Of a DNA stretch of 64,000 nucleotides, positions 1 through 64,000 are shown one piece after another. The DNA is taken from assembly GCA_026391315.1 (NCBI GenBank), contig JAPLDT010000042.1, forward strand, positions 1 to 64,000, given 5' to 3'. Made by a program: the position numbers and the translations under genes. Each line of letters begins with the position of its first letter. Position 1 is the stretch's first letter. The notes under the pieces are model-generated. The model was not told the DNA's origin. It did not search any database and saw only the letters and a list, made by a program, of their open reading frames with translations. The stretch comes from Bacteroidia bacterium (lineage in GTDB: Bacteria; Bacteroidota; Bacteroidia; Bacteroidales; Prolixibacteraceae).

Positions 1-397
1 ACCAGACTTATTAATGATGTCAATGCATCATGGTTTTGACGGTTTTTACTGCATGGGGCAATGCTTAAATTTACATAGCTTCTTCCAGTTATTCTATTTG
101 GGGCCATATTCCCATATACTGAGGGACTTATTACCTTATTAGGCAAATTCCACTTTCATCATTCGTTGTATTCCGCCCGATCCCAACATGCATGTTTCTG
201 GCAGTTTCTGTGCGCGGGCGATTATCCCAGAACTTTGCCATTTTTCTACTAAGGTTACCTGAAAAAAATAAGGTTTTCAAACCCGTGAATTTTCCTGTGA
301 TTAAAATACAAGCAACTTTGCAGATCTAACCTTAGATAAATTTAAACAGTCTCTTCTAAGTTCTCATAGTTCACTCTTCACTGTTCATTGTTCAATT
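1..397. other. Non-coding start of window
   Basis: I find no convincing gene in these 397 bases. They lie downstream of the leftward esterase gene. One copy of a dispersed TAAGGTT repeat (248-276) is present, and just before the esterase stop there is a low-complexity run built on ttcactgttcattgttc. No strong terminator hairpin for the esterase was seen. Confidence 0.6.
248..276 (+). repeat. Dispersed TAAGGTT-spacer-AAAATAAGGTT repeat, copy 1
   Basis: The sequence reads ctaaggtt, a short spacer, then aaaaaataaggtt. The same arrangement occurs at 27470-27500 on this strand and at 27131-27160 on the other strand. All three copies are intergenic. Function unknown. Confidence 0.5.
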
Positions 398-1570
398 TCA
401 ATTAAAAAGCAACGGTACAAATTCAGACAAATAAACCCTCCAGTTGGTCCAGGTGTGGCCTCCTTCGCTTTCCCGGTAGGTATATTTCATTCCCAAACCG
501 TCCAGCTTGGCGCGGTATTCGGTTACATTTTTGTAGAGGAAATCGGCTTTCCCGATGCCTATCCAGTATAGTTTGTATCCGTTTTTTAGTTGGGTTTTCA
601 GGGTACTATCGATGTTTTCGTAAACCTTTGAAGTGACTTTTTCGTTGGGGACTATTGCGGCGGAAAAGAGTCCTACATAATCGAAAGTATTGGGATAATA
701 CCTCGAAATGTGGAGCGAGTGAAAGCCACCCATGGAGAGTCCGGCGATAGCCCTTCCCGATTTTTCTGCTTTGATGCGGTAATTGCCCTCAACAAATTTG
801 ATCACATCCGTGAAAGTCCCTTCAAAGGTTCCATCCATTGTATTGGGCAGTTGAAAGGTAGGTTTGTACATGCCCAGGCTCGATTCGCCGGGGGCAGCTT
901 CCTGTGCAACATTTCCGTTGGTCATGACAACCAGCATTGGTTTGGCTTTTCCCAGTGCGATGAGGTTGTCGAGAATTTGCGAGGTACGGCCAAGGGCCAT
1001 CCAGGCCTCTTCGTCACCACCCATTCCGTGTAGCAGGTAGAGAACAGGGTATTTTTCCTTGCCTGTTTCGTAGCCGGGAGGTGTATAGATCGTGATCCGG
1101 CGTACACTTTTGTTGCCGGGCGAATCGTACCAGCGGCGGGCTACTGTGCCGTGCAGGACCGGATTTACTTTGTACAAATCGGCTTTGCCTCCACCAACCA
1201 AAAAGACATTGAAAACAGAAGCCACATCGCGGATCACATAAACATTGTTCGGGTCGGTGGTTTTTAAGCCATCCACGTTAAAGGAGTAACTGTATAAATC
1301 GGATGGCAATACGGCGGTTGTATAACTCCAGGTTCCCTTTTCATCCCTGGTCATGGCTTCGGAGCCAGGAACCCACCCCTGTGCCGGCATCCAGTCGCCC
1401 GAAATTTTAACCACTTTGGCATCGGGCGCCTGAAACCTGAAAGTAACAGTCTTATCCTCTTTTACTTCTGGAGAAACAATACCCGGGGCACCCCATAATG
1501 CCTGTTGGGCGACTGAATTAATGCTACCCAACATAAGCAGGAAAATGAAAACTATCAGAAGATTTCTCAT
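398..1570 (-). CDS. Secreted CE1-type esterase (feruloyl/acetyl-xylan esterase-like) with N-terminal CBM48-like domain
   Basis: Likely removes ester-linked groups from plant polysaccharides outside the cytoplasm. The 390-residue protein has a Sec signal peptide (about 1-21, ending SVAQ), an E-set/CBM48-like beta domain (about 28-125) and an esterase-D-type alpha/beta hydrolase domain (about 140-390). Visible motifs are YLLHGMGG near 178-185 (oxyanion side), the nucleophile elbow GLSMGG with Ser279, and His372 in GGHTW; Asp343 is a plausible third residue. This architecture is common in Bacteroidota xylan-degrading enzymes. It is divergent from the NrtR-like regulator gene, with 131 bp between, so it may be a target of that regulator. 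The exact substrate cannot be read from sequence. Confidence 0.88.
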   Translation of the reverse strand: MRNLLIVFIFLLMLGSINSVAQQALWGAPGIVSPEVKEDKTVTFRFQAPDAKVVKISGDWMPAQGWVPGSEAMTRDEKGTWSYTTAVLPSDLYSYSFNVDGLKTTDPNNVYVIRDVASVFNVFLVGGGKADLYKVNPVLHGTVARRWYDSPGNKSVRRITIYTPPGYETGKEKYPVLYLLHGMGGDEEAWMALGRTSQILDNLIALGKAKPMLVVMTNGNVAQEAAPGESSLGMYKPTFQLPNTMDGTFEGTFTDVIKFVEGNYRIKAEKSGRAIAGLSMGGFHSLHISRYYPNTFDYVGLFSAAIVPNEKVTSKVYENIDSTLKTQLKNGYKLYWIGIGKADFLYKNVTEYRAKLDGLGMKYTYRESEGGHTWTNWRVYLSEFVPLLFN

Positions 1571-1599
1571 TTTTAGATTTGTTTGTTTTGGTTTTTATT

Positions 1600-1618
1600 G
1601 GTATCATTGCGTCATACC
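1600..1618. promoter_or_regulatory. Possible operator in the esterase/NrtR-like divergent spacer
   Basis: An imperfect palindrome GGTAT-N9-ATACC lies midway between the divergent esterase and regulator genes. Five outer pairs match exactly and one inner pair also matches. NrtR-family regulators bind palindromes and often regulate neighbours, so this is a candidate site, but the half sites are short and chance is possible. Confidence 0.25.
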
Positions 1619-1701
1619 GACACAATAATAATCTTTTTCTTCGGTAATTCAAAAAACGAAAAAGGATTAAAGTTTTTTTTGTTGTAAAACATCAAATTGT
1701 C

Positions 1702-2454
1702 GTGAATCAAAAACCTAATGTTTACCAGGATCTTTTTCTGAACCATCTTTCGCTCGACTGTGTGGTCTTTGGTTTTCACGACTCACAGCTGAAAGTTTTG
1801 CTCTTGCGGATGAAGAGAACCAAAGATTGGGCGCTGCCCGGAGGGTTTGTGAAACCTGACGAAACGTTCGAAGTGGCGGCATCCAGGGTACTGAAAGAGC
1901 GAACAGGTTTGGGCGATATTTTTTTGAAGCAGTTTAAAATTTTCAGCGATCCGCTTCGCTCTCAAAATAATCCCATAGTCAGCGACCTTGAAGAAGAGAA
2001 GGACAAAGGCTGCATAGAGTGGTTTCACCAACGGTTTATCTCTGTGGGTTTTTATGCCCTGGTGGATTTTTCAAAGGCGGAACCGACACCCGATTTTTTC
2101 TCCGACCAGTGTAGCTGGAAAGCGCTTGATGAGGTGGATGCGCTGATGCTGGACCACACCCAGATCCTGACCAAGGCACTCGAAACGTTGCGTCTGCAAC
2201 TGAATTACCAACCCATTGGCTACAACCTTCTCCCTGATAAATTCACCATGCCGGAACTTCAAAAGTTGTACGAAACCATCCTGGGGAAGGAGCTGGATCG
2301 CAGGAACTTTCAGCGCAGGATGCTCTCCTATGGGATTCTCAACAAATTGGAAGAGCGCAAAACCGGCGGGGCACATAAATCACCCTTTCTTTACGAATTT
2401 AATCTCGGAAACTACCAGAAAGCGTTGCAAGTCGGTTTGTACGGGGGGTGGTAA
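1702..2454 (+). CDS. NrtR/AraR-like transcriptional regulator (degenerate Nudix domain plus winged helix)
   Basis: A cytoplasmic repressor-type regulator of 250 residues. The N-terminal half is a Nudix fold (about 15-150) and the C-terminal part is the winged-helix domain typical of NrtR relatives (about 175-245, TMPELQKLYETILG followed by RRNFQRRM). The Nudix box is broken: the REuxEE core reads RVLKER, so two metal-binding glutamates are lost. This fits a ligand-sensing rather than hydrolysing role. In Bacteroides a member of this group (AraR) controls pentose use, which suits the neighbouring esterase. The start is GTG; no in-frame ATG lies close by. The ligand is unknown; an ADP-ribose or sugar ligand is family-based inference. 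Confidence 0.85.
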   Translation: MNQKPNVYQDLFLNHLSLDCVVFGFHDSQLKVLLLRMKRTKDWALPGGFVKPDETFEVAASRVLKERTGLGDIFLKQFKIFSDPLRSQNNPIVSDLEEEKDKGCIEWFHQRFISVGFYALVDFSKAEPTPDFFSDQCSWKALDEVDALMLDHTQILTKALETLRLQLNYQPIGYNLLPDKFTMPELQKLYETILGKELDRRNFQRRMLSYGILNKLEERKTGGAHKSPFLYEFNLGNYQKALQVGLYGGW

Positions 2455-2572
2455 ATATTATGCAATTCTGGTTAATTGTGATAGTATAATATTATTTATT
2501 ATCTTGCTATCCACGTCAGATCCTCCTGGATCCGGTTAATTGATAGAAATATCCAAACTATACTTATTCGAT

Positions 2573-4126
2573 ATGAAGATTCAATTGAAAATTGTGAATG
2601 AGCGGTTCCTTATCACTCTTTTGCGCGTGGCCATTGGATGGCATTTTTTGTTCGAAGGATGGAGCAAAATATTGATCCAAAACTGGAGTTCCTCCGGCTA
2701 TCTCCTGAACACCTCAGGCTTCTTCTCTCCTTTTTACCATTGGCTGGCCTCAGCGCCGGTTCTGATGCATATTACTGACTTTCTCAATGTCTACGGTTTG
2801 ATTCTGATCGGTCTGGCACTCTTCATCGGACTCTTTAGTCGCGCAGCTACACTTGCCGGAGCCCTGTTGCTTACACTTTACTATTTTGCCTATCCCCCTT
2901 ACGGGAATCTGTTGACGAGCGGGGATGCGCATCTCTTCATTGTCGACAAACTGTTTATCGAGGCTGCCGCGTTACTTTTCCTCTTTGTTTACAAGGAGCA
3001 GGGCTTCAGCCTGGATGAGCAGATTCGCTTGTGGCGCAGCAAGAGGAGTACTCCTTCCACAGAGCCGGAAGGCGTTCGGTCGCGCAGGGAGGCCTTGAAG
3101 AATCTGGCCACTTTGCCGGTTCTTGGGGTCATGGGTCTGGGAGCAGCCCACCACCTTCGTTCCTACGGTGCCGATGTGATGACGGGTGCGACCATACAGG
3201 TAAAGCGGACTGCGCTCAACGAACTCAAAGGGGAGCTGCCAAAAGGGAAGATCGGAAAGCACGAGATCAGCAGACTGATCGCCGGAGGAAACCTGATAGG
3301 CGGCTGGGCCCACTCCCGCGACCTGATCTACGTCTCCACGCTCTTCAAGGCCTACAATACCGAACAGAAAGTTTACGAAACGCTTATCCTGGCTGAGCAG
3401 GCAGGGATCAATACCATCAATATCGGCTTTGCCTCCAATCCTTTGCTGGCGAAATACAAAAAAATAACTGGCAGCAAAATCAAGGTGATTTCCCAGGTGA
3501 ATCCGCAATTGAATAACAAGGAACTTGCGAAAATAGGTCCAAATACTGACCCCAAATTGTATTATGAATTCATCGACAAAGCGATCGATTTTGGTGTTGA
3601 CATCGTGCAGGTGCAGGGCAACTGGTGCGACTGGCTGGTGCGGGATAACAAATTGGAGGTGATAGAAAAAATGCTTGGCCACATACGCAAGCAGGGCTAC
3701 ACCGCAGGGCTTGCAGCCCATTCAGTGGAATCGCTGATTGCCTGCCGCGACCAGGGTATCATCCCCGATTACTACATGAAGACTATGCATCACGATCAAT
3801 ATTGGTCGGCACATCCGAGGGAGTTTCGCTTCCCGTTTGAGGTTGACGGAAAGGAGTACCTCGATCACAACCGCTTCCACAACAACATGTTCTGCCTCTT
3901 CCCCGAGCGGACCGTCGATTTTGTCAGCAAGGCCACGGTACCGGTAATGGGATTTAAAATTCTGGCAGCAGGAGCCATTGAACCCAAAGATGGGTTCAAG
4001 TGGGCCTACAACAACGGCGCCGATTTTATCTGTGTAGGGATGTTCGATTTCCAGGTGGTCAGCAATGTGAATACCGCCATTGATGTATTGGGGGATCTGA
4101 AGCGGGAGCGGAAGTGGTATGGGTAA
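2573..4126 (+). CDS. DoxX-like membrane domain fused to an aldo/keto-type TIM-barrel protein through an internal Tat-like motif
   Basis: With the ATG at 2573 the protein has 517 residues; a TTG 33 bp upstream is a less likely start. Residues about 10-140 are a four-helix DoxX-type membrane domain. A linker then carries SRREALKN followed by a short hydrophobic stretch (about 169-192), which resembles a twin-arginine signal but sits inside the polypeptide. Residues about 215-517 look like a TIM-barrel related to aldo/keto reductases or metal-independent barrel oxidoreductases (IAGGNLIGGWAHSRDL, GVDIVQVQGNWCDW, MKTMHHDQYW). The next gene is an ordinary aldo/keto reductase, so the pair may act on related carbonyl substrates. 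DoxX supports membrane anchoring; the reaction is unknown. No frameshift is visible, so the fusion seems genuine. Confidence 0.78.
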   Translation: MKIQLKIVNERFLITLLRVAIGWHFLFEGWSKILIQNWSSSGYLLNTSGFFSPFYHWLASAPVLMHITDFLNVYGLILIGLALFIGLFSRAATLAGALLLTLYYFAYPPYGNLLTSGDAHLFIVDKLFIEAAALLFLFVYKEQGFSLDEQIRLWRSKRSTPSTEPEGVRSRREALKNLATLPVLGVMGLGAAHHLRSYGADVMTGATIQVKRTALNELKGELPKGKIGKHEISRLIAGGNLIGGWAHSRDLIYVSTLFKAYNTEQKVYETLILAEQAGINTINIGFASNPLLAKYKKITGSKIKVISQVNPQLNNKELAKIGPNTDPKLYYEFIDKAIDFGVDIVQVQGNWCDWLVRDNKLEVIEKMLGHIRKQGYTAGLAAHSVESLIACRDQGIIPDYYMKTMHHDQYWSAHPREFRFPFEVDGKEYLDHNRFHNNMFCLFPERTVDFVSKATVPVMGFKILAAGAIEPKDGFKWAYNNGADFICVGMFDFQVVSNVNTAIDVLGDLKRERKWYG

Positions 4127-4241
4127 AAATATTCACCACGAAGGACACAAGGGAAAACACAAAGGGCACAACGAGCTAATTTATTGGCTATTAGGTTTGT
4201 GACCTTTATGAATCCTTAGGGTCCTTCGTGGTGAATATTTT
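4126..4241. repeat. Inverted repeat with 21-bp perfect arms (CCACGAAGGAC family)
   Basis: Arms at 4126-4146 and 4221-4241 are exact reverse complements (aaaatattcaccacgaagg and onward) separated by 74 bp containing cacaaagggcac-type sequence. It lies directly after the DoxX fusion gene. Similar accaaggtcaccaagg sequence occurs at 34100-34136. It could act as a transcription terminator or be a small MITE-like element; no coding capacity is present. Confidence 0.75.
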
Positions 4242-4305
4242 CTCGTCTCAGGAAACTTTATTGTTTATAATGCGTTAATAATAAATCACATAACAATTAT
4301 AAAAA

Positions 4306-5280
4306 TTGGAAAACAAAATAGTATTACGCTCCCTTGGAAACACCGGTAAAATGGTAACCCCTATCGGGCTGGGTTGCTGGCAGTTTAGCAAACAGAAAAA
4401 CCTGGCCGGGAAATTCTGGCCTACGCTGGAGGATGATCTGATCGGGAAAGTGGTGTCACTCTCCCTCGAAGGAGGTATTAACTGGTTCGATACCGCCGAA
4501 ATCTATGGGAACGGAGCCTCTGAAAGGGCCCTGGCCAAGGCCTTGCTGGCAGTAGGAAAGAGACCGGGAGAGGTTTTCATCGCTTCCAAATGGTGGCCGT
4601 TGTTCCGCTTTGCCTCAAATATCCCAAAAACCATTGATGAGCGCATCAAAGCGCTATCCCCCTTTCCAATAGACCTTTACCAGGTTCACCAACCCTGGGG
4701 ATTCTCCAACGAAAAGGCCGAAGTGAGTGGTATGGCCGATCTTTACGACAGAAAGTTGATCAAATGCATCGGAGTGAGTAACTTCTCCGCAAAACAGATG
4801 GAGAACAGTTGGGAAACGCTCAATATGCGGAGAATTCCGCTGGCCTCCAACCAGGTATCCTACAGCTTGCTCGACAGGCGCATTGAAACGAACGGAGTGA
4901 TGAAGTTGGCCAAAAAGCTGGGCATTTCGATCATTGCATACTCCCCGCTGGCCCAGGGAGTTGTGACGGGTAAGTTCCACGACAATCCCGATCTGCTCAA
5001 AAATATCGGATTCAGAAAATACAGCTCACAATTCAAACCCACCGGACTGGCAAAGAGCCTTCAGGTAGTGAAACTGGTAAAAGAGCTGGCAGTCAAATAC
5101 AATGTCACTTCGGCGCAAATAGCCCTCAACTGGCTGATTCATTTCCATGGGAATACGGTGCTAGCCATTCCGGGAGCCACCAAAGAGGTTCATGTGAAGG
5201 AAAACACCGGGGCGATGACCTTCAGGCTAGGCGATGAGGACATGCACAGGCTCGACAAAGTGAGCGCGGTATATAAGTGA
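4306..5280 (+). CDS. Aldo/keto reductase
   Basis: A cytoplasmic NAD(P)H-dependent oxidoreductase of 324 residues, complete for the family. The catalytic tetrad is visible: Asp62 and Tyr67 in FDTAEIYGNG, Lys95 in IASKWW and His128 in YQVHQPWG. The C-terminal part carries the cofactor region (AYSPLAQG, IPGATKEVHV). The TTG start at 4306 is preferred because the N-terminus LRSLGNTGKMVTPIGLGCW aligns with the usual family start, whereas the first ATG would cut into the first strand. It follows the DoxX/TIM-barrel gene on the same strand but is separated by a 180-bp spacer with a large inverted repeat. Substrate unknown. Confidence 0.9.
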   Translation: MENKIVLRSLGNTGKMVTPIGLGCWQFSKQKNLAGKFWPTLEDDLIGKVVSLSLEGGINWFDTAEIYGNGASERALAKALLAVGKRPGEVFIASKWWPLFRFASNIPKTIDERIKALSPFPIDLYQVHQPWGFSNEKAEVSGMADLYDRKLIKCIGVSNFSAKQMENSWETLNMRRIPLASNQVSYSLLDRRIETNGVMKLAKKLGISIIAYSPLAQGVVTGKFHDNPDLLKNIGFRKYSSQFKPTGLAKSLQVVKLVKELAVKYNVTSAQIALNWLIHFHGNTVLAIPGATKEVHVKENTGAMTFRLGDEDMHRLDKVSAVYK

Positions 5281-5390
5281 CCGATTAGAAAAGTTGACCT
5301 TCAGGTTCCATGTTGATGCGCAACCAAAGCAACGCTACGGGGCTAATAAATTGAGGATGCAGTTCTGAATACTATTTTGCTTTGACGATT

Positions 5391-5663
5391 TCAGTTTCTG
5401 AAAAGGAGGTAAGCCGCTACCAAAATTACTGCTATGGTCAAAAGGATCCAGATTACTTTCATTTCGAAAGTAAGCATCTTGTCACATTCGATGATTCGGT
5501 GCATTGCCTTTTTGTTTTTGGGATCCAGCAGAAGGGCTCTTTCGTAGTAGGTTTTTGCCGGCCTCAAAAGTTCAATTTTGAAAAAATCGTCGGCTTGCTG
5601 AATCATTTCAGCCAATTTACGATCAGCAGGAGTCAAAGGTGTTTCTAAAGTTGTATGTTGCAT
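5391..5663 (-). CDS. Small tail-anchored TPR-like protein
   Basis: A 90-residue protein. Residues about 17-62 form one TPR-like helical hairpin (FKIELLRPAKTYYERALLLDP). Residues about 68-88 form a single C-terminal transmembrane helix (VIWILLTIAVILVAAYLLF), so the protein is probably held in the inner membrane with its TPR in the cytoplasm. I do not recognise a named family. It is a lone gene pointing away from the next operon. The charged, amphipathic sequence and codon use look genuine; role unknown, perhaps protein-protein contact. Confidence 0.65.
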   Translation of the reverse strand: MQHTTLETPLTPADRKLAEMIQQADDFFKIELLRPAKTYYERALLLDPKNKKAMHRIIECDKMLTFEMKVIWILLTIAVILVAAYLLFRN

Positions 5664-6061
5664 AACCCAGGCTTGATGATTTATTCAAATATAGCAATTA
5701 TTTGGCTGTATTCCAAGCAGAAAGGAATCAATTTTGCACCCAATTGACGGGGTCACTCTGAGTCACCCCGTCAATTGACAAAACAACCAGGTATTTCATT
5801 GAGTTTTAGGGAGAATTTTCGATGAAGGATTGAATAAACAGATCAGATACTTATCTTTAGGGAATTGGATCTGGTGAGATTAGTTCGTCATTTTGGTGTT
5901 TGCATAAAGTTTTGTGGCGAATGAATACGATCTCCGCTGGTTTTTCCTCCATTTTGCGTCATATCTATGATAAAGGTTTGAATAATTAGAATTTGACCTA
6001 TATCCTGATTGATTATTAATTGGTCTTTCTTGCAGGAAGAAAACGCTTAAAAATATTGATA
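5664..6061. other. Divergent intergenic region with palindromic repeat
   Basis: This 398-bp gap separates the leftward TPR-like gene from the rightward lipoprotein/sigma operon. It contains the 5741-5777 palindrome and must contain promoters for both sides. I could not identify a convincing Bacteroidota promoter pair. No gene or RNA was recognised. Confidence 0.6.
5741..5777. repeat. Palindromic repeat GACGGGGT..ACCCCGTC, copy 1
   Basis: Two 17-bp arms (5741-5757 and 5761-5777) around a ctg loop pair perfectly except for one C-C mismatch. The core is shared with 18659-18687. Here it lies between divergent gene starts, so it is not in a terminator position for either annotated neighbour, which argues that it is a dispersed element rather than only a terminator. 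Confidence 0.75.
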
Positions 6062-6505
6062 ATGAAACAATTGACGTCGATTATTCTGGTTGCTGTTTTT
6101 GCCGTATCAATCCTAAGTTGTGGCTCTGGCAACAAATCCAAACAAATTAAAGAGTACAAATACACGGAGGAGAAGGCAGCCGTTGCAGGTGTTTTGCAAA
6201 AAAAGGTGGGACCCTGGATCAAAGAGGGAATGACTTGCTATGGTATCGTCATCCTTGCCGATAAGGATGGTATCCCAAAGAAAGTAAAAGAGATTGAAGC
6301 CAGGGTCGTATCGATCCAACCCGACAAAATCAAAATGAAAGCAATGGAAGATTTGGTGCTTGCTCCTGTTGAGGGGTGCACCAAAATAGGCATGAAAAAA
6401 GGTGAAACTTGGGACGAACTGGAGGGAGACCTGTTTCAGACAAGAGCGGAGGCAATCAAACATATTGATACCAAATATCCCGAAACACAAGTTATTATTA
6501 AGTGA
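6062..6505 (+). CDS. Small conserved lipoprotein, first gene of the sigma-factor operon
   Basis: The 147-residue product starts at the ATG at 6062 with a lipoprotein signal peptide (MKQLTSIILVAVFAVSILSC, lipobox ILSC at about 17-20). The mature part is charged and has Cys residues in GMTCYGIVILAD and VEGCTKIG, which could form a disulfide. I do not recognise the family. Its last codon and stop overlap the GTG start of the ECF sigma factor (GTGA), so the two are probably translationally coupled. That places an envelope lipoprotein ahead of a sigma factor and suggests a sensing or signalling role, which is inference. Confidence 0.72.
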   Translation: MKQLTSIILVAVFAVSILSCGSGNKSKQIKEYKYTEEKAAVAGVLQKKVGPWIKEGMTCYGIVILADKDGIPKKVKEIEARVVSIQPDKIKMKAMEDLVLAPVEGCTKIGMKKGETWDELEGDLFQTRAEAIKHIDTKYPETQVIIK

Positions 6506-7080
6506 ACGACAGGCAGCTGATTGAAAAAATATTGGCTCATAACGATCAGGCATTTAGTATTTTAGTCGAAAAACACAAGAAGATGGTCTATGGGACCATC
6601 TTTCGTATTGTCCGTAACAAAAGCGATGCCGAAGATCTTTTTCAGGAAGTTTTCCTGAAAGTATACAGTTCTGCCTATCAACTTCGCAACCTGGAGGATC
6701 TTTCTGGTTGGCTGTTTAAAATTGCTTACAACAAATCCATCAGCTTTCTTAGAAAGAAGAATCCGGCGAAAGCCAACTCCGAACAGGCTAAAAAATCGCC
6801 TCTACAGATGATATTGGCACACATTAACTACGCCGAAAAAGAGACCCAGGATTGGAAAATGGAACAGGATGAGGCCAGGGTCATGCTCTTCTCCGCCATT
6901 GACCGATTGCCTGAAATGCAAAAGAAAGTTCTGCTGATGCACAAATTTGAGGATTATTCGCACAACGAAATATGTCTCAAATTGAACCTTTCTCAGGCTG
7001 CTGTTGAATCGCTCATCTATCGGGCGATGTTTTCACTTCGTAAATTTTGCCATGCTCACTTTACCAAACATTTAAAATAA
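6502..7080 (+). CDS. ECF-type RNA polymerase sigma factor
   Basis: A 192-residue extracytoplasmic-function sigma factor that directs RNA polymerase to a stress or envelope regulon. Region 2 is seen at about 10-75 (SDAEDLFQEVFLKVY) and region 4 at about 130-188 (LPEMQKKVLLMHKFEDYSH, then NLSQAAVESLIYRA). The GTG start overlaps the lipoprotein stop by four bases. Downstream are a CpxP-like membrane protein and a zinc-finger anti-sigma candidate, which is the usual arrangement for metal- or envelope-responsive ECF systems in Bacteroidota. Its target promoters probably include the downstream cluster, but no ECF promoter motif was identified. Confidence 0.93.
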   Translation: MNDRQLIEKILAHNDQAFSILVEKHKKMVYGTIFRIVRNKSDAEDLFQEVFLKVYSSAYQLRNLEDLSGWLFKIAYNKSISFLRKKNPAKANSEQAKKSPLQMILAHINYAEKETQDWKMEQDEARVMLFSAIDRLPEMQKKVLLMHKFEDYSHNEICLKLNLSQAAVESLIYRAMFSLRKFCHAHFTKHLK

Positions 7081-7086
7081 AAGGAT

Positions 7087-7593
7087 ATGACTAAGAATCA
7101 GCAAATATTCAAATGGCTGAATATTTTTTTATTGATCATCAATGTATCGGCTTTTGTCACTTTTTTGCTCATGAACCGGCAAAACAGCTCCCTCCACGAT
7201 ACGAAGTTCAGCTCTGACCAGTTTTTACAAACAGAACTGGAGTTAACTCCGGATCAATACAAGAAAGTATCTGCATTAAACAACGATGTATTCCGCCTTT
7301 ACCAGGTTTTTCTGGATAAAAAATGCGAATTGAACTTCCAGCTGGTGGATGAACTTGCCACCGAAAAGCCCTCAGACGAAAAAATGGATTCCTTGTCGAA
7401 CCGGATCGGACAGCTGGATGCTGCCCTGAAGAAGCAAACAGTGCGGCATTTTAAGAATGTCAAAAGTGTCTGTACGGAGGAGCAGAAACTCATGCTCGAT
7501 GAGCTTTTGAAAGAGATGCTGGACGCCGGCGATCAATGCAAGGTATGCAACAAAATCAATTGTGCCCGGCGCGATCGGCTGATCAAAAAGTAA
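7087..7593 (+). CDS. CpxP/ZraP-like periplasmic heavy-metal sensor protein with N-terminal membrane anchor
   Basis: The 168-residue protein has one N-terminal transmembrane helix (about 10-29) and a periplasmic helical domain. The segment ELTPDQYKKV at about 53-62 is the LTxxQ-type motif of the Spy/CpxP/ZraP group. The C-terminus is Cys-rich (CKVCNKINC), a plausible metal-binding tail. It starts 6 bp after the sigma factor. Proteins of this kind are annotated as periplasmic heavy-metal sensors and accompany ECF sigma factors. It may bind metal and modulate the anti-sigma factor encoded next; that link is inference. Confidence 0.75.
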   Translation: MTKNQQIFKWLNIFLLIINVSAFVTFLLMNRQNSSLHDTKFSSDQFLQTELELTPDQYKKVSALNNDVFRLYQVFLDKKCELNFQLVDELATEKPSDEKMDSLSNRIGQLDAALKKQTVRHFKNVKSVCTEEQKLMLDELLKEMLDAGDQCKVCNKINCARRDRLIKK

Positions 7594-7653
7594 ATAATCA
7601 GAAAATAGTTGAATTGTCCGCAAGATTTTTAACCCTGATGCGTCTTAATAATT

Positions 7654-8055
7654 ATGAACTGCAAACAATCCTACAAATACCTTCATTCGGAAATTGACGG
7701 AGACGAATTTGTCCATCATCTCAAGGAGTGCAAATCTTGTTCTGAGTTGTTCGGAAAGATCAGTGAAACCATCTCCATTTTGGACGAGGATGTTGACATT
7801 CCAATGGGTTTGACTGAGAATGTGATGAAGGGTATCAGCAGGATGGAAGTTCCGCAGGGAAGGGCCTCAATCGACCTGAATAAATATTTGCAGCTGGCTG
7901 CCGTAGTAGCTGTGGGTATCTTCCTCGGAGTCATGCTTGGGAGTCGTGCAGATAAACAAATTTTCCTGTCGAAAAAGTATAAGAAAGAAAAAGCCTTGAT
8001 AGAATACCGCGAAAGTCATCATTTAAGCGAGCAGGATAACATTTACAGTTTCTGA
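7654..8055 (+). CDS. Putative anti-sigma factor with zinc-finger-like N-terminus and one membrane helix
   Basis: The 133-residue protein begins with MNCKQSYKYLHSEIDG and has HHLKECKSC at about 28-36, giving the H-x3-C-x2-C pattern of zinc-binding anti-sigma (ZAS/zf-HC2) domains. One transmembrane helix is at about 87-105 (LAAVVAVGIFLGVMLGS), followed by a short charged tail. It is in the same operon as the ECF sigma factor, two genes downstream. The expected role is to hold the sigma factor at the membrane until a signal is sensed. The short periplasmic tail means that signal input probably comes from another protein, such as the CpxP-like neighbour. Confidence 0.75.
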   Translation: MNCKQSYKYLHSEIDGDEFVHHLKECKSCSELFGKISETISILDEDVDIPMGLTENVMKGISRMEVPQGRASIDLNKYLQLAAVVAVGIFLGVMLGSRADKQIFLSKKYKKEKALIEYRESHHLSEQDNIYSF

Positions 8056-8101
8056 TTATGAAGGAACAAAAACTGACCTAATACTTTTTGGAAATCATTT
8101 T

Positions 8102-10015
8102 ATGAGCAAAAAACCTAAACCAACCAACTGGCCCCGCCCGGTGATCCAATGGGGAGTCATATTTGCAATCCTTGTGATTGCCCTCATCCCTAGGTTCAAT
8201 ACCAATTTTATTCCGGATTTTGAAGCCTATTGTCCCTTTGGAGGAATACAAGCGCTAGGCAGTTACCTGCTCAACCAGGCGTTGTCGTGTACCATGACGA
8301 GCGCTCAAATAGCGATGGGTATCATTATGATACTGGCGGTCTTTGTTTTCAGCAAGCTGTTTTGTGCCTACATCTGTCCAGTCGGAACCATCAGTGAGTG
8401 GCTGTTTAAACTGGGTGACAAACTGAACGTCAACATCACCATCAAAGGAGTTGCCGATAAGGCGTTGCGTTCACTGAAATACATTCTGCTTTTTATTACT
8501 GTCTTTTTTACTTTTAAGTCGAACGAGCTGTTTTGCAAAAAATTTGATCCCTATTATGCAATAACCACAGGTTTTAGCATCGATGTCGTTGTGCTCTATG
8601 CCTCCATTGCCATCGTTCTTGTCATTTTGGGATCGGTTTTTATCCGTCTGTTTTGGTGTAAATACATCTGTCCGCTGGGAGCCATTTCGAACATATTTAA
8701 ATACACCGGGTTCTTCCTCCTCGTGTTGGTTGGCTACGTCCTGTTGCTCAAACTTGGCCTGAACATCCATTATGCCTGGCCGTTGGCGATTGCCTGTATC
8801 GGAGGTTATGCCATCGAACTGACCGGCTTCGCGACCAAAACCTTTCCACTTCTCAAAATTACCAGGAACGAAAATAGCTGTATTGACTGCCAGCTCTGTT
8901 CGCTTAAATGCCCTCAGGCCATTGATGTGGCAAGTATGAAGGTGGTCAGGGAAGCTGATTGTAACCTTTGTGTGGAGTGTATTTCGGTGTGCCCTGTTAA
9001 AGATACCCTCCAAATTAACAATAAACCAAGCTTTCGCTGGATACCTGCGATTGCCACAGTAGTGCTGGTTGTTGCTGGAATATTTATTGGATCTTTGTGG
9101 GAATTGCCTACCATCGACCAACAATGGTATGGGAAAGAGGTGATGGCTAAGGCTGAGATTTTCACCCAATCAGGATTGAAAAATGTCAAATGCTATGGCA
9201 GTTCTATGGCTTTTGCGGCTAAAATGAGACCGGTAAATGGTGTTTTGGGAGTCGCTACTTACGTCAAGACCCACAAGGTCAAGATTTATTTTGATCCTCA
9301 GAAGCTTACCTCGACAAAGATCCAGGAGATGCTTTTCACTCCTTCCAAAGCAATTTTAAAACCGCTAAAACAAGGGGTTGAAGAGGTGAAAGAGGTGACC
9401 GTTTATCTGGATAATTTCTTCGATCCATTCGATTTCAGTTACCTGACCCGCCTTCTGATGGATAGAACTGCGGCTGTTGGATTGGTCACCGAGTATGCAT
9501 GTCCGGTATTGGTTAAGATCTACCTGCCTGGGGACTATGATATATCAGAAAGCGAACTGATCTCGGTTTTGGAATCGAAAACATTGTCATTCATGGTGGC
9601 AGAACAGGAAAAGACGGTTGAGCTGGGATACAAAGTCAACAAAGCGCCTGTTTTCAAGACTATTTCAAAGGATGAATATTCCAATATTCTGTTCCGGCCC
9701 TATATCGTTCAGTTCAATGGTTTTACAAAATATGACTCTTCAGCAGTGAAAACGCTCAAGTTTCCGATGGGGAAAAACAAGGAGAACAGGGCAAAGCTGA
9801 ACTATCTGGTTAGTCACCTGTCGAACAACAGAGGAATCATTGAATTTCGTACCTTGTTGAACGAAAAGAATGAGGAATTGGTGGCCGTTTCTTATGTAGA
9901 TTCTTTGACCAATGCGCAAACGGTTTTCCAAACTTTAAACAATGATACCCTGATTTTTAACAATCGTGACGGCTCAAAGGGGAGGATGGAAAATACCTTT
10001 AAGTTTGAGGAGTAG
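8102..10015 (+). CDS. NapH/NosR/CcoG-like membrane polyferredoxin with C-terminal HMA-like domain
   Basis: A 637-residue inner-membrane iron-sulfur protein. About six membrane helices precede residue 245. Two CxxxCP motifs lie at the membrane (Cys88/Cys92 and Cys186/Cys190), as in NapH, NosR and CcoG. Two [4Fe-4S] ferredoxin motifs follow (Cys260/263/266/270 and Cys287/290/293/297), then another helix at about 313-332. Residues about 348-415 resemble a heavy-metal-associated fold (GVLGVATYVKTHKVKIYFDP) but have only Cys364 instead of CxxC. The remaining 200 residues are unassigned. It may feed electrons from quinol or a cytoplasmic donor to metal reduction or cofactor assembly; the downstream ABC genes recall NosF/NosY. 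Function is inferred. Confidence 0.82.
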   Translation: MSKKPKPTNWPRPVIQWGVIFAILVIALIPRFNTNFIPDFEAYCPFGGIQALGSYLLNQALSCTMTSAQIAMGIIMILAVFVFSKLFCAYICPVGTISEWLFKLGDKLNVNITIKGVADKALRSLKYILLFITVFFTFKSNELFCKKFDPYYAITTGFSIDVVVLYASIAIVLVILGSVFIRLFWCKYICPLGAISNIFKYTGFFLLVLVGYVLLLKLGLNIHYAWPLAIACIGGYAIELTGFATKTFPLLKITRNENSCIDCQLCSLKCPQAIDVASMKVVREADCNLCVECISVCPVKDTLQINNKPSFRWIPAIATVVLVVAGIFIGSLWELPTIDQQWYGKEVMAKAEIFTQSGLKNVKCYGSSMAFAAKMRPVNGVLGVATYVKTHKVKIYFDPQKLTSTKIQEMLFTPSKAILKPLKQGVEEVKEVTVYLDNFFDPFDFSYLTRLLMDRTAAVGLVTEYACPVLVKIYLPGDYDISESELISVLESKTLSFMVAEQEKTVELGYKVNKAPVFKTISKDEYSNILFRPYIVQFNGFTKYDSSAVKTLKFPMGKNKENRAKLNYLVSHLSNNRGIIEFRTLLNEKNEELVAVSYVDSLTNAQTVFQTLNNDTLIFNNRDGSKGRMENTFKFEE

Positions 10016-10165
10016 TAGAAAATAGTGGACAGAAAGTGAATTAGTTTTATAGCTCATTTTCGTTATGGCTCAAATGTCTGTTATTCCCAGTAGATTTAAT
10101 GATCTACGAATGAACGTTTCTGATTTGTTTACTTATAGTTGATATTAATGGTTTAAAATAAGCTC

Positions 10166-13018
10166 ATGTCAAACAAACTAATCATTATCCTATTTTTAAT
10201 TGTTTGCGCACTTGGTCTGAGTGAAGCAAATGCCCAGGAGAAAGTTACGGTTAGAGGGAAAATTACCGATGCCGATAATCAGGCTCCGATTCTGTATGCC
10301 AATATAACCTTCCCGGAATTGGCCTTAGGTACAACTACCAATGAAAATGGTGAATTTGTTATTCATTCTGTTCCGGTTGGTACCTATAGGTTCTCAGTAA
10401 CCAATATTGGGTACAAGGAGTATTCGCTTTCTATTAGCTTGAAGCAGGATATTACAATGAATATTAAGCTTGAGCAACAGTCTTTGGGACTGAAAGAAGT
10501 AACTGTAACTGCCGAGCAGTCAACCAGTGGAACGACTTCTTCAAAAATAAAAAGTGAAGCCATCAACCATGTTCAGGCCTCCAGTTTGAAGGACGTCATG
10601 CAACTGGTGCCGGGAAATCTTTTGTTGAATCCGAATTTGGGAAACCCCGGAAAATTAAGTATTCGAGAGATTGGGGAAGACATTAACAGTGCTTTGGGTA
10701 CTGCTGTAATCGTTGACGATATTCCGGTGACGAACGACGGAAATATGCAAAAGGCCATGGAAACCGGTAGCAGTATGGCAACCTATTCTGGAAGCGGTCT
10801 CGATACCCGGAGCATATCGGTTGACAATATCGAATCCATAACGGTTGATGTGGGTATCCCATCGGCTGAACATGGGAACCTGACTTCAGGAGCAGTAAGG
10901 ATTAAAACCAAATCGGGAGGTTCTCCATTTAATGTAAAAGTTAAAGCCGACCCAAAAACGAAGCAGGCATTTATCAGTAAAGGATACCTGCTTGGCAACG
11001 ACAAGGGGGTTGTCAATGTGGATATGGATGCTGCACATTCGTACGCAGAAATCTATAAAAAGACCAATTTATATGATCGCTACAATCTGTCAACCAAATA
11101 CTCTCAGACGTTTTTCAGGGAAAAGAACCCGTTAAATATTGAAGGGAAATTAGATTTTTCATACAATATTGACGGAAATGAATGGGATCCTGATATGATA
11201 GCACAGGAAAAAGCTTATTCGAAAGAAACCGGGATCATGGGAAAATTGTCGGCATCGTGGATGCTCGACAAATCATTCCTGTCCAGTTTGTCCTTAGACC
11301 TCAGTTACAGCATGGACTGGCAAACCGGATTTGAAAAAAAGCTGGAAAGCAGTTCGAGTGGCCCCTCTTTCTATTCAACGGCTACAACCAATGGCGAAAA
11401 CCAGATTTACTTCGCTCCATCAAGTTATTATTCGGAAGTTACTTATGACGGGAAACCTTATAATATCTATGCCAAACTGAAGGGTACCTCATTCAATAAA
11501 ACCGGGATCTTTACCCACAAAGGTTTGTTTGGGGCTGAATGGCGCACGACAGGGAACAGCGGTGCTGGACGTCTCTATGATACGTCCAGGCCAGCCAGTG
11601 GTTTAGGTACCCGTCCACGCCCGTTTACCGATATTCCCGCTTTAAACCAGTTCTCGTTATTCGCTGAAGATAAAATAACAACCAATATCGGTTCAACCGG
11701 ATTGGAAATGACTTTGGGTTTAAGGATGGACAATATTCAGCCTAACGGTCCATTCGCTACAAATGGCAGTATTGGCGTCGACCCGAGAATCAATGTAAAA
11801 TACAATGTACTGAACCGCAAGAACAACAAACTGTTTAAAGATTTCAGTTTAAGATTCGGCTATGGAAAAACGACCAAAGCCCCTACTTTAATCCATTTAT
11901 ATCCCGACCGGGAGTATAGCGATGTGATCAGTTTTAACTATTACCCCAATTTGATTGTATCAACAACCAATGTTGTGGACACCAAAAATTATGACCTGAA
12001 GCCCACGAAAAGTAACAAATACGAAGCCGGGTTGGATTTTCAAATCGGGCAGGTAAAAACCAGATTAACAGGATTCTATGAGGAGCATAGGGGTGGCTTT
12101 ATAAATGATCAGGTTTATTATCCAATGAATTACAGACGTTACAATGTGCTGGCAGCAGGCTTAAGCCCATATTATGTACAAAATGATGGTGTGTACTATA
12201 AAGATGCCAGTGGAATTGCGGTAAAAGTTGGTTATACCAATGATGTAAAGTTCTCATCTTATGAGCAATACCGTAACGCTTCGACCAGAATAAAAAGAGG
12301 TTTGGAATATACCATTGATTTTGGCAAGATCAAAGCACTGCAGACTTCGTTTATGGTTACCGGTGCCTGGTTGAAGACAGAATCGTACACTGAAGATGCT
12401 CCTTATTGGCAACGCATTGGTTATACCAGCTATGCAAGTGGTGTCAGCAAAGATGAATCCTTTGCAGTTAAGTTTAAGAATCAATTTGGTTATGGAACAG
12501 TTTCCGAAAGGTTGAATACAAACATCAGCATCATCAACCACATCCCAAAACTGAAGATGATTGTTTCGCTGACCACCCAAATTATTTGGTATGAAAAGGA
12601 CTGGCGGAAAATTTATTCAGACGATAAGTTTTATTCACTCTCCGAATTAAGAAGCTATTTGGGGAATTCCAATTTATTCAGCGCGGAACAGGAAGAAACG
12701 TATAATTACAGACTTCCGGTAAGTTACAAGATGTACGACAATGTGGAACATCTCTATGCTCCCGGTGATTTTGCCCAGTCGTTGCACCAGTTGACTATAG
12801 ATAAAGAGTTAAAATTCCGGTTTGGTGAAAATAGTTGGCCTGCACTTTTCTTGTGTAACCTTAACATCTCGAAGGATATTACCAAACAGATCAAACTGGC
12901 CTTCTACGCGAATAACTTCCTGAATATCAGACCAAGGCATTTGAATGACAGGGAGGGTTCTTACAATCGGCGCAACCAGGTGCCATTCTTTGGGGCAGAT
13001 CTCACATTCCAATTTTAA
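10166..13018 (+). CDS. TonB-dependent outer-membrane receptor (non-SusC)
   Basis: A 950-residue TonB-dependent transporter. It has a signal peptide ending ANAQ (about 1-23), a carboxypeptidase-regulatory-like domain (about 27-110), a plug domain (about 125-250, LKDVMQLVPGN) and a 22-strand-type barrel ending in F (LTFQF). No SusD partner follows; instead there is a DUF4876-like lipoprotein, so this is not a glycan SusCD pair. The family imports siderophores, cobamides, haem, metals or peptides. Its position after the metal-sensing sigma operon and the polyferredoxin favours a metal or metal complex as substrate, which is inference. A 150-bp gap upstream may hold a separate promoter. Confidence 0.9.
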   Translation: MSNKLIIILFLIVCALGLSEANAQEKVTVRGKITDADNQAPILYANITFPELALGTTTNENGEFVIHSVPVGTYRFSVTNIGYKEYSLSISLKQDITMNIKLEQQSLGLKEVTVTAEQSTSGTTSSKIKSEAINHVQASSLKDVMQLVPGNLLLNPNLGNPGKLSIREIGEDINSALGTAVIVDDIPVTNDGNMQKAMETGSSMATYSGSGLDTRSISVDNIESITVDVGIPSAEHGNLTSGAVRIKTKSGGSPFNVKVKADPKTKQAFISKGYLLGNDKGVVNVDMDAAHSYAEIYKKTNLYDRYNLSTKYSQTFFREKNPLNIEGKLDFSYNIDGNEWDPDMIAQEKAYSKETGIMGKLSASWMLDKSFLSSLSLDLSYSMDWQTGFEKKLESSSSGPSFYSTATTNGENQIYFAPSSYYSEVTYDGKPYNIYAKLKGTSFNKTGIFTHKGLFGAEWRTTGNSGAGRLYDTSRPASGLGTRPRPFTDIPALNQFSLFAEDKITTNIGSTGLEMTLGLRMDNIQPNGPFATNGSIGVDPRINVKYNVLNRKNNKLFKDFSLRFGYGKTTKAPTLIHLYPDREYSDVISFNYYPNLIVSTTNVVDTKNYDLKPTKSNKYEAGLDFQIGQVKTRLTGFYEEHRGGFINDQVYYPMNYRRYNVLAAGLSPYYVQNDGVYYKDASGIAVKVGYTNDVKFSSYEQYRNASTRIKRGLEYTIDFGKIKALQTSFMVTGAWLKTESYTEDAPYWQRIGYTSYASGVSKDESFAVKFKNQFGYGTVSERLNTNISIINHIPKLKMIVSLTTQIIWYEKDWRKIYSDDKFYSLSELRSYLGNSNLFSAEQEETYNYRLPVSYKMYDNVEHLYAPGDFAQSLHQLTIDKELKFRFGENSWPALFLCNLNISKDITKQIKLAFYANNFLNIRPRHLNDREGSYNRRNQVPFFGADLTFQF

Positions 13019-13029
13019 AATAAATTGTT

Positions 13030-14241
13030 ATGAAACGAATTAAAAATATAGCGTTTTTGTTAGGATTTTTGTATTGCTCATGTGGCAAATATTCTATCCC
13101 TGAAACATACCAGGTAACTTTTAAAGTAAATTATCCCGTACTTTTTGATGGAGGGAAAAGTGTTAACAATGTTACAGTAAAAATCACGAATGTTCAAACC
13201 GGGCGAGAGTATACTCAAACCACGAACAACGCTGGAACTGCACTTTTCGATGTAAGGGGAGGAAACTATAACATCATGGTCTCTTTTTCTGAAGATAGGG
13301 ATGTGAACATTGATGGGTTCATGTTTAAGAAAACGGTACTGTTTAACGGCACTGTTAACAGCCAGTCTATTACCGCAAGCGGAAACGAATTAGCTATACC
13401 CTTGCAATATTCGATAGTCAAAGAAGGTTTTATAATAAAGGAACTTTATACATCAGGAAGTAAAACCCCGGCAGGTAAGTCTTATGGTGCGGATAAGTTT
13501 TATGAGATCTACAACAATTCAGATAAAATTTTGTATTCCGACGGACTTTGTTTTGGGGCAGTATATCCTACTCCAACCAACAAACCAACTCCTTATGTCG
13601 ATGCCAATGGAAAATTGCTTGACCGAATCCCGGTATGGAGTTTTGTAGTCATCGTGCCCGGCTCGGGTAAGGAGCATCCTATTCAACCGGGTAAGTCGTT
13701 TGTGGTTGCCCTATCTGGCTTGAACCACAAGGCTGATCCAAACGGAAATCCCAATTCGATAGACTTATCCCGTGCTGACTGGGAAATGTACGTTGACAAA
13801 GGTATGTATGCCGATGTGCCGTCGGTACCCAATATTTTAATGCAAAGGATTACAGCGGGGACAGCAATGACTTTGGATGTTGCCGGCCAGGTAAGTATCC
13901 TGTTCCGACTGCCTGCAGGTGATTTGCAAACCATTTTTACGGATACGAATAATTATCTTAAAGTGGTTGGAAGTTCTTTCAGTTGTTTTATGGTGCCTAA
14001 ATCATGGGTTATCGATGGAGTAGAAAATGCCCGTTTAAGCCCGGAGGGAGTATACAAACGTTTGCATGATGAAATTGATGTCAGTTACATTCAGCACCGG
14101 GGATCTGGTGAGAAAGTCTCGATTACCAGAAAAGTTAGCGAGGTAGTCAATGGACGTACCATCTATAAAGACACCAACAACTCTGCGGAGGATTTTTTAA
14201 CGAACCAGGATCCAACACCCGGAATAATTGCTAAAAACTAA
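13030..14241 (+). CDS. DUF4876-like outer-membrane-associated lipoprotein
   Basis: The 403-residue protein has a lipoprotein signal (FLLGFLYCSCGKY; lipobox cysteine about 16-18). Residues about 25-130 look like a carboxypeptidase-regulatory or Ig-like beta domain (VTFKVNYPVLFDGGKS). The larger C-terminal part (about 135-400) includes KFYEIYNNSDKILYSDGL and resembles a lamin-tail-like beta domain. I recall this arrangement as DUF4876, found next to TonB receptors in Bacteroidota; that match needs a profile search. It starts 11 bp after the receptor gene, so it probably works as the receptor's surface or periplasmic partner, taking the place of SusD. Confidence 0.7.
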   Translation: MKRIKNIAFLLGFLYCSCGKYSIPETYQVTFKVNYPVLFDGGKSVNNVTVKITNVQTGREYTQTTNNAGTALFDVRGGNYNIMVSFSEDRDVNIDGFMFKKTVLFNGTVNSQSITASGNELAIPLQYSIVKEGFIIKELYTSGSKTPAGKSYGADKFYEIYNNSDKILYSDGLCFGAVYPTPTNKPTPYVDANGKLLDRIPVWSFVVIVPGSGKEHPIQPGKSFVVALSGLNHKADPNGNPNSIDLSRADWEMYVDKGMYADVPSVPNILMQRITAGTAMTLDVAGQVSILFRLPAGDLQTIFTDTNNYLKVVGSSFSCFMVPKSWVIDGVENARLSPEGVYKRLHDEIDVSYIQHRGSGEKVSITRKVSEVVNGRTIYKDTNNSAEDFLTNQDPTPGIIAKN

Positions 14242-14247
14242 ACGAAG

Positions 14248-15831
14248 ATGAAGAAACGGCTTACTATACCAGTTTATATGCTACTGATTGTTTTCAGTAG
14301 CAATACATTGATGGCAGTTAATTCTGGCAGCGATACCCTAAAATGCAGCTCCTTATCGGCCGAAAAGTTGTTAAACCTGAAAACAGTTTGGTCTGAATCG
14401 AGCAATGCCGCCTCATTGGCCTTTTTCGATTTTGACGGGCATTTTGGCGAGGCGTATTTTGGATTTCATAATGCGAATGGCGATTACCGCTTGTTTCAAG
14501 CTCATGATCAGTCCAATCAATACGGGTTTTATTCCAATGGCTACATGAAACAAGGTGACTGGAAATTCTATGGTAATTTCAACTATTACAACGCCCAGGA
14601 AAAAGACATCAAGTGGGTTGATATGATTGAGCCATACAACGGGAATCCATATTCCGTCGGCGATTCAATCGGTGGTAATTATTGGAAAGAGTATTTTAAA
14701 ATGCAGGGGAAAGTGGCCTTTAGCTTAAACAAACTGATTTCACTGGGTTTCGATGTGAGATACGATGCAGGTGTAGGGACCAAAAGGAAAGATCCACGAC
14801 CAACAAATACCATTACCAATTTCGATATCCGCCCGGGGGTTGTACTAAACTTTGATAAAATAAAGCTTGGGGCCAACTTCAGGTACCAGGGGGAAAAAGA
14901 AGATCTTGATTTTAATTTGGTCACCGGTAATCATTACAGCATTTTCTATTTCAAAGGTTTGGGAGTTTATACATCAGAAGCTTCAACAGCAGTTGGATTG
15001 AATGATAGTTATACCGAATCGAATTTGTACGGAGGAAGCGTTCAAATTGCCTTTCATACAAGACTTTTCAAAAACTACACTTCGGTTAATTTCGATAAGA
15101 AAGTTACCGATATCCAACGCGGAGCCTCCGATCCTCTGCAAATAGCCTTGGTGGATAATTATATCACCGATGTTAATTCTGTTTTTCTTTTCGGATCGAA
15201 CGAAAAAAAAATAAACAGACTCGAATTAAGCTATCTCAAACAGAAGATTTATGGACTGGAACCTGTTGTTGAACCCAAACTTCAACAGGTAACCTACCAG
15301 TGGTCGACCGTTGCCAAATACACGCTTTACTGGAACGAGGCAAGCGAGTACAATGTGAATTACTCGTACTACAATCTTTTTGATGCAGGTAGCATTAACT
15401 GGGGGGCAAAAATCAACGGTAAAGTTCGCTCAGACAAAACCACCTACTATTTTGTACCCGAATACAACAAGCTAGAGTATAATCAGTTTGCTGTGGATGC
15501 ATTGCTCGAAAAAGGGTTCGTGTGTAAAAAATGGGAAAGCCTCTTCTCCGTCAATGGAGGATACCGCAAAAGTTTCGGCAACATATTGGAAGTTGTTACT
15601 GATAAAAAACTTTTGGAGAGTGTCAGGATGGATTTTATAAATAAGGACTTTAACTACAATACTTCAGGGCTTTGGCAAGTTGGCGCTAATGCCAAGGTAG
15701 GAAGAGAAGTTTCAATAAATCATTCTCCTATCCAGGTTTTTTTGGAAGCAGGTTATAAAATGGTGGTTTCCGACCTTCCGGGTAATCCGAAATGGAAAAT
15801 TGCAGAGGTGAAATTAGGGATGAATTTTTAA
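14248..15831 (+). CDS. Outer-membrane beta-barrel protein (DUF6850-like)
   Basis: The 527-residue protein has a signal peptide (about 1-23, ending LMA) and alternating aromatic/polar strands throughout, ending VKLGMNF with the C-terminal Phe typical of barrels inserted by the BAM machinery. It has no plug domain. It follows the DUF4876-like gene by 6 bp and precedes the ABC ATPase by a few bases. The set TonB receptor, DUF4876, barrel, ABC transporter and DUF4857 appears to be a recurring Bacteroidota cluster (from memory, not checked). It may be a second outer-membrane channel in the same transport route. Confidence 0.72.
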   Translation: MKKRLTIPVYMLLIVFSSNTLMAVNSGSDTLKCSSLSAEKLLNLKTVWSESSNAASLAFFDFDGHFGEAYFGFHNANGDYRLFQAHDQSNQYGFYSNGYMKQGDWKFYGNFNYYNAQEKDIKWVDMIEPYNGNPYSVGDSIGGNYWKEYFKMQGKVAFSLNKLISLGFDVRYDAGVGTKRKDPRPTNTITNFDIRPGVVLNFDKIKLGANFRYQGEKEDLDFNLVTGNHYSIFYFKGLGVYTSEASTAVGLNDSYTESNLYGGSVQIAFHTRLFKNYTSVNFDKKVTDIQRGASDPLQIALVDNYITDVNSVFLFGSNEKKINRLELSYLKQKIYGLEPVVEPKLQQVTYQWSTVAKYTLYWNEASEYNVNYSYYNLFDAGSINWGAKINGKVRSDKTTYYFVPEYNKLEYNQFAVDALLEKGFVCKKWESLFSVNGGYRKSFGNILEVVTDKKLLESVRMDFINKDFNYNTSGLWQVGANAKVGREVSINHSPIQVFLEAGYKMVVSDLPGNPKWKIAEVKLGMNF

Positions 15832-15840
15832 TTTTTTTTG

Positions 15841-16728
15841 ATGAATAATGTAATAGAGTGTAGAAACCTTACGCATTACTACGGTAAAAAGATGGTTTAC
15901 GAAAACCTGAATATTCATGTCATGGACGGTAGTATCCTCGGTTTGCTGGGTAAAAATGGTGCAGGAAAAACAACAACGATCAATATCTTAAATGGCTTTC
16001 TCCAGCCCCGAAGCGGCGAATGCCTTATCTACGGTGAAAATTCCCAACATCTGACTCCCGCCACAAAAGCGAGGATTGGATTCCTGATTGAAGGGCATAT
16101 CCAGTATACATTCATGAATATTCACCAGATCGAAAAATTTTATTCGGGTTTTTATCCCAATTGGAAGCCGGCGCCATACTGGGAGCTGATGTCCAAATTA
16201 AAAGTTTCCCCAACCCAGAAGATCTCAACCATGTCGTGCGGACAGCGTTCGCAGGTGGCGCTGGGACTTATCCTTGCGCAGAACCCCGACCTGCTGATCC
16301 TCGACGACTTTTCGATGGGGCTGGATCCGGGCTACCGTCGACTCTTCATAGATTACCTTCGCGAATATGCCAAATCGGAGAACAAAACCATTTTTACCAC
16401 ATCACATATCATCCAGGACATGGAACGTCTCATCGATGATGTGCTAATCATGGACTACAACAGGGTGTTGGCGCAATGTCCAATCAGTGAATTTATGACC
16501 ACCTTCAAACGTTTTGACTTCGAGCTTGAGAATGATCAGGTAAATCTGAAAAAGGAGCCATTTGTCAGGAATCTGGAAATGGTTAAAAATAAGGTTGAGT
16601 TGTATACCTATGAATCAAAAGAGTTTGTACAAAAATTCCTTGAAAACAATAGCGTTGGTCACAAAGGGTTCAAGCAGGTAAAGATGGAGTTGGAAGATGC
16701 ATTTATTGGATTAACAGGAAAATATTAG
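15841..16728 (+). CDS. ABC transporter ATP-binding protein with altered signature and Walker B
   Basis: A 295-residue cytoplasmic ATPase, starting at the ATG at 15841. Walker A is GKNGAGKT (38-45), the signature is MSCGQ (131-135) instead of LSGGQ, and Walker B reads LLILDD, so the catalytic Glu is Asp156. The D-loop SMGLDPG and switch His189 (TTSH) are present. The C-terminal 80 residues form the extra domain seen in export-type ABC-2 ATPases such as NosF, CcmA and YtrB relatives. The permease gene follows after 3 bp. An ATPase with Glu-to-Asp may hydrolyse ATP slowly. Likely role: export or insertion of a component needed by this locus. Confidence 0.88.
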   Translation: MNNVIECRNLTHYYGKKMVYENLNIHVMDGSILGLLGKNGAGKTTTINILNGFLQPRSGECLIYGENSQHLTPATKARIGFLIEGHIQYTFMNIHQIEKFYSGFYPNWKPAPYWELMSKLKVSPTQKISTMSCGQRSQVALGLILAQNPDLLILDDFSMGLDPGYRRLFIDYLREYAKSENKTIFTTSHIIQDMERLIDDVLIMDYNRVLAQCPISEFMTTFKRFDFELENDQVNLKKEPFVRNLEMVKNKVELYTYESKEFVQKFLENNSVGHKGFKQVKMELEDAFIGLTGKY

Positions 16729-16731
16729 ATT

Positions 16732-17400
16732 ATGTGGAAATCAATTGTATACAAGGAGTGGTTAAAGATCAGGTGGTTCCTGATTGGTTTTACCACACTG
16801 GGAATTGTGGGAATCGGATACCTGTTTCTCAAAGTGCAGCATGGATTTACCTTCAACGGCGGAAGCGGTTTCTGGTACAACATCCTGTTTATGGGATTTC
16901 AGTTTTTCGGCTATTTTAAATACTTCCCGCTTTTTGGCGGGTTATTGATCGGTGTGGCCCAGTATTTTCCTGAGACCATCAACAAAAGGATCAAGCTAAC
17001 CTTTCACCTTCCCCTGAAAGAGAACAATGTGCTTTTGATGATGCATGCCTTTGGCGTTGTCTGTCTATTAATCTCTTTTTTGCTTCTGCTGGGCATGTTC
17101 GTTACCATGAGCAATTTCTATTTTCCATCTCAAATGGTATATGATTCTGTTGTCTCGGTAATTCCCTGGTTTCTCGCCGGACTGGTTGCCTACTTCTTCG
17201 TGGCGCTGATCGTTTTAGAACCGGTCTGGATGTACCGTTTTTTTTATACGCTGGTAGCAGGATTCTTTGCAGATATATATATAAAATCGCCGGTGATTGC
17301 GGCATACGGGCCAGCTATTCCGGGATTGTTTGTTTTAACAATCCTGATGAGTGTTGCTCTCTTGTTCTCGGCTTACCGTTTTAGAAAGGGGGAAATGTAA
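16732..17400 (+). CDS. ABC-2-type transporter permease
   Basis: A 222-residue integral membrane protein with six predicted helices (about 14-34, 53-70, 103-125, 138-160, 163-185 and 193-214). It begins with MWKSIVYKEWLKIR, the amphipathic N-terminus usual for ABC-2 permeases, and has the cytoplasmic segment NKRIKLTFHLPLKENNV between helices. It is the obvious partner of the preceding ATPase (3-bp gap) and is followed by the DUF4857-like gene after one base, so the three are almost certainly one complex or pathway. Size and order recall NosY. Substrate unknown. Confidence 0.82.
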   Translation: MWKSIVYKEWLKIRWFLIGFTTLGIVGIGYLFLKVQHGFTFNGGSGFWYNILFMGFQFFGYFKYFPLFGGLLIGVAQYFPETINKRIKLTFHLPLKENNVLLMMHAFGVVCLLISFLLLLGMFVTMSNFYFPSQMVYDSVVSVIPWFLAGLVAYFFVALIVLEPVWMYRFFYTLVAGFFADIYIKSPVIAAYGPAIPGLFVLTILMSVALLFSAYRFRKGEM

Positions 17401-17401
17401 G

Positions 17402-18637
17402 ATGGAAAAGTTTAGCAGAATTATATTGGTACTGGTAGCCATACTGATCTTGGCCATTACGCTTCCTATGCTTTATTGGATGGCCTTCGAAAAACCGATC
17501 AAAAAACCGAATGTTTTTTACAGTTGTACTGACGATGATTTTTTCATTCAACGTGCCGGAACACCCATCATATTTGAAGATAGCAAGGGGAACAAATATA
17601 CCCGTGAAAAGTTTGAGCAAAAGTTGCCTATGATGAATTTTCAACAGTTGATGGTATCCGGTCTGATGCCCGATTCGATCAAGGGCAAGGCCATTGATAT
17701 ACACGAAGTCGGACGCAACAGGTCGTTTATCCGGATCAAACCGGAGGATATGAACTGTCCTAAGCCAAAACTTTTCCCAATGTTTGAATCCCAGTCGGGC
17801 AGGGCCAGCCTTGAGCTGCCAAATGATTATTTCAGGATAACCTGGAGGGTTGAGTTTATTGATGCAGGAAGCAATAAAATTTTGGAAGAGAAAAGCCAGC
17901 TATTTTCAGCGGCTTTGTACCACAAGGGTTTCGCTTTCCCGGCTATTAAAATTGAGGGGATACCAACGACCAGGAAATCCTGCGACGAAGGTTACCTGAT
18001 CGTTGATTCATCCAATCAACTTTTTCATGTTAAAATGATCAAAGGTCAACCCTTTGTGAAAAAAATTAGCCTTCCTGAAGGGTTGAAGTTTAAGCACATC
18101 GCATGTGTGGATTTTAAGGACAAGAAGTACTACGCCTACTTAATTTCAGATAAGGATGGGATCTACATTCTTACCCAGGATGAGTATGAACTGATTAAAT
18201 TTCCTGTAACAGAGTATGATGCCGGAAATTGTGAACTAAAAATCTTCGGGGACCTCTTCAATTACAATGTGACTGTGGATGCCGAAGGCCATACTGACGT
18301 AATTATTCTCAATAAGGAGTACAAAAAGGTAGATAGTTACCACGAAAGCTGGCCCAAACTTTCAGATCGAACGGAGGGTAAAATATTCGGATATCTGTTC
18401 CCTGTAGAACTGTTGATGGAAGACCGCAACAGTAAATACATTAATTTTTACTGGAAGGGTTCGGGAGGCAAGGGTTGGATCATCCTGAACCTCTTGTTGG
18501 TAGCTGTGCATTTTTTGATATTGCGCCAACGAGAGGCCAAATTAAAGGGTCATACAGTGGATCTGGCTTTGGTAGCAGTCACAGGTATTTATGGTTTTCT
18601 GGCCGTACACCTTTTTCAGAACAAGTTTTTCGACTAA
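17402..18637 (+). CDS. DUF4857-like membrane protein with large periplasmic domain
   Basis: The 411-residue product starts at the ATG at 17402, one base after the permease stop. It has an N-terminal membrane helix (about 5-28), an extracytoplasmic region of about 325 residues rich in beta strands (NVFYSCTDDDFFIQR, then repeated propeller-like segments such as KKYYAYLISDKDGIYIL) and two C-terminal helices (about 358-375 and 387-405). I recall such proteins as DUF4857 linked to ABC-2 genes in Bacteroidota; the match is from memory. The topology suits a periplasmic adaptor of the ABC transporter, in the way NosD works with NosFY. It is the last gene before a terminator-like hairpin. Confidence 0.7.
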   Translation: MEKFSRIILVLVAILILAITLPMLYWMAFEKPIKKPNVFYSCTDDDFFIQRAGTPIIFEDSKGNKYTREKFEQKLPMMNFQQLMVSGLMPDSIKGKAIDIHEVGRNRSFIRIKPEDMNCPKPKLFPMFESQSGRASLELPNDYFRITWRVEFIDAGSNKILEEKSQLFSAALYHKGFAFPAIKIEGIPTTRKSCDEGYLIVDSSNQLFHVKMIKGQPFVKKISLPEGLKFKHIACVDFKDKKYYAYLISDKDGIYILTQDEYELIKFPVTEYDAGNCELKIFGDLFNYNVTVDAEGHTDVIILNKEYKKVDSYHESWPKLSDRTEGKIFGYLFPVELLMEDRNSKYINFYWKGSGGKGWIILNLLLVAVHFLILRQREAKLKGHTVDLALVAVTGIYGFLAVHLFQNKFFD

Positions 18638-18658
18638 CATACTGCTTCAAAACTATCC

Positions 18659-18687
18659 TGACGGGGTGACTCTGAGTCACCCCGTCA
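18659..18687. terminator. Palindromic repeat copy 2 in terminator position
   Basis: A perfect 13-bp stem (TGACGGGGTGACT paired with its complement) around a ctg loop, 22 bp after the DUF4857-like stop. It has no T-run, so it may be a Rho-independent-like pause or simply a dispersed repeat. The core matches the 5741-5777 palindrome. Confidence 0.6.
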
Positions 18688-18728
18688 GAAGAAATGTAAC
18701 CGCATCAAATTTCTATCAAAAGAAACGC

Positions 18729-18736
18729 TATTTTTG
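18729..18736 (+). promoter_or_regulatory. Candidate -7 promoter element for the 18785 gene
   Basis: TATTTTTG fits the Bacteroidota -7 consensus TAnnTTTG and lies about 50 bp before the ATG, after the hairpin that closes the previous operon. A clear -33 TTG at the proper distance was not found, so support is partial. Confidence 0.35.
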
Positions 18737-18784
18737 AGCAATTCCGTATAATAAGGAAACTATACTCATAACAAAATAGCCACA

Positions 18785-19612
18785 ATGTACTATAAAGCTA
18801 TCCTACTCTTTTTTACACTGCTGTTCGCATTCTCATCCTTTGCGCAAACCTCCGAAGCGAAGGATATACTGGTTCCAAAAAGAACGCCGGAGCCTTTCCT
18901 CTTTTCCGTGACGACCCTTACCAGGGAGGATCTAAAATGGAGCATGGACTATTCGGCCAGTTATGGTGAAAGGGTAACCGGTCCTTTTGGTTATGAAGGC
19001 ATCGGTCAGAATTTTGCCATCAAAGGTTACCTGGGGAAACAGTTTACACTTTATGCCAATGCTGCCCTAGGTTTCTCAGGGAAAGACCATGTCGCCAGTA
19101 TGCAGCACGCAGAGGTTTTGCACGATTTTGTAGGTGGCAGGAAGAACCTGGGTTTGCGCCTTGGTGCAGGGGTTGGTGCAACAAGAGACTATAGCAATGT
19201 GAAATCGCTGATGACCAGAATTACCCTCTCTTATGATGCCACACGCTGGAAAGCGGGCGGAAATCTCCTTTTGGAAAAGGCTTTTGGCAATAACAGGGAT
19301 GCAATTGACGTCATAACCAGCTTTGGATTCCACTACCAATTGAAGGGCAATCTTTACGGTGGTTTTGAAACAGTTGGCGAGGACCTGGAAGGATTTTGGG
19401 ATCCGAAAGAGGCTGAAGGGGGTGCGAAACTTCTCATCGGACCCTCCCTGAACATGACCTCTAAAAATTCAAAGATATTCTTTTCTGTTTCCGGAGGGCC
19501 AGTCTTCTATGCTACCCGCAACGAGCTTTCCAACACCGGCGCAATAAGGGACCTCCCTTCCCAACCGGGAATGACCATCAGGGCCAGGGTGGTATTCAAT
19601 CTGACAGAATAG
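18785..19612 (+). CDS. Secreted beta-rich protein, probably outer-membrane barrel
   Basis: A 275-residue protein with a clear signal peptide (about 1-20, ending SFAQ). The mature part is a series of alternating strands with repeated glycine/aromatic pattern (FTLYANAALGFSG, NLGLRLGAGVGATRDY) ending ARVVFNLTE, consistent with a small barrel of about 10-12 strands. I do not recognise a named family. It has its own candidate promoter. Its stop is one base from the stop of the opposing small membrane protein gene, so the two transcripts must overlap. Possible link to the ECF sigma operon on the other side is only positional. Confidence 0.65.
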   Translation: MYYKAILLFFTLLFAFSSFAQTSEAKDILVPKRTPEPFLFSVTTLTREDLKWSMDYSASYGERVTGPFGYEGIGQNFAIKGYLGKQFTLYANAALGFSGKDHVASMQHAEVLHDFVGGRKNLGLRLGAGVGATRDYSNVKSLMTRITLSYDATRWKAGGNLLLEKAFGNNRDAIDVITSFGFHYQLKGNLYGGFETVGEDLEGFWDPKEAEGGAKLLIGPSLNMTSKNSKIFFSVSGGPVFYATRNELSNTGAIRDLPSQPGMTIRARVVFNLTE

Positions 19613-19613
19613 A

Positions 19614-19964
19614 TTACTCATGTTTTTCACTTTGGTAACCCCAGCCTCTCCACTCGGATTTCATCTTCTCCCTCTCTTCGTGGGTCATTTGCATCCATTT
19701 TCCCGCTAAGTCGTGGCCGCGGCCATGGCAACGGCACCTGTGACCGCCTGTGAACCCTCCAAAAAGGATCTTTGCGAGGACCAGAATTCCAAGGGCCTGC
19801 CAGAAGGTAATGGCACTAATTCCAAACACCGACGGAAGGATATTGTTCCAAAGCAGCATTACTATACTTCCGAAAACAAATACTCCTGCTGCAACAGCAA
19901 TAGGGATGAAAATGGCTGCTTTAATCCAGAAGCCTCTCCCTCTCTCTTTTCCACAACATCTCAT
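19614..19964 (-). CDS. Small two-helix membrane protein with Cys/His-rich loop
   Basis: A 116-residue protein with two membrane helices (about 13-38 and 47-68). The N-terminus MRCCGKERGRG and the segment after the helices (GGHRCRCHGRGHD) are rich in Cys, His and Arg and could bind metal. The tail is charged (MTHEEREKMKSEWRGWG). It lies 20 bp after the ECF sigma factor gene on the same strand, where an anti-sigma factor is often found, but it has no ZAS motif. Its N-terminal cytoplasmic part is too short for a standard anti-sigma domain. Function unknown. Confidence 0.65.
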   Translation of the reverse strand: MRCCGKERGRGFWIKAAIFIPIAVAAGVFVFGSIVMLLWNNILPSVFGISAITFWQALGILVLAKILFGGFTGGHRCRCHGRGHDLAGKWMQMTHEEREKMKSEWRGWGYQSEKHE

Positions 19965-19983
19965 AATTTTTATTTTTTAATTG

Positions 19984-20547
19984 TTAATACTCTTTGTAAA
20001 TGTTTTGAAGCCGTTCGCGCAGGTACGCAACTGCGTAACGTTTTCGTGAGATGATCGTTTTAATGCTTTCCCCGGTTTTGTCGGCGATCTCCTGGAGTGT
20101 CTGATCTTCCAATTCGTTCCACACAAAAACATCTCTTTGTTTTTCAGGTAATTCACTCAAAGCGGCAAAGAGGGATTCCCTAACAAACTCCTTTTCAAGC
20201 TCAGCTGCAGGATCTGTGCTGTCCAAAAGCAAAGCTTCAGGATAGACCATCTCCCCCTCCTCATCTTCGTAGGCAAAATCTGCCAGTGATTGAGGAGTTT
20301 TTTTTCGGTTTTTGTCCACAATCCGGTTTTTGCTAACACGATAAAGCCATGAACTGAGCTGAACAATGGGTTCTGTTTCGATGATGGAACTAAGCTGGTA
20401 CCAGACATCCTGCAGAATATCTTCGGCGTCTTCATCGTTTTTTACGCGGCTGCGTATAAAACGGAGCAAACGCTTTCCATACTCTTGCACGGCATTTTGA
20501 ATACTCTGCTGTCGCTGCGCCATCGGTATAGCAATTAATTCGTCCAT
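19984..20547 (-). CDS. ECF-type RNA polymerase sigma factor (second)
   Basis: A 187-residue ECF sigma factor. Region 2 lies at about 18-90 (DEDAEDILQDVWYQL, then LYRVSKNRIVDKNRKK) and region 4 at about 130-182 (LPEKQRDVFVWNELED, then IADKTGESIKTIISRKRYAV). It starts the two-gene operon with the small Cys/His-rich membrane protein. It is unlike the sigma factor at 6502 in sequence, so it is not a recent duplicate. The region between the two regions is acidic (EDEEGEMVYPEA). Targets are unknown; the NrfD trio upstream on the same strand is separated by a decayed palindrome. Confidence 0.92.
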   Translation of the reverse strand: MDELIAIPMAQRQQSIQNAVQEYGKRLLRFIRSRVKNDEDAEDILQDVWYQLSSIIETEPIVQLSSWLYRVSKNRIVDKNRKKTPQSLADFAYEDEEGEMVYPEALLLDSTDPAAELEKEFVRESLFAALSELPEKQRDVFVWNELEDQTLQEIADKTGESIKTIISRKRYAVAYLRERLQNIYKEY

Positions 20548-20609
20548 ATTGAGGTAGACGAATAAGCGGGAAAATTACTTTAAAAAGGGGATGTTTTTTA
20601 ATAAACTGA

Positions 20610-20634
20610 TGGAGTGACCCTGAGTCATAATCCA
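20610..20634. repeat. Decayed palindromic repeat, copy 3
   Basis: The sequence tggagtgaccctgagtcata keeps the gtgac-ctg-agtca centre of the palindromes at 5741 and 18659 but has lost much of the outer pairing. It lies 29 bp after the NrfD-like gene's stop, before the sigma factor start. Confidence 0.45.
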
Positions 20635-20662
20635 TAGTAAAGCTAATAATTGTTTGTGACTA

Positions 20663-21889
20663 TTAATTCTCTTTTTTTTGGTTTAAACTATCAATATTAT
20701 AATTTTCAAATATGATTGCAATGGCAATTTTTAACAGAATGGTAAATACCAATGAACCAAGAGAGAATATCATCACAGCAGTCCTAATTTCTGTCATTGA
20801 AGGTGTGTAAACATAAATCTGTCCTAATACATCAGGAGTAAATCCAGGGATGATCAGGGCTATTCCTTTTTCTACATAGACGCTGGCATAAATGAGAACT
20901 GCGCCAATATTTAAAGTTATAAAATTTTTCCTGGTAGCTGGAATCAGGAAAAGAACAAAAGCAATGCACCCCATGATAATAGATGACCAGCTATAGACCA
21001 CCAGCTCTTTGTTGTCGCCAATGCCAAGCAGCAAATATTTCCAATAGAGAACATGCTCTGTCCCTGAATAAAACTCCTTAAAAAGTTCGGCAACCGAAAA
21101 GAAAAGATAAATAAACATAGAGTAAACCATCAATTCAGCGATGGTCCATATGGCCTCATCTTTAATTTCGAACTTCGTTATTTTCCTGAGTATTTGAAAT
21201 AAAATCAAGAGAATAGCCGGACCGGAACAAAATGCGGAAGCTAAAAACCTTGGTGCAAGTAAGGCACTGTTCCAGAACGGGCGTGCAGGCAAAGCATTGT
21301 AAAGAAAAGCAGTTACCGTATGAATGGAAACAGCCATTGGGATGCTGAATAAGACAAGCCATAACACAAATGTCTTATTGTACTGTTTTTTGTAGAAAGT
21401 GCAATAGAGCAAATAAGTTACAACGACTGAATTTATTATCAGATAAATGTTAAGCGCGAAAAAGTCCCATGAAAGCAACGAGTATGGGAAGTTCATCGTC
21501 CCAACGATTGGTAACATGTGCCAGAACCTGAGTGGTCTGCCAATATCTACTACGATAAAGGAGATACACATAATGACCGCACAGACTGCCAGCAGTTCTC
21601 CAAATATTACGATTTCTTTAATTGGTTTCCAATTGTAAATATAAGCCGGGATAACCAACATAACAGCAGCGGCAGCTATTCCGACCAGAAAGGTAAAATT
21701 CCCTATGTAGAACGCCCATGATACCGAATCTCTCATATGAGTTTTAATCAGTCCGTCACTTAGCTGAGCAGAATATCCAAATCCTCCCCAAATAATCAGT
21801 AACACCAGAAAAGTCAGCCAGGCGTAATATGTTTTACTTCCCCGGAGGGTTATCTTTCCACAATCGATTATAAAATGAAAAAAATTCAT
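20663..21889 (-). CDS. NrfD/PsrC-like quinone-interacting membrane subunit
   Basis: A 408-residue integral membrane protein with about ten helices (the first near 23-43, then regularly to about 390). The features match the NrfD/PsrC family: it transfers electrons between the menaquinone pool and a periplasmic FeS subunit without haem. It is the third gene of a leftward set: tetraheme cytochrome, four-cluster FeS protein, NrfD. No molybdopterin or NrfA catalytic subunit is next to it. The set therefore resembles an electron-transfer module in the manner of NrfBCD, or a reduced form of the alternative complex III core. Direction of electron flow cannot be inferred. Confidence 0.85.
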   Translation of the reverse strand: MNFFHFIIDCGKITLRGSKTYYAWLTFLVLLIIWGGFGYSAQLSDGLIKTHMRDSVSWAFYIGNFTFLVGIAAAAVMLVIPAYIYNWKPIKEIVIFGELLAVCAVIMCISFIVVDIGRPLRFWHMLPIVGTMNFPYSLLSWDFFALNIYLIINSVVVTYLLYCTFYKKQYNKTFVLWLVLFSIPMAVSIHTVTAFLYNALPARPFWNSALLAPRFLASAFCSGPAILLILFQILRKITKFEIKDEAIWTIAELMVYSMFIYLFFSVAELFKEFYSGTEHVLYWKYLLLGIGDNKELVVYSWSSIIMGCIAFVLFLIPATRKNFITLNIGAVLIYASVYVEKGIALIIPGFTPDVLGQIYVYTPSMTEIRTAVMIFSLGSLVFTILLKIAIAIIFENYNIDSLNQKKEN

Positions 21890-21935
21890 ATTAGAATTTG
21901 TTAATTTTTTATCTATTTGAAACTATGATAAACTT

Positions 21936-22826
21936 TTAGATTCCGAAGAAATAATAAAATTTTGGTTGAGTGTTTAGTTCTTGTTTCAAAACGAGAACCC
22001 GCTTATTTGCAAGAATGTACCTGACTTCGCTTTCGGGATCCAAAAGGTTTCCAAATTTTCTTGCTCCTACCGGACAAATTTCAACACACGCCGGGTATTT
22101 GCCCTCTCTTGTTCTCTGAACGCAAAATGTGCATTTTTCTACAACACCTTTCATCCTTGGCCTATTTCCCAAATAGTGCATTTCTGTATTTATTTCTTCT
22201 GCCGGTACATTGGGCTCGCCCCAGTTAAAATGCCTTGCACCGTAAGGACAGGCTGCCATGCAATATCTGCAACCAATGCACCAGTTGTAATCAATTACAA
22301 CTATTCCGTCAGGTTCCTGCCAGGTTGCCTTAGCCGGACACACCTTTATACATTGAGGGTTTCTACATTGCTGACAACCAATTGGTACATAAAAATGATC
22401 TTTGTCAGGTACTGTTTCCGGATTATATTGTACAGTAGAATACGCAAAATCTATCCCCTTTTCCTTTTCCATTTGAAGAACCTGTATCCAGTGAATTTGT
22501 GGATTCCTCGACTGGTTGTTCTCTTTCACACAAGCATACACACACCTTCTGCATCCTATGCATCGGGATAAATCAAGCGCGTAACCAAATAAAGTCTCTT
22601 CAAGGGCTGGTTTGGCTGATAGATGAAAATCCTTGTGGTACTTTTCTTTGTATTCGATTACCAAATTCTTAATTAAATCATCAACCTCCTTTTTCGTCAA
22701 TGTTCTAAAGTTCTTTTGAAGGAATTCATCAACTTTCTTCATATTACAACCAGAAAGAGCAAGTGCTGAAAATGTTGCTAATGACAGATTTTTTAAAAAT
22801 ATCCTTCTAGAATTTTCCTTTTTCAT
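21936..22826 (-). CDS. Periplasmic four-cluster [4Fe-4S] ferredoxin subunit (NrfC/PsrB-like) with Tat-like lipoprotein signal
   Basis: A 296-residue electron carrier. The N-terminus SRRIFLKNLSLATFSALAL is a twin-arginine signal followed by LSGC, with Cys27 as a lipobox cysteine, so the protein is probably exported folded and lipid-anchored. Sixteen Cys in four groups (89/92/95/99, 151/154/159/163, 183/186/189/193, 232/235/247/251) bind four [4Fe-4S] clusters as in NrfC and PsrB. It lies between the cytochrome and NrfD genes with short gaps (26 and 46 bp) and should pass electrons between them. Confidence 0.9.
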   Translation of the reverse strand: MKKENSRRIFLKNLSLATFSALALSGCNMKKVDEFLQKNFRTLTKKEVDDLIKNLVIEYKEKYHKDFHLSAKPALEETLFGYALDLSRCIGCRRCVYACVKENNQSRNPQIHWIQVLQMEKEKGIDFAYSTVQYNPETVPDKDHFYVPIGCQQCRNPQCIKVCPAKATWQEPDGIVVIDYNWCIGCRYCMAACPYGARHFNWGEPNVPAEEINTEMHYLGNRPRMKGVVEKCTFCVQRTREGKYPACVEICPVGARKFGNLLDPESEVRYILANKRVLVLKQELNTQPKFYYFFGI

Positions 22827-22852
22827 TTCAGTTATAATATCGATTCATAATG

Positions 22853-23434
22853 TTATTTAATATCTATCTGCCGCATTGGTGGCGGTTCCGGTTTTAACTC
22901 TTTGAATTTTGGAGAGTGAGGATTGTGACAATGAACACAAAGCAGATATTCTCTTTTCCCGTTCCATTCGCCTGTCCTCTTTCCATGGACACCAACTTTC
23001 CAATCACGTAATTTCTCTCCATGACACTGACCGCAAAGTTTATACGACTCCTTGAAATCCAATAATTTTCCACTTGCGAGCTTTAGAGAGTCTCTGTTAT
23101 TAACATCATGGCAGTCTAGACACCACCGGTTTTCCTTGTCATGATTAAAAATTGCTGATATATCATCATGCCATTTTACCAACTCCCTTTTCACTGGATT
23201 GGGTGGGAAACTTTTATGACAATCAGTACAAGGGAAAATCCCATCGCTGAAAGGGGGCGCTTCAACCGCATATTCATTCGTTTTTTCAGGTTTTTTACTT
23301 GAGTTTTTTAAGGCAGATACTTTATGTGTTTCATTGCCGTCTGATTTTTTATCGTCGCAACTGAGTATCAGGAAGCAAAAAAGCATCAATATAATAACCG
23401 GAATTTTTATGTTTTTGTAATTTTTGTCTTTCAT
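22853..23434 (-). CDS. Tetraheme c-type cytochrome lipoprotein
   Basis: A 193-residue protein with a lipoprotein signal (FCFLILSC, Cys26) and four CxxCH haem motifs at 69-73, 105-109, 134-138 and 166-170. Other His residues (His89, His98, His150, His173) could be axial ligands. The region between signal and first haem is a charged linker. It is the first gene of the cytochrome/FeS/NrfD set and would be the periplasmic electron entry or exit point. The size and haem count are like small NrfB/NapC-independent cytochromes; the partner enzyme is not in the window. Confidence 0.88.
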   Translation of the reverse strand: MKDKNYKNIKIPVIILMLFCFLILSCDDKKSDGNETHKVSALKNSSKKPEKTNEYAVEAPPFSDGIFPCTDCHKSFPPNPVKRELVKWHDDISAIFNHDKENRWCLDCHDVNNRDSLKLASGKLLDFKESYKLCGQCHGEKLRDWKVGVHGKRTGEWNGKREYLLCVHCHNPHSPKFKELKPEPPPMRQIDIK

Positions 23435-23866
23435 CTGTTTATAATTTTGTTTTTTAGTTGCCAGATGGAACTCTCAATAATCATCCTCCTGTGTGTGAAA
23501 GATTTTCTCATGGTCGTTTCATAATTAGTTTACTTTTCAATTATAATTAAAAACCGGCTTATCAGAGTGTCTGATACACAGTATTTTTAAATTATGTATT
23601 TACCTAAAAGGTTGTTTTTTGATATAGTAATCTTAGAAACACGTCATATCAATAGCATAAGCTAAAGAAAAGCACCTTATTTGTTGTAACGAAATCGGAT
23701 AGTTAGTATTGCCGCATAAATATAACGCAATAATGATCTAAACTTAACAAAAAAATTAAATTAAATAGTCGATCCTTATAAATTCAATTTTACTGTTGAA
23801 AATTCAAAGAATAAGAGTTGCTGAAAAATTGAGAGGTAAGGTTGATACAAACTGAACAATAGGTAG
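23435..23866. other. Intergenic region upstream of the cytochrome operon
   Basis: 432 bp of AT-rich sequence between the leftward cytochrome operon and the end of the leftward response-regulator gene. It must hold the cytochrome operon promoter. I saw no gene, RNA or strong hairpin, and no clear CAAAnnTA (reverse-strand -7) element next to the start. Confidence 0.5.
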
Positions 23867-24559
23867 TTAGTTGTCGTACGTCATGATAAACCCACTGCCA
23901 TGGATGTTGCGGATCTCGACTGATGGATCGTCTTTGAAGAACTTCCGCAATTTGGTGATGAAGACATCCATACTACGAGTGGTAAAATAGCCATCGTCGC
24001 CCCAGATTCTTTTGAGGGCCACCTCGCGCGGTAGCAGCTCATCTCGGTGTTCGCAGAGCAACAAAAGCAGCGCCGCCTCCTTCGGGCTGAGCAGCTGTTT
24101 GGTTTCGCCCAGCCTGATTTCGCGCAGCTTCGAATCAAAGAGGTATTTGCCGATGGTATAGAGATGATTGGTATTTCCCTGTTCACCCTCGGCACGTTTC
24201 AGCAGCACGGCAATCTTGTATATCAGCACGTCAGCATCGAAGGGTTTGACAATATAATCATCTGCCCCCAGTTTATATCCCTCCAGAACATCCTCCTTTA
24301 AAGATTTAGCTGTCAGGTAGATAATTGGGATGCGCGCATCCATCGACCGGATCTCCCTGCCAATGGTGAACCCATCCACATTGGGAAGCATCACATCGAG
24401 CAAACAAAGATCGTAGGAGCCTTCCCGAAAGGAACTTACAGCATGTTTCCCATCCGAAAGCCAGGTGATGGTAAAATTGCAAATCTCGAGGTAGGATTTC
24501 AGAACGGCCCCAAAACTGAGATCGTCTTCCACAAAGAATATGGATTTAGGGTGGCTCAT
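23867..24559 (-). CDS. OmpR-family response regulator
   Basis: A 230-residue DNA-binding regulator. The receiver domain (about 5-120) has the acidic pair Glu11/Asp12, phospho-acceptor Asp55 (LCLLDVMLPNVDGF) and the conserved Lys in YIVKPFDAD. The winged-helix effector domain occupies about 135-228 (LSPKEAALLLLLCEH, then TTRSMDVFITKLRKFF). Its start overlaps the kinase stop by four bases (ATGA), so the two are coupled. The likely targets include the divergent gene at 26360, whose upstream region has four phased repeats. Confidence 0.93.
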   Translation of the reverse strand: MSHPKSIFFVEDDLSFGAVLKSYLEICNFTITWLSDGKHAVSSFREGSYDLCLLDVMLPNVDGFTIGREIRSMDARIPIIYLTAKSLKEDVLEGYKLGADDYIVKPFDADVLIYKIAVLLKRAEGEQGNTNHLYTIGKYLFDSKLREIRLGETKQLLSPKEAALLLLLCEHRDELLPREVALKRIWGDDGYFTTRSMDVFITKLRKFFKDDPSVEIRNIHGSGFIMTYDN

Positions 24560-26154
24560 CGGCGGTTGTTTAGAAATGGGATAAACACCACAAACTTGCT
24601 CCCTTTGCCGGGTTCACTGAAAACCTTAATGGTTCCGTTGTTGGCATCCAAAATGGCTTTGATGTAACTCAATCCAAGTCCGAATCCCTTGATGGTGTGA
24701 ATGTTGCCGGATGTAAGCCGGTAAAATTTATCAAAAATCCTCGCCTGCACGGCCTTTGTCATGCCCATTCCCTTGTCTTCGACAGTGAGCAGGATTCCAT
24801 CGGATGAGTTGGCTGTAGAAACGGTGATCTGGGGCGCCTCAGGCGAATATTTGTTGGCATTGTCAAGCAAATTGCAGACCAGGTTGGTGAAGTGGATGGG
24901 ATCGATGGTGACAACCGGATTGACCGCCTCAAGCCGCGTCTCAATCCTTCCTCCGCGTTGCTCGACCTGCAAAATGATGCCATCAATTGCACCCTCGATC
25001 AATGGATGTACATCAGTAGCCTGGAAGTTGAACTCAAACTCTTTCCGGTCGAGCCGGGCAATCTGCAGGATGCGTTCTACCTGCTCGTTCATCCGCTGGT
25101 TCTCCTTCTTGATCATCCCAGCAAAGAAACGGACCTTCTCCTCCTCACCGATCACCTTTTGGTTGGCAATCGAATCGGCCGCTATCGAGATGGTGGCAAT
25201 GGGGGTCTTGAACTCATGCGTCATGTTGTTGATGAAATCAGATTTCATCTCAGATATTCTTTTCTGTTTAAGAATCAGGTAGATACTTAGCAGGAAGGTG
25301 AGGAAGATGATGAGTGTAAAAGATACGGAGAGTCCCAAAAGCAGGGTCGTTTTGCGTCCGATAAAGAGGTCCCTAGCGGGGAAGTGGACGGCAAAATCAA
25401 GCTTTTTTCTGAAAATATCGTCAGGGAAGAGGTTGACTTTATACCATCGCTTGCTGGCATTGGCAGTTGATGTCTGTTCCGGAATAGAATCACCTCCTAC
25501 CACGGATATTTCGAAATCGATGGGAATGGCCCGGTCAATAAGCTCCTCTTTGAGCAATTTTCTCAATTGCACCTCATCGATGTGGCGGCCTGTCTCCCAC
25601 CCGTTGTACTCTATTCTGATCTGGTTGGAGAGTTGTTTGAGTTGTTTTATTTTTTGTCCGACGGCTGGATCAATGGATGGAATGTCAACTTTAAAAGTCG
25701 AATCATAATGTTTCCCATAGCTATTTTCTGTGATGGTCTTTGCCTTCCCGGTCAATTTTCTGATTTTATTTCCTGCAACCACAACATAGCTAAATTGATT
25801 GGAATGCTGCGATTTGGATGTCGTAACGCTGATGGTGCCATGCACGCTGTCCCTTTTGACGATTACGTCGAGGTTCTCAAACTCCTTTGGTGGCGGTGGC
25901 GGGGGAGGAGGGGGGAATGGTATTTGTTTGTTCCAGTTAATCGTATCACCTTCGGCAAAACCCCGGATAACTTTCAGATCCTGACCGGTTTCCAAACGCC
26001 TCACCGCTTTGTTCATGGCCTCATTGACCGACCGGTCGAAGAGTTCGTTCCGAACGGCAACCGAATTGTTGAACCAATAGAACTGCACCGCTACGATTCC
26101 GAGCAGCGAGATTCCCATGAGGATAGCCAATCCGATAATGATGCGTCTGTTCAC
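24556..26154 (-). CDS. Membrane sensor histidine kinase with polyproline segment in its periplasmic domain
   Basis: A 532-residue kinase. Helices at about 5-28 and 267-296 flank a periplasmic domain of about 240 residues that includes nine consecutive prolines at 81-89. The H-box has His313 (MTHEFKTPIA). The N-box is NLLDNANKYSPEAP, with DKGMGM and GFGLGLSYI as G-boxes. There is no HAMP domain visible. It is first in the leftward kinase/regulator operon and divergent from a secreted protein with ten prolines. The shared feature suggests the kinase may sense, or compete for a partner with, that protein; this is inference. Signal unknown. Confidence 0.92.
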   Translation of the reverse strand: MNRRIIIGLAILMGISLLGIVAVQFYWFNNSVAVRNELFDRSVNEAMNKAVRRLETGQDLKVIRGFAEGDTINWNKQIPFPPPPPPPPPKEFENLDVIVKRDSVHGTISVTTSKSQHSNQFSYVVVAGNKIRKLTGKAKTITENSYGKHYDSTFKVDIPSIDPAVGQKIKQLKQLSNQIRIEYNGWETGRHIDEVQLRKLLKEELIDRAIPIDFEISVVGGDSIPEQTSTANASKRWYKVNLFPDDIFRKKLDFAVHFPARDLFIGRKTTLLLGLSVSFTLIIFLTFLLSIYLILKQKRISEMKSDFINNMTHEFKTPIATISIAADSIANQKVIGEEEKVRFFAGMIKKENQRMNEQVERILQIARLDRKEFEFNFQATDVHPLIEGAIDGIILQVEQRGGRIETRLEAVNPVVTIDPIHFTNLVCNLLDNANKYSPEAPQITVSTANSSDGILLTVEDKGMGMTKAVQARIFDKFYRLTSGNIHTIKGFGLGLSYIKAILDANNGTIKVFSEPGKGSKFVVFIPFLNNRR

Positions 26155-26251
26155 TTCAACCTTCTATTTATATTGTATCAAGATGTTAGCAATGAAATTG
26201 ATCTACAACTGATAATCCAAAATTAGGCAATAAAATAACCCCATTTTCAAC

Positions 26252-26289
26252 TTTAACTTCACCTTAACACTTTTTAAATCAACCTTAAC
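26252..26289. promoter_or_regulatory. Four phased TTTAAC-type direct repeats, candidate operator of the OmpR-family regulator
   Basis: TTTAAC (26252), CTTAAC (26263), TTTAAA (26273) and CTTAAC (26284) recur at 11, 10 and 11 bp, one helical turn apart. Tandem repeats with this spacing are typical for OmpR/PhoB-type dimers. They lie 98 bp upstream of the kinase start and 71 bp before the divergent secreted-protein start. Confidence 0.55.
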
Positions 26290-26359
26290 CCTCTTCGGGA
26301 ATAAAAACCACTAACATTGAATCGTCAAAAATTTAATTTTTTACTTAAAAAGGGCTAAC

Positions 26360-27007
26360 ATGAAAATCGTATTTTTTTTAGGATTATTCCTGACAGCAAC
26401 GCTCTTTTCCTACGGTCAGACAGCCAAGAGCACCACGGCCAGCAAGAGTGACCAGAAGAAGGAGCAACATGTAAAGGTTATGGTCAGCCAGAATGGCAAG
26501 GTGACAAAGATCGATACCACCTTCAATTTTGCTGATGATAAATTGATCCAGCTAAAAGTGGATTCCCTCCTTAAAAAGCTGGAAGTTGTAAATGGTAAGG
26601 CCGGAGAATCCAATGTAATCATCATGCGAGGCATGGGTTCGAGCGGCGGTAACCGTACATACAGTGTAATGTACAACAATTCCGATTCCAATGGAGTTAA
26701 GAGCGAGAAAAAGATTGTCATGATTGGCAAGGGCGGAGGCACCTATACCTTTGACTCAGATGGCGACATGATGTTACCCCCGCCACCCCCGCCACCTCCA
26801 CCCCCTTTTCACGTAAATGGCTTCAGAATGACCAGGAGTGATCCTTTCGCCATGGATCCAAACAACAAGGATATCATTTCCTACGACAAGAAGGATATCG
26901 GCAAAGGTCTGGAAAAGATCACGATTGTTCGTAAGAAGCGTACTCCTACAGCTGATGAAAAGAAGGTTGAGATGAAAGTTGAGGTCACCGAAGACGATAA
27001 AAAATAG
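26360..27007 (+). CDS. Secreted protein with polyproline tract, divergent from the kinase
   Basis: A 215-residue exported protein: signal peptide about 1-20 (ending SYGQ), a Ser/Thr/Lys-rich segment, a glycine-rich part (MGSSGGNRTYSV, KGGGTYTFDSDGD), ten consecutive prolines at 140-149, and a strongly charged C-terminus (KKRTPTADEKKVEMKVEVTE). I do not recognise a family. The segment VKVMVSQNGKVTKIDTTFNF may be a small beta domain. It is the gene nearest to the phased repeats and ends in a good intrinsic terminator, so it is probably a single-gene unit controlled by the neighbouring two-component system. Confidence 0.75.
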   Translation: MKIVFFLGLFLTATLFSYGQTAKSTTASKSDQKKEQHVKVMVSQNGKVTKIDTTFNFADDKLIQLKVDSLLKKLEVVNGKAGESNVIIMRGMGSSGGNRTYSVMYNNSDSNGVKSEKKIVMIGKGGGTYTFDSDGDMMLPPPPPPPPPPFHVNGFRMTRSDPFAMDPNNKDIISYDKKDIGKGLEKITIVRKKRTPTADEKKVEMKVEVTEDDKK

Positions 27008-27047
27008 CGTTCAAACAAGTTGGGATCTGGTTGGCAGATCATGGAAG

Positions 27048-27077
27048 GAAGATGCTTTAAACGGCATCTTCTTTTTT
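27048..27077 (+). terminator. Rho-independent terminator of the polyproline protein gene
   Basis: GAAGATGC at 27048-27055 pairs with GCATCTTC at 27064-27071 around an 8-nt loop, followed directly by TTTTTT. It begins 41 bp after the stop codon. Confidence 0.82.
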
Positions 27078-27079
27078 GT

Positions 27080-27104
27080 AATTACAAATCCGCGCCAGCG
27101 CAGG
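27080..27104. repeat. AATTACAAATCCG..CAGCG repeat, copy 1
   Basis: aattacaaatccgcgccagcg is similar to aattacgaatccgatacagcg at 27558-27581. Both are intergenic and same-strand. Such sequences are scattered in some Bacteroidota genomes (from memory). Confidence 0.45.
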
Positions 27105-27130
27105 CAATAACCGGCAGGGTCATTATTTGA

Positions 27131-27160
27131 ACAACCTTATTTTTGAAGGCAACCTTAGTA
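27131..27160 (-). repeat. Dispersed TAAGGTT repeat, copy 2
   Basis: Read on the reverse strand this gives ctaaggttgcc, then aaaaataaggtt, matching copies at 248-276 and 27470-27500. Confidence 0.5.
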
Positions 27161-27300
27161 GAAAACGAAATAACCAGCTGACCTTAACCTTATTATCTTA
27201 TTCTTTATGCCCTAGCTTCAGCATCCGGTGGCTAATCCAAAATGCACCACTTAATAAGGTTAATTCAATCAACTATTAGTCTGTTTAAAATTTATTTTTT

Positions 27301-27445
27301 TGCCCGTAGGGCATTAATATCAATAGAAAAAAATAACGAAGAAATCTATTGTCCGTTAGGACATTAACAGATAATAGATTAATTCCCTACGGGAAATCTG
27401 GTTTAATGATGTACTCTTTCTATTGACATTTATCTCCTACGGAGA
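27301..27445. repeat. Cluster of four 13-14-bp hairpins with CCGTAGG core and compensatory changes
   Basis: TGCCCGTAGGGCA (27301), TGTCCGTTAGGACA (27350), TTCCCTACGGGAA (27383) and TCTCCTACGGAGA (27433) keep the core and the pairing while the outer bases change together. Copies 1 and 2 are forward, 3 and 4 reversed. Copies 1 and 4 share a tail close to TAATRTCAATAGAAA; copies 2 and 3 share a variant with ATAATAGATT. This looks like a REP-like element family in two inverted pairs. Confidence 0.75.
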
Positions 27446-27469
27446 AGATTTGAACAGTCTCTTACTTTC

Positions 27470-27500
27470 TATTAAGGTTAAAGACAAGAAAAATAAGGTT
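27470..27500 (+). repeat. Dispersed TAAGGTT repeat, copy 3
   Basis: tattaaggtt, a short spacer, then aaaaataaggtt, matching copy 1 in orientation and spacing to within a few bases. Confidence 0.5.
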
Positions 27501-27557
27501 TTAAAATCCAAACATTCCAATTTTTGAGGAAGTTAATAATTTCTTCCGAACACCCCT

Positions 27558-27581
27558 AATTACGAATCCGATACAGCGGAG
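27558..27581. repeat. AATTACRAATCCG..CAGCG repeat, copy 2
   Basis: Second copy of the element at 27080-27104, just upstream of the CAP-domain gene. Confidence 0.45.
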
Positions 27582-27626
27582 AACTCTACGCCAGCGAGGT
27601 ACCTCACAATGGATCAGTAAATAGAT

Positions 27627-27634
27627 TACATTTG
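27627..27634 (+). promoter_or_regulatory. Candidate -7 promoter element for the CAP-domain gene
   Basis: TACATTTG fits TAnnTTTG exactly, 27 bp before the ATG at 27662. It overlaps the more upstream possible starts (27632, 27635) and so supports 27662. No good -33 element was found. Confidence 0.4.
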
Positions 27635-27661
27635 ATGGGTGTAAGATATAATTGTGATAAG

Positions 27662-28189
27662 ATGAGAAATATATTTCTAATCCTTAGCTTGTTGATTGTT
27701 CATTACTCCTTTGGGCAAACAGGGAATGGAACAGGAAGCAAAATGAGCAGACAGGATGCCCAGGAATTTCTTGCCCATCACAACCAGGTAAGGGCAGAAG
27801 TTGGCGCTCCGGGTTTGGTTTGGAGTAAAGAGTTGGCAGCATATTCTCAGGAGTGGGCCGACCATCTGGCCCAAAATGGCTGCAAAATGGAACATCATAA
27901 AAAACCAAGCCTCAAGGGAGAACCTGTCGGGGAGAATCTTTTCTGGGGAAGTTCATCCACCTATTATCATCCAATTGACGCTTCAATTTCATGGTACAGT
28001 GAGAAGAAGATTTACAGATATGGAAAATTTGGGAAAGGGAACTGGCATGAAATCGGACATTATACCCAAATGATTTGGAAAAATACCAAAGAAGTTGGGG
28101 TTGGTGTTTCAGTCTGCAGGGATGGTGGGATTATTGTCGTGGCCAACTACTATCCTGCGGGGAATTATATTGATCAATTTCCTTATTAA
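27662..28189 (+). CDS. Secreted CAP/SCP-domain protein
   Basis: The 175-residue product starts at 27662, where a signal peptide begins (MRNIFLILSLLIVHYSFGQ). The CAP domain spans about 30-172. Seen motifs are HNQVRAEVGAPGLVW, GENLFWGS, the CAP1 block GHYTQMIWKNTKEVG and the CAP2 block VANYYPAGNY. Conserved His and Glu of the CAP cavity are present. Bacterial CAP proteins are extracellular and mostly of unknown function; plant-pathogenesis-related and sperm-coating proteins share the fold. It is preceded by a repeat-rich spacer and followed by a TlpA-like lipoprotein, without clear operon linkage. Confidence 0.88.
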   Translation: MRNIFLILSLLIVHYSFGQTGNGTGSKMSRQDAQEFLAHHNQVRAEVGAPGLVWSKELAAYSQEWADHLAQNGCKMEHHKKPSLKGEPVGENLFWGSSSTYYHPIDASISWYSEKKIYRYGKFGKGNWHEIGHYTQMIWKNTKEVGVGVSVCRDGGIIVVANYYPAGNYIDQFPY

Positions 28190-28264
28190 CAGACACTTTC
28201 ATGAAATTGATGTCGGATCCAAAATGGGAAAGAATTAATTTGGAGTTACCATTAATACAAAAAA

Positions 28265-29641
28265 ATGAACAGACTAACTTTAATCCTCCTAATTACTGTT
28301 TTGATTGTTTCTTGTAAACAGGAAAAATCAACAAACCATATAATTCTTTCGGGTAAAATTGAAAAACCAAGCACCGATTCGTTAAGCATTAAAGACAATG
28401 TTCAAAAAGTGCTACATGTCATGAAACTAAACGATGATTTTACTTTTAACGACACTTTAGAAATCACAGAAGGCTATTACTCTTTGAATAGTGGCACAGA
28501 GAGTACTCAACTTTATTTGAAACCTGGTTTTGATATTCACCTGACATTTAATACAGATAAATTTGATGAATCCATTGCTTATGCAGGCAAGGGTGCCCCT
28601 GAAAATAACTATTTAGCAAAGAAATTCCTTCTGGTTGAGAGTTTGGGAAAATTTAAAGACTACCAATATTATGGACAACTTGAAGAAAATGACTATTTAA
28701 AATTGACAGATTCACTTTACAATTTAAATATGACTCTTTTCAATGAGAATAGCCAGCGCTTTGATAAAGAATTCATTTATTTAGAAATAAGCACACTTAA
28801 GTATCAGAAACTTCGCGAACAGGCTCTATATGAGACTACCAGACGTATGATTACGGGCATAAACGATTTTAAAGTTTCATCAGATTATTATCCTCGCTTA
28901 TTCAAAGAAATAGATCTATCCAATGAAAAGCTACTAAAAATTTCAGATTATATCTATTTTGTTGATTCATATATCTGGCAAATCACAAACAATCAACTAA
29001 ACGGTAATGATTCAATTGATTTTCAATTGTCTTATCTCGAAACCATTGAAAAGGGAATAGCCAATAAAAAACTAAGGCAAGAATTATCGTATATAGTTGG
29101 AAAATACAGACTCGACCGCTCAAAAAAGTTGGACAAAGTATTTGAGAAGATAAAGGCTAATATTGAGAACATTGACTATATCAATGAAATTGAGCCAAAA
29201 TATCAAACATTAAAAAAAATAGAGAAGGGTGCTTTATCTCCATCGTTTCAGCTGCATGATATAAATGAAAAAAAAATTGCATTGGAAGATTTAAAAGGGC
29301 AGATTGTTTATATCGATATTTGGTCTACAACCTGTCTGCCATGTATGGCGGAAATTCCTCATTTAAAAAAACTAGAGGAGAGCTTCATAGGCAAGAATAT
29401 TAAGTTTGTAAGTATAAATGTAATTGACTCAAAAGAACATTGGCAGGAAACGGTAAAAGAAAAGGAAATGGGAGGGATTCAATTATTCGCACCGGACACT
29501 AAAGTTCCATTTTTTAAAGATTACTTAGTTCGAGGCATACCTCGATTCATCTTAATAGATAAAAATGGAAGGATAATTGATTCAAGTGCCAAACGACCTT
29601 CTGACCCCAAATTGAAAGAACAAATAGACAAACTAATATAA
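28265..29641 (+). CDS. TlpA-like thiol-disulfide oxidoreductase lipoprotein
   Basis: The 458-residue protein has a lipoprotein signal (LLITVLIVSC, Cys17). Residues about 20-110 form a beta-rich N-terminal domain (similar to DUF4369-type). Residues about 115-315 are mostly helical. A thioredoxin fold covers about 318-458 with the active-site motif Cys357-Leu-Pro-Cys360 in WSTTCLPCMAEIP and the cis-Pro region VRGIPRFILID. Such proteins reduce or isomerise disulfides in the periplasm, often for cytochrome c or lipoprotein maturation. The gene is more AT-rich than its neighbours, as are the next genes, which may reflect a different origin. Confidence 0.87.
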   Translation: MNRLTLILLITVLIVSCKQEKSTNHIILSGKIEKPSTDSLSIKDNVQKVLHVMKLNDDFTFNDTLEITEGYYSLNSGTESTQLYLKPGFDIHLTFNTDKFDESIAYAGKGAPENNYLAKKFLLVESLGKFKDYQYYGQLEENDYLKLTDSLYNLNMTLFNENSQRFDKEFIYLEISTLKYQKLREQALYETTRRMITGINDFKVSSDYYPRLFKEIDLSNEKLLKISDYIYFVDSYIWQITNNQLNGNDSIDFQLSYLETIEKGIANKKLRQELSYIVGKYRLDRSKKLDKVFEKIKANIENIDYINEIEPKYQTLKKIEKGALSPSFQLHDINEKKIALEDLKGQIVYIDIWSTTCLPCMAEIPHLKKLEESFIGKNIKFVSINVIDSKEHWQETVKEKEMGGIQLFAPDTKVPFFKDYLVRGIPRFILIDKNGRIIDSSAKRPSDPKLKEQIDKLI

Positions 29642-29795
29642 GTACTAATGGTAACAAAAACTAAATGTTAATAGCGGTTAGCGTGGCAAGCGAGCAACGG
29701 TTTTCCGCAAAAACTTTAGTGGTGCGTGGACAGGACACTGCCGCAAATCCTCTAATGCATATAGTTCAGACCGGTAACCTTACTTTGGTAAAGAG

Positions 29796-29824
29796 TTGGT
29801 ATTGTGATTAATTTGGTATCTTTG
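29796..29824 (+). promoter_or_regulatory. Candidate promoter of the nucleotidyltransferase gene
   Basis: TTG (29796) and TATCTTTG (29817-29824) fit the Bacteroidota -33/-7 pattern with 18 bp between. The ATG at 29828 follows only three bases later, so transcription from here would be leaderless or would miss the start. It may therefore be chance. Confidence 0.3.
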
Positions 29825-29827
29825 GAT

Positions 29828-30163
29828 ATGATTATCAAAGACGAAATACTAAAGCAGAAGAGTAGTTTTACCTTGTTGTGCAAGAAACACAATGTGAGGT
29901 ATTTGTATGCTTTTGGTTCTGCAACCACGGATCATTTTGATAAGCTTTCGAGTGATATTGACCTACTTGTTGAGATTGATGATCCTGACCCGATTGAAAG
30001 AGGTGAAAAGCTGCTTTCGCTTTGGGATACTTTCGAGCAATTCTTTCAAAGACGTGTTGACTTGCTCACCGAATCATCCATACGGAATCCTTATTTAAGA
30101 AAGAGTATTGATTCAACCAAAATCCTGATATATGACGGAAAAGGGTCAGAAATATTTGTCTGA
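29828..30163 (+). CDS. MNT-type nucleotidyltransferase (MntA-like), without HEPN partner
   Basis: A 111-residue protein of the minimal nucleotidyltransferase family. It has Gly30-Ser31 in YAFGSATTDH and the metal-binding Asp43/Asp45 in SSDIDLLVEID, i.e. the GSx(n)DxD pattern. MntA-like proteins usually AMPylate a HEPN toxin encoded next to them and so neutralise it. Here no HEPN gene is adjacent; the next gene is convergent and unrelated. It may be an orphan antitoxin, a remnant, or act elsewhere. ATG at 29828 is preferred over the GTG at 29804. The gene ends inside a long palindrome. Confidence 0.85.
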   Translation: MIIKDEILKQKSSFTLLCKKHNVRYLYAFGSATTDHFDKLSSDIDLLVEIDDPDPIERGEKLLSLWDTFEQFFQRRVDLLTESSIRNPYLRKSIDSTKILIYDGKGSEIFV

Positions 30164-30204
30164 TATACTTCATTCAATTGACCTAATTGAATGAAGTATA
30201 TCAG
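30160..30204. terminator. Bidirectional terminator palindrome spanning both stop codons
   Basis: A perfect 20-bp stem (30160-30179 with 30185-30204) around a 5-nt loop. The TGA of the rightward nucleotidyltransferase (30161-30163) and the TGA of the leftward TIGR02757-like gene (30201-30203) lie at equivalent positions in the two arms. Confidence 0.8.
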
Positions 30205-30971
30205 AACTTCTCAAAAATCCCCAATCCAAATAACGCAAAATCATACTTAACAGGATCCATCCTGTCCATTTGCCGCAAGTTAAAATCCAGCTCTGCCAGG
30301 GCTTTCGCATCATTTTGCGTTCTTGTCAACAGTCCAAGTTTGCGGGCAACATTTCCCGAGTGAAGGTCAAGCGGACAGGAGAGCTGGCTGGGTGAGATGG
30401 ATTTCCATAGACCAAAATCGACACCGCACCCATCGTTTCGGACCATCCACCTCAGGAACATATTGATTCTTTTTGCCGCTGAGCCATTCGCCGGATCCGA
30501 CACATGTTTGGTGGTCCTTTCCGGGTAGGGCAAGGAGAAAAACAGCTCTTTAAACTTGCTAATTGCCGACTGCGTGGAGGTTTCAGTGACTGATCCGGCA
30601 AAAACAGCCTCAAGTCCTCCTTTGTTGAGGTAGATGTTTTTCAGCGACTTGATGAAATAGACCAGGTCGGTGTGGTTAAAAGTGCGGTGGACAAAGCCGG
30701 CGAGTTGCTCAAGATCGGAGGCCTGATGGTTCATCACAAAATCATAGGGCGAGTTTCCCATCAAATCCATAAGCTTGTGGCCGTTCCGCACGATCATCTT
30801 TCTGTTTCCCCAGGCGATGGAAGCGGCGAGAAAACCGGAAATTTCGACGTCCTCTTTCCGATCATAGCGGTGCGGGATGGCAATGGGATCAGATTCAATA
30901 AACCCGGGATGGTTGTATTGGGCAACTTTCTCTTCAAGGAACTCTTTAATATCAGGGATCAAATTTTCCAA
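30201..30971 (-). CDS. TIGR02757/DUF2400 family protein
   Basis: A 256-residue cytoplasmic protein recognised by LEEKVAQYNHPGFIESDPIAIPH and onward, and by the NPxDP-like region MFLRWMVRNDGCGVDFGLW followed by PLDLHSGNVARKLGLLTR, typical of this conserved Bacteroidota/Proteobacteria family. The fold is related to HhH-GPD DNA glycosylases (from memory), but no activity is established. It begins at a TTG; no in-frame ATG lies between it and the upstream in-frame stop. It is a single gene closed by the bidirectional palindrome. Confidence 0.85.
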   Translation of the reverse strand: MENLIPDIKEFLEEKVAQYNHPGFIESDPIAIPHRYDRKEDVEISGFLAASIAWGNRKMIVRNGHKLMDLMGNSPYDFVMNHQASDLEQLAGFVHRTFNHTDLVYFIKSLKNIYLNKGGLEAVFAGSVTETSTQSAISKFKELFFSLPYPERTTKHVSDPANGSAAKRINMFLRWMVRNDGCGVDFGLWKSISPSQLSCPLDLHSGNVARKLGLLTRTQNDAKALAELDFNLRQMDRMDPVKYDFALFGLGIFEKF

Positions 30972-31033
30972 ACTAATCCAATTTATCGGCTAAAGATAGT
31001 GAACAAATAGTTGTCACTGAATATGCTTCTCTC

Positions 31034-31099
31034 AGCCAAAGGCTAATCGCCAATGGCTAAAAGCTATTAGCGATTGGCTGTTGGCTTTTAGCTATTTGA
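31034..31099. repeat. AGCCAATNGCTAA-type imperfect inverted repeat
   Basis: The motif agccaatcgctaa and its relatives (ggctaatcgcc, ggctaaaagc, ttagcgattggct, ttggcttttagc) occur four times in alternating orientation between two divergent genes. It can fold into an imperfect hairpin. Similar sequences are widespread in Bacteroidota intergenic DNA (from memory). Confidence 0.6.
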
Positions 31100-31233
31100 T
31101 GAGTAATCTCATCTATTTCCTGATGTTTATTGTGCAATTTTGAACTACTAAGCTTTCAACAATGTGAAGGAAATACTGTTTGAAGGCCATATGTAGCTGC
31201 TTTCCAAAATCGAAAATTTCACCACAGTCCCTC

Positions 31234-32289
31234 ATGAACAACCAAATCAAAAACCCCGAGCTCTCCTCCCGTTTCAAGGCCTTGTGGAGGTTGATCGGCA
31301 ACTCACCCTTGCTGGTTATCCGCTTGAAATACAGAGGTGAGCAGCGGGTCATCTATGCCAAAGTAGAGCAGTACAACATCACCGGAAGCATCAAGGACAG
31401 GATGGCGCTTTATACCTTGCAAAAATCCTACGAGACGGGATTGATCAAGCCGGGAGATACCATAGTTGAAGCTACCAGTGGCAACACCGGGATCTCTTTT
31501 GCCGCCATTGGCAGGACCTTCGGTCACAAAGTGAAAATAGTTATGCCCGACTGGTTGAGCAAAGAGAGAATAGACATCATCCATAGCCTTGGGGCAGAAA
31601 TTATACCGGTTTCCCGCGAACAGGGCGGTTTTTTGGGAAGTATTCGCATATCTGAGGAGATTGCGGCTTCTCAGCCAAACATCTTCCTTCCCAGGCAATT
31701 TGCCAACCCATTCAATGCTGAAGCCCACGAGAAATCTACGGGTACCGAACTCTGGTGCCAGTTTCAGTCAAACGGAATAACCCCTGACGCTTTTGTTGCT
31801 GGTGTTGGCACAGGTGGAACGGTAATGGGTGTGGGCAAATATTTGAGGTCCCAAAATCCGAATATAAAAATCCATCCGCTGGAACCTTCCAACTCTCCAA
31901 CTTTATCAACGGGTTACAAGGTGAGTCAGCATAGAATTCAGGGTATTTCCGACGAGTTTATTCCAGCCCTGCTGGATTTAAGTCAGCTGGATGAAGTCGT
32001 GGCCGTCGATGATGGCGATTCGATTATCATGGCGCAAAAACTGGCGTCAGAAATCGGTCTGGCTGTCGGGATTTCATCGGGGGCCAACTTCCTTGGCGCT
32101 TTGCAACTTCAGAATAAGATGGGGAAAGATGCCGTTGTGGCTACTGTTTTTTCCGACAGCAACAAGAAATACCTCAGTACAGATCTCTTACGCTCAGAAC
32201 CGGTAAAGGATGGTTTCCTCTCAACGGATGTTGAACTGATTGATTACACTGTCTTTAACAGGGTTTGCAATGTTTGTTTGGAGGTGTAA
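31234..32289 (+). CDS. PLP-dependent cysteine synthase / cystathionine beta-synthase family enzyme
   Basis: A 351-residue fold-type II PLP enzyme. Lys54 in [10 protein letters not shown] binds [13 protein letters not shown] (about 83-92) binds the substrate carboxylate, and [10 protein letters not shown] binds the phosphate. The C-terminus extends past the catalytic domain with a short tail containing CNVCLEV (CxxC). Likely reaction: O-acetylserine (or serine) plus sulfide to cysteine, or a cystathionine-forming reaction. ATG at 31234 is preferred over the TTG at 31180 because it leaves a normal N-terminus. It converges with the GH43 gene; only 15 bp separate the stops and no terminator lies between. 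Confidence 0.88.
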
Positions 32290-32304
32290 CACTGTATGGT
32301 TATT

Positions 32305-34059
32305 CTATTCTGATTTAATAATCCCGCTTCGTTCACCGATCCCGTTCTCATTGATGGCCTCAATGGCAAAATAGTAAGGCTTTTCGTTGTCCATGGTTTT
32401 AAGCCAATATTCGTTGGCGCCATACACCATGATGCAGTTGTAAAGCTTATCAGGATCGGTGCCCATGTAAACATTGTAGGCATAGGCATTGTCGTTGGCG
32501 TGCCACTTTAGCCAGGCGCTGCGCTTGTCTTTTGGGGTTCTCAAAACCACAAGATTTTTGACTTTCCCGGGTTTTTCTCCATGGCCATTCCCAAATACCC
32601 TGAATCCGCTGATGGCAAATTTCCCGGTAGGGACGTGGATGTTGACCAGTTTCACGAAGCGAACTTCGACCGGGCTGCCCAATTCAATGTAGTCGTGCGG
32701 AACATCTTTCTGATTGTCGCTTTTGTCGGCCAGAACCACCCATTTTTTTCCCTCTTTGGAGCCCAGGATCTTGTACTGGTGAAACAATCCGGGTACTTTA
32801 CCCAAAATATCGGCGTCCTGATCGGCGTAGTTGATCTGAATGGCCTGGACTGTTGAAACTGCTCCCAGATCGGTCTGGATCCATTCATCTTTGTTGCCTG
32901 ATGCCGCGCTCCAATAGGTTTTGATATTTTCGTCGACTGCGTTGTTAGGGCCGTAGGCGCCAAAAGTGGAGGAAACAGTCTCCGGTTTCATGTAGTTCAA
33001 AAGCATCCAGCCTGAAAACCGGCCCTGCAGATGATTTTCATTTTTATCCGGAAGCAGGGTTGGATAGTCGCCGAAAGCCTGGTTGCAATAGATGACCCCG
33101 TCTTTGTCGAATCCGGCCGGCCAGATGCCGATGCGGCGCTCAAAATTGTTTTTTACAGAGATAGCAATGGTGGAGACATGCCAGTAGTTATCCCATCGGT
33201 CCTGAAACGTAGATCCATGTCCGGCCCCGTTGGCAAATCCTCCCGGTTTGTAACTAAAGGGCATCGATTGCGGTGTAAAAGGCCCCAGGGGAGAGTCGCC
33301 TACCACCACGCCGTCGGCGTAACCGCTAAATTCTGTGCCGGGAGCGCCGTATTGCAGGTAATATTTCCCTTGGTGTTTGGTCATCCACGAACCCTCAATA
33401 AACGGATCCAGGAAAGTATCGTCCAAATGTTCGCCGAAGCGCTGCCAACCATACCTCCATGGCTCGAGGAGATACATCTCTTTGCGCGTTCCAACGGGCT
33501 GCATGGTTTTCCTGTTGAGCTCGATGCCATAAAGCGGATAGCGGTTGCTGCTTCCATTGTACATGTAAAACTTCCCATCATCATCGGTGAAGAATGCCGG
33601 ATCCCAACCTCCGATTTCGAGGGAATCGACCAGCGGTTTCCATCTGTTGCTTTTGGGATCGGTGCTCATCCACAAGGTGAAGTTTTTTTCGTAGGTAGAG
33701 CCGAAAACCAGCATGGTATCACTAATAATACCAACCGCAGGAGCGCATAGTTCATCATATCCGGCATTCCACGGACGTAAAAATTTTTTGGAGTTGAAAT
33801 TCCAGTCCAACAGGTCGCTGCTCCACCAGTATCCCGACTGGTTGGTGGAAAAAAGATAGTATTCATCCTTGTAACGAACGATGACAGGATCGGCTGTTGC
33901 CCTGTGACGCCCTTCCTCACTGAAATTTGGGATGGGGGTAAAGCCGTAATCGATGTTGACAGGATTGCAATAGGTTTTCTGTTGAGCATGGGACTCCCAT
34001 ATACCTCCGGGTATCGAAAGCAAAATTAATAGTGCGTACAGCATGTGCAGTATTTTCAT
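32305..34059 (-). CDS. Secreted GH43-like glycoside hydrolase with F5/8 type C and FN3-like domains
   Basis: A 584-residue exported enzyme. Signal peptide about 1-25. The five-bladed GH43 domain covers about 28-345: Asp57 in TADPVIVRY is the likely base, GGWDPAFFTDDDG holds the pKa modulator, and the Glu in FIEGSWM the acid. Residues about 355-490 are a discoidin-type (F5/8 C, CBM32-like) module (NNAVDENIKTYWSAASGN), and about 500-584 an FN3-like domain. GH43 enzymes usually cleave arabinose, xylose or galactose linkages. It is the last gene of the PUL strand but is 150 bp from GH3, so it may be under the same or a separate promoter. Confidence 0.87.
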   Translation of the reverse strand: MKILHMLYALLILLSIPGGIWESHAQQKTYCNPVNIDYGFTPIPNFSEEGRHRATADPVIVRYKDEYYLFSTNQSGYWWSSDLLDWNFNSKKFLRPWNAGYDELCAPAVGIISDTMLVFGSTYEKNFTLWMSTDPKSNRWKPLVDSLEIGGWDPAFFTDDDGKFYMYNGSSNRYPLYGIELNRKTMQPVGTRKEMYLLEPWRYGWQRFGEHLDDTFLDPFIEGSWMTKHQGKYYLQYGAPGTEFSGYADGVVVGDSPLGPFTPQSMPFSYKPGGFANGAGHGSTFQDRWDNYWHVSTIAISVKNNFERRIGIWPAGFDKDGVIYCNQAFGDYPTLLPDKNENHLQGRFSGWMLLNYMKPETVSSTFGAYGPNNAVDENIKTYWSAASGNKDEWIQTDLGAVSTVQAIQINYADQDADILGKVPGLFHQYKILGSKEGKKWVVLADKSDNQKDVPHDYIELGSPVEVRFVKLVNIHVPTGKFAISGFRVFGNGHGEKPGKVKNLVVLRTPKDKRSAWLKWHANDNAYAYNVYMGTDPDKLYNCIMVYGANEYWLKTMDNEKPYYFAIEAINENGIGERSGIIKSE

Positions 34060-34099
34060 TAAGGAATAATTTTGAATCCTCTATATAAGTCTTTTCCTG

Positions 34100-34136
34100 C
34101 CACTAAGACACCAAGGTCACCAAGGTTCACTAAGAG
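34100..34136. repeat. CACTAAGACACCAAGG-type repeat
   Basis: ccactaagacaccaaggtcaccaagg and following bases contain tandem caccaagg units and resemble the ccacgaaggacacaa arm of the inverted repeat at 4126-4241. It lies in the GH3/GH43 gap. Confidence 0.45.
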
Positions 34137-34209
34137 TTATAACAAAGCAACACCAAGAAGATTGCCAATGAAACAACATGGATAAAGATATTTCAAAATA
34201 TCAGCAGTT

Positions 34210-36441
34210 TTATTGTTTGAGCCTGAACCCTTTTATGTTTGTTGCATTCGAGTCACCGCCTACATAGACCTTAAAATCGCCGGGTTCGCTGCCGAAGCTC
34301 ATGTCGCGACGGTAGAAGCGCAGCTCTTTTTCAGTCAGGGTAAATTCTACCTTCCGGGTTTCCCCTTTTTTCAGGAAGACCTTCTGAAAACCTTTCAGCT
34401 CTTTCAGCGGACGGGTCACACTGCCTACCAAATCCTGAACGTACAACTGCACCACCTCTGCGCCGTCATAATTCCCGGAGTTGGTTAGGTCGACATATAT
34501 TGTCAATTTACCCTCCTTTGAAAGGGTTTCGCTGCTTAGTTTCAGGTTACTGTAACCGAACCTGGTATAACTCATCCCAAAGCCAAACGGGAAAAGCGGT
34601 TCATTGGGTGAGTCGATGTAGCGGGAACGGTATTTTTGTTCCAGCCCCTCTTTTTCATAGGGTCTGCCTGTATTTTTCATGCTGTAAAAGATGGGCACCT
34701 GTCCCAGGTTACGGGGAAAAGTTACCGGTAATTTCCCGGAAGGATTGTACATCCCCGTCAGTACATCGGCAATGGCTTTCCCTCCTGAAGTTCCTGCATA
34801 CCAGGTTTCTAGGATCGCATCCACAAGTATCGTTTCCCTTTCCAGCGCCAACGGACGACCGTTCATCAGCACCATGACAACCGGTTTATTGGTTTTCCTG
34901 ATCTCCTGAAGAAGTTTGGTCTGTATCTCAGGTAGATCAATACTTGTACGACTTGCTGCCTCACCAGTCCACCCACAGGGTTCTCCCAGGACCAACACCA
35001 CGACATCGGCTTGCTCCGCAATTTTCAGGGCTTCGGCAAAACCAGATGTGTCGTTGCCCGAGAAGTCGCATCCTTTTGCGTAACTCACCTTTCCGCCTGA
35101 CGATTTCTTCAGGTTGTCCAACAAGCTTGAAACGCCTTCGGTTGTTCCGGCGGCATGCCACGAACCAAGCAGATCTTCTGTTGAGTCGGCAAGCGGGCCA
35201 ATGACAGCCAGCGATTTGCCCGGGGCTAGCGGCAATACCTGTTTGTCGTTTTTCAACAATACCATCGACTTGCAAGCCACATCGTAGGCTGCTTTCCGGT
35301 TTTCTTCAGAAAAAACTACCTGTTTTTCACGATTTTTGTCACAATACCGGTAGGGATCGTCGAACAATCCCAGCATGAATTTAATTTTCAGGATATTGCG
35401 AACGGCCTTGTTGATGGTCGCTTCTGAAACTTTACCTTCTGAAATCAGTTGTTTCAGGTATTTCAGGTAGACCGAGCCTTGCATGTCCATTTCGACTCCG
35501 GCATTCACGGCCAATCCGGCTGCTTCTTTTTCGTTGGCCACTATTCCATGAGGCACCATTTCATTGATGGAGGTATAATCGGTAACTACAAAACCCTTAA
35601 ATCCCCACTCTTTTCGTAGAATATCTTTGAGTAAAAACGGATTTCCGGAGGAAGGAACGCCATCCAGTTCATTGAAGGAGGTCATGATGCTCAAAGCGCC
35701 TGCATCAACAGCGGCTTTGTAAGGCGGCAGATATACTTCTCGCAGCGTGCGTTCCGACATATCGACCGTGCTGTAATCGCGGCCGGCCTGAGGCGCTCCG
35801 TAGGCCGCATAATGTTTCACGCAGGCCAGTACGGTGGATGGATCTGACAAATCGTTGTCCTGAAAACCATGAACCCGGGCCTCTGCAACCCGACATCCCA
35901 GGAAGGGATCTTCGCCTGCTCCCTCCGAAATACGTCCCCATCGGGGATCACGGGCAATATCGACCATTGGGGCAAATACCCATTGCAACCCGCTGGCAGC
36001 CGCTTCCGTGGCGGCGATCCTGGCGCTTTTTTCAATTGCCTCCATATCCCATGAAGCAGCCTCGCCCAACGAAATCGGAAAAATGGTTTTATGTCCGTGA
36101 ATCACATCGAAGCCAAACAGTAACGGAATACCGAGGCGTGTTTGTTCGATGGCAATTTCTTGAAGTTTTCTTGTATAAGCCACCGTATGAGCGTTAAAAA
36201 TGTTCCCGCATCTCCCGGCTTTGATCTCTTCCAAATCGTTAACTGCCATTCTTGGCCCGGTTTGATCGGCTCCGCTGGTAAGCAGTACCATCTGCCCAAT
36301 TTTTTCGTCCAGGGTCATCAGCGCCACGACTGAATCGGCCCTGTGTTCACAATTTTTCGCTTTTGTCTTCACCGTTTGAATGGACGCAATACTGTTCAAT
36401 ACTACCAGAAACAGTCCGATGGAAAGAAATAATCTTCGCAT
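34210..36441 (-). CDS. Periplasmic GH3 beta-glucosidase
   Basis: A 743-residue enzyme with signal peptide (about 1-20), a GH3 TIM-barrel (about 35-380), an alpha/beta sandwich (about 395-600) and a C-terminal FN3-like domain (about 650-735). The nucleophile is Asp288 in GFVVTDYTSINEM; the substrate-binding KHYAAYG lies at 209-215. It would release glucose from the non-reducing end of beta-gluco-oligosaccharides. It follows two GH144-type genes with a 12-bp gap; in the B. thetaiotaomicron BT_3567 context a GH3 of this kind prefers sophoro-oligosaccharides, so beta-1,2-glucosidase is the favoured but unproven activity. Confidence 0.92.
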   Translation of the reverse strand: MRRLFLSIGLFLVVLNSIASIQTVKTKAKNCEHRADSVVALMTLDEKIGQMVLLTSGADQTGPRMAVNDLEEIKAGRCGNIFNAHTVAYTRKLQEIAIEQTRLGIPLLFGFDVIHGHKTIFPISLGEAASWDMEAIEKSARIAATEAAASGLQWVFAPMVDIARDPRWGRISEGAGEDPFLGCRVAEARVHGFQDNDLSDPSTVLACVKHYAAYGAPQAGRDYSTVDMSERTLREVYLPPYKAAVDAGALSIMTSFNELDGVPSSGNPFLLKDILRKEWGFKGFVVTDYTSINEMVPHGIVANEKEAAGLAVNAGVEMDMQGSVYLKYLKQLISEGKVSEATINKAVRNILKIKFMLGLFDDPYRYCDKNREKQVVFSEENRKAAYDVACKSMVLLKNDKQVLPLAPGKSLAVIGPLADSTEDLLGSWHAAGTTEGVSSLLDNLKKSSGGKVSYAKGCDFSGNDTSGFAEALKIAEQADVVVLVLGEPCGWTGEAASRTSIDLPEIQTKLLQEIRKTNKPVVMVLMNGRPLALERETILVDAILETWYAGTSGGKAIADVLTGMYNPSGKLPVTFPRNLGQVPIFYSMKNTGRPYEKEGLEQKYRSRYIDSPNEPLFPFGFGMSYTRFGYSNLKLSSETLSKEGKLTIYVDLTNSGNYDGAEVVQLYVQDLVGSVTRPLKELKGFQKVFLKKGETRKVEFTLTEKELRFYRRDMSFGSEPGDFKVYVGGDSNATNIKGFRLKQ

Positions 36442-36453
36442 TTTGGTTGAGTT

Positions 36454-37803
36454 TTAGAAAGTAAATCCTAGTCTGGTTAATCCGTTCTGCACATCTTTGT
36501 CCTGCATAAACAGCTTCCAAAGCAGTTGAGTACGGTAATTTTCGATCATGACAACAATCGGTCCCTGATCTATGGCAAGGTAGCGGGGCGGATACCAGTT
36601 TGCTGTTTCACTGAAAGCATCATAAAAGCCGTAAGGGCCCCATAGTTTGTCTCCCAGCTTTTCATAAAAATAGCGGGCGGCATGCATGCTTTCTTTCGGA
36701 GTATAGGGGAAAGAGGCCAGCGCGGCAGTCGGTGAGATCACCCCATTGTCGTTCGATGGCATGTGCGCATCATAGCCTTTTACCGAGTAGCTGGCGCTCA
36801 ATCCCCAGCAGGCAGGTCCGTATCCCTTGAATTTCCTGGGATTTTCGACACAATAGCGATAGTCGATCAGCACATGGTTGCGGGTTTCATCCCAATAGTT
36901 GGCATAACGGTCCTTCAGGTTGCGGGGATCGAGCCCCAAATAGGAATAGTGCGACCAAAAGAGCGGACCTCCGTATTCGGGCGCTCCGTTGTGTTTCAAT
37001 TTCAGGGTATAGCCGTATTTGGTCGTTTCGCCACGGATGTTACCACCACGTGCCCAGCATTGGTGATAAGCTTCCGGCGATAGCGGGTAAGTTGGCGAAC
37101 TTGCTCCCAGCACGTAAGCGATGAGGCATTCGTTGTATCCTTCGATTGCAAAATTCATTTCCCAGTTATAGGTTGGCGACCAATGCCAGTACAAGGCCGG
37201 TTTTCCGTTCTGGTACCAGTTCCATTCTACTTCACGGCACAGTTTGTCTATTTTTTCGGCGAGGCTTTTTTCTTTGGGGATATCGGTTTTCAGGTAGTTT
37301 TTTGCACAGATGAGCCCCTGAACAAGATAAGCTGTTTCCACAATGTCACCCCCATTGTCTTTCCCTCCGAAGGGCTTTACTTTTCCGGTTTCGCCAAACA
37401 GCCAGTGAGGCCATGCGCCATGAAAACGATCAGCCTTTTCGAGGAACCCGGTAATTCTGGCCAGGCGTTCCACCCCTGCATCCCGGGTAATAAAATGACG
37501 TTCAACGGCAACCAGAACAGCCATTATGCCAAACCCGGAACCTCCGGAGGTGACCACGTTCTTGTCGTTTTCAGGATAAACATCATCGGTATGAAACCTC
37601 TCCCGGGCCATTCCCGAATTGGGTTCGGCACCGTCCCAGAAATACCTGAAAGTTTGGTGTTGAATTAAGGTCAGCAGCGAATCGTCTGAAACAGGGGTGA
37701 TCTTATTGGATCCTTTTTTCAGCCTGGCGCCACTGTTAGCGAAGGATATGATTCCCATCCCTATGAAAAGGACAAATATCGAGTATTTTAATAGTCTGTT
37801 CAT
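36454..37803 (-). CDS. GH144-type hydrolase (endo-beta-1,2-glucanase / sophorohydrolase family)
   Basis: A 449-residue secreted enzyme with signal peptide (about 1-22) and one (alpha/alpha)6 domain of the former glucoamylase-like Pfam family PF10091, now mostly GH144. Motifs: HQTFRYFWDGAEP, SGMARERF, DNGGDIVETAYLVQG (acidic residues facing the cleft), YWHWSPTYNWEMNF and IDQGPIVVMIENYR. Characterised GH144 members (Cpin_6279, BDI_3064) hydrolyse beta-1,2-glucan or release sophorose. Its start overlaps the stop of the next, longer paralogue by 4 bp. The paralogue pair may divide endo and exo activity; this is inference. Confidence 0.85.
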   Translation of the reverse strand: MNRLLKYSIFVLFIGMGIISFANSGARLKKGSNKITPVSDDSLLTLIQHQTFRYFWDGAEPNSGMARERFHTDDVYPENDKNVVTSGGSGFGIMAVLVAVERHFITRDAGVERLARITGFLEKADRFHGAWPHWLFGETGKVKPFGGKDNGGDIVETAYLVQGLICAKNYLKTDIPKEKSLAEKIDKLCREVEWNWYQNGKPALYWHWSPTYNWEMNFAIEGYNECLIAYVLGASSPTYPLSPEAYHQCWARGGNIRGETTKYGYTLKLKHNGAPEYGGPLFWSHYSYLGLDPRNLKDRYANYWDETRNHVLIDYRYCVENPRKFKGYGPACWGLSASYSVKGYDAHMPSNDNGVISPTAALASFPYTPKESMHAARYFYEKLGDKLWGPYGFYDAFSETANWYPPRYLAIDQGPIVVMIENYRTQLLWKLFMQDKDVQNGLTRLGFTF

Positions 37804-39458
37804 TGTATTTGATATGTAAATCCAAGTTTGGTTAAACCTGCCTGCACTTCAGGACAAGACATGAAGAGTTTCCACAACAAGCCGGTCCTGTAGTTTTCAA
37901 TCATTCCGATTTGTGGTCCCTGGTCGATAGCCAGATAGGAACTGGCAAACCAGCTGTCATTCAGGCTAAATGCGTCAACCATACCATATTGCCCCCAGAT
38001 TTTATCTCCCATTTTGTAGTAAAAAAAATTTAATGCCTGAAGTGATTCTTCAGGAGTAAAAGGCAAGGAGGAGATGGCGGCCGTTGGAGCGATGACCCCC
38101 ACATCGTTCGATGGGGAACTGGCAGTGTAACCGTTCTGAATATCACTGGCGGTGAGTCCCCAGCAAGATTTGCTGTATCCAAAATAGCTCTTTGGATTGG
38201 CTTTGCAGTATTCGTAATTGATCCTCGAATGATTGACAACCTGCGTCTGGTAATTGGCATAAGCATCTGTTAATCCTTTGGGATTTAAACCGAGAAATGA
38301 ATATTGTTCGAAAAAAAGCGGCCCGCCATAGGCTTCTCCAAGCGGCAACTGATAGCCATAATAGCTGTTGTTGTTCTTGATGGCCCCATTTCGGGCGAAA
38401 CCATTGTCGTACACCGCTTTTGTGATGGAATGGGCATTGGACGAAGCAGCAAGTACGTATGTGATAAGACATTCATTCCATCCCTGAATCGGCATGTTCA
38501 TGATCCAGTTTTTCGTTGGGCTCCAGTGCCAATAGAGCTTATTGCTCCCGTCGCGTGTAAAAAAGTCCCATTCTACGGCATCCCAAAGGGCGGTAATATC
38601 CTTTCTCAGTGCAGTTTCATCGCTTCCAGGTCCGTTAAAATACTGGCGAACTGTCAGCAATCCCATCATGAGGTAGGAGGTCTCGACTAGGTCTGCGCCA
38701 TCGTCGTTGGCAGAGAAGGGAATGGTAATTCCGGTGGCACCGTTTAACCAGTGAGGATAGGCTCCATGGTACCTTTGCGCCTTGTTCTTCAAAAAATCGA
38801 TAGTCTTTTGCATTCGTGCCAAACCCTCCTCTTTGGTAATAAACTTCCGCTGGATAGCGACAGGCAGCGCCATGATCCCAAAACCGGTTCCACCGGTAGT
38901 AACCACGTCTCCGGAACTGTTCCTTTCACGCGCCATGCCCGAAACCGAATGACCAAACTCCCAGAAATACCTGAAAGTCTGCTTCTGGACAAGTGTTAAA
39001 AGGGAATCCGTCGAAATAACAGGGAATTTATCGGTCGAATCGATGGTTGTCAAAAACTCGACAGCCAAAGGTGATACCAGGGAGTTGCCGGTATTTGATT
39101 TTAATGTGTACGAAACAGCCAGTGTGTAACCTGAAAGGAAATTTAGCGGGGCGGCAGGTCTAATAATCAGGGTACTATCGGCATTTTCAAAGGAGAAATC
39201 CAATGGTGCAAGAGATGATTTTTTATCGGTCAGGGATACAGCGCCAGCAACCGAAGTGTGCTGAACAGGAGCTGTGAATGAAATTTTTATCACCGGAAGC
39301 GTATTGATCCCTTTATAGCTTAAACCTGAGGATAACCCATTTACTTTAAGCGAATTATAATTGAATACAACATTGGTAGGAACAACTTCATTGCTTCCAT
39401 CCTTCCTGCAGTTAAAAAGCAAAATTGACATCAATAGACAAAGAGGCCACCAAAGCAT
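37800..39458 (-). CDS. GH144-type hydrolase lipoprotein with N-terminal Ig-like domain
   Basis: A 552-residue protein. The ATG at 39458 gives a clear lipoprotein signal (WPLCLLMSILLFNC), so it replaces an earlier in-frame ATG. Residues about 28-140 are an Ig-like (Big_5-type) domain (GVVPTN..LPVIKISFTAPVQ), residues about 150-550 the GH144 domain: KQTFRYFWEFGHSVSG, DDGADLVETSYLMMG, YWHWSPTKNWIMNM, IDQGPQIGMIENYR. Lipid anchoring and the spacer domain suggest exposure on the cell surface, where it could make the first cuts in long beta-1,2-glucan before import through SusC/D. It is preceded by a terminator-like hairpin. Confidence 0.85.
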   Translation of the reverse strand: MLWWPLCLLMSILLFNCRKDGSNEVVPTNVVFNYNSLKVNGLSSGLSYKGINTLPVIKISFTAPVQHTSVAGAVSLTDKKSSLAPLDFSFENADSTLIIRPAAPLNFLSGYTLAVSYTLKSNTGNSLVSPLAVEFLTTIDSTDKFPVISTDSLLTLVQKQTFRYFWEFGHSVSGMARERNSSGDVVTTGGTGFGIMALPVAIQRKFITKEEGLARMQKTIDFLKNKAQRYHGAYPHWLNGATGITIPFSANDDGADLVETSYLMMGLLTVRQYFNGPGSDETALRKDITALWDAVEWDFFTRDGSNKLYWHWSPTKNWIMNMPIQGWNECLITYVLAASSNAHSITKAVYDNGFARNGAIKNNNSYYGYQLPLGEAYGGPLFFEQYSFLGLNPKGLTDAYANYQTQVVNHSRINYEYCKANPKSYFGYSKSCWGLTASDIQNGYTASSPSNDVGVIAPTAAISSLPFTPEESLQALNFFYYKMGDKIWGQYGMVDAFSLNDSWFASSYLAIDQGPQIGMIENYRTGLLWKLFMSCPEVQAGLTKLGFTYQIQ

Positions 39459-39552
39459 TTTAATATGCTTCCCGATGCAAAGGGTGAAACTGCAGTTGGG
39501 TGAATATTTTGTCATTGGGTAATGCATGGAAGCGGTATGGATCAAATCAGTT

Positions 39553-39582
39553 AAAAGGCTGCCCGGTTTACCCAGGCAGCCT
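39553..39582 (-). terminator. Attenuator-like terminator between the SGBP gene and the hydrolase genes
   Basis: On the reverse strand AGGCTGCC pairs with GGCAGCCT, with further GG/CC pairing inside, followed by TTTT. It lies 72 bp after the LamG lipoprotein stop and before the hydrolase genes on the same strand. Partial termination would make SusC/D/binding protein mRNA more abundant than hydrolase mRNA. Confidence 0.65.
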
Positions 39583-39653
39583 CTCATCCTGTCAAAGTTA
39601 TCCCACTAAGTTAATGTTTAATCATGAGCCGATTGGGACAACCCTCAATAGTT

Positions 39654-41390
39654 TCACTTCTCGGCATTGTAAATCGTTTTGATTTCGGCCTGAGTAAGCG
39701 CTTTGTTGAAGATCCGTAGTTCATCCATCAGGCTTAGGTCGGAAAGATGGTTCCATTCGGTAAAGCGGGGAGCGCCTGACATGATGGAAAGGATATCGCA
39801 TCCACTCCAGTTGATAGCTGTTAACGCAGATTCACGCGCTAGTTCACCATTGATATAGATGGTACTCTTTGCCCCTGAAACTGTAAAAGCGAGGTGTATC
39901 CAGGTTCCCGTGGTGGGGTCGGCAAGACCACCGTCATTCCAACTTTCGCCGGTTCCGGTTCCAACGTTTACTTTAAACTGTTGGGAGGTGGCGCTGCCTT
40001 CCCTGAAAAACCTGAAGCCATTTGTTCGTAAATTCTGAATAGCCGGATAGCCGGAGTTGGTTTTGTCTTCAGGCCCAATGGTCAGGATACCAGCCCTATC
40101 GGGATTCGCATTTACCTTCATCCAGAAAACAGCGCTTACTTCGGATGTTTTCACAAGATTGGTTGTGGGGAATGTCAGATAGGATCCAGTTGCTCCTGCA
40201 TAGGCTTTACCTTTTTTTCCGTCGGCGAAAGTGGGTGACCCAATTTTAGTTGCCGCGGTATTGGAGTTCATCTCTTTGAAGTTGCCTTCGAAAGGCATGT
40301 AGAATACTTCTCCACTGTATTTTGCCACATAGGGGGAATCATACTGAATGATGTTCTGGATTTCAGTTGAAGTGAGCGCCTTGTTAAAGATCCGCATCTC
40401 ATCGTAATAACTGTTGTCCGCTTTATGGTCCCAGTAGGCAAAGTTTGGTTGCCCTGAGGCGATGGACATCAAATCACAACCGGTCCAGTCGATGGTGCCT
40501 GCAGGTACCGTTGTTGTGGCCACACCGTTGATGTAGACAATACAGGATGCCTGGGATATGGTAAATGCAAGATGTACCCAATCATTTGCCGGTGCGTTGA
40601 TGACGCCTCCGTCATTCCATACTTCACCAGAGCCGACACCCACATTAAGTTTGAAACGCTGAGAGGTAGCGCTCCCTTCGCGGAAGAACCTTAAACCCTT
40701 TGTGCGGTCTTCACCTGACGGACTGATGGAGATAATTCCTGACCTGTCGGGCGATGCATTTAATTTATACCAGAATGCTGCCGTAAATTCACTGTTCTTC
40801 AAACTTGCTACCGGGAAAGTCAGGTATGAATCAGTGGCACCTGCATAAGCATTCAATCCTTTAAGGCTCTTTCCGGCAAAACCGGGAGTACCGACAACGG
40901 TAGCTGCCTTGAAGCTGAGCTTCTCAACATAATCGCCATCAAAAGGCATGTAGAAAATCTCTCCGGGGAAGACGGCGGTGTATGGGGGCTTTTTCTCAAA
41001 TTTTACCACACCATTTGTCACCTTTCCCGCAAGGTCGGTAGCCATTACTGTCAGGGTATGCAAGCCCGTAGATACTTTGTTGTACGAAAACTCCTTAATG
41101 GCACGTCGATAGTCTTTGAATGTTGAGTAACTGGCAATTTCTGCTCCATCCATCAACAGTGAAATGGATTTTATTTCAATATCGTCGGTCACTTCAAATT
41201 GGATATTGATGGTCGCCAGAAGTTCCGGCACCTCTATTTTTACACCTTCGGTCGGGTACTTAATGGTTACTACCGGAGCCGATGCATCGGCCCCCGGTTC
41301 AATCCTGGTTAATGGGTCGATACCTTTGTTGCAGGAAATGGCCACAACCAGAAAGAACAATGCGGTTGCTATGTATTTGAATAGTTTCAT
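39654..41390 (-). CDS. Surface glycan-binding-type lipoprotein with Ig-like and two LamG domains
   Basis: A 578-residue lipoprotein (LFFLVVAISC, Cys20). Residues about 40-125 are an Ig-like domain (VTIKYPTEGVKIEVPELLATI is its first part). Two LamG/concanavalin-A-like domains follow at about 140-335 and 355-575. They are an internal duplication: EIFYMPFDGDYVEKLSFKAA matches EVFYMPFEGNFKEMNSNTAA, and NEW..LRIFNKALT repeats. It sits directly behind SusD (18-bp gap), the usual position of SusE/SusF-type surface glycan-binding proteins. A glycan-binding role in the PUL is the natural inference; catalytic residues of LamG-fold hydrolases were not identified. Confidence 0.82.
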   Translation of the reverse strand: MKLFKYIATALFFLVVAISCNKGIDPLTRIEPGADASAPVVTIKYPTEGVKIEVPELLATINIQFEVTDDIEIKSISLLMDGAEIASYSTFKDYRRAIKEFSYNKVSTGLHTLTVMATDLAGKVTNGVVKFEKKPPYTAVFPGEIFYMPFDGDYVEKLSFKAATVVGTPGFAGKSLKGLNAYAGATDSYLTFPVASLKNSEFTAAFWYKLNASPDRSGIISISPSGEDRTKGLRFFREGSATSQRFKLNVGVGSGEVWNDGGVINAPANDWVHLAFTISQASCIVYINGVATTTVPAGTIDWTGCDLMSIASGQPNFAYWDHKADNSYYDEMRIFNKALTSTEIQNIIQYDSPYVAKYSGEVFYMPFEGNFKEMNSNTAATKIGSPTFADGKKGKAYAGATGSYLTFPTTNLVKTSEVSAVFWMKVNANPDRAGILTIGPEDKTNSGYPAIQNLRTNGFRFFREGSATSQQFKVNVGTGTGESWNDGGLADPTTGTWIHLAFTVSGAKSTIYINGELARESALTAINWSGCDILSIMSGAPRFTEWNHLSDLSLMDELRIFNKALTQAEIKTIYNAEK

Positions 41391-41408
41391 TTTTTTTCCT
41401 TTTAGATA

Positions 41409-42944
41409 TTATTTAGCAGTCTTTAAGGCCGGCAATAAATCGACCTGATTTTGAGGATAGGGAAGGAAAGCCTTGTCGGTAGTGAAACTCCTTCCATCAT
41501 AGCTTAACTCCGAATTTTTTCCAAGCCGTACCATGTCGTAGAATCTTGTGCCCCACTCCATGGCCAGTTCAGCAAACTTCTCTTCCATCACTTTGGCATT
41601 GTCGACGGTTGAGAGCTGAGGCATTCCTGCCCTTGCCCTTACCAAATTTACTGCCTGTAAAGCAGATATGGATGAGCCTGTGGCCCCCTGGGTCAATGCC
41701 TCGGCATGCATCAGCAAGATCTCCGCATAACGGATACAGGTGAAATTCTTGTTGGTCCCATAATCGGTACGACCGGGGGTAAGTTGGTCGGAGGGCAAAT
41801 ACTGTTTGCCACTGGTGAACATTGCACGTGCGTAATCGTTGATAACATCTCCCGATCTGGTTTTGTTGGAGACCCAGGCCGGTAAGGTTGCGTATTTATT
41901 GTCTTTTTTAATTTCGGCAATACCACGATTGGTAAAAAGAACGCTTGTTTCCAAACGAACCGTTTCACCCCTGTCGAGCATAAACTTGATGTATTTCATG
42001 CTGGGTTCCCAGAATCCCCATCCATCGCCTGCTCCTGCCACTTTGGGTGTCCATCCCGATGGCCCAAAGAAAGCAAAGAGATAGCTCTTGTTGTCACCGG
42101 CTCCCAGTCCAAAGTCTGAGTACTGCAGTTCGAGAAGGTTTTCTTTGTTTAATTTCCCTTTGATTTTAAACAGGCCATAAAAATCGGGTTCCAATGCAAA
42201 TTTTCCGGATCCGATGATCTGCGAGGTTGCATCTGCTACTCCCTGGTAGTTTTTTAATTCCAGGTTGGCCAGCGCCTTCAGTGCAAGGGCGGTATATTTT
42301 GTCACCCCACCGCGGATATCACTGCGCTCATTCGGGTTCAGACCCGGCAACATTGGAATAGCCTCATCCATTTGGGCTGAGATGTGCTTCATCACCTCAT
42401 CTTTGGTGACAGGTTTTGAAACCAGCAATTCAGAGGGATCAGATGTTAAAGGTATGTACACATTTCCCCAAACCCGCGAAAGGTTGAGAAGGTACCAAGC
42501 CCGGATTGTTTTCGCTTCTGCTGCATACTGGTCTGCGAGCGCTTTGTTAGATGCAAATTCCTTGTATTTTGCAGTTTGCTCAATGGTTGAGTTGGCCATA
42601 AAAACATCGGCATAATAGTTCTGCCAAAGCGAATTGTACATCCAGTAATCTTTGTTGTAATTGTATTTGTCTGTTTCGGCGAAATCCTGCTGGTCGCCTA
42701 GCCCACCGGCATTCACATCGTCACCACGGACAGCGATCAGCGGAAAATCTTCCCATTGTGTCCCATAGAACCTTGAATACAATCCAAGTAGTGGCAGATT
42801 CATGTTCTCAGATTTCGTGTAATCCGTCTCTTTCGTAAAAGCCCTGTTTTCAGCGGGCTCGTCTAAACGCTTGTTGCAGCTTGCAAGAACCAACAGCGCA
42901 AAGACCGGGAAAATGAGTTTCGTATAAATATATATTCGTTTCAT
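41409..42944 (-). CDS. SusD/RagB-like nutrient-binding lipoprotein
   Basis: A 511-residue outer-membrane lipoprotein (FALLVLASC, Cys24 region) of the SusD/RagB family. Helical TPR-like segments cover about 60-320, with the SusD C-terminal region near 420-511 (YAEILLMHAEALTQ, EWGTRFYDMVRLG, FLPYPQNQVDLLP). SusD binds glycans at the surface and closes over the SusC transporter as a lid. It starts 20 bp after the SusC gene. Normal family length; nothing missing. Confidence 0.93.
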   Translation of the reverse strand: MKRIYIYTKLIFPVFALLVLASCNKRLDEPAENRAFTKETDYTKSENMNLPLLGLYSRFYGTQWEDFPLIAVRGDDVNAGGLGDQQDFAETDKYNYNKDYWMYNSLWQNYYADVFMANSTIEQTAKYKEFASNKALADQYAAEAKTIRAWYLLNLSRVWGNVYIPLTSDPSELLVSKPVTKDEVMKHISAQMDEAIPMLPGLNPNERSDIRGGVTKYTALALKALANLELKNYQGVADATSQIIGSGKFALEPDFYGLFKIKGKLNKENLLELQYSDFGLGAGDNKSYLFAFFGPSGWTPKVAGAGDGWGFWEPSMKYIKFMLDRGETVRLETSVLFTNRGIAEIKKDNKYATLPAWVSNKTRSGDVINDYARAMFTSGKQYLPSDQLTPGRTDYGTNKNFTCIRYAEILLMHAEALTQGATGSSISALQAVNLVRARAGMPQLSTVDNAKVMEEKFAELAMEWGTRFYDMVRLGKNSELSYDGRSFTTDKAFLPYPQNQVDLLPALKTAK

Positions 42945-42964
42945 GATATAATTATTTTAGGTCG

Positions 42965-45900
42965 TTAGAATTTAATATTCAGCCCTATGGTATATACAGA
43001 AGGGATCGGATACATCTGTGTATCTATTCCGTTGGCAACTTCGGGGTTGAACCCGTTGTATTTAAATACGGTCAATGGACGATCGGCAGTAAGGGAAATT
43101 TTTGTCTCTGGTACCTGTGTTCCAAACAGATGTTTCCCTCTGATATTGTATGCCAATTGAATATTCTGGATCCTGAAAAATGATCCGTCTTCCACAAAAT
43201 AATCACTCATTTTTTGGTTCCATCCTTTTCTTAATCCGGCAGAGGAGGGATATTTATTGGAAGTACCTTCTCCATGCCAACGGTTTAGGGCAAGGTCGGC
43301 ATCCAGGTTTCCATCTGCTGTCCAAATTAGTTCCCCACGTTTGCGGTTCAGGATTTTATTTCCGGTCTGTCCCATCAAATTGGCGGTGAATTCAAAATTC
43401 TGATAGGAAATACCCAGCGTGGCGCCATACATCAGGGTTGGGAAATAAGAGCCCAACACCACCCTGTCATCATCGTTGATCACTTTGTCGCCGTTCTGGT
43501 CTTTGTATTTCAGGTCGCCTGGCACCAGTCCGTTTGCGACAGCTATAGGATCAGCGTTTATTTCTGCCTGATTCTGGTAAACCCCGATTACCTGACGGCC
43601 ATAGAATGCGAGCAGGGGCTGACCAACGATGGACCGTTGACGGAATTCGGCTGAACCGCCATCAATATAGGGTTGTCCGTACAGGTCGCGGACTTCGTTT
43701 TTGAGGGTTGAAATATTGGCGCCAATCTGGTACTTGATTTTATTGGATAGCTTGTCATTCCAGTTCAATGACAATTCAAATCCTTTGTTTCTGATGATAC
43801 CTACATTCTTAAGGACACTGCCTCCGACTGCAGGAATATTCACATTGATGGCTGCATTCTTGGTATCCCTGATATAATAATCGGCATCGACCGAGAGTCT
43901 GTTGTTAAATAGTCTGGAGGTTAGACCAACATTGGTCTCTTCCGTTACCTCCCATTTAAGCGAAGAGTATGTGCTTGAAGTGGTTGTGCCTGATACCAAT
44001 ACACCGTTGACTGCCGTTGTGACCACATTGGTAACAATTGCCCCATCGCTCGCCTGGATATGGTCGTTTCCGAGCTGGCCCCAACTGGCGCGTAACTTTA
44101 GGAAATTGATGGGTTTAAGTTCCTTCATGAATTTCTCTTCCGAGATCACCCATCCGGCGCCAATTGTTGGGAAATAGCCCCATTTTTGCTGATACTTGGA
44201 ACTTCCATCCGCTCTCATGGTTGCATACAGAAGATACCTGTCATTGTAGTTGTAGGAGATCCTGCCAAAATAAGAGAGGCCATATTGTCTGGTACCATCG
44301 TCATTGACCCCTGTTACCGGGATTGTTGCAGATTGATTGATGTACCATGATTGTTGGTGGTCGATCGGGAAATTAAGACCCTGGGCGCTCAGACTGGAGA
44401 ACGACTCATCCCGGTAGGAGGTACCAGCCATCACAACCAGGTTGTGTTTGCCAAATTTATCAGTGTAAGTCAGCACGTTGTCCCAGATTTGATCGGAATA
44501 TTCAGAGGTTTTCTTCATAATCGAGGCATCTGGCCTTTGAAAACCGTTGCTGATGTAATAAGGTAGGTTGATATTCCGCTCGTTGAGAGAGGAGAAAGCA
44601 TGATTATAGGTCGATTTGAAGGAGAGTTTTTGCGGAACGATATCGATCTTCAAATAGAAATTGGTCATCAACTTTTTTATATTTAATCGATTGTTGGTGA
44701 ATTCAAGGGTTGGGAAAGGATTCTGCCCACTCCTGTAGCCGATGTCCTGTGCGCTTGCATAGTTGACGGGTGTCGCAACCGTGTTGTTTTCGTCGTAAAC
44801 AGGCAGGATTGGTACTGCAAAATAGGCAAGGTTCCAGGCATTCGACTCTTGTCCATATTTGACGCCATTGCTGAGGATCATATTTCCGCCCATGGTCAGC
44901 CAATCGTTGGCCTTAAAATCTACTTTTGTGCGGAGGTTGAATCGCTCATAGTCATTTTTCATTTTCAGGATTCCCTCCTGGCTGAAATAGTTTGTTCCGA
45001 GGGAGTAGGAGGCACGCTGGTTACCACCCGAAACGCCAAAATTGTGGTTTTGGATGGCCGCCGGACGAAGAATTTCCTTGAACCAATCGGTGTTGACATC
45101 CGGCACATTTGGATTGATGCGGCTTCTACCAAAGCGTTGCATGGCATTTAAAACAAAGCCTGCATCCGCGGCAGAACCGGATTCCAGGGCCATGGTGGCA
45201 AATTGTTCGGAATTGGCCATCTTTAAAACATTCTGGGCTACTTGTGTACCATAATAGCCATCATAGCTGATTTCGGTTTTCTGGTTGTAACTTCCTCCTT
45301 TGGTCTCGATCAATACAACACCGTTAGCGGCCCTTACTCCATAAATAGCTGCTGCCGATGCATCCTTCAAAACGGAAATGGAGGCAATGTCGGATGGGTT
45401 TAGGAAATCAATGTTGTCGAAGAACATTCCATCGACAACATAAAGCGGAGCTTCGTTGTTGCTGCCGGGATAAGATCCGATACCGCGTACCCGGATGGTC
45501 GGGGAATCACCAGGGGCGCCTGAACTTACTACCTGCAATCCGGCCACTTTCCCTTGAAGTGCCTGCATGGCCTGGCTGGAGGGTGTTTTGGCCAGTTCTT
45601 CGGATTTTAAGGTAGAAATGGAAGATGTCAGGTCTTTGACCTTCTGGGTACCATAACCTACTACCACTACCTCGTCTACTTTAACCGATTGGTCCTGCAG
45701 GACAACATCAATCGTTGTACGGCTCTGAACCGGAATTTCCCTCGATTGATAGCCGATGAAGCTATATACCAGTGTTGCCTGAGGTGAGCTTTCCAGGCTG
45801 TATGCCCCGTTGAAATCGGTAACAGTTCCCGTGGTAGTTCCTTTTACTATAATACTAACGCCAGGTATTCCCTGGCCTGTGGCATCTGTCAACTTGCCTT

Positions 45901-45976
45901 TTACAATCAAACGATTTTGGGCAAATAGTGACGAAACCATAAAAGCCAAACTTAGAAGCAAAATTACTCTCTTCAT
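42965..45976 (-). CDS. SusC-like TonB-dependent oligosaccharide transporter
   Basis: A 1003-residue outer-membrane transporter. Signal peptide ending LFAQ, CarboxypepD_reg-like domain (about 23-105), plug domain (about 115-230, with the SusC/RagA signature around DEVVVVGYGTQK and APLYVVDGMFFDN) and a large barrel ending NIKF. It imports gluco-oligosaccharides into the periplasm with SusD as partner, powered by TonB. First gene of the leftward PUL operon; divergent from the membrane-bound regulator gene. The expected substrate here, from the enzyme set, is sophoro-oligosaccharide. Confidence 0.94.
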   Translation of the reverse strand: MKRVILLLSLAFMVSSLFAQNRLIVKGKLTDATGQGIPGVSIIVKGTTTGTVTDFNGAYSLESSPQATLVYSFIGYQSREIPVQSRTTIDVVLQDQSVKVDEVVVVGYGTQKVKDLTSSISTLKSEELAKTPSSQAMQALQGKVAGLQVVSSGAPGDSPTIRVRGIGSYPGSNNEAPLYVVDGMFFDNIDFLNPSDIASISVLKDASAAAIYGVRAANGVVLIETKGGSYNQKTEISYDGYYGTQVAQNVLKMANSEQFATMALESGSAADAGFVLNAMQRFGRSRINPNVPDVNTDWFKEILRPAAIQNHNFGVSGGNQRASYSLGTNYFSQEGILKMKNDYERFNLRTKVDFKANDWLTMGGNMILSNGVKYGQESNAWNLAYFAVPILPVYDENNTVATPVNYASAQDIGYRSGQNPFPTLEFTNNRLNIKKLMTNFYLKIDIVPQKLSFKSTYNHAFSSLNERNINLPYYISNGFQRPDASIMKKTSEYSDQIWDNVLTYTDKFGKHNLVVMAGTSYRDESFSSLSAQGLNFPIDHQQSWYINQSATIPVTGVNDDGTRQYGLSYFGRISYNYNDRYLLYATMRADGSSKYQQKWGYFPTIGAGWVISEEKFMKELKPINFLKLRASWGQLGNDHIQASDGAIVTNVVTTAVNGVLVSGTTTSSTYSSLKWEVTEETNVGLTSRLFNNRLSVDADYYIRDTKNAAINVNIPAVGGSVLKNVGIIRNKGFELSLNWNDKLSNKIKYQIGANISTLKNEVRDLYGQPYIDGGSAEFRQRSIVGQPLLAFYGRQVIGVYQNQAEINADPIAVANGLVPGDLKYKDQNGDKVINDDDRVVLGSYFPTLMYGATLGISYQNFEFTANLMGQTGNKILNRKRGELIWTADGNLDADLALNRWHGEGTSNKYPSSAGLRKGWNQKMSDYFVEDGSFFRIQNIQLAYNIRGKHLFGTQVPETKISLTADRPLTVFKYNGFNPEVANGIDTQMYPIPSVYTIGLNIKF

Positions 45977-46280
45977 TTCGAATGTGGTTTTAATTAGTTT
46001 TTCAGACCGAAGTTAGGGTGCGTCAGGTTAATTTGGACTATTTCCAGATACACTTTAAATTCTTAACCCATTTTGATGAATCATGAATAACTCATTGTTT
46101 ATACGCCAAAAATATTTAGTACACATTAAAATACTGTGCTGTAATTAGATGAATTGCTTCATTTTGTACAAAATTGGACAAAATATTTTTATGGAAAACT
46201 TGGAAAAGTGAATAAGGAATCCGTAAATTGCACATTACTTAACTACAGGCATATTGCTTAAAACCAGTTTCAATGCGAAG
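45977..46280. other. PUL regulatory spacer between SusC and the regulator gene
   Basis: 304 bp between divergent starts. It contains a CAAAAATA (46107-46114), which is a -7 element for the SusC direction if read on the reverse strand, though no clear -33 TTG follows. It also contains a direct repeat acaaaattggacaaaat near 46170-46186 that could be an operator. Neither is proven. Confidence 0.4.
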
Positions 46281-49130
46281 ATGATACCCCTATTTGTAAA
46301 ATTTAATTCAAGATCTTTCGCAACCCAGGTTGTAATGGCAATTTTATTGACCTTTTCTTCATCCATGGCAGGAAGGGCCGGCAATGTTCTGCCTCAGGTC
46401 AGAAATTTCACCAAAAACGTATACAGGGCGTCGAGTCAAAACTGGTCGGTGGCGCAGGATCATGGTGGCATCATCTATTTTGCCAATAGTATCGGGCTAC
46501 TCGAATTTGATGGTGCAACCTGGACATTACACCCTTCACCCAATGGAAATATTATCAGGGCGGTGGCTGTGGATGCCTACAACCGGATTTTTACCAGTGG
46601 CTATCAGGAGTTGGGTTTTTGGGAGCGCGACCGATACGGCCGTCTTGAATATACCTCCCTCAACGACATGGCAAAGACTTTTTTTACCCCTAATATAGAG
46701 TTCTGGAATATCTATATCAATGGTGGAAAAGTTATATTTCAAGCTTTTACGCAACTTCTGGTCTATGAAGAGGGCAAAATTACACAACTCAAATTTAAGA
46801 GTTTCACCAATTCATTTTCTCTGGTCAATGGAAAGATGTTGTACAATGTAATGGATAATGGTATTTATGAAATGCAAAACGGTGCAGAAAAACCATTTTT
46901 AGTCGGACCCTTTTTCCAACGTAAAATAATCAGGTTTATTCTCCCTTTCGAAAAGGATGTTTTGTTGATAGGTACCGCGTCGCACGGCCTTTTCCTGCTC
47001 AAGGACGGAAAAATTTCGGAGTGGAATTCCCCGCTCAACGGATATTTTATAAAGAACCAGATTAATCAGGCCAGTCAGACTTTGTCAGGGGATATAGTTA
47101 TTGGTACGATCCTGGACGGCATTTCAATTCTGGATCATTCAGGCAATCTTAAATGGAGTTATAACACCTCCAACGGAATGCAGAACAATACTGTACTTGG
47201 CCTTTTTGTTGATAAGAGTGACAACATCTGGATTGCATTGGACCATGGTATCGACATGATTTCCATGAAACAGAACTCAGGCTTTTCTACTTTCGAGGTC
47301 AACAATGCCGGGGCGGTCTATGCTGCTGCTCAATTCGAAGGGAATACCTATCTTGGAACAAACCAGGGGCTTTTTGTAAGTACCCCGGATCTGACAAAAC
47401 CAGGTTTTAAGCTGGTCCAGGAAACGCAAGGCCAGGTATGGGACCTTAAAGTAGTCGGGCAGAATCTTGTGATTGGACATAATTCCGGGACATTTGTCCT
47501 GAGGGACGGACAAATAAAAAAGATTTCGGATGTATCAGGTGCCTTCTCGTTGGAGGCTGACCCGATGGAACCCGGCAGCTATCTTCAATGCACATATTCC
47601 AACCTTGTAAAATACAAGTCGGTCAACAACCAGTTGGTGCTGGTGAAGGTGCTGTTTAACTTCAACGACCTGATTCGTTTTATTGAGTTCGATAACCAGG
47701 GCAACTTGTGGGCAAGCCATTTCTACAAAGGGGTTTACCATCTGAAATTCAACAACAACCGCGACTCGGTAAAAGTTCTGCACCAATACAATGGGGATTC
47801 TATCTTTTCTGCCTATAACCAGGTAAATGTATGCAAGATAGAAAATCGTGTTGTTTTTGCGACCGGGAAAAGAATTTATACTTATAACGATCTGGATGAT
47901 AAAATCATCCCCTTTATCAAGCTTAACGAACAACTGGGAAAATATGCAACGGCAACCCGGATTTTAAAGGCAGGCGATCAAAAATACTGGTTTTTAACAG
48001 GAAACTTTATCGGATACCTGAAAATTGAGGGTACAGATGTAGAAGTGATCAAAGAGTTTCCCAACGAACTTTTTAAAGATCAGTTGATCCATAAGTTCGA
48101 GAATATTTTTCCCATCGGCAATGGAGAGGGGCTCCTTTGTCTTGAAAATGGGTATGCGCTGTTGAGAACCCCTGCGCACACCCTGCAAAATCATTTCCAG
48201 GAGGTGCAACCCATTGCTTCTCAGATAGTAGTAAGCGACAACAGTGGGAAAAGGATCCCCGTCGACCTATCGCAAAAGGAAGTTGTTATGCCTTTTAACA
48301 GGAACAATCTGTCGATGCAGTTTGCTTTTCCCTTCTATTCGACCGACAAAATTAGTTTTCAGTGGAAAATTGAGGAACTGACCTCTGATTGGTCCGCTAA
48401 AAATGAATCGCCCACGCTGTTTATTGAGCGTCTGCCTACCGGTAAGTTCAGATTGAAAGTTAAAGCTACCGACGCCTGGGGCAATGAAAGCAGAATTTAT
48501 GCCATACAGCTGACTGTACAGTCGCCCTGGTATTTCTCGATAGCTGCAATTGTCCTGTATATCATTATTTTACTGTTCTCCCTTGCGCTCTTCAGACACA
48601 AAATGATTGCTAAAATACACGAGAAGGAACGGCTCAAACATGAAGAGAAAGAGCGGGAACTTATCAGGCTTAAAAATGAGAAATTGGAGGCAGAAGTTGC
48701 ATACAAAAGCAAGGAACTGGCAAATTCCACCATGTCTATCATCAACAAAAATGAATTTCTTTTGGATATTAAAGACGTGATATCCAATCAGAAAATTCAG
48801 TTGGGCACAAGATTCCCGGAAAAATACTTTAATGAAATTATACGAAAGATAGATAACAACATCTCCAGCCATAATGATTGGAAGATCTTTGACACCAACT
48901 TTGAACAAGCCCATGAGGAGTTTACCAAGAAATTAAAGATGAGCTTTCCCGAGCTAACCCCCAAAGACCTCCGGCTTTGCGCCTTTCTCAGAATGAACCT
49001 CTCCTCCAAGGAGATTGCCCCTTTGCTCGGTATTTCTATCAGGGGGGTTGAGAACCATCGTTACAGGCTCAGGTGTAAGATGAACCTCCAGCATGATGAA
49101 AATCTTATCGAGATAATTTTAAATATTTGA
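46281..49130 (+). CDS. Membrane-bound one-component regulator: beta-propeller sensor, Y_Y_Y domain, LuxR-type HTH
   Basis: The 949-residue protein starts at the ATG at 46281 (a TTG at 46254 is possible). It has an N-terminal signal or membrane segment (about 19-35), two-component-regulator-propeller repeats (about 45-620), a triple-tyrosine/Y_Y_Y beta domain (about 640-745), a membrane helix (about 757-778), a coiled coil (about 782-830) and a C-terminal HTH (about 885-940, LSSKEIAPLLGISIRGVENH). It lacks HisKA, HATPase and receiver domains, so unlike hybrid two-component PUL regulators it must signal directly through the membrane. Divergent from SusC, it is the likely activator of the PUL. 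Confidence 0.88.
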   Translation: MIPLFVKFNSRSFATQVVMAILLTFSSSMAGRAGNVLPQVRNFTKNVYRASSQNWSVAQDHGGIIYFANSIGLLEFDGATWTLHPSPNGNIIRAVAVDAYNRIFTSGYQELGFWERDRYGRLEYTSLNDMAKTFFTPNIEFWNIYINGGKVIFQAFTQLLVYEEGKITQLKFKSFTNSFSLVNGKMLYNVMDNGIYEMQNGAEKPFLVGPFFQRKIIRFILPFEKDVLLIGTASHGLFLLKDGKISEWNSPLNGYFIKNQINQASQTLSGDIVIGTILDGISILDHSGNLKWSYNTSNGMQNNTVLGLFVDKSDNIWIALDHGIDMISMKQNSGFSTFEVNNAGAVYAAAQFEGNTYLGTNQGLFVSTPDLTKPGFKLVQETQGQVWDLKVVGQNLVIGHNSGTFVLRDGQIKKISDVSGAFSLEADPMEPGSYLQCTYSNLVKYKSVNNQLVLVKVLFNFNDLIRFIEFDNQGNLWASHFYKGVYHLKFNNNRDSVKVLHQYNGDSIFSAYNQVNVCKIENRVVFATGKRIYTYNDLDDKIIPFIKLNEQLGKYATATRILKAGDQKYWFLTGNFIGYLKIEGTDVEVIKEFPNELFKDQLIHKFENIFPIGNGEGLLCLENGYALLRTPAHTLQNHFQEVQPIASQIVVSDNSGKRIPVDLSQKEVVMPFNRNNLSMQFAFPFYSTDKISFQWKIEELTSDWSAKNESPTLFIERLPTGKFRLKVKATDAWGNESRIYAIQLTVQSPWYFSIAAIVLYIIILLFSLALFRHKMIAKIHEKERLKHEEKERELIRLKNEKLEAEVAYKSKELANSTMSIINKNEFLLDIKDVISNQKIQLGTRFPEKYFNEIIRKIDNNISSHNDWKIFDTNFEQAHEEFTKKLKMSFPELTPKDLRLCAFLRMNLSSKEIAPLLGISIRGVENHRYRLRCKMNLQHDENLIEIILNI

Positions 49131-49556
49131 TCAGGGAAGGTACTCCATTGGTTTCAAATCTTTAAACTGCAATTACTGCAATTTTTTTAAAACGTCAAAA
49201 TCAGGAGATCCTTCAAACAAGGCAAGAGCTAATCCTTTGGGATATCAGTTAGGAAAGAGTTTGGCAAAAAGCTAAAGAAGGGTTAACTAGAGTTGGCTCC
49301 CAAAGACCTCCAGTTAGTCGCCTTTCCCTGGATGACCCTCTAATCCAAAGAAATTGCCTCCTCTGCTCGGTATTTCTATTAGAGGGGTTGAGAATCATCG
49401 CAAGAGGCTCTGATGCCAGATGCACCTTCACCTCGATGAAAATCTCTCTGGATGATTTTTGGTATTTGATCCACAATAATTTTTAGATCTATTGGAACAA
49501 GAGCGTAAATTCACGTACTGCTAAAATGGCATTAGTTTATGATGGACTGACTCCAA
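49131..49556. other. Intergenic region with decayed HTH-coding duplicate
   Basis: 426 bp after the regulator gene. The central part (49256-49469) is a degenerate second copy of the regulator's 3' end. The rest shows no gene or clear terminator. Confidence 0.6.
49256..49469 (+). pseudogene. Decayed copy of the regulator's C-terminal HTH coding sequence
   Basis: Segments match the real gene at 48920-49130 in the same order: cccaaagacctccagtt versus cccaaagacctccggct; tgctcggtatttctatta versus tgctcggtatttctatca; aggggttgagaatcatcg versus ggggggttgagaaccatcg; gatgaaaatct; and an ending ggtatttga versus aatatttga. The copy is interrupted by small insertions, frameshifts and in-frame stops, so it cannot make a working HTH. 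It looks like an old tandem duplication of the operon end or a remnant of a second regulator gene. Confidence 0.8.
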
Positions 49557-51359
49557 TTACTCATTTATTGAAACGGGTCTTAGTTTGTATTTTCCTAATC
49601 TTAAAATGCATAGAAATATCTTGCACATCATTTCCAACCGGTATTCATCAGCCAGGTAAAAACAATGGGCTACATTGTTCCGAATGTTGTCTCCTTTGCT
49701 GGTGAATACCATTTTGAATAAGGCCAAATCATTGTCATTGAATTCCTTTTTTACAATTTCCGAATCCAATAAATTTTCCAACAGCATCTCCCTGATTTCA
49801 TCTTTTTTGAGTTTACTTGAACTTCCTCCTACTAAACGAACAAAATCCCTCAAAGCACCTTCAAATTTGAGGGTCAATGAATCGATGGAAAGGATATAAT
49901 TGGAGTATGGATTCTCGGAACCCAATAAAAAAGAGGCTTCCAACTGCATAAAAAAGTGGTGTAATGCCGGAGCCATCAAATCGAGCCAATTGTATGAGTC
50001 ATCTTCTTCTTTGGATCTCAATTTCATTTTAGGCAATTTTTGCCCATACCAAGAGTTACGAAACAAATAGCCATACAATTGGGCATAGGATATTTTTAGA
50101 TTGTATACACCTGTTTGCAGTGTCCTGATTAATACAGGCAATACAGAGATCCCCAAGGAGAATTGATAATCGATGTATTTTTCACGTTCTAATCCTTCTT
50201 CATTAGTCAATGTCTTCACATTTCCGTTGATATCAAAAACACAACTTGTGGCAAAACGATGAAAAGAAACGTTGTAATTTTTGGTTGCTTGTGCTATTAT
50301 AGTGTCAATGTCAGGGAATAAAACAGAATGAATCGCAAAATAGGCAAATATTTGGTCAGAATCCCAAGAGAGGATGGTTACTAGATTTTTATTGATCTCT
50401 TCATTTAATTGACGGTGAATTTCACTATCTAAGGGTACTTGAAACTTTGACAATTCAGTCAATGATTTTACCCTGGTGTACTCCTTTTCAAATTCCATAA
50501 ACTTCTCATTGTTCCTTGCATTTTTGTAATATTCCATTATTTTACCCAAAATCGTGGGCTTGATAAAATCAGCATCATCCAGATGCTGTTGCAGAATGAA
50601 ATCTTCATTTTCAGCCAGCTTTTGGTAATAATGAGATGTACTCAATCTGTTGCTATTGCAAACTTTTACAGCACTTTCCAGTATTCCCTTTTTCAAGAGA
50701 TAGTCTTTTTCTATTAACAGACTCAGCCAGGCCTTACTTAGTTCCGGGAAAAATTTCAGTTCTTGTAATTTGAAAAGGGAGCTATGGATAAACTCGTTGA
50801 TGATGTAATACTTATCATTTATTGTAATATCCTCATTATAAATTAATTTCATTAATTCTGCCTTTGTTTCATTGACCTGGTATTTTGAATTTTCAGTCAA
50901 CCTCAGAATAGCCTGAACAGATGGAAGAAATCTATCCTGGAAATCATTTTCTAATTTTAAATAGATCAACTGTTTATAGGCAGTTATTGCATTTATTCCA
51001 AAATCCTGGTGTTTTTTTATTTCATAGAGTAAATGGTTGTATCTACTTAGTAGAAATGAATTCTTAACCTCAGTAGCCCTTCTGATAAGATAAACTATAG
51101 CCTCTTGCGAGAAGTCTTTGATCGAAGGATAACCTATCTCATTCCCCTCTTTGTCAACGGTGATAAAACTTGACTTTAAATTGCCCCCATTTAGAACAAA
51201 CCGTAAACATAGCTGTTCCGTTGCCAACACTTGATTCCATTCATGCGAAAACACCTCCTTAAGGGGCGTAATCTGATCAGATATGCCCCAGTTATCTAGG
51301 GTAGTAATTGCATCCAGTTGCTGATAGAAAGTTACTATTTCTTTCGGAATTTGATCCAT
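49557..51359 (-). CDS. Large protein with C-terminal HEPN-like (DUF4209-type) motif
   Basis: A 600-residue cytoplasmic protein, mostly helical, without signal or membrane segment. The last 170 residues contain ALHHFFMQLEASFLL, LKFEGALRDFVRLVGG and the motif Arg560-NNVA-His565 (R-x4-H), which is the catalytic signature of HEPN ribonucleases; I recall a comparable C-terminus in DUF4209 proteins. It lies 112 bp behind a HigBA-type pair on the same strand. HEPN proteins are frequent in toxin-antitoxin and phage-defence loci, so RNA cleavage upon infection or stress is a plausible role. The N-terminal 400 residues are unassigned. Moderately AT-rich. Confidence 0.7.
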   Translation of the reverse strand: MDQIPKEIVTFYQQLDAITTLDNWGISDQITPLKEVFSHEWNQVLATEQLCLRFVLNGGNLKSSFITVDKEGNEIGYPSIKDFSQEAIVYLIRRATEVKNSFLLSRYNHLLYEIKKHQDFGINAITAYKQLIYLKLENDFQDRFLPSVQAILRLTENSKYQVNETKAELMKLIYNEDITINDKYYIINEFIHSSLFKLQELKFFPELSKAWLSLLIEKDYLLKKGILESAVKVCNSNRLSTSHYYQKLAENEDFILQQHLDDADFIKPTILGKIMEYYKNARNNEKFMEFEKEYTRVKSLTELSKFQVPLDSEIHRQLNEEINKNLVTILSWDSDQIFAYFAIHSVLFPDIDTIIAQATKNYNVSFHRFATSCVFDINGNVKTLTNEEGLEREKYIDYQFSLGISVLPVLIRTLQTGVYNLKISYAQLYGYLFRNSWYGQKLPKMKLRSKEEDDSYNWLDLMAPALHHFFMQLEASFLLGSENPYSNYILSIDSLTLKFEGALRDFVRLVGGSSSKLKKDEIREMLLENLLDSEIVKKEFNDNDLALFKMVFTSKGDNIRNNVAHCFYLADEYRLEMMCKIFLCILRLGKYKLRPVSINE

Positions 51360-51471
51360 TTTCAGTTATCTTGTTTGGCAATAAGTTTTATAATGTTCCT
51401 CTATTGATATTTTAAAACCTATATATAGTTTTCGATCAAAATTGATATTGAATATCAATATGTTTCTTAGG

Positions 51472-52563
51472 TTAACCAAATAGATTTATTGGTATTTTAA
51501 AATGATTTCCCTGATGGTATCCCATAACACCTGAATGTTGTAACTGACCTACTACTATTGCAGGGTGTGTATCATATCTGGCGGCATATTCCGCAATGTC
51601 ACTATCATTGAACATTTTCTTTGAAACGAGCTTCTCAAATGCGACTTGCGGGAATAAATATCTTTGGGCAAATTGGTTTGCTTCCTGTTCTTTTTCCTTG
51701 TCGATTGGACTTCCTTCCAAATCTTCGAGAAAGATCTCCTTTTTACCATGTTTCATTATATGACCTGCCTCATGGTAAAAGTCAAACCAGAATCTATCGT
51801 TGGTTTTATAACGTCCGGTTAACTGGATTATAGGGTTTTTCCCTTTCCACCAGGTTGCACCACTGATTGGAGCTTTGGGTAAACAGGGTGTATAAAAAAC
51901 TGCAACGCCACACCTGAAACAAATATGATGCAATTGATCTTGGAAATTTTCGGGTTGACGGGTTACCAATAATTTTATATCGTCCAGAGCGTTGTTAAAC
52001 AAGGATCTGTCGAATTCCGGTAGTTTCTCATTCATAGATTTGAGTTCACCAATCCGTATCCAAGCTGAAATAGCATGAGGGCTTAGGGTATTAGCCAGGG
52101 ATATCTTAAATGCTGTTGTAACGGCTTCTTTTAAATAAATATCCTCCCATTGGAGTGGGGAAGCAATGCCAAAGAACTTAAGCAAGGCATTAACCTGATC
52201 CGATCTATTCCTGGTGTCGGGTAACCATTTCATCTTCTTAAGCTCCCTGATCGGAAACAGCTCCAACCAGCCATAACATGTTTCAAGGAATTCCTGTTGT
52301 TCAATATTGGCAAGTTCGATTCGGTAATCATTTTCGCGTGCCATCCAAAAACTGACTGGAATTCCCAATACCCGTTCAAGCGAAACAGCAGTTTTCAGGG
52401 TAATTGGTTCACGTCCTTTTATCATGTCGTTTAATTTCTCTTTTGGACGACCAATTCTTTCTGCCAATTCGGCTTGAGACATGCCAATGGTATCAATCGT
52501 TTCCTGAATTGTGTCACCAGGGGGTGAGAGTAATTCCTTCTTTAGTTTTAAATCCGTGTTCAT
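51472..52563 (-). CDS. higA: HigA-like antitoxin: XRE HTH fused to ImmA/IrrE-type metallopeptidase domain
   Basis: A 363-residue protein. Residues about 16-73 are an XRE-type HTH (GMSQAELAERIGRPKEKLND). Residues about 200-330 are an ImmA/IrrE-type domain with the zinc-peptidase motif His264-Glu265-x2-His268 in YHEAGHIMKHG. Longer than simple HigA antitoxins (about 100 residues). It follows a RelE/HigB-like toxin gene by 48 bp, in the toxin-first order normal for HigBA. The HTH should repress the operon; the peptidase domain may cleave a repressor or itself upon a signal, as ImmA does, which is inference. Confidence 0.87.
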   Translation of the reverse strand: MNTDLKLKKELLSPPGDTIQETIDTIGMSQAELAERIGRPKEKLNDMIKGREPITLKTAVSLERVLGIPVSFWMARENDYRIELANIEQQEFLETCYGWLELFPIRELKKMKWLPDTRNRSDQVNALLKFFGIASPLQWEDIYLKEAVTTAFKISLANTLSPHAISAWIRIGELKSMNEKLPEFDRSLFNNALDDIKLLVTRQPENFQDQLHHICFRCGVAVFYTPCLPKAPISGATWWKGKNPIIQLTGRYKTNDRFWFDFYHEAGHIMKHGKKEIFLEDLEGSPIDKEKEQEANQFAQRYLFPQVAFEKLVSKKMFNDSDIAEYAARYDTHPAIVVGQLQHSGVMGYHQGNHFKIPINLFG

Positions 52564-52611
52564 TGATTGTCGTTTAGTTTTGAATCAAATTCAATCCATT
52601 GATTCAAGGGC

Positions 52612-52944
52612 CTAGTGGTAGTCTTCAGTTCCTAAAATCTCAATATCAGTTATTCTAATGCAATCAAGGCTATGGTCCTCCTTAACTGGGACAGGATCAT
52701 GATCGGGTACAAATATTATCCTGTGGTTACCTGAAATATCTACTGCAAACTCGCCCTTTCTGTTTCCTTTCAGTTCATGGCAGTTGGCAGCTGGGATTGA
52801 TTTGAGAACTTCAAGGTTATCTGATGCTATAAGTTCTTTCATCCGTTGAGATACTTTTTTGGCCATGGTGCCAAACTCCTTTTGAATTTCTTTTGCCTCG
52901 TTTAAACTTTTTCTTAATCTATTTGATTGATAGGATATTTTCAC
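52612..52944 (-). CDS. higB: HigB/RelE-like toxin
   Basis: A 110-residue protein of the RelE/HigB (plasmid maintenance killer) fold. Seen are the helical N-terminus (QSNRLRKSLNEAKEIQKEFG), the strand region ANCHELKGNRKGEFAVDISG and HRIIFVPDHDPV, and the C-terminal DCIRITDIEILGTEDYH, which aligns with the ending of type II killer toxins. These cleave mRNA on the ribosome. GTG start; the first internal ATG would remove the first helix. It lies ahead of the HigA-like antitoxin gene, the standard order. Confidence 0.85.
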   Translation of the reverse strand: MKISYQSNRLRKSLNEAKEIQKEFGTMAKKVSQRMKELIASDNLEVLKSIPAANCHELKGNRKGEFAVDISGNHRIIFVPDHDPVPVKEDHSLDCIRITDIEILGTEDYH

Positions 52945-52999
52945 TGCAAATATAAATATTATTAACGAAAAAGGTTAATACAAATGAAATATTTTATTG

Positions 53000-53040
53000 A
53001 AATTCTCCATTTTGAATCTGTTTACTCAAATTCCCCATTC
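53000..53040. mobile_element. Possible IS21-like terminal repeat scar
   Basis: aaattctccattttgaatc and caaattccccattc are two related units. Read on the reverse strand they give gggaatttg and ggagaatttc, like the multiple end repeats of IS21-type elements in Bacteroidota (from memory). No transposase is present. Confidence 0.2.
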
Positions 53041-53273
53041 AACAGCACTTCAAACTCGGTTTTGAACATGAGAAATTATCAATAGAACTCAAGAATTTAT
53101 GCAAGATACTAAATTATGATAATTGAATATTACCCAATATTATGATTCTGAAAATTATATCTATTAAAGGATGTAGTCATCGGCTTTAAATTTGATTCAT
53201 AATTCTGACGATTGAGATCCGGTCTGAATCTTTTCGCAATTTTTATGTCTGAATATTTTCTGATCTATTTCAC

Positions 53274-53281
53274 TAACTTTG
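53274..53281 (+). promoter_or_regulatory. Candidate -7 promoter element for the SDR/ALDH operon
   Basis: TAACTTTG matches TAnnTTTG exactly, 36 bp before the ATG at 53317. A start at 53293 would leave almost no leader, so the element favours 53317. The -33 region (53250 area) has only TTTTC. Confidence 0.4.
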
Positions 53282-53316
53282 GATTATGATCCATGTGGAT
53301 CGCCCAAATTCAAACC

Positions 53317-54123
53317 ATGAAAATTACAAACGGAACAAAGATCCTCATCACTGGCGGAGCATCAGGTATCGGCAAACTGATGGGGCAAATCGTCCTTCAA
53401 AAAGGGGCAGAGCTGATCATCTGGGATATCAACCAGGAAGGAATTGACGAAACCCTGGCTGCTTTTTCCTCTTATGGCAAAGTAACCGGTTACCTTGTCG
53501 ATGTTTCAGTTCTGGAACAGATCGTCTCTACGGCAGAACTGGTCAGGCAAAAACATGGAGCGATTGACCTGTTGATCAACAATGCCGGCATCGTGGTTGG
53601 GAAATATTTTCACCAGCACACCATTGCGGAGATCACCAAAACCATGGAGATCAATGCGAATGCACCAATGTTGGTTGCGCTGCAGTTTCTGCCAGATATG
53701 GTGGCTCGAAAATCTGGTCATATCTGCAACATTGCATCATCAGCAGGACTTATCTCTAATCCCAAAATGTCGGTATACGTTGCCAGCAAGTGGGCGGCAG
53801 TCGGTTGGTCCGACAGTGTCAGGATTGAGATGCAGCAGCTGAAAACCAATGTAGGGATCACCACCGTGACGCCATACTATATCAATACCGGCATGTTCGA
53901 TGGAGTCCGTTCTTCCTTGATTCCGATCCTGAATCCTGAAAAGGCGGCCATAAAGATTATTCGTGGCATTGAACGAAATAAATTCTTTGTCAAAATGCCG
54001 TTGATCATTCATTTTGTCAGATTGTGTCAGGGGTTGATGCCCATCCCTGTCTTCGACTTTGTTGTTGGAAGGGTGCTGGGTATTTACAAAACAATGGATC
54101 AATTCAAGGGACGGAAAAATTAG
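53317..54123 (+). CDS. Short-chain dehydrogenase/reductase
   Basis: A 268-residue SDR enzyme. Motifs: cofactor-binding TGGASGIG (12-19), Asp36-Ile-Asn after the second strand (NAD preference likely), NNAG (88-91), catalytic Ser141 or Ser142, Tyr154 and Lys158 (YVASK). The C-terminal extension (about 215-268, KFFVKMPLIIHFVRLCQGL) is hydrophobic, as in membrane-associated retinol or 17-beta-hydroxysteroid dehydrogenase-like SDRs. ALDH follows after 12 bp, so together they may oxidise a long-chain or hydrophobic alcohol through aldehyde to acid. ATG at 53317 preferred over 53293 (promoter position). Confidence 0.9.
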   Translation: MKITNGTKILITGGASGIGKLMGQIVLQKGAELIIWDINQEGIDETLAAFSSYGKVTGYLVDVSVLEQIVSTAELVRQKHGAIDLLINNAGIVVGKYFHQHTIAEITKTMEINANAPMLVALQFLPDMVARKSGHICNIASSAGLISNPKMSVYVASKWAAVGWSDSVRIEMQQLKTNVGITTVTPYYINTGMFDGVRSSLIPILNPEKAAIKIIRGIERNKFFVKMPLIIHFVRLCQGLMPIPVFDFVVGRVLGIYKTMDQFKGRKN

Positions 54124-54135
54124 CAACAAACTACC

Positions 54136-55512
54136 ATGGAAGATACATCACGAGTCAAAATCGAATCGCTGGTATCGGCCCAGCGGATTTTTTTTAAAAC
54201 GCATGCCACTAGGGATTTGGAATTCAGAATAGGGAACCTGAAGAAATTCAGAACTGCCATTTTGAAAAATGAGGCCAAAATTTCTGATGCCTTGTGGCTC
54301 GATCTGCACAAATCCCCGGAAGAAGCTTATCTGACCGAGACCAGTATCGTTCTTGGGGAGATAGAGAGCCACCTGAAACACCTGCGCTCATGGGCCAGAC
54401 CGAAACGCGTTCCTACACCGCTTCCCATCCTGCCATCTTCCAGCCGTATCCTTTATGAACCATTGGGAACCTCTTTGATCATTGCCCCATGGAACTATCC
54501 CTTCCAATTGTTACTCAATCCGTTGGTGGGAGCCATCTCATCCGGATGTTGTGTCCTGCTCAAGCCATCTCCCTATACACCACACATCGCCAAAGTAATG
54601 GAAGAGTTGGTGACCGAAATTTTCGATCCGGCATACATTGCCATGGTTCAGGGCGGGAGAGAGGTCAACCAAATGCTGCTCGAACAACGGTTTGATGTGA
54701 TATTTTTCACAGGTAGTCCGGCGCTTGGCAAAATTGTGATGCAGGCTGCAGCTCAATTTTTGACTCCGGTGGTTTTGGAATTGGGGGGCAAGAGTCCCTG
54801 CATCGTGGATGCCGCTGCAAACGTCAAGCTGGCGGCCAGAAGAATTGCCTGGGGAAAATGCATCAATGCCGGACAGACCTGCATTGCCCCTGATTACCTG
54901 TTTGTCCACCATTCGGTGAAGGATCTGCTGGTAAAGGAGTTTGCCATTGCCGTAGAGGAGATGTACGGAAAAGAGATCAAGGAGAGCAGGTATTTCCCGA
55001 GAATAGTGAATGCCAAGGCAATTGAACGACTCCAAAAATTGATGCTGCACGGGAAAATAAGTTACGGGGGAGAGGTCGATGCTTCTCAGAAATTCATTGC
55101 CCCAACCATTATCGAAGATGTTCAGCCCGATTTCCCTATCATGCAGGAAGAGATTTTTGGCCCAGTGTTACCGGTCATGACTTTTGACAAGATCGGCACA
55201 GTGGTGGATTTTATTAATTCAAACGAGAAACCGCTGGCGTTCTATTATTTTGGACCAGGCAAGGTTGCCCGTGAGATTCTGATCAAAACCACTTCGGGAG
55301 GCGGATGCATCAACGACACCCTGATGCACATTGCCAACCATCACCTGCCTTTCGGCGGAGTCGGCAACAGTGGCATGGGAAATTACCATGGAAAGTTCAG
55401 TTTTCAGGCCTTCAGTCATTCCCGGGCAATCGTATCATCTGTTACATGGATTGATCTGCCTTTTAAATATGCCCCATTCAAATTCTTTAAGTGGGTGAAA
55501 AAAATTCTGTGA
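54136..55512 (+). CDS. Class-3-type aldehyde dehydrogenase
   Basis: A 458-residue NAD(P)-dependent aldehyde dehydrogenase, short N-terminus as in class 3/fatty aldehyde dehydrogenases. Glu215 (VVLELGGKSP) is the general base and Cys249 (NAGQTCIAPDY) the nucleophile; APWNYPFQ (117-124) and FTGSPALGK (191-199) bind cofactor. It follows the SDR gene by 12 bp and is likely co-transcribed. Together the two could convert fatty alcohols to fatty acids. Complete and without unusual features. Confidence 0.93.
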   Translation: MEDTSRVKIESLVSAQRIFFKTHATRDLEFRIGNLKKFRTAILKNEAKISDALWLDLHKSPEEAYLTETSIVLGEIESHLKHLRSWARPKRVPTPLPILPSSSRILYEPLGTSLIIAPWNYPFQLLLNPLVGAISSGCCVLLKPSPYTPHIAKVMEELVTEIFDPAYIAMVQGGREVNQMLLEQRFDVIFFTGSPALGKIVMQAAAQFLTPVVLELGGKSPCIVDAAANVKLAARRIAWGKCINAGQTCIAPDYLFVHHSVKDLLVKEFAIAVEEMYGKEIKESRYFPRIVNAKAIERLQKLMLHGKISYGGEVDASQKFIAPTIIEDVQPDFPIMQEEIFGPVLPVMTFDKIGTVVDFINSNEKPLAFYYFGPGKVAREILIKTTSGGGCINDTLMHIANHHLPFGGVGNSGMGNYHGKFSFQAFSHSRAIVSSVTWIDLPFKYAPFKFFKWVKKIL

Positions 55513-55594
55513 CCATGGGAATTCGTTTCTGGTATGGGAAATTGTCGGATAAACCGAATATTTGCGTATGTTTATTCACAAATCGAGATTCTGA

Positions 55595-56089
55595 ATGATG
55601 GATTTTGGAGATTATTTTTGTTTCGGTATCGAAGGTATTCAATTGGGCATACCTCTATATACTATTGACCGTGTAATCAGGTCAGTTGCGGTAAATCAGC
55701 TGCCAAATTCACCACCAATAGTTCATGGTTTGATCGATTATTACGGAACCATTGTGCCGGTCATTAACCTCCGGCATCGCCTGACCTTAAACGAAAAACC
55801 AATCTCTCCGAATCAGTTATTTTTGATAGTCAATACAACGGCACGAAAGCTGGCGCTTGTAGTTGATTCTGCTGATGGGGTTATCTCGTTTTCAGACAAT
55901 GAGTTGATTTCTTCGGGCCAGCTCAATTCAGGCATTGAGGCATCAGGAGTATACAGAACAGAAGATGGGATCTTGTTAATTTACGATCCCGAGAAATTTT
56001 TGACTTCCGAAGAGGTGGTTCAGATCGATAGATCCATACAATCAGAACAAATAAGACAAATAAGTAATGCACCATCCGAAACTGCGTGA
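55595..56089 (+). CDS. cheW: CheW-like adaptor 1
   Basis: A 164-residue CheW-domain protein with little outside the domain: FCFGIEGIQLGIPLYTIDRV (N-terminal strands), HGLIDYYGTIVPVINLRHRL, VVDSADGVISF. It couples the receptor (MCP) to the CheA kinase. First gene of the chemosensory operon; its 3' end overlaps the CheR start by 23 bp. Two ATG codons at 55595 and 55598 are equally possible. A candidate WspB/WspD counterpart by operon position. Confidence 0.88.
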   Translation: MMDFGDYFCFGIEGIQLGIPLYTIDRVIRSVAVNQLPNSPPIVHGLIDYYGTIVPVINLRHRLTLNEKPISPNQLFLIVNTTARKLALVVDSADGVISFSDNELISSGQLNSGIEASGVYRTEDGILLIYDPEKFLTSEEVVQIDRSIQSEQIRQISNAPSETA

Positions 56090-57539
56090 AATAAGTGCCC
56101 TGATTGATGAAATCCTAGGGTTAAATTTTCCGAAGAACCGATGGGGCGATTTGGAACGCGGTTTACTTTCTGCTTCGAAGGAGTTGGGGTTGGGCGAATC
56201 GATCGATACTTTGGCCATGTTACTGGCTGACCGTAATGTAGATCCCAAATTTTTGGATGTTTTGGCCAACCATTTAACGGTTGGTGAGACCTATTTTTTC
56301 AGGGAAAAACATTCGCTGGATGTTTTTCAAAAACAAATTATTCCTGAATTACTGGCTGAACGGTTTGGAAAAGATCAGCACATCAACATCTGGAGTGCAG
56401 GTTGTTGTTCAGGTGAAGAGCCTTATACACTGGCCATGCTCCTGATGGAAACAATACCAGATCTTTCCAAATGGAATATTTCCATCCTTGCAACAGATCT
56501 CAATCCACGGTTTTTGAAAAAAGCAAAAGAGGGAATCTATAGTTCCTGGTCATTTAGAGAAACGCCAAAAGAGGTGCAATTACGTTATTTTAAGAAAGTA
56601 GGGTCCGCCGGTTGGCAGATAGATGAAACTATCAGGAAAATGGTGGATTTCAAACAAATCAATTTAGCAGAACCTGATTTTTCCGCTCAACTCTACCTGT
56701 ATCCGGATCGTGATGTAATTTTTTGCCGAAATGTTTTGATGTACTTTTCTCCTGAACTTATTCGTCGGGTTGGCCTGAATTTTTATGATGCGTTAAGGCC
56801 CCAGGGATGGTTTATTACCAGTCCTGTAGAACTTAGTGATGAGCTCTTTGATGAATTTAGCAAAGTGCAGTATGACAGATGTATCGTTTACCGAAAAACC
56901 ATACACAAGCAAGTCTTGCACAAGCCTATATCCCATTCGCACAAGGCTGCTGAAAAACGTGAACGTTTGGTTTTCACGCTTAAGGCCAGGAAAACAGTGG
57001 CCGATATACCTTCAAAGACTAAACATTCCAATCCAATCACCGGAGTACAGCCTTATGAATTGGCAGAGCATTTGTTCCGCAAAGGACAATATGCCGAGTG
57101 TGCAACTTTATGTCGTTCAGAATTGTTGAAGGCAGGGCAAAAGCATAACTGGCAACGGCTCCTTTCGAGATCTTTCGCGAATATGGGTCAACTCGAAGAG
57201 TCGCTGCGGGTCTGCCATGAAATGTTGAACTTTAACCGGCTGGACGCCGATACCTACTACCTTATGGCCACTATTCTGGCTGAAAAGAGAGAGTTGGCTG
57301 AAGCTGTAAAAGTACTTAATCAGGGATTTTATATTGACCCGGATCATCTGATGTCGCATCTGCTGATGGCTGGAATATTGCGCAGGATGTCAAAGGATAC
57401 AACGGCAGCCATTCACCTGGAAAAGATAAAAAAAATTCTTAACGGTTTGGATGCCGAGGTGATTTTGAATGAAACGGAAGGACTGACAGTTGGGAGGATA
57501 CTTGAAATGGTCGAATCGCAATTTATTAGCGAAAGGTAA
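56067..57539 (+). CDS. cheR: CheR methyltransferase with C-terminal TPR repeats (WspC-like)
   Basis: A 490-residue protein. The N-terminal half is a CheR domain: helical N-terminus, TVGETYFFRE (71-80), SAM-binding WSAGCCSGEEPYTLAM (109-124), DVIFCRNVLMYFSPELI. It methylates glutamates of the MCP using S-adenosylmethionine. Residues about 335-480 contain TPR-type helices (HLFRKGQYAECATLCRSEL, LSRSFANMGQLEESLRVCH), as in WspC and FrzF, where they guide receptor interaction. It overlaps the upstream CheW gene, indicating coupled translation. Confidence 0.92.
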   Translation: MHHPKLREISALIDEILGLNFPKNRWGDLERGLLSASKELGLGESIDTLAMLLADRNVDPKFLDVLANHLTVGETYFFREKHSLDVFQKQIIPELLAERFGKDQHINIWSAGCCSGEEPYTLAMLLMETIPDLSKWNISILATDLNPRFLKKAKEGIYSSWSFRETPKEVQLRYFKKVGSAGWQIDETIRKMVDFKQINLAEPDFSAQLYLYPDRDVIFCRNVLMYFSPELIRRVGLNFYDALRPQGWFITSPVELSDELFDEFSKVQYDRCIVYRKTIHKQVLHKPISHSHKAAEKRERLVFTLKARKTVADIPSKTKHSNPITGVQPYELAEHLFRKGQYAECATLCRSELLKAGQKHNWQRLLSRSFANMGQLEESLRVCHEMLNFNRLDADTYYLMATILAEKRELAEAVKVLNQGFYIDPDHLMSHLLMAGILRRMSKDTTAAIHLEKIKKILNGLDAEVILNETEGLTVGRILEMVESQFISER

Positions 57540-57555
57540 AATAAATTGAAGGTAT

Positions 57556-58077
57556 ATGAGAACCAATGAAGAAATATTAGCGGCACGTGCGAAGCTAATC
57601 TCCGGGACAAAGTCCGTTCGGAATGAATCCTCCGTACATGAACTATCTGTAGTTGAGTTCATGCTTGTTCCTGAAAGATATGCCGTTGAAGAACAATTTA
57701 TTGGCGAGGTTTTGCTGCTTAAGGAACTGACACCTATTCCGGGTGTCCCCAACTATGTTGCAGGAATCGCCAATATCAGAGGTAGGATCGTATCCATACT
57801 CAATCTGAAAATATTGCTGGGAATAACAACAAAAGGAATTACAGAGTTGAATCGAATTATTATATTGAAATACAACAAGATGGAATTTGGGATTCTTGCC
57901 GATTCCATTTTGGGAAGCAGAAGTATTTCATCGGGGCAACTTGCCCGGAAGCCTGTTACCCTTCAGGGGGATGCATCCAGGTATGTGAAAGGGATTACTG
58001 CTGACGGCCTGGTCATACTGGACTGCGTGCAGTTACTCTCAGACAAGTCGATTACGATAAACCAAAAACAGAAATGA
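57556..58077 (+). CDS. cheW: CheW-like adaptor 2
   Basis: A 173-residue CheW protein with a 35-residue N-terminal extension before the domain (FMLVPERYAVEEQFIGEVLLL, VPNYVAGIANIRGRIVSILN). CheW domains of this sort link MCP and CheA arrays. Two CheW genes flanking CheR is the arrangement in Wsp-type operons. It differs strongly from the first CheW, so the two are not recent copies and may bind different partners. 16-bp gap to CheR. Confidence 0.9.
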   Translation: MRTNEEILAARAKLISGTKSVRNESSVHELSVVEFMLVPERYAVEEQFIGEVLLLKELTPIPGVPNYVAGIANIRGRIVSILNLKILLGITTKGITELNRIIILKYNKMEFGILADSILGSRSISSGQLARKPVTLQGDASRYVKGITADGLVILDCVQLLSDKSITINQKQK

Positions 58078-58213
58078 GCATGATACCAAAATCAACAATC
58101 GAGATGAATATAAGTATCAATCATGCGAATCGAAGATCGACGAAGTCAATTCCATTTGACCTTTAAAAAACAAATTATTAACAAATGAAATAATCAGTCA
58201 TTCATTTTACAAG

Positions 58214-58220
58214 AAGGAGG
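58214..58220 (+). promoter_or_regulatory. Strong Shine-Dalgarno site before the MCP gene
   Basis: AAGGAGG lies 5 bases before the ATG at 58226. Strong sites are rare in Bacteroidota, and no other gene in the window has one this good. It follows a 148-bp gap that could also contain a promoter. Confidence 0.7.
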
Positions 58221-58225
58221 AAGCG

Positions 58226-59719
58226 ATGGCACTTTTATCTAATTTTAATACCCGCACAAAACTCATGCTAAGTTTTGGGGTCATTTTTCTGGTCATCTTG
58301 ACCATTATTGTCCAGTCCTATTTCAGTGTTACAGGAATTCGTAATTCGGGAGAAAAGCTGGCCCAGACACTATACCTGTCTAAGGACTTGACTCAGTTGC
58401 ATTCTGATGAAAACAGGATAAGGAGTTTGGTACTTGAATTGATGATTATCAAGGACGAAAAACACAGTGCTGAAACCAGGGAAGAGCTGCTGCAACAGGT
58501 TAAATTGGATGATAACCGGATAAAAGCGATTAAAGTAAGTATGATGGCATTTCCCACTGAATTGAAGATTTTTCAAGACATTACGGATGGAATAGCTACC
58601 TACAGAAAGAACCGGCAACTAGAACTTGAAATGATAGCTTCGCGGAAGCAGGACGAAGCCATTGATTTCGATAATCGAATTCAGGAACCTTTGTACGCTA
58701 AAATCATGGATGATTTTCTCCTTATCGAGTTGAATCTTGACAAGGAGGTATCCAACATAGGGATTAACAATTCAAATGTTGCAAGTAGCATCATCATCAA
58801 AATACTGATTGGAGGTGGTATATTGATCCTGGTTTCATTGTTGCTTGGGTTATGGATTCGCGGCATGTTAACCCGCATATTCAAAGAAATCAATGAAGGG
58901 GTAAATATACTGGGGACATCAGCAGCTGAAATTCTGACCACTGTCACAGAAGTGTCGACCGGTGCGACTGAAACGGCAACATCCGTATCTGAAACAACTG
59001 TAACAATTGAAGAGATTCGTCAAACAGCTTTGATTGCTGCACAGAAAGCCCAGGAAGTACTCGAGAGTTCCCATCGGGCTTCGGAAGCAGCCGAGAACGG
59101 CAAGGAAGCCGTACAGCAAACGGTTGAAGGGATGAACCGTATCAACGATCAGATGAAATTGATTTCAGACAGTGTGAATAAGTTATCAGATCAGAGCCGA
59201 ACTATCGGGGAGATCACAACCACAGTGAATGACATCGCCGATCAATCCAATCTTTTGGCTGTGAATGCCGCAATTGAGTCGGCGAGGGCTGGCGAACAGG
59301 GTCGTGGATTTGGGGTTGTTGCACAGGAGATTCGCATGCTTGCTGAACAATCAAAAAAGGCAACGGCCCAGGTAAGGGAAATTCTCAACGATATTCAAAA
59401 AGGAATGAACCTAACGGTGATCGCAACCGAACATGGATCCAAAGCGGTTGAAAGTGGAAATAGATTGGCGTTAAGAAGCGGGGAAATTATTGAAATATTG
59501 GCGGATACCGTTAATGATGCAGTGAAGTCAGTCATTCAGATTTCTGCTTCCAGCCAGCAACAGATGGCCGGCATGGATCAAATCGTTCCGGCGATGGAGA
59601 ACATCAAACAGGCCAGCGAACAAAACGTGATCGGCACCAGACAAACGCAAACGGCAGCCCACAACCTGAACCAATTGGGGCACAACCTGAAGGATGTAAT
59701 GGAAAAATATAAATTCTGA
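58226..59719 (+). CDS. Methyl-accepting chemotaxis protein
   Basis: A 497-residue transmembrane receptor. Helix 1 is about 13-33, a periplasmic four-helix-bundle-like sensor about 34-185, helix 2 about 187-209, then the cytoplasmic signalling domain (about 230-497) with the hairpin tip in DQSNLLAVNAAIESARAGEQ (two residues differ from the canonical QTNLLALNAAIEAA). I see no typical HAMP domain between helix 2 and the coiled coil. It feeds the CheA-CheW complex and is methylated by the CheR-TPR. The ligand is unknown. Confidence 0.93.
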   Translation: MALLSNFNTRTKLMLSFGVIFLVILTIIVQSYFSVTGIRNSGEKLAQTLYLSKDLTQLHSDENRIRSLVLELMIIKDEKHSAETREELLQQVKLDDNRIKAIKVSMMAFPTELKIFQDITDGIATYRKNRQLELEMIASRKQDEAIDFDNRIQEPLYAKIMDDFLLIELNLDKEVSNIGINNSNVASSIIIKILIGGGILILVSLLLGLWIRGMLTRIFKEINEGVNILGTSAAEILTTVTEVSTGATETATSVSETTVTIEEIRQTALIAAQKAQEVLESSHRASEAAENGKEAVQQTVEGMNRINDQMKLISDSVNKLSDQSRTIGEITTTVNDIADQSNLLAVNAAIESARAGEQGRGFGVVAQEIRMLAEQSKKATAQVREILNDIQKGMNLTVIATEHGSKAVESGNRLALRSGEIIEILADTVNDAVKSVIQISASSQQQMAGMDQIVPAMENIKQASEQNVIGTRQTQTAAHNLNQLGHNLKDVMEKYKF

Positions 59720-59726
59720 TAATACT

Positions 59727-61889
59727 GTGGCTAAATCCCAGGAAGATTTTCTACGCGAATTGCTGGCCGATTTTAAGATTGAGGCCGCTGAACATCAGCA
59801 TGTTATTGCCGAATGCATGCTAATGCTCGAGAAGCAACCGCCACCTGTAGAATATCAGAAAATTATTGAAACCACCTTTAGGGAGTTTCATAGTCTGAAA
59901 GGGGCGGCACGTGCAGTAAACCAAGGTGATATCGAGCGACTGTGCCAGGCGATGGAAGGGGTATTTCACCAACTCAAGGAGGGTCGTGCCCTGCTTACAC
60001 CACCACTTTTCGACCTTCTGTTTAGCGGAGCGGATGTATTGAAAACGTTGGTTACGGGTCAGGGGCAGGGGAGTCGGACAAATAATCTGCCTCAATTATT
60101 AAAAGCAATTGAAAATCAGGTTGATGTGATTAATTTGGATCAACAATCAGCAACAAGTGAGCATGCTTTCACTCTGCAACAAGTTGAAACGACAGCTTTG
60201 GATGTTGAAAGTAAGGTTACGGTTTCTACCACACAATACGAACCAGTCTCCAATGAACAGCAGACGCAGAAGGAAACTGTCCGCATAGCCACATCAAAAT
60301 TGAACAGCATACTCAGACAGTCAGAGGAGTTTATATCAGCCAGGGCGGAATTTGATTATTATATCAGGGAGATGGATCGGCTCAATCACCCTGAATTTCA
60401 TTTGTTGCGAAGAGATTTGGTTAAGTTCAACCATACGTTTTCACGTATGGTGGATGAATTGGTTCATGACATCAAGAACACATTACTTTTTCCATTTTCT
60501 TCGTTGACAGACATTGTGCCAATGATTGTACGTGATCTTGGCAGGGAATTTGGCAAAGAGATTGAACTTGCGATTACCGGCGCTGAAACCGAGATAGACC
60601 GAAGAATTCTTGAAGAGATGAAAAATCCGCTGATCCATTTGATCCGTAATTGCATAGACCACGGCATTGAAAAACCTGATGTAAGAATAAAGAATGGAAA
60701 GCCGTCCCGTGGAACCATAAAGATTTCCATTTCGCAGGAATCCGGCCGTAAAGTAGATATTGTCCTTTCCGATGACGGTGCAGGAATAGATCGGGAAAAA
60801 CTCAGGGAATCAGCCTTGAAAAATTCTGTTGTATCTATCCAGAATCTTGATCAAATGAATGATCAGGAGATTCTTAACCTTATTTTCAGGTCGGGGGTCA
60901 CAACCAGTCCAATGATCACTGACCTCAGCGGGCGGGGTCTGGGTATGGCGATTGTTGCAGCAAAAGTTGAGGGTCTGGGCGGATCAGTTACAATTGAATC
61001 TGAAGCAGGACAAGGAACGAGCTTCGTTATTTCGCTTCCATTAAGCATATCTACTTTCAGGGGGGTAGTCGTAAGGGTATTCAGCCAGTTATTTGTGGTA
61101 CCGACTTCAGCAATTGAACGGGTCATTCGTATCAATACCCATGATATTATATACGCAGAATCCAAACCATTCTTGTCGCTGAACGGTGAAAATATTGCTT
61201 TGATTAAGTTGGCAGATACCTTGGGTTTGACTGAACGAAGGCAAAAACAAACAAATGAGTTCAATTTTCCTGTGTTAATCGTGACAATGGCGCATCGCAA
61301 AATTGGCTTTTTGGTTGACGAAGTTCTGGCTGAGCAGGAGGGTGTTGTTAAAGATCTTGGCCCTCAGTTGGTTCATGTGCGCAACCTGGCAGGTGCAACA
61401 GTTTTGGGAAGTGGACAAGTGATTCCCATACTTCATGTTCCTGAACTTATTGAGTCAGTGCTGGGCATGCATCAGACCGCGGGCACGCTTCATCAGGCGG
61501 CAGAACCGGATGATTCGACTGAAAAGCAGATAAAGATTCTTGTTGCGGAAGATTCAATTACCTCAAGAATGTTGCTCAGGAACATTCTTGAAACAGCCGG
61601 ATTTCAGGTTAAAACTGCAGTTGATGGGCTGGAGGCTTTTCAAATACTTCAAAACGATCCTTTCGATTTGGTTGTTACGGATGTGGAAATGCCCGGAATG
61701 AATGGCTTTGAACTGACTTCGAAAATAAGAATGGATGCCAGGTTCATGGCTATTCCGGTTGTTTTGGTAACGGCGCTTAGTTCTGACTGGGACCGTCAGC
61801 GCGGCTTGGAAGCAGGCGCCAATGCATATATCGTCAAGAGCAACTTTGAGCAAAGCAACCTGGTTGAGACCATTCATCGCTTAATTTAG
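59727..61889 (+). CDS. cheA: Hybrid CheA kinase with C-terminal receiver (WspE-like)
   Basis: A 720-residue kinase: HPt domain with His55 (FREFHSLKGAAR, about 1-110), linker, dimerisation domain (about 190-290), HATPase (about 290-440; NCIDHGIEKP, DDGAGIDREK, GRGLGMAIVAAK), CheW-like domain (about 445-580) and receiver (about 597-720; TDVEMPGMNGFEL with the acceptor Asp). No P2 (CheY/CheB docking) domain. Same order as WspE and FrzE. GTG start 7 bp after the MCP stop. It phosphorylates its own receiver and probably the CheB and receiver-kinase proteins encoded next. Confidence 0.94.
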   Translation: MAKSQEDFLRELLADFKIEAAEHQHVIAECMLMLEKQPPPVEYQKIIETTFREFHSLKGAARAVNQGDIERLCQAMEGVFHQLKEGRALLTPPLFDLLFSGADVLKTLVTGQGQGSRTNNLPQLLKAIENQVDVINLDQQSATSEHAFTLQQVETTALDVESKVTVSTTQYEPVSNEQQTQKETVRIATSKLNSILRQSEEFISARAEFDYYIREMDRLNHPEFHLLRRDLVKFNHTFSRMVDELVHDIKNTLLFPFSSLTDIVPMIVRDLGREFGKEIELAITGAETEIDRRILEEMKNPLIHLIRNCIDHGIEKPDVRIKNGKPSRGTIKISISQESGRKVDIVLSDDGAGIDREKLRESALKNSVVSIQNLDQMNDQEILNLIFRSGVTTSPMITDLSGRGLGMAIVAAKVEGLGGSVTIESEAGQGTSFVISLPLSISTFRGVVVRVFSQLFVVPTSAIERVIRINTHDIIYAESKPFLSLNGENIALIKLADTLGLTERRQKQTNEFNFPVLIVTMAHRKIGFLVDEVLAEQEGVVKDLGPQLVHVRNLAGATVLGSGQVIPILHVPELIESVLGMHQTAGTLHQAAEPDDSTEKQIKILVAEDSITSRMLLRNILETAGFQVKTAVDGLEAFQILQNDPFDLVVTDVEMPGMNGFELTSKIRMDARFMAIPVVLVTALSSDWDRQRGLEAGANAYIVKSNFEQSNLVETIHRLI

Positions 61890-61906
61890 CAATTAAATTG
61901 GCCGGT

Positions 61907-62965
61907 ATGGAGAAGAAAAGAATTAATGTCCTGATTGTTGAAGATAGTCTAACGGCACAAAACTTGCTGAAGGGAATACTGGCAAGCGATCCTGGGTTTA
62001 AGGTATTGGGCATTGTTGGAAACGGAAAGCAAGCTGTTGAAGCCGTTTCCAGGTTGAATCCTGATGTCGTCAGTATGGACATTTACATGCCTGTGATGGA
62101 CGGATTGGAAGCGACACGCCGGATTATGGAGAAAACGCCGGTTCCTATTGTCATTGTAAGCAGCTATTACCAAACGTCCGATATGGCCTTATCATTCAGT
62201 ATCCTGAAAGCCGGGGCTCTCACTATTCTGCCCCGTCCAGTTGGCCCAATGCATCCGGATTATCTCCAGTCGAGCCGAAGTTACCTAAATACGCTGAAAA
62301 TGATGGCTGGTATTAAAGTAACTAACCAACGGTCAAAACAGGTGCCGCGACCCTCCATCATTCGTTCGGAACCTTTAAAAACAGCACCAAATAATCATGG
62401 TCGTACTAAAAAACGGGCAATCGTGGCCATAGGTGCTTCGGCTGGAGGCCCTATGGCGTTGCAGACCATTCTGAGTCAAATTCCCGATGATTTTTCATTA
62501 CCTATCCTCATTGTTCAACATATTGATGCTAGTTTTGCTGAAGGTTTCTGCAATTGGTTAAATTCTACCTCTGGAGTACCGGTACAAATTGCTTCCCATG
62601 GTGAGAAGCTATTGCCCGGACATGCTTATCTTCCTCCAGGGGATGCACATCTGGGGCTTATTGAAGAGGGAATCATTGGGGTGAGCTACGATCCTCCTGA
62701 GTCCAATCTTCGACCCTCGGTAAATTATCTATTTCGAAGTGTGCGCCGGGTGTACGGGGGCAAATCGATCGCAATATTGCTATCAGGAATGGGAACAGAC
62801 GGTGCAGTGGAATTGAAACTGCTCAAAGATGTAGGTGCACTCACAATTGCCCAGGACGAGTTAAGTTCACTGGTCCATGGTATGCCTGGGGAAGCAATCC
62901 TGCTGGAAGCTGTTTGTTTGGTCTCTTCATTGGATGAAATTGTAAGTCAAATTATTAAAAATTAA
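61907..62965 (+). CDS. cheB: CheB methylesterase
   Basis: A 352-residue protein (ATG at 61907; a TTG 9 bp earlier is possible). Receiver domain about 5-125 with Asp58 (SMDIYMPVMDG); the conserved Lys is replaced by Arg110 in LPRPVG. The esterase domain (about 168-350) has Ser178 (AIGASAGGP), His205 (VQHID) and Asp298 (GMGTDGA). It removes methyl groups from MCP glutamates and resets the receptor. WspF equivalent by position, 17 bp after CheA. The changed receiver Lys may weaken phosphorylation response. Confidence 0.92.
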   Translation: MEKKRINVLIVEDSLTAQNLLKGILASDPGFKVLGIVGNGKQAVEAVSRLNPDVVSMDIYMPVMDGLEATRRIMEKTPVPIVIVSSYYQTSDMALSFSILKAGALTILPRPVGPMHPDYLQSSRSYLNTLKMMAGIKVTNQRSKQVPRPSIIRSEPLKTAPNNHGRTKKRAIVAIGASAGGPMALQTILSQIPDDFSLPILIVQHIDASFAEGFCNWLNSTSGVPVQIASHGEKLLPGHAYLPPGDAHLGLIEEGIIGVSYDPPESNLRPSVNYLFRSVRRVYGGKSIAILLSGMGTDGAVELKLLKDVGALTIAQDELSSLVHGMPGEAILLEAVCLVSSLDEIVSQIIKN

Positions 62966-62976
62966 AAAATTTTCAT

Positions 62977-64000
62977 ATGAAAAATATCTATAATTCTTAC
63001 ACCATCTCGTTGGGGGAGAGCCACATTCTGGCCGTAGAGGATTCAATGGTACAGGCAAAATTGCTACAGCATTTTTTCGATAACAACAACATCAATGCAA
63101 AACTTTTTAACAATGCCATTGATGCTTATAAATCCGCTTGTGAAAATCCGCCTGTACTGATTGTCAGTGATATCATAATGCCTGGAATGGATGGTTATGA
63201 GTTTTGTTCCAAGGTGAAAAGCAATCCCGATCTAAGCCATATTCCGGTAATTCTGCTCACTTCTCTCCATGACCCCCTCGACATCGTCAAAGGATTGCAG
63301 GCAGGTGCGGATAATTTTATCACAAAACCCTACGATGAACAGTACTTACTTTCGAGGGTTCATTATCTGCTTGCAAATAGCGACATGCGCAGGTCGGGCG
63401 CCGGTGACATGGCCATGGAAATAGTTTTTCAGGGAAGCAAATACCTGATTAACTCAGACAAAAGGCAAATTCTGAACCTGTTGCTATCAGTTTATGAAGC
63501 CGCCATTAATCAAAATAGGGAATTGATTGAGGCCAAACAGCAACTCGAAGCCATGAACATTGATCTGAAAGCTGCCAATGAGGAGCTGGATGCATTTGCG
63601 CGAACTGTTTCTCACGATCTTCAATCGCCATTGGCTGGTATCATCGGTTTCGTTCAGCTAATTTTCGATGACGGTTCAGTCAAATTGGATGAAGAAATAA
63701 GGGAAAACTTGCACTGGGTGCTTCAGTCTGCCTATAGAATGTCAGAACTAATCGTCGACTTGTTGAATTATTCCCGATCCGGCAGGGCCAGTATCAATTG
63801 CGAGCCACTCAATCTAAGTGATATGACGAATGAGTTGGTAACTGACTATCGTGTGCGGAATCAGGGAAATGCTTTTCACTTTGAATCAGAAGAAAATCTT
63901 AATGTCAATGCAGACAAAGCTTTGATGCAGATTGCATTAACAAATCTTCTCAGCAACGCTATCAAATACTCGGGCAATGCCGAACATCCGGAAATTATTT
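62977..64000 (+). CDS. Receiver-histidine kinase output protein, partial (runs off window)
   Basis: 341 residues are seen before the window ends; no stop. The receiver (about 14-130) has Asp22, acceptor Asp65 (SDIIMPGMDGYEF) and Lys117 (ITKPYDEQY). A coiled coil (about 175-206) leads to a HisKA domain with His213 (VSHDLQSPLAG), and the start of the HATPase domain is seen (LTNLLSNAIKYSG, about 322-333). No membrane helix. It holds the place of WspR in Wsp operons, but is not a GGDEF protein; it probably takes phosphate from CheA and controls its own kinase. It starts 11 bp after CheB. Confidence 0.88.
   Translation, partial: MKNIYNSYTISLGESHILAVEDSMVQAKLLQHFFDNNNINAKLFNNAIDAYKSACENPPVLIVSDIIMPGMDGYEFCSKVKSNPDLSHIPVILLTSLHDPLDIVKGLQAGADNFITKPYDEQYLLSRVHYLLANSDMRRSGAGDMAMEIVFQGSKYLINSDKRQILNLLLSVYEAAINQNRELIEAKQQLEAMNIDLKAANEELDAFARTVSHDLQSPLAGIIGFVQLIFDDGSVKLDEEIRENLHWVLQSAYRMSELIVDLLNYSRSGRASINCEPLNLSDMTNELVTDYRVRNQGNAFHFESEENLNVNADKALMQIALTNLLSNAIKYSGNAEHPEII

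Follow-up and report, generated by a model that had tools for sequence, protein, structure and literature searches.

Between positions 6062 and 18637 of the window (the whole stretch of 64,000 nucleotides that we analysed) lie eleven co-linear open reading frames, all on the plus strand, which bears out the initial annotation of eleven one-strand genes. The first (Lip, 6062..6505) encodes a small lipoprotein with an LSC lipobox and a conserved CYG..GC..W motif, for which no Pfam family was matched, and it is preceded by a predicted ECF-sigma promoter on the same strand (P1, GCTGGTTTTT-N9-TGCGTC, 5936..5960). Lip overlaps by 4 bp the gene of an ECF sigma factor (6502..7080; Pfam Sigma70_r2 8.1e-15, r4_2 3.2e-13), and this is followed by a predicted CpxP/CnrX-like membrane-anchored periplasmic sensor (7087..7593), a second predicted ECF-sigma promoter with one mismatch (P2, 7620..7644, plus strand), an anti-sigma factor with one TM helix (7654..8055; NCBIfam antisigma 1.1e-05) and a NapH-type polyferredoxin with three HMA-like domains (8102..10015). 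Downstream are a TonB-dependent outer-membrane receptor (10166..13018; Plug 3e-8, barrel 4e-16, CarbopepD_reg_2 8e-19), a DUF4876 lipoprotein presumed to be its partner (13030..14241; PF16215 1.5e-33), a DUF6850 outer-membrane barrel candidate (14248..15831; PF21012 1.6e-79), an ABC ATPase (15838..16728; ABC_tran 2.3e-20), an ABC permease of 222 aa that falls in no Pfam family and is recognised by conserved position and alignment (16732..17400), and a DUF4857 protein (17399..18637; PF16149 4.2e-87) whose gene overlaps that of the permease by 2 bp. Intergenic gaps are mostly 3-60 bp, and the only large one, of 150 bp, separates NapH from TonB.

The regulatory genes recall CnrYXH of Cupriavidus, with which they would share an ECF sigma factor, a putative periplasmic metal sensor, a TM anti-sigma factor and self-activating promoters, the last predicted here. 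Unlike CnrYXH, the trio is tied to an importer-type cluster and not to an RND pump, and its sensor is Cys-rich, with C80 and a CxxCNKxxC motif invariant in the alignment; the match of the sensor to the NccX profile is marginal (E 0.46). Its first description as a CpxP-like metal sensor is also weak by sequence, since the Metal_resist match (0.002) lies below the cut-off. Similarly, the zinc-type label given to the anti-sigma factor fits the window copy, which contains a ZAS-type H-x3-C-x2-C motif, but not its relatives, where the alignment reveals no conservation of this motif. A conserved ECF promoter motif precedes the first gene and the anti-sigma gene, and P1 is both an exact copy of the motif conserved 5' of Lip in sigma-bearing relatives and the sole exact match in its whole genome. 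Allowing up to two mismatches, 23 sites were found in 17 loci, compared with 0 in 850 shuffles; with the strict pattern, 21 whole genomes gave 9 matches, all inside the cluster, with none in the 10 sigma-less genomes.

The NapH-like protein is predicted to have about seven TM helices and two cytoplasmic [4Fe-4S] clusters, and its positive-inside topology puts the Fer4 region on the cytoplasmic side of the membrane and the HMA arm on the periplasmic side. It misses the family threshold of TIGR02163 (NapH/MauN; 3.3e-13, 49.8 bits against a cut-off of 213), and the Pfam scan detected Fer4-type families only (Fer4_5 twice, 1e-12), with no FMN-binding domain. In an alignment of 40 sequences, Cys44, 63, 88, 92, 145, 186 and 190, eight ferredoxin Cys and Cys364 are invariant (40/40), comprising two CxxxCP motifs (C88/C92 and C186/C190) and two 4Fe-4S motifs (C260..C297). 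What had been noted as an HMA-like tail does have such a fold but was under-described, as the AlphaFold2 model (pLDDT 83.6) predicts three HMA-like folds in tandem (residues 352-418, 428-499 and 549-620), which would make up a periplasmic arm. VIA-align and Foldseek on this model matched the folds to MerP, CopZ, MNK1 and CzcP, with rmsd values of 2.1 over 63 for MerP, 2.0 over 67 for CopZ and 2.8 over 73 for CzcP; as these matches reach Z 5.8-7.1 on a predicted model, we assign the arm a beta-alpha-beta-beta-alpha-beta ferredoxin-like HMA fold with moderate confidence. For the membrane part, no NosR or NapH structure was among the VIA-align matches listed. A ligand-type motif is found in the first HMA domain alone (C364-x-G366-S367, 40/40), where CxxS replaces the canonical CxxC, absent from all 40 sequences, and no Cys is conserved in HMA2 or HMA3.

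Compared with the NapH/MauN and NosR polyferredoxins, the protein shares the CxxxCP motifs, the two [4Fe-4S] sites and the multi-TM architecture, but it adds the three-domain periplasmic HMA-like arm and periplasmic Cys44/63/145, has no FMN domain and is not adjacent to Nap, Mau or Nos enzymes. CcoG, the cupric reductase, resembles it in being an Fe-S protein of the membrane with a link to the reduction of metal, but no CcoG profile match with E<=0.01 was among the matches listed, the window protein has the HMA arm instead, and it is not at a cbb3 locus. FtrD, a component of the multi-part FtrABCD iron uptake system, is probably NapH-like; the window cluster has neither an Ftr1 permease nor a cupredoxin, and the FtrABCD unit has no TonB receptor.

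A membrane Fe-S protein of the NapH/NosR kind, an ABC ATPase, a permease and a periplasmic partner are also parts of the Nos system, and the initial annotation had compared the set to NosR, NosF and NosY cofactor assembly. We consider Nos-like assembly or maturation of a periplasmic metalloenzyme highly improbable. PF18764, tried first for NosZ, gave no matches but was also silent on the control and was replaced by TIGR04246, with which no NosZ exceeded the cut-off in 120 family genomes, where only partial matches to the CuA domain appeared, and no control genome exceeded it either. Nor did any client enzyme recur across the operons. The absence of an FMN domain and the structure predicted for DUF4857 also speak against it: AlphaFold2 (pLDDT 89.8) gives a TM anchor, a periplasmic partial beta-propeller and C-terminal TM helices, and the model, which matches beta-propellers (Z up to 9.3), appears not to be a NosD-type beta-helix. 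The DUF4857 profile had no match in the PDB, and the sequences of the TonB receptor and the permease found nothing useful there; the DUF4876 protein matches 4q1z, a 'Putative lipoprotein' (2.5e-24).

The gene set occurs together far beyond chance, since the same genes recur jointly in dozens of genomes, many families and other phyla. Among 96 non-redundant DUF4857 loci, the ABC ATPase, permease, TonB receptor, DUF4876 and DUF6850 are found jointly, and at the 75 that are well flanked the same-strand partners were ABC (74), permease (71), TonB (63), DUF6850 (57) and DUF4876 (56), with Lip at the operon start in 28. The conservation of neighbours that had been proposed as a check is thus found for the core. 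The NapH-HMA gene, in contrast, is not always linked: it is present in 18 of the same 75 loci, and TonB/DUF4876 or ABC modules are present at 61 of 109 NapH loci. The core is kept without NapH in at least 10 family genomes, so NapH is dispensable, and the NapH/sigma block is lost as one unit. NapH and the sigma/CpxP-like/anti-sigma trio form an accessory module.

This loss in one block, the 150-bp gap and our failure to find a sigma promoter before TonB are what would be expected of two unrelated neighbours, a NapH/sigma redox-stress module beside a TonB/ABC importer. We regard this as very unlikely, because Bacteroidales, Calditrichota and Ignavibacteria all have NapH next to TonB/DUF4876 or ABC/DUF4857, in varied orders, and this points to a link in function.

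Related loci, among them L238 with its PepSY-type gene order, carry a PepSY-TM protein and a small lipoprotein in place of the NapH module; the window cluster itself has no PepSY gene, and PepSY-TM was never within the distance window of NapH-type loci. A Melioribacter locus (L217) carries both types. Repeated replacement of one type by the other (Fisher p 3e-6) was rejected and the statistic discarded, since the DUF4857 tree separates NapH and PepSY by one deep split, with NapH lost repeatedly; with one split, functional equivalence of the two is weakly evidenced. We also rejected homology of Lip with the small lipoprotein of PepSY loci, as the alignment was limited to signal peptides.

For DUF4876, DUF6850 and DUF4857 we found transcriptomic mentions only in the literature. 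The B. thetaiotaomicron locus BT3625-BT3633 has a TonB receptor, DUF4876, an ABC ATPase, a hypothetical protein in the permease position and DUF4857, all present in the window cluster and in the same order; it differs by two PepSY-TM proteins, and no NapH-HMA, ECF sigma, CpxP-like sensor or anti-sigma is reported there (PMC10434189). BT3625-33 is induced 37-128x in iron depletion, and the P. gingivalis DUF4876/TonB genes PG1019-22 21-215x (PMC10434189). Because the core matches BT3625-33, iron is the best-supported cargo, and we read the cluster as serving the acquisition of a metal, most likely iron (as iron chelate or haem), with a probability of about 0.5. What was first proposed, a little-described system for a metal or redox cofactor that includes import through the outer membrane, is in line with the conserved core and its iron-responsive counterpart. 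The PepSY-TM proteins at related loci add to the iron reading, since FoxB, a member of that family, reduces Fe(III)-siderophore according to work cited in PMC12914433; FoxB/CrpH-type reductases are, like the window protein, inner-membrane redox proteins beside a TonB importer, but belong to an unrelated protein family, the NapH type using Fe-S clusters. Against the iron reading we count that iron regulation is shown for PepSY-type relatives only, that the 7-1-7 Fur box consensus was not enriched upstream of 50 operons (9.28 observed, 9.38 shuffled), and that NapH is dispensable.

The HMA domains and the Cys-rich sensor would also fit copper, with NapH-HMA acting as a copper reductase or copper-handing protein in the manner of CcoG, a cupric reductase (PMC8456105), and the importer scavenging copper, for instance for haem-copper oxidases. 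HMA folds typically form Cu(I)/Zn sites, Bordetella has a TonB copper importer beside a PepSY-TM gene (PMC12914433), and 17 of 21 NapH-cluster genomes encode a COX1-family oxidase. However, the HMA motif is the invariant CxxS, not the CxxC of Cu(I) sites, with HMA2 and HMA3 devoid of conserved Cys, the genomes G169, G207, G214 and G250 hold the cluster without COX1, and the B. thetaiotaomicron core is iron-regulated, so that we think copper unlikely. Export was also weighed, as the ABC ATPase resembles exporter-type proteins, its nearest solved ATPases being ABCA-type, which counts against import. In Cupriavidus an efflux system is under the control of CnrYXH (PMC4803752), and the trio might similarly sense excess metal while the ABC part exports metal or a toxic ligand. 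This is quite unlikely, given that the pairing of a TonB receptor with a lipoprotein is the mark of an importer and that starvation, not excess, induces the B. thetaiotaomicron core and the P. gingivalis DUF4876/TonB genes.

Returning to metal acquisition, gene content, conservation, topology signals and promoter motif are what we observed; cargo, reductase activity, and transport and sensing roles we infer as follows. The TonB receptor, DUF4876 lipoprotein and DUF6850 barrel would bring a metal complex across the outer membrane. Electrons from cytoplasmic donors would pass through the two [4Fe-4S] clusters and the membrane Cys motifs of the NapH-type protein until they reach the HMA arm and Cys44/63/145 on the periplasmic side, where the metal would be reduced and freed in the periplasm. 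The ABC ATPase, the permease and the propeller-anchored DUF4857 may then perform an ATP-driven inner-membrane step, be it handing on, remodelling or spent-ligand export. The CnrYXH-like trio would sense periplasmic metal or thiol state and release the sigma factor, which would fire P1 and P2 of this cluster only. We tentatively suggest, as a possibility we would not yet favour, that NapH proteins with this triple HMA-like arm represent a new class of metal reductase, one that spans the membrane and acts in the periplasm. Their Fe-S clusters would pass electrons from the cytoplasm to the CxxS-bearing arm, which would strip the imported complex of its metal, an alternative to PepSY-TM reductases in Bacteroidota and related phyla under an ECF sigma devoted to one cluster.

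The NapH-like protein with a three-HMA arm, the accessory NapH/sigma module and the conserved ECF promoter motif are new here, and they address how iron (or another metal) is released after TonB import in Bacteroidota. BT3625-33, one of the strong responses to iron starvation in a major gut symbiont, gains a conserved parts list, and this type of locus divides into two lineages that differ in their inner-membrane redox protein. With a candidate reductase named to exact residues and a sigma-specific promoter motif supplied, cargo and mechanism become directly testable.

The eleven open reading frames of the initial annotation (6062-18637, plus strand) were confirmed in position, on one strand and tightly packed, and its gene naming agrees with Pfam and NCBIfam for the families matched (ECF sigma factor, NapH-like Fer4_5 protein, TonB receptor, DUF4876, DUF6850, ABC ATPase and DUF4857). 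The Metal_resist/CpxP-like and anti-sigma matches are weak, and the 222-aa ABC permease has no Pfam family. Since the 150 bp between the NapH-type polyferredoxin gene (8102..10015) and the TonB gene form the only large gap, the layout suggests two halves, Lip (the small lipoprotein gene, 6062..6505)-sigma-CpxP-anti-sigma-NapH and the core, TonB-DUF4876-DUF6850-ABC-permease-DUF4857, a split borne out by the comparative loci. An inverted repeat at 5739-5780 (CAATTGACGGGGT...ACCCCGTCAATTG), lying in the gap that separates the cluster from the minus-strand gene upstream of it, is probably a bidirectional terminator. The minus strand at 19984-26154 carries an ECF sigma factor, NrfD, a 4Fe-4S subunit, a response regulator and a histidine kinase, with no catalytic subunit seen near the NrfD/FeS pair.

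The cluster is a real, conserved and modular system. DUF4857 was found in 42/120 family and 50/388 order genomes, and relatives of the window NapH in 21/120 family and 40/295 order genomes (the latter at E<=1e-10, some weak and short), and on named contigs from Bacteroidales, Alistipes, Calditrichota, Melioribacter/Ignavibacteria and KSB1. The core recurs repeatedly in neighbourhood maps of relatives. Among 75 non-redundant DUF4857 loci, each with more than 9 kb upstream, the same-strand neighbours were ABC (74), permease (71), TonB (63), DUF6850 (57) and DUF4876 (56), followed by Lip (28), NapH (18) and sigma plus CpxP-like (12); the sigma/CpxP pair never occurred there without NapH. Starting from 109 non-redundant NapH loci, TonB/DUF4876 or DUF4876/DUF6850 lay nearby in 53 and the ABC module in 28, with one or the other in 61. 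To the question raised initially, whether NapH-HMA is always linked, the counts from both sides (61/109; 18/75) answer that linkage is strong, not universal.

Other arrangements were seen. In gut and rumen Bacteroidales, an S46-like peptidase gene (DPP7-type) frequently comes directly after NapH-HMA (32 of the 109 NapH loci; L164, L165, L186, L189 and others). Many relatives (L069, L116, L133 and others) carry between NapH and TonB a secreted BNR/YCF48-type propeller of 690-940 aa with a T9SS sorting tail, a gene the window lacks, and some genomes (L140, L256, L263) have permease-DUF4857 pairs that are duplicated in tandem and lie away from the TonB/DUF4876 context.

Of the 75 DUF4857 loci, 34 contain a PepSY-TM protein, a small lipoprotein or both, and none of these 34 had NapH within the distance window. 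This exclusivity is no evidence of repeated replacement, since on the DUF4857 tree the NapH and PepSY types form one deep split, with two state changes, one being a mixed locus. An exception to the separation is L217 (Melioribacter), where NapH-HMA accompanies the small lipoprotein and PepSY pair. Within the NapH lineage, NapH and the sigma/CpxP-like/anti-sigma trio were lost several times while Lip and the core remained, so NapH is an accessory part, not an essential one; genome-wide search did not find it in most genomes of these loci. In one DUF4857 operon the PepSY gene is followed by a flavodoxin-like gene (L110:154-651); genes of this type are reported to rise under low iron in these bacteria.

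The motif GCYRGWTTTW-N9-TGCGTC occurs upstream of Lip and again in the CpxP-like/anti-sigma intergenic region, giving two predicted ECF-sigma promoters on the plus strand, P1 (5936-5960) and P2 (7620-7644, one mismatch); there is no site before TonB. Within two mismatches, 23 sites occur at P1 or P2 in 17 sigma-bearing loci, against 0/850 shuffled 400-mers. Since some of these sites served to derive the motif, the independent test is the genome-wide scan: the strict motif gave nine matches in 21 genomes, all nine inside the cluster, with no match in any of the ten genomes that lack the sigma gene, and the relaxed motif placed 15/18 matches inside the cluster in sigma-bearing genomes, the few outside being no commoner than those of a reversed control pattern. 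The sigma factor is apparently devoted to the cluster. The layout of the trio and its predicted promoters resembles that of CnrYXH, where CnrH switches on cnrYXH and its target operon (PMC4803752). In the sensor alignment C80 and CxxCNKxxC are invariant, so we infer a thiol-liganded metal or redox signal.

All 40 aligned NapH relatives keep Cys44, Cys63, Met65 and Cys145 in loops predicted to face outward; on the predicted inner side, two CxxxCP motifs (88/92 and 186/190) and eight ferredoxin cysteines (260-297); and also Cys364. By K+R count, two inside loops average 5.3 and 9.5, whereas the main outside loops average 0.8 and 1.6; together with seven predicted long helices, this places the C-terminal arm in the periplasm by prediction. 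The arm is modelled as three beta-alpha-beta-beta-alpha-beta domains; residues 355-410 match copper-ATPase HMA domains in a profile search of PDB sequences (best E 0.016), and structure comparison returns MerP (rmsd 2.1 over 63), CopZ (2.0 over 67), MNK1 and CzcP, a moderate case for HMA-fold identity from a predicted model (Z 5.8-7.2). The arm's metal motif reads CxxS, in which G366 and S367 do not vary, and HMA2 and HMA3 have no conserved Cys among the 40 relatives, which makes a canonical two-thiolate Cu(I) site unlikely; HMA3 has a near-invariant His 572. The genome of the window holds a second NapH-HMA gene (L102, G000:C58:26985-28782), which a frameshift has apparently split into frames of 368 and 267 aa and which follows ftsH-, cdsA-, psd- and pssA-like genes; as a pssA-like gene also lies immediately upstream of the full cluster in G061 (L108), a shared insertion site is suggested.

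The nos-type analogy drawn initially is disfavoured by the Pfam scan, which shows no FMN-binding domain in the NapH protein, by the NosZ search, with no match above cut-off in 120 family genomes, and by the DUF4857 model (pLDDT 89.8), which combines a TM anchor with a partial propeller in the periplasm and TM helices at the C terminus, its closest structures being propellers (Z up to 9.3). The nearest PDB relatives of the ABC ATPase are ABCA-type proteins. Direct literature on the core genes is transcriptomic only: B. thetaiotaomicron BT3625-33, whose published order is that of the PepSY-type locus L238, rises 37-128-fold in iron depletion and is raised in colitis too, and P. gingivalis PG1019-22 (DUF4876/TonB) rises 21-215-fold (PMC10434189). 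FoxB, of the PepSY-TM family, reduces ferric siderophores, and a related PepSY gene accompanies a Bordetella copper TonB importer (PMC12914433); CcoG is a cupric reductase (PMC8456105). Taken together, these make TonB import of a metal followed by its periplasmic reduction the simplest reading, with iron the favoured cargo. Copper, less favoured, would fit the COX1-family oxidase of most cluster-bearing genomes, yet four such genomes lack one. The cluster is a version of a known iron-starvation locus of uncharacterised function, to which it adds the unusual NapH-triple-HMA protein and an apparently dedicated sigma factor.
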